A stretch of 22,443 nt of DNA, taken from the IMG/VR virus record IMGVR_UViG_3300009184_004698, positions 1 through 22,443 of that record; one strand, written 5' to 3'. This DNA comes from a virus. Shown here piece after piece: positions 1-22,443 of this stretch; the first letter of the stretch is position 1, and each line of letters opens with the position of its first letter. The notes below the pieces were generated by a model. It ran no database searches. It was not told the DNA's origin and saw only the letters and a program-made list of their open reading frames with translations. The translations under genes and the position numbers were made by a program.

Positions 1-1037
1 AATATTGCGACCGAGAATATATTAAAAAAGATATCGGTAGCCAGACGTTCACTAAACACCATCTTAGTTTAATTAAGAACTTTTTCGTTCAGTCTTATAA
101 AGATTCAGAATGCAAAATTGATAGGATTGCTTTACATGGTGGTGAACCATTCCTATTCGTTAAACGAATGGATCAAATCCTCGAAGAACTAAAAGAGGAT
201 TATCTAGATGGTAAAGGATTGTATGTATCAATCACTACCAACGCATCCCTGTTCCATAAAGAACAGTGGTTCTTAGAAAAGTGGCGTAAATACTTACGTT
301 TCACTATCTCTTATGACTTCATCTATCAAAAAGAAAATCGTGAAGAGTTTGATATCTACCAAGCTATCGATCTTTGTGGTTACTATAACATCCCTATTCA
401 TTGGCAATTTGTTATGCCTATTTTGGATCGTAAGGTGTTTAGTTTAGATTGTATTAAAGATATTCTTGATAAAATATCTCGTTGCAAAGTTCGTTCAATC
501 AATCTTATCCCACTTCGTCATCATCGTGGTGAACGCAAATTTAAAACATTCGTTGAAGATTTAGACTTGTCTCAATTCGCTGATTCGTTTATGCGTTTTA
601 TTAATGTTCTTTACAACTACAATATAATGGTTTTTATTGACGGAAACTATGGTATTACGGATAAAGATTATTTCGGTGACCATTATAAAATTATTCTATC
701 ACCAGATGGGTTTATGTATTCTGAATATGACTTCTGTGAATATAAAAGACCAGAGTATCAAATAGGAAGATGGACAGATGGTTTATCTCCAAACTTTGTT
801 CCAACATTAATTCGTAACGGTATGCCAGAAGACATTGTGCAAGAGAAATGCGTAACCTGTCCGTCTGCTAAACTATGTGGATTGAGATATCTACATAAGA
901 TGTTTGATACACAACCTGGAACTAAATGTGTTCAGTTCTATCAAATTATTGATGCTATGGTAAGATACACCACCAAGATTCACCAGAAAAAATCTTTCTT
1001 CCATTGGATAGCAGATGCGAAACCAAACAGTAACTAA
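1..1037 (+). CDS. Radical SAM enzyme with reduced SPASM-like C-terminus (5' end cut by window edge)
   Basis: The frame is open from the first complete codon (position 3), so the Met at 168 is internal and the true start lies left of the window. The first visible residues are Tyr-Cys (Cys at 6-8), which fit the last cysteine of the CxxxCxxC cluster motif of radical SAM enzymes. A GGEP motif at 138-149, typical of the SAM-binding strand, supports this. The C-terminal part has an SPGDG-like turn (ILSPDG), a Cys at 735, a CxxC-x5-C group (849, 858, 876) and a last Cys at 927. This resembles a SPASM auxiliary-cluster domain, but the usual CX3C cysteine after the CX5C is missing and the first half is atypical. 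At least 344 residues are visible. The next gene overlaps its end by 23 nt in another frame. The family suggests peptide or protein modification; the substrate is unknown. Confidence 0.85.
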   Translation, partial: YCDREYIKKDIGSQTFTKHHLSLIKNFFVQSYKDSECKIDRIALHGGEPFLFVKRMDQILEELKEDYLDGKGLYVSITTNASLFHKEQWFLEKWRKYLRFTISYDFIYQKENREEFDIYQAIDLCGYYNIPIHWQFVMPILDRKVFSLDCIKDILDKISRCKVRSINLIPLRHHRGERKFKTFVEDLDLSQFADSFMRFINVLYNYNIMVFIDGNYGITDKDYFGDHYKIILSPDGFMYSEYDFCEYKRPEYQIGRWTDGLSPNFVPTLIRNGMPEDIVQEKCVTCPSAKLCGLRYLHKMFDTQPGTKCVQFYQIIDAMVRYTTKIHQKKSFFHWIADAKPNSN

Positions 1038-2112
1038 AGACACAAACTTCAGACAATACTTTATAGAGGAAGACAATCTCAAAAGTTTGCAGAACGAAGT
1101 CATATTTTCAATAGTTAGAAGATATAATTGTTTTGCTGGGTGTCATATATGTTATGTTGACAAATACTTTGAGAAGAATAAAACTGAGTTTCAAAGATTT
1201 GTGCCAGAAGCAATTACGCAAAAAATGTGCGATCTTTGGGTAGATGTATTTTCAAATTATACTTTCGCCAGTACCATTGACGATTTATATTGGATGAAGC
1301 ATCAGCAACCCCATCTGTTTGAATGGTATAAAGACCATGCTGGGATCTTCCATTTTGGCTCTATGACTGATAATAACTTTATTCGTGCTTGGGATATTCT
1401 AACCAATGAGATTGCAAGACCTAAAGGTATCTACGAATTTACATTCTCAGATAAATGGCTCGCAAAGATTAAAATAGAAGATATTATTGATAAGTTAAAT
1501 AAGATTCACAAAATGATGCCGATATCATTAATTAAACTTATTCAAACAGATACGGAATCTTTGCAATGGGAACCAGTTAAAAAAATACTTGACTGGGTAG
1601 TGGCTAATGAGGTAAAATACATTGTCCATGCCGATGCGAAAACATTCAGTACTATATTACTTAATACTGATTCGCAACAAACATCTTTTGCAACTCATAA
1701 TGGTGATATACTTACTATATGTGGTGAGGCAGATTACTTGCAGTATGATTCGTTCTTCCATACGTTGATTGATGCGATTGACCCTAATTGCACTCCGTAT
1801 GATACATTGTCAGATGGTTGGAATATAGATCGTCATGTATACTCTCATATGGCTAATAAAATAGATGTTTACAAACGACATGCAGAAAAACTTAAATTAG
1901 TGAATTCAGGAGCAACAAAGAACTACAAAGATTATTTCAATTGGGTTGCAGATAACTTAATTGTAAATAAAGATTATAACTTTATACCTACACTATCATT
2001 AAAACCATATCATAACTTTCATGAAGGATTAGAAAAGAATGGTTGGCAGTCTACTCAATATGGTTTAGTTAAACCATCAGACAAGATTGTACCACTCTTT
2101 CAATTTAAATAA
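1015..2112 (+). CDS. Divergent radical SAM protein without visible SPASM domain
   Basis: This 365-aa protein carries one clear signature: CFAGCHIC at residues 39-46, an exact CxxxCxxC radical SAM cluster motif preceded by a short strand (IFSIVRRYN). I cannot find a canonical GGE motif or a cysteine-rich C-terminal SPASM or twitch domain, so it is either a divergent catalytic enzyme or a partner subunit. The start at 1015 is the only ATG upstream of the cysteine motif; the next Met lies beyond it. The gene begins 23 nt inside the preceding rSAM gene and ends in a 1-nt TAATG overlap with the following one, so all three are probably translated as a coupled unit. The substrate is not recognisable. 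The radical SAM call rests mainly on the motif and on the neighbourhood of three other rSAM genes. Confidence 0.72.
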   Translation: MRNQTVTKDTNFRQYFIEEDNLKSLQNEVIFSIVRRYNCFAGCHICYVDKYFEKNKTEFQRFVPEAITQKMCDLWVDVFSNYTFASTIDDLYWMKHQQPHLFEWYKDHAGIFHFGSMTDNNFIRAWDILTNEIARPKGIYEFTFSDKWLAKIKIEDIIDKLNKIHKMMPISLIKLIQTDTESLQWEPVKKILDWVVANEVKYIVHADAKTFSTILLNTDSQQTSFATHNGDILTICGEADYLQYDSFFHTLIDAIDPNCTPYDTLSDGWNIDRHVYSHMANKIDVYKRHAEKLKLVNSGATKNYKDYFNWVADNLIVNKDYNFIPTLSLKPYHNFHEGLEKNGWQSTQYGLVKPSDKIVPLFQFK

Positions 2113-3464
2113 TGTCACACACTTATAACATTAGTTTAACATCAGTTAAAAACTCGCTGAAAAAACAGCCAGATCGTCTTCCCATGATTGAACGAACTGC
2201 AGATTCTATCACCAAATTTCGTTCTGGTAATATTGAGTTCTACTATGATAATTACACTAATGGCATGTATGATAAAGATATGAATCCTTTATCTGAACCA
2301 GTAGAACCCACTGATGCTTATAATGATGTTATAAAAGAAACACGTTCACGTGTAAAATCTGATAAACCTTTTTGGATTCGTATTCTTCTTGGACACGCTT
2401 GTAACTATTCTTGCGATTATTGTATGCAGAAAGACATCGGTAATCCAGATGAACGAGAAAAGATTACAACAACTGAACAATTTATTCAACAGTTATCTAA
2501 ACTTGATATGAGTCGTTTAGAAAAGATTGACCTGTGGGGTGGTGAGACTTTCCTTTATTGGAAAACGATGGTTGATATTATGCTTGCGTATGATAGAGAA
2601 GGATTAACTTGGTTTATCCCTACCAATGGTACACCACTTCAAATGAAACATATTGAGTTTTTTAGTAAGTTAAAAGGTACAGTTACTATTGGTGTTTCCC
2701 ATGATGGTCCAGGACATGAGAGACTACGTGGTGAAGAATTCTTACATAAAAAAATAGAAATATTAAAAGCTGCACAGAAAATTGACAACATCAAGTTTAG
2801 TTTTAACCCAGTTCTTTCTCGCACCAACTATAATCTATTTGATATTAATAACTTCTTCTATAACTACGCTTCCGAAAATGGTCTTGATATGACTCGCTTG
2901 GCAATTTCTTGGAATCTTGGGCATAACTATGATTATGACAATGAGTCAGGATCTGCCAATCACGTTATTTCTGGTGATGCATTACAAGACTTTAAAGGTA
3001 TTGTGGAACGATATCTTGATGCGTGTCACGCACAGATGAATGGTGTTGACAATAAAATATTAAACAGTAATTTATGGCAAGGTGGTATGGGTGTTTTACC
3101 TTACGCTAAAACTCTGCGCCAGCAAATTTTACCAACATCAATAACTTCATGTGGTGTCGATGACGAGGGTGTTCTTTCTATTGATATGAAAGGTAATATT
3201 CGCACGTGTCCACATACAGATGAATCATTTATTGGTGGACATATTGATAAACTCGATGAGGTTAAACTAAAACGAGTTGACTTAGAACGATATGAAAAAC
3301 ACTGTAAGTCTTGTGAAGTATTCCGTTTGTGTAAATCAAACTGCCCGATTGAAGTTCCAGATAATGTATTTTTTACTAACTGTGCAGTTGAAAAGGTTTA
3401 CCACCGAGCAGTTCAATTAAAAGCATTTAGTCTAATATTGGGGGACGAAGTCGTCAAGGAATAA
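2112..3464 (+). CDS. Radical SAM/SPASM domain enzyme
   Basis: A complete 450-aa radical SAM protein. CNYSCDYC at residues 97-104 is the CxxxCxxC motif for the SAM-binding 4Fe-4S cluster, and WGGET at 142-146 is the GGE motif. The C-terminus fits the full SPASM pattern: Cys347 and Cys366 in CX13GX4C spacing, then Cys398, 401, 407 and 411 (CX2CX5CX3C), then Cys424. That normally holds two auxiliary 4Fe-4S clusters, as in anSME-type and RiPP-maturing enzymes that modify peptides or proteins. About 90 residues precede the catalytic domain and could be a substrate-recognition or partner-binding region; I do not recognise a family for them. The ATG overlaps the previous stop by one base (TAATG), indicating coupled translation. 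The last 33 bases are also coding on the other strand. No precursor peptide gene is visible next to it. Confidence 0.92.
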   Translation: MSHTYNISLTSVKNSLKKQPDRLPMIERTADSITKFRSGNIEFYYDNYTNGMYDKDMNPLSEPVEPTDAYNDVIKETRSRVKSDKPFWIRILLGHACNYSCDYCMQKDIGNPDEREKITTTEQFIQQLSKLDMSRLEKIDLWGGETFLYWKTMVDIMLAYDREGLTWFIPTNGTPLQMKHIEFFSKLKGTVTIGVSHDGPGHERLRGEEFLHKKIEILKAAQKIDNIKFSFNPVLSRTNYNLFDINNFFYNYASENGLDMTRLAISWNLGHNYDYDNESGSANHVISGDALQDFKGIVERYLDACHAQMNGVDNKILNSNLWQGGMGVLPYAKTLRQQILPTSITSCGVDDEGVLSIDMKGNIRTCPHTDESFIGGHIDKLDEVKLKRVDLERYEKHCKSCEVFRLCKSNCPIEVPDNVFFTNCAVEKVYHRAVQLKAFSLILGDEVVKE

Positions 3465-5291
3465 ATTATCACCCCAGTTTTTACACATGGATATACACTC
3501 ACTAATTTTTTGTTTTTGAGGTATATCCATTTTCATTGGTGTTTTAATATTATCAGATAGATGATCACAAATATCATCTAAAATTGCATCATCATATTTC
3601 TTTAACCATATCTTCAATGCGTTAAAGAATCCTTCTGGATTTAATAAAATCAAAAACTTTAAAGTGCTATAATGACTTATATAAGGTAAGTTTGGTGCAA
3701 TGTCTGCGTATAAAATATCACTGGGTGTTTCGTTATTAATGTTATCAATAAATTCATTATAGATTTTAGATATAGTGGGTATTGATAATAAAAATTCTTT
3801 AAACAATGTTCTGTTAAATTCTGTAATGTCCACACCATTAGATCTTAGTCTATTTTGAATAGGTGTTATAACTCTATTTCTATTCAGGAATGAGAAATAG
3901 TATTTAAACATTTCCATTTCAACCCACTGCTCAACACCATAAGAATATGTTGATACTACAATGTCATATGGTTGTAACCAGTTCTGATCAAATAATAAAT
4001 GTCTAGTTCCAGTTAATTGTTTGTCTACTGTATATTCGTTTCTTGGGATAACATTTCTACCCTGCAAATCTAAATTTACTAATGCTTTCTTAGTTTTAAT
4101 TTTCATGCTAGACATATATTCTGGCGATGCAGCTGGAGCAGAAGGTAGCATCATCCACTCATACATAGTAGGTTCAAGATATTTTGATTTAGTTATATGT
4201 TCAATTAGATCATAAAATGTATCAAGAGTTTCACCAGGAAGACCAATTATTAATTCTGCTCTTAAATTTTTATTGTACTTGTCTCTTAAATCGGTATAAA
4301 ATTCTATCTGGTCATCAAACGGCATATCAATCCTACTGATATTATCTAAAATAGTTTGATTTGTGTGCTGAACAGAAACTTTTATATCATCTAAAATTCC
4401 GTTTGATAAAAATATATCATATATCTCTCTTAGAAATTTTTTGCTAGTTTTAGTTGGACCATAAACATTAATGTATTTAACACATTTATTGTTATTGAGT
4501 TCTACTATCTTTTTTGCAATTTTAATATCATCTTTAACTATCCCAAAATTAGCATTAATTATATCAATATGAGTTGGGTTTAGATACTCAAATATAACTT
4601 CAAGTTCTTTAATAGTTTCTTCAATAGGTTTAAATACTACCTTAGTAGAAGTGCCACCACCCCATTCACAATATGAACATGCATAAGGACACCCACGTGA
4701 TGTGTCTAAAATAATTGTTGTTTGTTCTTTTGGGAATTTTTTAAGATATTCAATGTTATCCAAATATGGCATTGGATAATTAAATTCTCTTTTATTATAA
4801 TCTGAGGTAGCTTTATTCCAAAATGCTCTACGCAAAGAAGGATAAACACAAAATGGAATATCTTTGATTGGAACACCATCAAGGTAATCTGTAATAAAAA
4901 CTTCTCCGTAGCCAGAGTATTCACACAAAGCGTCAATGAACCAATTTTCTACAAACCATCCTTTAAAATGTTCGTAGTAAAGGGCTGGACCACCAGCAAT
5001 AATTTTAATGTTTGGGAGTTTTATTTTGACTTGCTCAGCAATATACATTGTGAGTTTATCGTTCCACATGTAACAAGAAATACCAACAACGTCTGGTTCT
5101 TGAATGACAATTCTGTCAATTAGTTCTTGTGGGGATTCTGCGACATCTGAATACTCTGGATCGAGCCACTGCCATGCAGATGGGACTTTAGAGTTACGTT
5201 GGAAATAAGATTTGAGAGTTAGCCATAAGTATGGAATCTCATTTGCAGAAGAATTAGGTGTTGTATAATTTACTAATAAAAACTTTTTCAT
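3432..5291 (-). CDS. B12-binding-domain radical SAM protein (class B-like)
   Basis: A 619-aa protein. Residues about 1-140 look like a Rossmann-type cobalamin-binding domain: an N-terminal LLVNYTTPN strand, PDVVGISCYMWN (67-77), IIAGGP (97-102) and a GYGE turn near 127-130. No DxHxxG motif is seen, as is common in B12 radical SAM enzymes. The catalytic domain follows: CPYACSYC at 201-208 (CxxxCxxC), a VSVQHTN...ISR segment (306-320) and LIIGLPGET (347-355). Residues about 400-619 are an alpha-rich extension of unknown role. Family members mostly do radical methylation or other C-C chemistry at unreactive carbons, including in RiPP pathways. The gene follows the tail-fibre gene in the same direction after a 32-nt gap containing a hairpin. 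Its end overlaps the plus-strand rSAM gene tail to tail. No UPF0004 or TRAM domain is seen, so MiaB or RimO is unlikely. The substrate is unknown. Confidence 0.88.
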   Translation of the reverse strand: MKKFLLVNYTTPNSSANEIPYLWLTLKSYFQRNSKVPSAWQWLDPEYSDVAESPQELIDRIVIQEPDVVGISCYMWNDKLTMYIAEQVKIKLPNIKIIAGGPALYYEHFKGWFVENWFIDALCEYSGYGEVFITDYLDGVPIKDIPFCVYPSLRRAFWNKATSDYNKREFNYPMPYLDNIEYLKKFPKEQTTIILDTSRGCPYACSYCEWGGGTSTKVVFKPIEETIKELEVIFEYLNPTHIDIINANFGIVKDDIKIAKKIVELNNNKCVKYINVYGPTKTSKKFLREIYDIFLSNGILDDIKVSVQHTNQTILDNISRIDMPFDDQIEFYTDLRDKYNKNLRAELIIGLPGETLDTFYDLIEHITKSKYLEPTMYEWMMLPSAPAASPEYMSSMKIKTKKALVNLDLQGRNVIPRNEYTVDKQLTGTRHLLFDQNWLQPYDIVVSTYSYGVEQWVEMEMFKYYFSFLNRNRVITPIQNRLRSNGVDITEFNRTLFKEFLLSIPTISKIYNEFIDNINNETPSDILYADIAPNLPYISHYSTLKFLILLNPEGFFNALKIWLKKYDDAILDDICDHLSDNIKTPMKMDIPQKQKISECISMCKNWGDNLFLDDFVPQY

Positions 5292-5300
5292 AATATAATT

Positions 5301-5325
5301 TAGGCTCCATCAGGAGCCTATTTTT
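5301..5325 (+). terminator. 8-bp perfect hairpin with plus-strand T-run between fibre and B12-rSAM genes
   Basis: TAGGCTCC (5301-5308) and GGAGCCTA (5313-5320) pair perfectly around a 4-nt loop, and five T residues follow at 5321-5325. In the plus direction this has the form of an intrinsic terminator, although no plus-strand gene lies directly upstream; it could stop read-through from the rSAM operon after crossing the B12-rSAM gene antisense. In minus-strand RNA the same hairpin lies between the fibre stop and the B12-rSAM start but lacks a clean U-run. There, the 3' arm contains GGAG, the only Shine-Dalgarno-like sequence near that start (13 nt away), so the stem could also mask ribosome binding. 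Confidence 0.55.
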
Positions 5326-6589
5326 AGAGGATTACGCACTCAATTAGTTTTACATTGGGGTCTAAATTAGTTTCAAGAGAGATAGCAAAACTATTTGGAT
5401 GATCACCAGCGATACCACGACCATCTTGATTTGCCACCAATGGCTGTCCCTTTTTAATTGGACCAGCAACTTTAACTGGAACACGTCCACGAAGTGCGAG
5501 TGCTTGTCCAGGTGCTTCATCATTCATTAAGAATGCTGGGTTTTCAGAAACAACACCAAGAACTCTTTGAGCATATTCAAACGAAGAAGTGCCTTCTGCA
5601 GAATCATCAAGAGAAACTACAATAACAGTTCCTGTTTCATATTGTTTATCTGTTGTATATTTTTCTGCCAAGTCAGCGTATCGAGCAGATGTAGCTGTAC
5701 CAAAAATAGTACCAAAACGATTATCTGTTTGTCCAATATCTCCAGTACCATTAGTTCCAGATTTTGTAATAGATGGTGTATTAAAAGAAGATGTTGCAGT
5801 AATAGTAGCTAACTGCATTGATCCAGCAGTTGGTATACTAATAACTGGATTACCAGAAACACCATCTGGGTTTGTAATAGTTAATCCATTACCACCAACA
5901 GTAATAGTTCTTTCTGTAACAGAACCAGTACCCAAACGAACATAGAAACCTGTAGACGATGCTGCTGCAGCAATAGCAGTTAATTCGTTGGAGAATGGTT
6001 GAATATCAGAACCAATAACTAAACCTAAGTTAGTTCTTGCTTGGGTTGTATTTGATGCTCCAGTACCACCATCTGCAATAGCAATATCAGTAATACCAGT
6101 AATTGAACCACCAGTGATAGATACATTATTTGCTGCTTGGGTTGAAATAGAACCTAATCCAAGATTTGTTCGTGCTGATGAATCAGTGGTAGCACCAGTG
6201 CCACCATGTTCAATAGTAATAACACCATTCACGTTAGTGGCATTACCAGTAACAGTACCAGTTAAATTACCAACGACGTTACCAGTTACGTTACCAGTTA
6301 CGTTACCAGTGAATGTAGTGGCATTTAAACCACCACTTTCATTGCGTAAAGCAATACTGTTTGCAGTTGCTGTCACTAGCAGTTCTTTAGATAAAATTGT
6401 TGTGGCATTTAAACCACTTCCGTCACCCTCTAAATCATATTCTGATAATAAAGTTAAGACATTTTCTGCAATAAAATCTGCAGAGTCTAATTTTGTTCCA
6501 ACTTCAGTATTTAAATTTGTGAAATTGGCATCCGCTTCTGCGATTGATAGTGGGCTACCTTTAACCGATCTTAGTACGATTACCGCCAT
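5324..6589 (-). CDS. Tail-fibre-like virion protein
   Basis: This 421-aa protein has the typical layout of a phage fibre. The N-terminus (VLRSVKGSPLSIAEADANFTNLN, residues about 5-27 with minor spacing) is the attachment-type start common in T4-like fibres. A low-complexity shaft follows with GNVTG/GNLTG repeats and two GGTGA(T/S) ... ARTNLGL repeats, both classic tail-fibre motifs. Near residue 300 a segment reading RYADLAEKY starts a compact C-terminal domain containing RVLGVVSENPAFLM and LRGRVPVKVAGPIKKG. That domain recurs at the ends of phage fibres and somewhat resembles the self-cleaving chaperone domains of some appendages. The start overlaps the upstream 76-aa gene in TAATG, with AAGGA just before it. 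It probably forms a trimeric fibre or accessory whisker; host receptor binding is inferred. It is the last structural gene before the rSAM region. Confidence 0.8.
   Translation of the reverse strand: MAVIVLRSVKGSPLSIAEADANFTNLNTEVGTKLDSADFIAENVLTLLSEYDLEGDGSGLNATTILSKELLVTATANSIALRNESGGLNATTFTGNVTGNVTGNVVGNLTGTVTGNATNVNGVITIEHGGTGATTDSSARTNLGLGSISTQAANNVSITGGSITGITDIAIADGGTGASNTTQARTNLGLVIGSDIQPFSNELTAIAAAASSTGFYVRLGTGSVTERTITVGGNGLTITNPDGVSGNPVISIPTAGSMQLATITATSSFNTPSITKSGTNGTGDIGQTDNRFGTIFGTATSARYADLAEKYTTDKQYETGTVIVVSLDDSAEGTSSFEYAQRVLGVVSENPAFLMNDEAPGQALALRGRVPVKVAGPIKKGQPLVANQDGRGIAGDHPNSFAISLETNLDPNVKLIECVIL
6276..6311. repeat. Three tandem 12-bp units in the fibre shaft
   Basis: ACGTTACCAGTT occurs at 6276-6287 and 6288-6299, and once more with one change (ending TG) at 6300-6311. 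Degenerate units extend the array left to about 6237. On the coding strand each unit encodes a GNVT tetrapeptide of the fibre shaft. Near-identity at the DNA level suggests recent slippage or duplication within the shaft. Confidence 0.85.
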
Positions 6590-6819
6590 TATTTTTCCTT
6601 ATTATTGAGAGCCATAAGCAGATGCTTAATCTCTGACATATCTGTTTTTAATTTATGAATATCGTCAGCATTTTGTTCTAACTGAGTCTTAAGTTTTTTA
6701 TTTGCATTTTTCTTTTGCAAATAGTTTTCGTATTCTGTCTTATTAGTATTTATCACTGCGCCACTAGAGAGGTCTCTCACGAGACCCTCTGCGTTTTCAA
6801 TTTTAACTATGTTATCCAT
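6589..6819 (-). CDS. Small coiled-coil phage protein
   Basis: A 76-aa acidic/basic-rich protein. The N-terminal part (ENAEGLVRDLSSGAVINTNK) resembles small proteins common in T4-like marine phages that contain a (L)VRD..SGAV(I/L)NT core. Residues from about 30 onward are a predicted coiled coil rich in Lys, Glu, Asn and Leu (KKNANKKLKTQLEQNADDIH then KLKTDMSEIKHLLMAL). An ATG three codons upstream (start 6828) is possible, but I prefer 6819: it forms TAATG with the stop of the giant upstream gene, the same junction used elsewhere here. No Shine-Dalgarno is visible, consistent with coupling. Its stop in turn overlaps the fibre start. A virion, adaptor or fibre-chaperone role is inferred from position only. 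Confidence 0.72.
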   Translation of the reverse strand: MDNIVKIENAEGLVRDLSSGAVINTNKTEYENYLQKKNANKKLKTQLEQNADDIHKLKTDMSEIKHLLMALNNKEK

Positions 6820-9800
6820 TAAGCACAAGCGATAATACGAAGATCTTTAACACGAGGAACTTCAGAAGAGTTTTTAGATTTTAAAACAATCTTAACTCTT
6901 ACAGCGTCAAATGCTTCTAATTCATCAACTGAATAAGTGACATCAACAAATCTACCATTAGAATTACTATAACGTGCAATTGGAGCATCTGCAGTCATTA
7001 GGTTGTATGTTTCGCTATCAAACGAAGCATTATCACCAATAACAGCATGTTTGTAGTAAACTTCGATATCAGCTTCAGCAGGTAGGTTAACTGCCATGCG
7101 AATTTTCATGAAAGTCGATGGCTGTGCTAAGTTGATACGTTTAGTTACATATTTACTATAAGTTGAAGATTCTGATGGTGCAGTTTCATCAACAAATCGT
7201 TCACGTTGTTTTAGAGTGATTGCTGTTCCAGCTACGACAGAAGTGAATGTTTTATTCAAAGTTACTGAAGAACCATCAGATGCAATTTCTGTAATTAAAA
7301 ATGTACCATTATTACCAGAAGTTCCAGAACCACTAATAGTTAAATACTTACCAACAGTCAAAGTAGCTAAAGCTAATCTAGCAGCACTATTAGCAGTTGT
7401 TATAGTATTTCCAGAACTAAAGGCAATAGTAGTATTTGCAGAAAGAATAGTATTATCATCTAATCCAGCTACGTTTACATTTGTTTCTGTTGGATAATTA
7501 ACTTTATTATTAATAACAATCAGACTAGTACGATGTGTGTCTAGAATTGGAGACAACGCATCATTTTGACTGCTAATTAAAACATTCATTGATAGAGATT
7601 TTTCACCACTAAGCGCATTTGATTCATTTAATTCTGAAGCAACCATTTTGGGTGCAACAAAACTATTATTCTCATTAGGCAAAATTGCAACATGATCCAT
7701 AGTAGTGATATTTTCATAAGCATTCTGTGTAATAGAATCTATAGACATACCACTCGTTGCTTTAAATCCAAATTCCACTGGAGTTTCAGTAAATGTCTGC
7801 ATCGTAATCGATGGGTGAATAGAATCAAATTGTAAGTTTCTAGTGGCAAGTATACCTTGCCCACCAGCATAACCAGAAGCAGTAGCATTAGTTGTAATAG
7901 GATCAGCAACACCAACACCAATAACATAGCTATCTAAATCAACATCAGAGATAATATGAGTTGTGAAGATCTGATTAGCTGGAATACCATTAATGGTATC
8001 GGCATATCTGAATCCCATCGTTGATACAGTTAATGCAGCGTTTGCAGCTAGAGTCAACGATGTGTTACTAGCAATTGATGCAATTTTTCCAAGATAAACT
8101 GACTTCTGTTCACGTCCTCTTGCAAACAAATAATCATCAACAGCAAGTTCACTGGTAAATGCAGTACCAATACCAGTAACAGTTGTACTACTAGAACCAG
8201 TGCTAATAAATCCTGTACCAAAAGTTCCACCGACTAAATCAACTTTAGAATTAACTGGCATGCCATGGTCTTTTTGCCATACACGAACTTGAGATTGTCC
8301 AGTTCTTGTTTCAAAAGGATTAACTTCTAGCATTTGTATTGGTAGAACATCATTGACATATTCTATGTTACCAACAACACCAGTATCAAACTTAGCACGA
8401 TAAATGGTAAATTTCAAATCTTGAGTTTGATCTGCTGTCCAAGTGGAAGCATTTTGAGATTTAAATAATGAACCAAGATATGGTTGCTCAGAAATAGTAC
8501 GAGCAGTTCCAGGCATTAAATCACCAACTTGTGAAATCCAAACATTATAATTGTTTGAGTCAGAGGCAAGAACAATTGCATATTCTGTACCCTCTTGAAC
8601 ATAAACTGGAGAAGGAAATTCAAATGTAGTTGGAGTGTCGTATGATTTTACTGTTGTATCATTTAATGTTACAGTATTTTCTGATAGATTAACTTGTTCT
8701 GGTTTTAATGTTACACGTGAGAACGGTAGGACACGCTTACCTGGATATCCGTTAACAACTTCACGGATCTCAAGCATAACTGGAACCGCTGGATCTTTAG
8801 TAGCAAAGAATACATCAACTTTAGATAAGAAACATCCACCTTTAGTGTCAATCAAGAATGTCTGTGCAAGAGGATCCCACCAAACGTGATTTAATGCGGA
8901 ACGTGTTGCAGTTTGGATAATAACTTGATTCTCGGTTAATTGTTCTTCAACTAACTCAGCATTACGAACGGCATTGACAGTTTGCTGACGTGTTTCTAAT
9001 ACACCCTCAGCACGATAGTTCGCACGTGCACGAGAACTAAATTCACCTCTAGGAGTTGTAGTATCAACTAATTTTAATTCACGTGTTCCACAACGGAAAC
9101 GAACAGCTTCTGTATTTGGAATATTGAATAGTAGTTGAACATCACCATTATAATTAGTTACTAAATTATCACCAAGAACTTTAACTGTTGGAGTAGTAAC
9201 AACTGTTCCTGTCGCAGCAGAAGCATAAGCTAATGGATTAGAACCAGTGATAGTATTACCAGAAGAGATAGTTCCAATAATATTATTAACAAATAATGAG
9301 TACTCACCAGTATCTGGATTATATTCTTTACCAACTACGACTGCAGTAGCTACAGTAGTTGCGCCATTTTTAATAGTTAAAAACTCACCTTTATTTAAAC
9401 ACATTTGTGAATCGCCATCGATACGACGTGCAGCTTCAGCTGCAAGACCACCTACGTTAGTCACATCATCAAATTTGTTGTGGGTTGCTTGTCTAGACGC
9501 TATTAAAGCAGCACCTGTACCAGTGCCATACGGAGTATAAACAATTCGAGTGGCAGGAGTACAGAATGCTGAGATATCAATATCATCAAAGAATGGGTAA
9601 AAACGTGTTAGTGGTTTTAACTTTTGAACTTGAATTAATACATTGCGAGAGCGCATGTAAGGAATAACAGCAGTTGATAATACACGATCTGCCACTATTT
9701 GTCTATCAATTTTGGTCACAAGACTAGTTTTAACACCAGTGCGTGCTTGCCCAATCGGTGTTGCGTCTGTATAGATAGTACCCCATGTAACCCAGTTACG

Positions 9801-12800
9801 TCCAGATGCATAGTATGCAGTTGCAGTAGTTGTAGTTTCACCAACCCACTGAGTTTGCCAACCATTCCAAACAGTACCTAAAGCATTCGCCTTTTCAGCA
9901 AGCACTTTCATTGTGGTAAAATTACCTTCAACATCAAATACTAAATCTGGACGACGATCTACTTCAAACCAGTCATCAGAAGATGGATTAATTTTAACAT
10001 CACCGATAAAAGTGAACACGGCAAATGGATTGATGTTTTCTAAGCGAGAAGCAAATTGTTGAGTAACAACAGGAAGATGATCAACAACAGGTAATGTGAT
10101 AACATCACCATACATTTTATAATTTCTATTGTTGCGTGCGCCTGGAGAAATAGCTTTTTCTAAAAGGTTTACGTTATTCATTGCAAAGAATGGACGTAAC
10201 TCAGCATTGTTCATATCAATAGAACATAGGTAGTCAGGATTTGTTGCGTCACCAGTATTATGTCCAGTGAAACCATCAACAATAAAGCCATTCTTAAATC
10301 TTGTATCTCCGTTTGCATCAACAATGTCTAATGATTCAGTCTGTTGCTCTAATAAAGATAAAGAAGTATAATATTCTAAGTTATCAATACGTTTTTCTAG
10401 TTTACCGATATCACGCATTGTATATCGTTTATTATCAATTTTTTCAACGATTACATTATCTGAACTCGTACCAAATGTATATGGCTGAAGTGTTAAACTA
10501 TAAAGAACCATACCCATAGAAGGATCTGGAGGTGAACCTGGATTTAATGATGATACACCATCAATCGCAAAAAACTCTCCACTAAAGTCAATAGCAATTT
10601 TAGTTTTTCTTGCTAGGTAATAAGTGAAATCAGCAATAACATCAATACCACGTTTTGGAATTCTTGAATAAGATGGATTGGTTCCAGTAGTAAAACTTGT
10701 ACCAGCATCATTAAGTCTTGGACGGAAATCAATTGTATCTCGTAAAGGGCTTCCACGATATGTAGGAATGCTATTATACATATCCGCTGGATATGAGTTT
10801 ACTGTAAAATAATCACCCGCATCATGTTTGAGCCAATCAAATGTAACAGCGATTGGTGCTTCAGGTGGAGCATATGAATTCTTTAATACTAAACGAGAAA
10901 TATCGTAGTGTGTCAATCTCTGACCATCATCAAAATCATATCTGTCTGTAATATCAATATCATATGTAGAACCATAAGATGAAAAAGTTCCTGATTTCAT
11001 CTTAACTGAAACTAAACGATATGCATCAGCTTTACCTAATAGTAATTCTGTTTTCTGAGCAGTGGCTGCAGTTGTAAATTCAACAGTTTCAGAGTATTGT
11101 GGAAGTTTAGTTTTTTCAGTTAGTGTAATACCTGTTTTATTAATAGCTGCAATAACACTAATAGATCTACCAGAATATGTAGATCCCAAAGTAATAACAC
11201 ATGTTGATGTAGATGGTGCGATATTTCCAGCAGTTACATTGATGATTAATCCAGTAGTATTATCTACTACAATATAATTATCAGTTTCAGCTGCAGAGGC
11301 AAATGTTCCAGATGCAGTTGAAATTGTTAGTGTTGGTGTTGATGATACTGTAGCATTATTACTAAATTTTTCATAAACAGTGTATGAAGTATCATTTGCC
11401 AATAATGAATTACGAACATCTTTAATTGCAAAATAAGGAAGAGGGAATATTAATTTTGTGTTTTCTGGTTCATATACAGTAGTAGAAACTCTAGCATATG
11501 ATACATCACTAATAGCAGATCCTGGACCAGCTGTTAGTGTTAATCCACCATTAGTTTCAACAGAAGCGACACGATATGAACTACCATTTGCATAAATGTA
11601 GTCACCAGAAATAAAATCATCAAGGAAATTTGTACCTTTACCAGTAACTGCAGTACCAGAAATACTTACAGTATTAATTAAAGGAATTGGAATAACTTTT
11701 ACATCTGCACTAAAAGATAGAGCAGCAGAACCACCATTATAGAAGAATGATTTGGCTTTGCGAACAAAGTCAGTATTACCAACCATTTTAATATCAAACA
11801 ATGATAGTTTATAAACTGATGTTTGAGTGCCAATATCACCATTATCCCATTCTAAGATACGTGCACGTGCAGTACCAATTAGGGTTGCTCCACTTGGAAC
11901 AACACCCCGTGTTCCATTTAATCTATCATAGATATCAATGTCAAGGTAGTTTTGAACTGGTGGTAAACCACTTACGTTAGTTACTAAAACATAGTTACCA
12001 ACTGTAGCTGGAATAACAGCATTAACAACTTGAACATCATCTCTGGCTTTATTTACAGCAACATATTCAGTAGAAGTTTTTTCAATCTCATAACCCTGCA
12101 CATATGCTTTACCTGCATCTAAACCAATAGCAAGTTTAGCATCATTAATTTTTTGTTCTTCTTCAGTTTCACCAACATTTGGAGAATAGATGCCACGATT
12201 ATAATTTGGAATTTCTGTGTATTCCCATTCTACACCACCATTTGATTCACCATCATATTCAGAACCAGTTGTATGAATTGGTGTGATTGATGATGATTGT
12301 TCAGTATTTTTGGCAACATAAGTGTTACCTGCATTACTTACAATGTCTCCTTGTAGATAAACTCTTCCAGTAGCCCACTGCCCACGATTATTATTACGAT
12401 ATTCACGAACATCAATATCAAAATTCTTAACAGTATAATTACCAGATTCATCATAAGTACGACGAGCAAATTCTTGTTCTAAAACAGAATACTCAGTATT
12501 TCTTGCTGCTTTTCTAACATTACCTTTATTAGTTCTAATCAACTCAATAAAATCAGTATCTGAATCTTTATCAGTTACTGAAGAATACGTGTTAATATAA
12601 GCAAGAGTCAAAGTACCATTTGTTGCATCACCAGAAGTATGAGTCGGTGCAGATGACCCAGAAACACCAGCAACAATAACACGATAATAAAGAGTGTTGG
12701 ATCTAATTAAATCTCCAACAGCATACTCACGAGTTTGTTGCCAAGTTTGGGCATCGGTATAATCTGGAATTGCTGTAAGAATTGCATCAATAGTGTAACG

Positions 12801-13502
12801 ATGGGCTCCAGGAGCAGCATAGTTAAACGAATTTTGAGCATTATCAAATAAAGTAATATCTTCTTCAGCTGTAACGATTTCTTCATTACAAACAAGACCT
12901 ATACGGTAAGTAGGAAGATTAGTATATTTGTCTAGAACAATGGTTTGTGGTGAGACAAGAACAAAATGTCCTTTAAGAAAATAAACACCCTGCTCAATAA
13001 TAGCAAGAGATGATTTACCTGTAGCATTAGTCGCTGCAGCTTGTGTTGAATATACACCATCTATTGTTTGAATAACATCAGATTCGGCAAATTTTTTGGT
13101 TGTTGTATTAGAGTCAGAATTTTTATAACGAACATATAGAGTTGATGGGTCACCATTTTCTGCAACAGTATAGTGTAAAACTTCAGCTTGAAGTCCAGTG
13201 CTATTTTTAATAGTTTTACCAGCAAAATTAGAAATGTTAGTATCAGTTAAAACACTGTTATAACTTTCTGTTAATTTAATATAACTAACTTTTGTATCAA
13301 TACTCGAAGCACCAGGAATAACCATGGCACCTTCTTTAAATACATGAGTACCAAATTTTGTAATTTGATTCTGTAAAACAGTTTGTAACTGTGTTAATTC
13401 CCTAGCTTGAACAGCATAACTTGGGCGGAATAAAATACGATAAAACTTCTTAGTCTCGTCAAAGTCGTCATAGTAAGGTTCGGTATTGAAGTTAATTGTC
13501 AT
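6819..13502 (-). CDS. Giant DUF4815-type virion structural protein
   Basis: At 2227 aa this is the largest gene. The N-terminus (NFNTEPYYDDFDETKKFYRI, then LFRPSYAVQARELTQLQTVL) matches the start of the DUF4815-type structural proteins of cyanophages and other marine T4-like phages, which follow gp8 and are thought to be part of the baseplate periphery or fibre network. Inside are adhesin-like beta modules: two with Y..GD(L/I)(I/V)...Y and P.HT(S/T)G signatures (about residues 256-302 and 370-434), and two with V(T)GxGTxF...D(Y) signatures (about 611-662 and 1760-1825). The C-terminus (about 1950-2227) is a distinct region containing LSMNVLISSQNDAL and ending RVKDLRIIACA. A candidate late promoter precedes the gene, and AAGAGAAG lies about 10 nt before the ATG. 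Its exact virion position is unknown; it may replace functions of T4 gp10-gp12, none of which is recognisable here. Confidence 0.82.
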   Translation of the reverse strand: MTINFNTEPYYDDFDETKKFYRILFRPSYAVQARELTQLQTVLQNQITKFGTHVFKEGAMVIPGASSIDTKVSYIKLTESYNSVLTDTNISNFAGKTIKNSTGLQAEVLHYTVAENGDPSTLYVRYKNSDSNTTTKKFAESDVIQTIDGVYSTQAAATNATGKSSLAIIEQGVYFLKGHFVLVSPQTIVLDKYTNLPTYRIGLVCNEEIVTAEEDITLFDNAQNSFNYAAPGAHRYTIDAILTAIPDYTDAQTWQQTREYAVGDLIRSNTLYYRVIVAGVSGSSAPTHTSGDATNGTLTLAYINTYSSVTDKDSDTDFIELIRTNKGNVRKAARNTEYSVLEQEFARRTYDESGNYTVKNFDIDVREYRNNNRGQWATGRVYLQGDIVSNAGNTYVAKNTEQSSSITPIHTTGSEYDGESNGGVEWEYTEIPNYNRGIYSPNVGETEEEQKINDAKLAIGLDAGKAYVQGYEIEKTSTEYVAVNKARDDVQVVNAVIPATVGNYVLVTNVSGLPPVQNYLDIDIYDRLNGTRGVVPSGATLIGTARARILEWDNGDIGTQTSVYKLSLFDIKMVGNTDFVRKAKSFFYNGGSAALSFSADVKVIPIPLINTVSISGTAVTGKGTNFLDDFISGDYIYANGSSYRVASVETNGGLTLTAGPGSAISDVSYARVSTTVYEPENTKLIFPLPYFAIKDVRNSLLANDTSYTVYEKFSNNATVSSTPTLTISTASGTFASAAETDNYIVVDNTTGLIINVTAGNIAPSTSTCVITLGSTYSGRSISVIAAINKTGITLTEKTKLPQYSETVEFTTAATAQKTELLLGKADAYRLVSVKMKSGTFSSYGSTYDIDITDRYDFDDGQRLTHYDISRLVLKNSYAPPEAPIAVTFDWLKHDAGDYFTVNSYPADMYNSIPTYRGSPLRDTIDFRPRLNDAGTSFTTGTNPSYSRIPKRGIDVIADFTYYLARKTKIAIDFSGEFFAIDGVSSLNPGSPPDPSMGMVLYSLTLQPYTFGTSSDNVIVEKIDNKRYTMRDIGKLEKRIDNLEYYTSLSLLEQQTESLDIVDANGDTRFKNGFIVDGFTGHNTGDATNPDYLCSIDMNNAELRPFFAMNNVNLLEKAISPGARNNRNYKMYGDVITLPVVDHLPVVTQQFASRLENINPFAVFTFIGDVKINPSSDDWFEVDRRPDLVFDVEGNFTTMKVLAEKANALGTVWNGWQTQWVGETTTTATAYYASGRNWVTWGTIYTDATPIGQARTGVKTSLVTKIDRQIVADRVLSTAVIPYMRSRNVLIQVQKLKPLTRFYPFFDDIDISAFCTPATRIVYTPYGTGTGAALIASRQATHNKFDDVTNVGGLAAEAARRIDGDSQMCLNKGEFLTIKNGATTVATAVVVGKEYNPDTGEYSLFVNNIIGTISSGNTITGSNPLAYASAATGTVVTTPTVKVLGDNLVTNYNGDVQLLFNIPNTEAVRFRCGTRELKLVDTTTPRGEFSSRARANYRAEGVLETRQQTVNAVRNAELVEEQLTENQVIIQTATRSALNHVWWDPLAQTFLIDTKGGCFLSKVDVFFATKDPAVPVMLEIREVVNGYPGKRVLPFSRVTLKPEQVNLSENTVTLNDTTVKSYDTPTTFEFPSPVYVQEGTEYAIVLASDSNNYNVWISQVGDLMPGTARTISEQPYLGSLFKSQNASTWTADQTQDLKFTIYRAKFDTGVVGNIEYVNDVLPIQMLEVNPFETRTGQSQVRVWQKDHGMPVNSKVDLVGGTFGTGFISTGSSSTTVTGIGTAFTSELAVDDYLFARGREQKSVYLGKIASIASNTSLTLAANAALTVSTMGFRYADTINGIPANQIFTTHIISDVDLDSYVIGVGVADPITTNATASGYAGGQGILATRNLQFDSIHPSITMQTFTETPVEFGFKATSGMSIDSITQNAYENITTMDHVAILPNENNSFVAPKMVASELNESNALSGEKSLSMNVLISSQNDALSPILDTHRTSLIVINNKVNYPTETNVNVAGLDDNTILSANTTIAFSSGNTITTANSAARLALATLTVGKYLTISGSGTSGNNGTFLITEIASDGSSVTLNKTFTSVVAGTAITLKQRERFVDETAPSESSTYSKYVTKRINLAQPSTFMKIRMAVNLPAEADIEVYYKHAVIGDNASFDSETYNLMTADAPIARYSNSNGRFVDVTYSVDELEAFDAVRVKIVLKSKNSSEVPRVKDLRIIACA

Positions 13503-13536
13503 TCTTTAATCTTCTCTTAATAGTTGGTTCTTATTC

Positions 13537-13544
13537 TATTTATG
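13537..13544 (-). promoter_or_regulatory. Candidate T4-type late promoter (CATAAATA)
   Basis: On the minus strand, CATAAATA lies directly after the gp8-like stop codon and differs from the T4 late consensus TATAAATA only in its first base. Transcription would begin near 13531, leaving a leader of roughly 30 nt before the giant structural gene. It sits in one of the few real gaps of the operon (42 nt). In AT-rich DNA such octamers arise by chance, so position is the main support. Confidence 0.45.
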
Positions 13545-16505
13545 TTAGAATCTAATAACTGTACGTAAAGTAACAGTCTCATCAGCAGAAGGAGTAAACC
13601 CTGCTTTGTTATCAATAAACATTAATTGTCCAGAGTATTTATCAATCGTTGGAGCACCTACTGAGGAAATCGAAAATGTATGGGCTCCACTTACAAAACT
13701 ATCATTAATCTGAGGTGTATCGTTATCAAGCGATTGTAATAGTGCACCTGAGGTAGATACAGAGACTATACGATAATGTCGTAAAAAGGTTTCTCCATTA
13801 ACAACTCGTTCAACTGTTACATCAGTATCTTTCGGGAAATTTGCGGTATTAATAGTTCCCTCTACGTTAAAACATGCAGAGCCAATAACACCTTGGAATC
13901 TTTGGTCAGTCCCATATATGTTCGGGTTTTTAATAATACCAAGTTGACGATAGTCATTATTTACAGCAAATCCCTGATTCAAGTCAGTTGATACGTTTGA
14001 GTAAAACATTAATGTTCTAGCAAAAAATTCATCTGGGGCATTTTTACCGTGTCCGCCATTTGGGCACATAATTGCTCTTGCGGTAGCTGCATGTCCATTG
14101 CCACTAATAACAACATCTGCAAAGGTATATCCTTCGCCTGGATCAGTTATAGTAATTTTACTAATTCTACCATTGGCACTATTAATTGTTGCGATTGCTT
14201 GTGCGCCAGTGCCATCTCCATTAATTTGAACAGTGGCAACACCATAACCATATCCACCAGAAACCACTTTAATTGCATTGATAGTTCCATCAGTTGCTAA
14301 AATTTCATTATTAGCTTGTAAAGATTGGATTGTACCTATATTAAGATCAGGTGCTAATGCAGCATCATCTCCGTCACCAGAAACTGTAATAGTTGCAGTT
14401 GAATATCCAACACCTGCATTTTCAACGATAACACCAACTATTTGCCCACCAGAAATAACTGGAAGTAATTTAGCCTCAGATTTAGAAGTTTTAAATGATG
14501 CTTGTGCATTTATGCCAGTTGCATCTGTTATAGTAACAGATGGTACAGAAGAATAACCAGCACCAAATCTACGAACAACTTCACCTGTAGCTGGATATCC
14601 AGAATATGTTAAAGTAGCTGGTGCACCAAGATATAATAATGCAGCAGTTCCATTTGTTACTGTTCCAGTAGTATGTGAAGGAATAGTTGATGCATGAGTT
14701 GTACCAGCAGTAGTAACTTTATATAATCTATTAGAAACATATACAGTGCTATTTAAAGTCACAGCTGTTGAATTAGCAAACGCTGGTGAATTAACTACAG
14801 CACCAGTAGTATGAACAGGTGCAACAGACCCGAGAATTCCTGCGCCAGTCACAGTGTATAATCTATTTGAAGAATAATACTGTTCTGTAACTAAAACTGC
14901 AGTTAAAGCAGACCATTCAGTTCCGAAGGAAACAGTCGGATCGCTAGTATAGTTATCTCCTTGATTATGTATAGTCACAAACTTAATCGAACTACCATTC
15001 ATCTTACATATACCAATTGCACCTGATCCACCACCGCCAGTAAAATTAACTGTGGGAGGAGAATTGTATCCATTACCAGAGTTGGTTAAATTGATCTCTC
15101 GAACTGAACCAATTAAAGTTATTGCGCTAATAATTTTTCCAGTAGCAGTTCCTGTGCCTGAAGAACTTCCAGTGGTGGCAGCAGTGAAAGTGCTACCAAC
15201 GCTATAAGTAACACCCGATGTTCCAGCAATAGTATTCCATTGAGTATTTGTTGTAGTACCAAGTGATGCAATGGTATAAGTATAACCCACAATAAATGAT
15301 CCAGCTGTATAAGCAGTTGATGCACCAATTGTTACATTTGTTCGTGCACGTGTTCCAATATACTTTAAAGCTGCTGTATTGTTTTGAACAGTACCCAATC
15401 TATGAGTTGGTTCATTTACAGATAAAGTTCCTGGAGTAACAACTTCATAGTAATCTGATGTACTATTACGAATTTTTTGTCCTAAGAAAACAGTCGCTCC
15501 TCCAATAAATGAAGAAGAGTCAGCGATTGGCTCACTAATTGTGACTACTGGAGAAGAAGAATAATTTTCTCCAGTAGTTACCATATCAATTGAAGTTAAG
15601 AATACTTGATCTTCTTGGCGATATCCATCCCCAGTAACTGTCAAAGTTGCAGTTGTATAACCAGAACCTTTATTATTAATAACGATACTATCCATTGCAC
15701 CATTAGAATAGAACTGATTAGTCAATGCTGAAATCACAGGCATTTGTTGATCTGATAGAAATTTATTACGGAGATTAATTGGAACATTATACATGTATTT
15801 CCAAACATATCCGTCTACAGTAGACATTGGAAAAGTAGAAGTGCCCAATGGTTTAACTGTTGAAGGTGAATTATTATTATTATCAAGACATTTATAGACG
15901 TTAAAGTCTTCTGTCATAACATAAAATACTGCATCTTCTAATTTTGTTGCACCAGAGTATGGTCTATTAATAACAGCTTGTAATATTGCACCAGATCCTG
16001 CACCACCAGTAACAGTTACTGTTGGTTGAGATGTATAACCAGTACCTCTTGATGTACCCGCATATCCAATATCTTCAATTGATATAATTTGACCTTCAGC
16101 TACTACTGGGTAAAATTTAGCACCAGTGCCACCACCTCCAGTAATTGTAATAGTTGGAAGAGTTGTATAACCAGAACCACCATTAATTACATTTAAACCA
16201 ATAATTTCATTATGATATTCGTCATCATACATATCATATACATTACCTGAAGTCCAATTAACTCTGGGAATAACAAATGATACATCTGATGGACCAATGG
16301 CTTTCATCGTAATAATTTCATCACGAGTTTCACGTTCATATGCATATGAGTCAGTCGCAAATGGTGGATTTAAATCATCACTCCATTTTAGAGTTTTTCC
16401 GAGAAAGTAGTAATAGTTTGAAGACTTAGTTGCTACGTCTCGATAAACACCATCTGCCAATGACTTGTGCAGAATTGTTTTAATTAGAGAAGATGATGTC
16501 GCCAT
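13545..16505 (-). CDS. 8: Expanded baseplate wedge protein, gp8-like
   Basis: A 986-aa protein whose two ends match T4 gp8, itself only 334 aa. Near the N-terminus are a YYFLGKTLKWSDD segment, PPFATDS and VIPRVNW (gp8: FGRSEPWSS, PPYPTDS, VIPRRDW), then DGYVWKYMYNVP near residue 230 (gp8: DGYVWEYLFEIP). The C-terminus has DYRQLGIIKNP and ends SGQLMFIDN...TVTLRTVIRF (gp8: FRQISIITNP, EMIYMENR...INILFTF). Between them lie about 600 residues of added beta-rich material: some ten G.GY...P.V...G.G.GA units, three P.H..G modules, and one YTIASLGTT...TFTA module (about 405-458). gp8 forms part of the baseplate wedge and binds gp7 and gp10 in T4. AAGG sits 7 nt before the ATG. The gp8 identity is by remembered motifs and synteny, not by an alignment run. 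Confidence 0.85.
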   Translation of the reverse strand: MATSSSLIKTILHKSLADGVYRDVATKSSNYYYFLGKTLKWSDDLNPPFATDSYAYERETRDEIITMKAIGPSDVSFVIPRVNWTSGNVYDMYDDEYHNEIIGLNVINGGSGYTTLPTITITGGGGTGAKFYPVVAEGQIISIEDIGYAGTSRGTGYTSQPTVTVTGGAGSGAILQAVINRPYSGATKLEDAVFYVMTEDFNVYKCLDNNNNSPSTVKPLGTSTFPMSTVDGYVWKYMYNVPINLRNKFLSDQQMPVISALTNQFYSNGAMDSIVINNKGSGYTTATLTVTGDGYRQEDQVFLTSIDMVTTGENYSSSPVVTISEPIADSSSFIGGATVFLGQKIRNSTSDYYEVVTPGTLSVNEPTHRLGTVQNNTAALKYIGTRARTNVTIGASTAYTAGSFIVGYTYTIASLGTTTNTQWNTIAGTSGVTYSVGSTFTAATTGSSSGTGTATGKIISAITLIGSVREINLTNSGNGYNSPPTVNFTGGGGSGAIGICKMNGSSIKFVTIHNQGDNYTSDPTVSFGTEWSALTAVLVTEQYYSSNRLYTVTGAGILGSVAPVHTTGAVVNSPAFANSTAVTLNSTVYVSNRLYKVTTAGTTHASTIPSHTTGTVTNGTAALLYLGAPATLTYSGYPATGEVVRRFGAGYSSVPSVTITDATGINAQASFKTSKSEAKLLPVISGGQIVGVIVENAGVGYSTATITVSGDGDDAALAPDLNIGTIQSLQANNEILATDGTINAIKVVSGGYGYGVATVQINGDGTGAQAIATINSANGRISKITITDPGEGYTFADVVISGNGHAATARAIMCPNGGHGKNAPDEFFARTLMFYSNVSTDLNQGFAVNNDYRQLGIIKNPNIYGTDQRFQGVIGSACFNVEGTINTANFPKDTDVTVERVVNGETFLRHYRIVSVSTSGALLQSLDNDTPQINDSFVSGAHTFSISSVGAPTIDKYSGQLMFIDNKAGFTPSADETVTLRTVIRF
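14085..16190 (-). repeat. About ten degenerate G.GY...P.V...G.G.GA protein repeats in gp8-like gene
   Basis: The translated insert contains short beta units with a GxGYxxxPxVxxxGxGxGA pattern at about residues 105, 152, 275, 308, 472, 510, 643, 693, 747 and 787. Clear examples are GSGYTTLPTITITGGGGTGA, GTGYTSQPTVTVTGGAGSGA and NGYNSPPTVNFTGGGGSGA. Other modules interrupt the array. Such units are frequent in marine phage virion proteins; a beta-solenoid or beta-sandwich fold is inferred. Confidence 0.75.
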
Positions 16506-16532
16506 TTACGAACCTTAAACTTAAATTTAAAA

Positions 16533-16985
16533 TTAGCTTACTGTAACAACCCAAGTGACAGCAATAGTGTCACCAGCTTGTTTATTAACAACTGGGAAAG
16601 TAGTACGACAAAGCATAACACCTGCAGTAGAAGCATTAAAAATACCTGCTTCAGTAATAGCACCATCGCCAGTACCAGCTGGGAAAGTTGCGGTGTAAGT
16701 AATAGTATTTGTAGAAACTACTGAACCTGATAGTGAAACACGACCAGTTTGAGTTCCAAGAGCAGTATCACCTGCAGCTGGAGTTCCATTGCCAGTACCG
16801 ATAGCCATATGAGTCATTGCAACTGGTACGTTAGTAGTTGCTGCAATTTTAGCTGCAATGTGGTTCTTACCTGATGTTACTACTAGGTTAGGTACTTGAA
16901 ATTCTTTAACAACTTTGCCAGCTGCATTAGAATGTACAACTGTTACTAAACCAGTTGCTTTTAATGTTTCTTTATTTTCAATCAT
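16533..16985 (-). CDS. Small beta-rich phage virion protein (tail fibre-like family)
   Basis: A 150-aa protein with the hallmarks of a widespread phage structural family: PNLVVTSGKNHIA near residue 31, MTHMAIGTGNGTPAAGDTAL near 58-77, TYTATFPAGTGDGAITEAG near 97-115, an LCRTTFP segment, and a C-terminal WVVTVS strand. Homologues known to me by pattern are annotated as tail fibre or virion proteins in many tailed phages; the fold is probably all beta. It sits between the gp7-like and gp8-like genes, where T4 has nothing. It has the best Shine-Dalgarno of the window, AGGAG at 16996-16992, 6 nt before the ATG, suggesting strong expression and perhaps a high-copy protein. A decoration, fibre or adaptor role is possible; the sequence does not decide. 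Confidence 0.7.
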   Translation of the reverse strand: MIENKETLKATGLVTVVHSNAAGKVVKEFQVPNLVVTSGKNHIAAKIAATTNVPVAMTHMAIGTGNGTPAAGDTALGTQTGRVSLSGSVVSTNTITYTATFPAGTGDGAITEAGIFNASTAGVMLCRTTFPVVNKQAGDTIAVTWVVTVS

Positions 16986-17001
16986 AGAGATCTCCTGTTG
17001 G

Positions 17002-19581
17002 TTAAATGGTGAAGGTGCTTGAAAGACCTACACTGTATTCTTCTGAATAATAATCTTGTCCTTGGTAAGAATTTGTCCAAATCTCACCATCTTCGTTATA
17101 AGCCCACGATGGGGTGTCTACCAGATATTTATCCATGGTATTAGCAATGATTTCAGAAATAACTGGTTCATCTGCAAGTGCTTTGCTGATATCATATGGT
17201 CCGATAACATCACTCATACCAGAGTATGAAGTACGTAAATCTTTCCCTATTTCAAATGGTGGAGAGGTATCCAACATTGAAACTGCTTCTGAGACACCAC
17301 TAATTCCCTTAGTGAATAACATAGCATAAACATCTGATGGTTCAGGTGCGTCGTTCAATGCTTTAAAGAATTCAGTGGTTCTGTATTCTGACTGGTTAGG
17401 TAAGGATGTCGATAATCCTTTAGAAATAGTAAAATATGGTTCTGCAGCATTGGCATCAAAATTAGATTCCAAACCAATACCAAGAGATTTCACTAACGAC
17501 TCTAAAGCAATACTTAAATCATAGTTATTCGTAATATTAAATTCACCGAACAATGCCATACCAGCTGGATGAAGCATTGTTTTAACTGCAGATTTATATG
17601 TCGCCAATCTTTCATCAATACGAATAACATATGAGAAAGGTTGAAAGTAACGACTATCAATGATACAAATAGAGTCATCTAAGAAACCATTATTAGTAGT
17701 AAAATATCCTGGATATTTTTGTAAAGCACCCAATGCAATAGAAATAATCGCTGGTTCATCAGCTGCAGTCTGAGCATTGCGATAGTTTAATGAGAATTCA
17801 CGAATAATAGAACCACCATATGTACCATCGCACCAAGCACCGAAGACATTCATGGTTGCACCTGATACAACACTAATTGTTGGGGTCATTAATGTAATTT
17901 GAGTATTAGAATCAATACTTTTCACAAAACCAAGAATAGCTCCAGTGGAAGTTTTTAACTGATCTCCAATTGCAATAAATGGTTTAGCCGATGTAGATAA
18001 CCAGTTTGTTCCAGAACCTGTAACAATAGGACTATTAAGTGTTGTAGAAACTGTTCCAGTTCTCGAGCCAGCCAAAGAAAAATAGTCAAATAAATCACCT
18101 AAGTTAATATAACCCTGTTCATTAAATCCTAGAGTTCTATCTGCAATTGTTTGTCTATGTACGATTGCTTGTATATCTTGATGTTCTGCATCTAAATCAT
18201 ATGTGTATAAATCACCAACTGTTCTAAAGTTTCTAAACTTATAAAGACCAGTATATGTACCGCTATAAGTAGTTCCAGCTTCATATTCAGAAGGTAACCC
18301 ACTTAATGTTAATGACGTGGCTGATGTAATAGATTTAACAACACCGATTAGAACAGGTATAGTATTTGTTGTCCATAATTCATCACCAACAGCACATCCA
18401 CCAACTTGTCCAAAATTTGTTCCAGTGCCTGTTATAGATGTACTGGTAGAATTAGCAACAATACTTCCTGCACCAGCAGAAACATATTCGTTTGATTTAA
18501 TTAAAGAAGTAGATGTTGTAGAAGCTGTTGTAGTTTTTGATGTTACTGAATTGGCTGATAAAATAGAAATAGCGAAATCTGCAGAATAACCAATACCAAA
18601 TTTAATAAATTCAGCATATTTAATACCACCAGTTTCAGTGACAGCAGTAACTTTCATTAAAGCACCAGTACCATTACCAGATTGTAATTCAAATACCTGT
18701 CCAATGCGGAAATATTTTCCAGGCTGGACTACATTTAGTTTTGAAGTTGCTGGTAAAATGGTTGCCTGAAACTGGTCTTTATAACGAATTTTATCACCAG
18801 CTTTTAGTATACCAAAGAATTTTTTGTCAAGAAATAATTCATAAATTTCATTGGAGAAAATTACCTTTCCGCTAACTGTATTTAAATTAGCAGAAGATAA
18901 ATGAATTGTTGTACCTTCTACAGAATTTACTCTAGTGTTTGGTGCAATACCTTCCGCAGTGACTAATTGTCCAACTGCAATTCCAGTATTAGTTGTAACT
19001 GATATAAATGAATTTCCAGCAACTCCACTAGAATTAATCTCATATGAAGCACCGATTTTAACAACACGATCGATCTCACCTGTCATTTCTTCTTTTCTAT
19101 CAACTAGAACACGAAGAACTTTATTTCCTGTTTGAATATCTACTAATTTACCAACAATATCTGTAGTAGAACCATAATCAACTTGAACGAATATAGAAAT
19201 TTCCTGATTCCATCTACCATCTGAAGCAATCAGCATAGAACGACCTGGATAAGTCAATTCTACGTTTTTACCAAACATTAATCTAAACAAAAGTTTATAT
19301 GATGCTTCAGAACCTTTTGATAGGTATTGATCTTTAATGTGTTGTAATAAAAATCTTTCGTCAGTAGTGATATTGCTTGGAAGATTATATGCAACTTCTT
19401 TCTTAAAGTATTGAACAAAACTATCTAAAGTAGTATCAATATCTCTAAGTTCTTCTAAATTGACACCCTGAGTTTGCATATATTCATAGTATGCTTCTAC
19501 GAATGCAACAAATGTTGGGTAATCCTCCCTAATAAATTCAGGGAGTTGTCTACTAACGACAGCTTGTAATGGGGTACGCAT
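17002..19581 (-). CDS. 7: Shortened baseplate wedge protein, gp7-like
   Basis: An 859-aa protein. Its N-terminal 150 residues match an internal part of T4 gp7 (1032 aa), not its start: YPTFVAFVEAYYEYMQ and SKGSEASYKLLFRLMFGKNV correspond to FEAFCEAYIQYLS and TKGIEASYKFLFKVLYNEEV of gp7. Further on, AVKTMLHPAGMALFGEF corresponds to gp7 VIRFVHPVGFGFIAITL. The first roughly 640 residues of T4 gp7 therefore have no counterpart. Instead, beta modules are inserted between these two blocks: a GIAVGQLVTAEGIAPNTRV module (about 195-215) and two GTGTNF/GSGTNW...GD modules (about 369-431 and 507-567). gp7 is the central wedge scaffold binding gp10, gp8 and gp6. The gene starts 5 nt after the gp6 stop. 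Identification is from motif comparison by memory plus synteny. Confidence 0.83.
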   Translation of the reverse strand: MRTPLQAVVSRQLPEFIREDYPTFVAFVEAYYEYMQTQGVNLEELRDIDTTLDSFVQYFKKEVAYNLPSNITTDERFLLQHIKDQYLSKGSEASYKLLFRLMFGKNVELTYPGRSMLIASDGRWNQEISIFVQVDYGSTTDIVGKLVDIQTGNKVLRVLVDRKEEMTGEIDRVVKIGASYEINSSGVAGNSFISVTTNTGIAVGQLVTAEGIAPNTRVNSVEGTTIHLSSANLNTVSGKVIFSNEIYELFLDKKFFGILKAGDKIRYKDQFQATILPATSKLNVVQPGKYFRIGQVFELQSGNGTGALMKVTAVTETGGIKYAEFIKFGIGYSADFAISILSANSVTSKTTTASTTSTSLIKSNEYVSAGAGSIVANSTSTSITGTGTNFGQVGGCAVGDELWTTNTIPVLIGVVKSITSATSLTLSGLPSEYEAGTTYSGTYTGLYKFRNFRTVGDLYTYDLDAEHQDIQAIVHRQTIADRTLGFNEQGYINLGDLFDYFSLAGSRTGTVSTTLNSPIVTGSGTNWLSTSAKPFIAIGDQLKTSTGAILGFVKSIDSNTQITLMTPTISVVSGATMNVFGAWCDGTYGGSIIREFSLNYRNAQTAADEPAIISIALGALQKYPGYFTTNNGFLDDSICIIDSRYFQPFSYVIRIDERLATYKSAVKTMLHPAGMALFGEFNITNNYDLSIALESLVKSLGIGLESNFDANAAEPYFTISKGLSTSLPNQSEYRTTEFFKALNDAPEPSDVYAMLFTKGISGVSEAVSMLDTSPPFEIGKDLRTSYSGMSDVIGPYDISKALADEPVISEIIANTMDKYLVDTPSWAYNEDGEIWTNSYQGQDYYSEEYSVGLSSTFTI

Positions 19582-19586
19582 TATTA

Positions 19587-21425
19587 TTACGATCTAATCG
19601 AATTGAATGTATAGTTGTAACCTGCACCCATATCGCCATTAGTAGTATTATCAGCAATGGCTGTAATTTGTAATAATGATGGGTCGATTTGAACGATCTG
19701 CTGTAGGGCTGATACTACATCATATGATTCTGGTTTAATAATCCAATCGTATGAGTTATCATCGAGAGACGTGATTGTTAAATTTCTAATAACAACTTCG
19801 CCAGCAGTATAATTAATAGATCCAATGGTTGAGTTAACCATAATTTTATCAGCATTAGCATTAAGGTAATATAATCCAATATTACCCTTACCATCATCAG
19901 CCATATAATGAACTCTTGTACTATTTGGAATATAGAAACCAGAAGATTGGAATGATGGATTATCTAAACTACCATCGTTACAAATAGGATTAATCAACTC
20001 CAATACATATTGAGTACTAATATTATAAACGGGAGAATGTGGATGATGAATTTTTAAACGTGTGATGTTATTAACAATAGCATCATCTGAACTATCAATT
20101 ATACTACTTAATTTAGAAAAACGAAGGATAGAATCAAATCGTTTTAAATCTATATCATTATAGTTATTAATTGCATCTCTAACAATAGCTTCAATTTGCG
20201 ATGGAGATTTACTAGTTTCTCTAGGATTATAATATACAAAAACTTCTAACTCAATATTAAAATATTCTGGATCAACGATTTCTGGAGTAATAGAAACAAC
20301 ACTTCGTGATGATAAAATATTATTAGTTACATATTCTTTTTGTTGATTCGTTAGTTTAGTAGCATCATATGGTTTAATGCAAATATATGTTTTACCATAA
20401 ACTGGTGGTTTGTTATCTTCACCACCCCAAACAGTAACAGATTCCGCTTCTGTCATTTGACTATAGATAATTGATTTATAATCTTCTGGTGTTACTGCTC
20501 TATTTTGTGCAGCATATAATCTTGGAGCATTGTATTTAATTGAATTAATATTCTCAGACGCAGAACCACCTGATGCTGCAGCCACAGTAACTACAGAAAC
20601 ATTACTTCCAAGAAGTGATACACCATTATAAGAAAATACGTTGGCATTATTAGCAGCTTCTAATGAAGAAACTACATATTTAATAGTTACTACATTACCA
20701 TTATTCAAACTACGTCCAATGTTACCGTCTCCAAAATGTATCTCAAGCAAGCCTTCATCAATTTCTTTTAAGAAATAAACTTTACTTTCAGAATTAACTA
20801 CTGATATATCAGTGGAAATAGTATAAGTTTCAAAAACACTTGATGTGGCATTTTCTTGAACCTGAACACTAATTGTTGACTGACAAACATTAGCATTAGG
20901 AATAATATATCGTGCACCTTCAGATGCAGTATATTTAAATGATAGGGGAGTGCCTTCAATAAGTTCTAAATTTAAAAATGTGTATTTACCAGAAGCATTT
21001 CTAACAACAGAAACGTCTTCTTGATTATAGAATGTATATGTTATATTATCAATAACAGTACTGAATGGTTGCCATGCAGGTAGAGTAGCAACTTCAGGAG
21101 AAATTGTTGGTGCCACTATAGTAGCGTTAACGACTGCACGAGGACATACCGCAGTTCGTGGAGTATAACCAAGAAGTTTAGCCAAAGATACCACTGAAGC
21201 ACGTTTGCTCGCTGAGTCAAGGAACATCTCATTGACAGCAAGGTTTGTGTATAAACCATTGTAGTGAGTATTATAAGCTAGAACATCTAAGAGAACTGCC
21301 AGACCAGAACCTTCAAAGTCATAATCTGAAAATTCAGACTGTCCCTTTAAAAAGTTCTTTAAGTTGGTTTTAATGTTATCAAAGTCTAACTCTGTAACTT
21401 GAATTCTTTTATTATTGGTTGCCAT
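19587..21425 (-). CDS. 6: Baseplate wedge subunit gp6
   Basis: A 612-aa homologue of T4 gp6 (660 aa), a Baseplate_J-related protein whose dimers form the inner ring of the baseplate. The N-terminal block reads DYDFEGSGLAVLLDVLAYNT, followed by NEMFLDSASKRASVVSLAKL and LGYTPRTA, the strongest family signature. Mid-protein features include LLEIHFGDGNIGRSLNNGN (about 227-245) and an AAQNRAVTPEDYKSIIYSQM segment (about 303-322), both typical of J-like baseplate proteins. The start directly abuts the gp25 stop (TAA then ATG, no gap), so translation is probably coupled. In assembly it would connect gp25 and gp53 near the sheath with the gp7-gp8 wedge. Confidence 0.93.
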   Translation of the reverse strand: MATNNKRIQVTELDFDNIKTNLKNFLKGQSEFSDYDFEGSGLAVLLDVLAYNTHYNGLYTNLAVNEMFLDSASKRASVVSLAKLLGYTPRTAVCPRAVVNATIVAPTISPEVATLPAWQPFSTVIDNITYTFYNQEDVSVVRNASGKYTFLNLELIEGTPLSFKYTASEGARYIIPNANVCQSTISVQVQENATSSVFETYTISTDISVVNSESKVYFLKEIDEGLLEIHFGDGNIGRSLNNGNVVTIKYVVSSLEAANNANVFSYNGVSLLGSNVSVVTVAAASGGSASENINSIKYNAPRLYAAQNRAVTPEDYKSIIYSQMTEAESVTVWGGEDNKPPVYGKTYICIKPYDATKLTNQQKEYVTNNILSSRSVVSITPEIVDPEYFNIELEVFVYYNPRETSKSPSQIEAIVRDAINNYNDIDLKRFDSILRFSKLSSIIDSSDDAIVNNITRLKIHHPHSPVYNISTQYVLELINPICNDGSLDNPSFQSSGFYIPNSTRVHYMADDGKGNIGLYYLNANADKIMVNSTIGSINYTAGEVVIRNLTITSLDDNSYDWIIKPESYDVVSALQQIVQIDPSLLQITAIADNTTNGDMGAGYNYTFNSIRS

Positions 21426-21818
21426 TTATCGGGTTCTCTCTAGTGCAAAATCAAGAGTTATTGGTCTCTCGGTATTTACTATTTTAAATTCTATTCTGAT
21501 ATAAACTGTGTTCGTATCAAGAGAATCATCAACTCTAACATCAATAACAGAAACTCTTGGTTCAAAATTATTGATAACATCAATAATTGCACGCTTCATC
21601 ATCACAGAAAACATCGGTCCAGGATTCTCAAATAACAGAGCACGAATCGGGGATCCTATTTCGCTATGAAATGGTCTTTCAAAGTTTCGAGTTAAAAGTA
21701 GATTCTTCAGAGATTGTTTGATAGCGTTCTCGTCATATCGGTGAACGACATCCGACGTCACTGGGTGTTTAGTGAAGTTTAGGTCAATGTCGCTGAATAT
21801 TCTTGTATTTCGTGCCAT
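21426..21818 (-). CDS. 25: Baseplate wedge protein gp25 (GPW/gp25 lysozyme-like family)
   Basis: A 130-aa protein, close to the 132 aa of T4 gp25. Matching features are an N-terminal RIFSDIDLNF (T4: KLYSDIDPEM), NAIKQSLKNLLLTRNFERPF with the following SEIGSPIRALLFEN (T4: SIKNSLLGIITTRKGSRPF ... FGCDLSDQLFEN), and NNFEPRVSVIDVRV (T4: RNYEPRIDKLAV). The conserved ERPF/FEN pattern includes the EPR core of this family. gp25 is a small, conserved wedge component that helps start sheath polymerisation. It lies 15 nt downstream of the PAAR gene and abuts gp6. There is no indication of lysozyme activity despite the family name. Confidence 0.93.
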   Translation of the reverse strand: MARNTRIFSDIDLNFTKHPVTSDVVHRYDENAIKQSLKNLLLTRNFERPFHSEIGSPIRALLFENPGPMFSVMMKRAIIDVINNFEPRVSVIDVRVDDSLDTNTVYIRIEFKIVNTERPITLDFALERTR

Positions 21819-21833
21819 ATACTTATTTAGGTA

Positions 21834-22133
21834 TTATGCAATGAATGCGTTCTGAGATCCTTCAGCAATAGTATCACCACATGCGATACTATCACTAATC
21901 CTACAGACTTTTTTACCTTCAAAAAAGAATGTAGGAGCAGCCGAAGTCGTTATTCTTTCATTTGGGCTGTGGGTAACTATTCCGCAGGTATGGGCTTCAT
22001 ATTTTGTATGCCCAAGTAATTGGATCTTTAGACCATTAATAAAGGATTTTTCGGTGTATGGACCAATAGCCTCAGATGGAGGAAAACATCCGTGCCCAGT
22101 CGATAATTTACCTTCTAAAGCGATTGCAGGCAT
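21834..22133 (-). CDS. PAAR-domain spike tip protein (gp5.4-like)
   Basis: A 99-aa protein with PAAR-type organisation: GKLSTGHGCFPP at the N-terminus, a central loop with AHTCG (47-51), then APTFFFEGKKVCRISDSIACG (66-86) and a GSQNAFIA tail. PAAR proteins form a small cone sharpening the central spike and bind one metal ion; candidate ligands visible are His14, His48, Cys50 and Cys85. T4 gp5.4 plays this part and is similar in length, and its place just before the baseplate genes fits. The start overlaps the preceding stop by one base (TAATG). No effector extension is present, so it is a plain puncturing tip. Confidence 0.88.
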   Translation of the reverse strand: MPAIALEGKLSTGHGCFPPSEAIGPYTEKSFINGLKIQLLGHTKYEAHTCGIVTHSPNERITTSAAPTFFFEGKKVCRISDSIACGDTIAEGSQNAFIA

Positions 22134-22423
22134 TATAGAGTTCCATAAGAAGTTACAGTTGCAACTGACGTAAAGTTACCAGCAGAATCTAATTTTAGTT
22201 TGGCGACACCATCATATTTAAAGTAAAGAACTCCAGAAACTTCTTCAAAAGTCCAGTGATTAAAGTTTTTAACATTACCTTCTATTTCAGTAGTTCTTGT
22301 TTCGAGTGAAGTTGCTCTGTCTTCTAGTGAAGTTGATCTAGTATCTAGCTGAGAAAAATTGGTGTCTAAATCTGCAAGTTTAATAGTTCCAACTTGATTT
22401 TGAAATTGTTTTGCTACACTCAT
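22133..22423 (-). CDS. Small coiled-coil virion protein
   Basis: A 96-aa protein. KLADLDTNFSQLDTRS near the start resembles the ADANFTNLN start of the 421-aa fibre-like protein. It is followed by a short heptad-like repeat, (R)STSLEDR, ATSLETR, TTEIEG, predicting a coiled coil of about 25 residues. The C-terminal half is beta-rich (WTFEEVSGVLYFKYDG then KLKLDSAGNFTSVATV), of the type found at the ends of fibres and virion proteins. An in-frame TAA three codons upstream of 22423 fixes this as the only ATG start. It precedes PAAR with a TAATG overlap. A trimeric spike or fibre accessory protein is plausible; function is not established. Confidence 0.72.
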   Translation of the reverse strand: MSVAKQFQNQVGTIKLADLDTNFSQLDTRSTSLEDRATSLETRTTEIEGNVKNFNHWTFEEVSGVLYFKYDGVAKLKLDSAGNFTSVATVTSYGTL

Positions 22424-22443
22424 AAGTTGTTATCCCATTTAAC

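Follow-up and report, generated by a model that had tools for sequence, protein, structure and literature searches.

The four radical SAM genes at the start of the window, the 22,443-nucleotide stretch of viral DNA analysed here, make up the 3' portion of a cassette severed by the contig edge, and this cassette probably encodes a phage pathway of peptide or protein modification that has a small cysteine-array protein, S2, as its substrate and whose product is on the tail. A preliminary description had treated four adjacent genes as a set, each carrying CxxxCxxC and the first lying partly beyond the edge. This set (RS-B, RS-C, RS-D and RS-E; Table 1) is real but incomplete: the remainder of the cassette, recovered from a near-identical 44.7-kb contig, consists of RS-A (a SPASM enzyme), gene X and the proteins S and S2, all upstream of the window edge. 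All four ORFs are present in the window, and full-length RS-B on the near-identical contig begins MKNVNTVAIYLGDACNFNCEYC, its first 20 residues being outside the window; the first CxxxCxxC therefore straddles the edge, as had been described. RS-E is convergent with RS-D and overlaps it by 33 bases. Baseplate, PAAR and tail genes are seen in the window fragment, with the cassette among the tail and baseplate genes, and on the Ewingella phage contig the cassette is near such genes. The Gp23 major capsid protein is encoded on the same record in five of ten records, including the 160-kb relative G007, and the carriers of the cassette appear to be uncultivated T4-like and other tailed phages. Look-alikes of the tail-fibre-like neighbour adjoin the cassette in loci L017, L019 and L086.

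Table 1. Positions of cassette genes, their motifs and domains, and neighbouring genes in the window.
Feature	Position	Strand	Basis
RS-B, radical SAM with reduced SPASM, 5' cut	1..1037	+	reading frame from base 3; ORF 3-1037
RS-C, divergent radical SAM lacking cysteines for an auxiliary cluster (phrog_36229)	1015..2112	+	predicted fold and Cys columns
RS-C CFAGCHIC motif, codons 39-46	1129..1152	+	sequence; Cys columns in 30/31 homologues
RS-D, radical SAM with SPASM	2112..3464	+	Pfam and Cys pattern
RS-D CNYSCDYC motif, codons 97-104	2400..2423	+	sequence; homologue columns
RS-D SPASM cysteines C347 to C424	3150..3383	+	homologue columns
RS-E, B12-binding and radical SAM, optional cassette member	3432..5291	-	Pfam
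RS-E B12-binding domain, residues 47-106	4974..5153	-	Pfam
RS-E Radical_SAM domain, residues 197-365	4197..4703	-	Pfam
Tail-fibre-like neighbour, sub-cut-off Peptidase_G2 similarity (context)	5324..6589	-	
Large structural protein, baseplate wedge genes, PAAR spike (tail module, context)	6819..22133	-	

A profile of RS-A identified 51 viral loci at at least 49% identity, forming 28 clusters at 90%; six weak matches (L118-L123, 23-36%) and L127 (21%), one of four genome matches, were left out of the counts. Two of the weak loci, L118 and L122, display a similar theme. In the neighbourhood survey that the preliminary description had set as a test, RS-A, RS-B, RS-C and RS-D occurred together rather than singly in 28/28 clusters, each of them, and S2, being present in at least one member of every cluster. 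The B12-type enzyme, previously counted as part of the set and indeed present in the window, is optional (RS-E in 12/51 loci). S2 was found in 49 of the 51 viral RS-A loci, both misses (L073 and L107) being contig ends; its profile was built without the cysteine array and found S2 in 15 of the 17 loci that had given it no sequence. The reverse search returned 44 stretches with the DNA pattern, of which 34 were S2-type ORFs, with RS-A 0-3425 bases away in all 34; eight of the other ten were one unrelated 50-aa ORF type and two lacked such an ORF. The distance matrices of RS-A, RS-B, RS-C and RS-D are correlated (r 0.65-0.84, 0/2000 permutations). This co-occurrence, these correlated distances and the adjacent precursor-like cysteine-array protein support the earlier suggestion of a multi-step modification pathway, with a chemistry that is putative and read from sequence. 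The S2 protein of L010 as query returned four viral loci. Among named phage records, tblastn found none for window proteins P0001 and P0002 or for L010 S2, three for P0003 (JWF twice, 2-1), two for P0004, and 14 for RS-A, these being phages from human faeces at no more than 32.4%. A plasmid search gave 25 records, all below 60% and, among the matches listed, at no more than 27.3%.

CxxxCxxC is conserved in 30 of 31 homologues of RS-A and of RS-C, and in all 31 of RS-B and of RS-D; RS-E has the motif CPYACSYC, and its relatives CPYACVFC and CPYRCTYC. Cysteine counts and Pfam agree with the earlier assignment of the window genes as one full SPASM, one reduced SPASM, one bare radical SAM and one B12-type enzyme. 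Six auxiliary cysteines of RS-D are conserved in 30-31 of 31 homologues, with TIGR04085 above cut-off; 24 of 31, the window included, have a seventh (His in five); RS-A has seven in 31/31 and Pfam SPASM above cut-off, RS-B has four in 31/31, and RS-C has none. Pfam Radical_SAM is above cut-off in RS-D (E 9.7e-12), RS-E (E 1.5e-10) and full-length RS-B (E 3.8e-8), and below it in the cut window copy of RS-B. RS-E also matches Pfam B12-binding (E 1.2e-8) and has the domains of a B12-dependent radical SAM methyltransferase, with putative methyl transfer. For RS-C there was no radical SAM match in Pfam, NCBIfam or PHROGs, and no notable match of its profile to those of RS-B and RS-D (hhalign). Structure prediction, another check suggested earlier, gave for RS-C a model (pLDDT 82, pTM 0.82) for which the first 25 VIA-align matches are radical SAM enzymes, the best being MoaA (Z 10.6, rmsd 4.7, 250 aligned); with Foldseek alone, radical SAM structures were absent from the best 50 matches. 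The model predicts a radical SAM (partial TIM-barrel) fold for RS-C.

The best named NCBIfam relative of RS-A was the PapB ranthipeptide maturase in three of three proteins (E 6e-35, below cut-off), and by PDB profile RS-A is close to CteB (E 1.4e-21), as is RS-B. The RS-E profile matched TokK over residues 17-404 (E 2e-35). For cut RS-B and RS-D the first NCBIfam model, also below cut-off, was prokaryotic viperin, a similarity that does not point to peptides. Among the best 25 NCBIfam matches listed, in a comparison that included the maturase families PapB, SCIFF, nif11, anSME and others, no equivalog cut-off was reached by RS-A (three proteins), cut RS-B, RS-D, RS-E or the enzyme of Achromobacter phage JWF. 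Orthology to housekeeping enzymes, the contrary outcome named in the preliminary description, did not occur.

RiPP systems generally consist of a small precursor, with a conserved N-terminal part and a C-terminal core, encoded beside its modifying enzymes, and S2 is a small precursor-like protein of just this layout. It has 63-93 aa (68 aa on the near-identical contig, where it ends in HTHILYDDYSTNCNCNCACACGRGGL), and comprises one HxH-x3-D repeat, a C-terminal C-x-C-x-C array and then xRGxx-COOH. The array contains 3-5 cysteines (six in the Ewingella phage), separated exclusively by N, Q, D, E or A. Its 14 distinct cores lie at a constant distance from the C-terminus (xRG and exactly two residues). 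Codon position 3 is the most variable (0.43 vs 0.19 and 0.12), and at five sites both Cys codons are in use, so S2 is translated. The repeat of S2 matches S, a neighbouring protein with two such repeats (hhalign 95.6%, E 1.1e-8), and suits a structural protein better than a cleaved leader. Five S2 proteins had no match in Pfam, and four compared with NCBIfam gave one match, at E 0.4, below cut-off. In contrast to classical secreted RiPPs, the L010 neighbourhood, read through by eye one gene at a time, showed neither a recognisable leader peptidase nor an exporter. Gene X was above threshold in 41/51 loci; it had no sequence relative in the PDB, and structure comparison gave only Ig-like C-terminal matches (Z at most 7.0).

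RS-D is homologous to a lone radical SAM enzyme near a cysteine-array tail fibre in Achromobacter phage JWF. In seven distinct records of this phage type a tail fibre bears a C-x-C array of five or six cysteines with CFPAGT at its end, and the second gene after it encodes an RS-D-like enzyme, an arrangement like that of the cassette. The trio of fibre, Hint domain and enzyme in JWF and 2-1 differs in its single enzyme, in the placing of the array on a fibre of 480 aa, with a Hint domain after it, and in an in-between gene that is not detectably X (the 240-aa gene of JWF gave no profile match to X). The last array cysteine of JWF is position 1 of the Hint match, and Hint cleavage would presumably make the array C-terminal. 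These phages, which are of a different type, are an independent repeat of the theme.

S2 is a strong candidate for the substrate of the cassette enzymes, and we infer the chemistry, the division of labour among the enzymes and the virion location of the product. Since RS-A is nearest to thioether-forming maturases, the S2 array is most likely modified. The HxH-x3-D repeat would be the recognition element and probably also a structural anchor, and RS-D and RS-A would act on the array, most likely by linking the sulphur of Cys to a side-chain carbon of the alternating Asn, Asp, Gln or Glu in ranthipeptide-like thioethers. RS-B and RS-C may introduce further changes, and the optional RS-E may add a C-methyl group. 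The mature product would most likely form during assembly and be the C-terminal tip of a tail protein, stiffened and protected against oxidation. Four or five enzymes exceed the obvious need of a 3-6-Cys array, which counts against this scheme. In PapA, acidic or amide partners lie near Cys, with CxxxD spacing. The cassette resembles PapB/PapA (freyrasin) and CteB/SCIFF in its SPASM enzyme RS-A and in a Cys-rich small substrate with acidic or amide partners near Cys; it differs in falling below family cut-offs, in C-x-C spacing, in its four to five radical SAM enzymes, in its location in a tailed-phage tail module and in a substrate HxH-D repeat common to a neighbouring protein. RS-E aligns to TokK and in this resembles the TokK/CysS B12-dependent radical SAM methylases; unlike them it is an optional member of a phage cassette, and the KedN5-family cut-off was not reached.

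The small size of S2, its C-terminal cysteine core and the several maturase-like enzymes recall bacterial RiPP clusters, and S2 could be an effector rather than a virion part, released from the infected cell or acting inside it, for instance against competing phages or host functions. We consider this unlikely, given that the cassette lies within a tail module, that S2 and S have a repeat in common, that neither exporter nor protease was recognised by eye at the one locus read (L010), and that JWF-type phages bear the array on a tail fibre. It is somewhat less likely still that the enzymes work in the manner of anaerobic sulfatase maturases, forming formylglycine by oxidation of cysteines in the array and placing aldehydes rather than thioethers on the tail tip. 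The JWF gene is annotated as an anaerobic sulfatase-maturating enzyme, and the RS-D PDB profile matches sulfatase maturase 4k37 (E 6e-9) directly after 8vpo and 4k36; however, RS-D and the JWF enzyme rank other maturase models above the sulfatase one, the cut-off of which is unreached, RS-A is closer to PapB and CteB, and alternation with N, D, Q or E fits crosslinks from Cys to side chains.

A carrier role for S2, with its array holding a metal or Fe-S cluster for radical SAM enzymes that act on another substrate, seems improbable. A C-x-C array is able to bind metals, and IscU and A-type carriers are encoded a few genes on from the cassette in L010, L076 and L009, but Fe-S genes occur in 3/61 loci against a near-universal S2, the spacers and the distance to the C-terminus are highly restricted, and in JWF-type phages the array sits on a fibre. 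Most strongly disfavoured, and very improbable, is a mere clustering of independent Fe-S auxiliary metabolic genes (cf. Nishimura et al. 2017). In its favour is the T4-like genome TARA_ERS488813_N000010, for which 12 radical SAM genes and an A-type carrier are described as Fe-S-related (PMC5332604); against it are the fixed gene set with a co-conserved cysteine-array peptide in 28/28 clusters, and the fact that no metabolic family cut-off was reached. By its description that genome is like the cassette phages in being T4-like and in combining numerous radical SAM genes with an Fe-S carrier, and unlike them in that these genes were read as Fe-S genes, the relevant section of PMC5332604 naming no substrate for them. 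The earlier statement that no such phage system was known needs correction in that an abundance of radical SAM genes in a T4-like genome had been noted, although not as a peptide pathway. Among the matches listed in a search of open-access titles and abstract openings, with subscription papers and preprints outside its scope, no phage radical-SAM peptide system was found.

A modification pathway acting on S2 would, if true, mean that viruses of 28 phage clusters encode a peptide pathway of several radical SAM enzymes, with a precursor outside Pfam and NCBIfam families. The cassette could explain why radical SAM genes and genes of Fe-S assembly abound in some T4-like genomes, and as a concrete substrate, S2, is given, the chemistry is directly testable. 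We tentatively suggest, as a possibility with somewhat less than even support, that phages use a dedicated pathway of radical chemistry to mature a structural protein, and that T4-like and JWF-like phages arrive by different routes at a covalently cross-linked tail tip resembling a peptide natural product. To our knowledge, modification of a virion protein by radical SAM enzymes would be new among forms of phage maturation and, if true, would take RiPP chemistry out of the realm of secreted natural products and into the architecture of virions.

The four adjacent radical SAM genes (RS-B to RS-E) claimed in the preliminary description are real. Pfam recognises the radical SAM domain in full-length RS-B, in RS-D and in RS-E, the last also with a B12-binding domain, and RS-C is identified by motif conservation and predicted fold. 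Its CxxxCxxC is kept in 30 of 31 homologues, and VIA-align of its AlphaFold model (14 sequences, pLDDT 82, pTM 0.82) returned radical SAM structures in rows 1-25, with MoaA at Z 10.6, rmsd 4.7 and 250 aligned. Family searches with RS-C gave no match of note except phrog_36229 (function unknown), and no radical SAM match was among the best 50 rows from Foldseek. The window (22,443 bases) is a complete IMG/VR virus record, and a near-identical contig, IMGVR_UViG_3300010885_012823 (44,668 bases; 13,456 of 13,461 bases compared in locus L003), reaches past its left edge. Upstream of RS-B it carries the genes S, S2, X and RS-A, so the cassette is S-S2-X-A-B-C-D plus E, and the window virus encodes five radical SAM enzymes. 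The order S-S2-X-A-B-C-D is common to L013, L017 and L019, the last a close relative with a 2OG-Fe(II) oxygenase gene after RS-D in place of RS-E. In the window the cassette lies amid tail and baseplate genes, with baseplate wedge, PAAR and tail genes present; Gp23 was found in five of ten records searched, the 160-kb relative G007 among them, and was absent from the other five.

Coordinates of cassette genes, neighbouring genes and related loci
Feature	Record	Position	Strand	Remark
RS-B	window	3-1037	+	5' cut; at left edge
RS-C	window	1015-2112	+	overlaps RS-B and RS-D
RS-D	window	2112-3464	+	third of three overlapping + genes
RS-E	window	3432-5291	-	convergent with the + strand set
S	44,668-base contig	5' of RS-B	as RS-B	134 aa
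S2	44,668-base contig	5' of RS-B	as RS-B	68 aa
X	44,668-base contig	5' of RS-B	as RS-B	319 aa
RS-A	44,668-base contig	5' of RS-B	as RS-B	434 aa; CNLSCTYC and SPASM (Pfam)
S	L015	7041-7445		two HxH-x3-D repeats, as in 14 others
2OG-Fe(II) oxygenase	L019	13463-14002		
DUF3050	L010	11310-12077		Pfam E 5e-81
IscU and A-type Fe-S carriers	L010	12882-14908		few genes past radical SAM set
IscU and A-type Fe-S carriers	L009	4045-5100		few genes past radical SAM set
IscU and A-type Fe-S carriers	L076	15393-16474		few genes past radical SAM set
Beta-ketoacyl synthase	L010	2017-3243		Pfam E 3e-32
Small hot-dog-like protein	L010	4431-4799		by eye; no Pfam hit
2OG-Fe(II) oxygenase	L010	13986-14579		
RS-A and RS-D	L103	8971-10614; 13165-14520		each broken into two ORFs
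RS-A-like gene and a second one	L030	5097-6371; 8645-10408		duplicate
Two neighbouring RS-C-like genes	L009	3-1507		duplicate
207-aa protein, aldo/keto reductase and four radical SAM genes	L122	6838-14365		one radical SAM gene of B12 type
Five CxxxCxxC genes and the proteins after them	L118	3958-11675		CxxxCxxC genes consecutive, two Pfam-tested

The candidate substrate is S2, a small protein whose C-terminus reads ...HTHILYDDYSTNCNCNCACACGRGGL. Across 51 S2 proteins found by profile (49 viral, plus those of L124 and L126; 63-93 aa) the array has five cysteines in 41, four in three and three in seven, in 14 distinct forms, with only Q, N, D, A or E between the cysteines and, after them, always a single residue, then RG, then exactly two more. 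Codon variability in 26 distinct 36-codon tails is highest at the third position (0.43 vs 0.19 and 0.12), and both TGT and TGC are in use at each of the five array cysteines, so the tail is translated and under selection. Ahead of the array, S2 carries a single HxH-x3-D repeat. S, the protein next to it, carries two, whose His and Asp do not vary in any of the 15 sequences aligned, which suggests a metal-binding tail protein family; the S and S2 profiles match (95.6%, E 1.1e-8), and both S copies scanned, from close relatives, match phrog_31780 (function unknown).

S2 and the enzymes occur together. Scanning the entire viral collection with a degenerate DNA pattern that encodes T-x-C-x-C-x-C-x-C-x-C-x-R-G gave 44 stretches, and in 34 the pattern falls on the C-terminal end of an S2-type ORF (65-93 aa, with one of 57 cut by the stretch edge), with RS-A 0 to 3425 bases away in every case; eight others hold one unrelated 50-aa ORF type, and two lack such an ORF. 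Because the pattern itself fixes the cysteines, the reverse search was run from the RS-A side, with an S2 profile built without the Cys array. With the RS-A profile alignment (A4), 57 viral loci were recovered; 51 have an identity of at least 49%, and S2 is present in 49 of these 51, the two exceptions (L073, L107) having a contig edge on that side. All 34 pattern contigs fall within the 51, and S2 is present in 15 of the other 17, which had no part in building the S2 profile. Grouping the 51 loci at 90% RS-A identity yields 28 clusters, each with S2, B, C and D in at least one member; B is missing from five loci, and C and D from eight, all cut by contig ends. Across 31 loci the distance matrices of RS-A to RS-D correlate (r 0.65-0.84; 0 of 2000 permutations each). 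X exceeds a scoring threshold of our own setting in 41 of the 51 loci, and by eye L108 and L111 have X-like genes at the same position that are too divergent for it; L105/L106 have no X over threshold, and their S2 is on the opposite strand, beyond RS-D. RS-E is present in 12 of 51. The split genes of L103 may reflect a decaying cassette or assembly errors.

Among genome assemblies, A-D were found in Ewingella americana E4 (L125) and in two MAGs, one of Alteromonadales (L124) and one of Bdellovibrio (L126); a further hit (21% identity) was discarded. All three have an S2-type protein, that of Ewingella (122 aa, six Cys) spotted by eye and missed by the profile. Parts of the 253-kb Ewingella contig (L125, L144-L147), which is in the isolate's assembly, carry baseplate, PAAR, connector and DNA polymerase genes, so a large phage is its likeliest identity. 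Its RS-A is extended at the N-terminus by a Cys-rich stretch, and the RS-A profile detects two more radical SAM genes, at 92.6 kb and, weakly, at 154.8 kb.

An independent version of the theme is found in the Achromobacter phages JWF and 2-1, in which an RS-D-like gene lies two genes past a tail-fibre-like gene with the array CNCDCNCNCSC (JWF) or CNCDCNCSC (2-1); what this version and the cassette share is an RS-D-like activity. The array runs into CFPAGT in all seven distinct records of this type (JWF, 2-1, L137-L141); the enzyme of L140 was reported by tblastn, an overlapping frame having masked it in the ORF listing. In JWF, the one record tested with Pfam for a Hint domain, the last array cysteine, residue 308, is the start of the Hint match (PF05203, profile position 1). 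If this domain cleaves as usual, the array would become the fibre C-terminus, as it is in S2. More remote echoes, left out of the counts, are L122, whose radical SAM genes follow a 207-aa protein with the tail HTHSVTCNCECTCTCTCT..., and L118, whose CxxxCxxC genes precede a protein that has a Cys-rich tail and a repeat resembling that of S2. The L122 tail is long, C-x-C-rich and at the protein's end, and an aldo/keto reductase adjoins; L118 is a 543-kb virus contig in which a protein with sub-cut-off F5/8-type-C similarity also follows these genes.

Auxiliary cysteines number seven in RS-A and four in RS-B (each in 31 of 31), none in RS-C, and six in RS-D (30-31 of 31), with a seventh in 24 of 31 and His there in five. 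The closest solved sequences are CteB for RS-A (5wgg, E 1.4e-21), 8vpo (deposited as radical SAM core domain-containing protein) and CteB for RS-B, 8vpo and the anaerobic sulfatase maturases 4k36/4k37 for RS-D, and TokK (E 2e-35) and CysS for RS-E. The top NCBIfam model for all three RS-A proteins is the PapB ranthipeptide maturase (E 6e-35, 4e-34, 3e-36; below cut-off), and for cut RS-B and RS-D prokaryotic viperin, far below cut-off. Cassette enzymes and S2 fell outside the named RiPP maturase and precursor families tested. DUF3050 homologues, with weak similarity to haem-oxygenase-like iron enzymes, are present in 27 of 51 viral loci and in L124 and L126, mostly directly after RS-D. IscU and two A-type Fe-S carriers, with Pfam support for IscU and one carrier, occur in 3 of 61 loci examined (in L009 also by eye) and could charge the enzymes' clusters. 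PMC5332604 reported 12 radical SAM genes and an A-type carrier in one T4-like genome and interpreted them as Fe-S-related. The distant cassette phage L010 also has, near its cassette, a beta-ketoacyl synthase (homologues in L075, L078, L084 and L115), a small protein and a 2OG-Fe(II) oxygenase.

S2 is very probably acted on by the cassette enzymes, and is somewhat more safely called a tail component than not. As to chemistry, thioethers from Cys to side chain are our first choice, at about an even chance, because Cys alternates with Asn/Asp/Gln/Glu and RS-A is near PapB and CteB; the strongest chemical alternative is formylglycine-type oxidation. A literature search of open-access titles and abstract openings found no phage radical-SAM peptide pathway or S2 precursor. 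Most likely, S2 would be made together with the tail proteins and recognised by the enzymes through its HxH-D repeat, and RS-D and RS-A would modify its Cys array, with further changes by RS-B and RS-C and, in loci that have them, by RS-E and DUF3050. Judged by its genes, which match the gene-level layout of a RiPP pathway, the cassette would work like one, with a predicted product.
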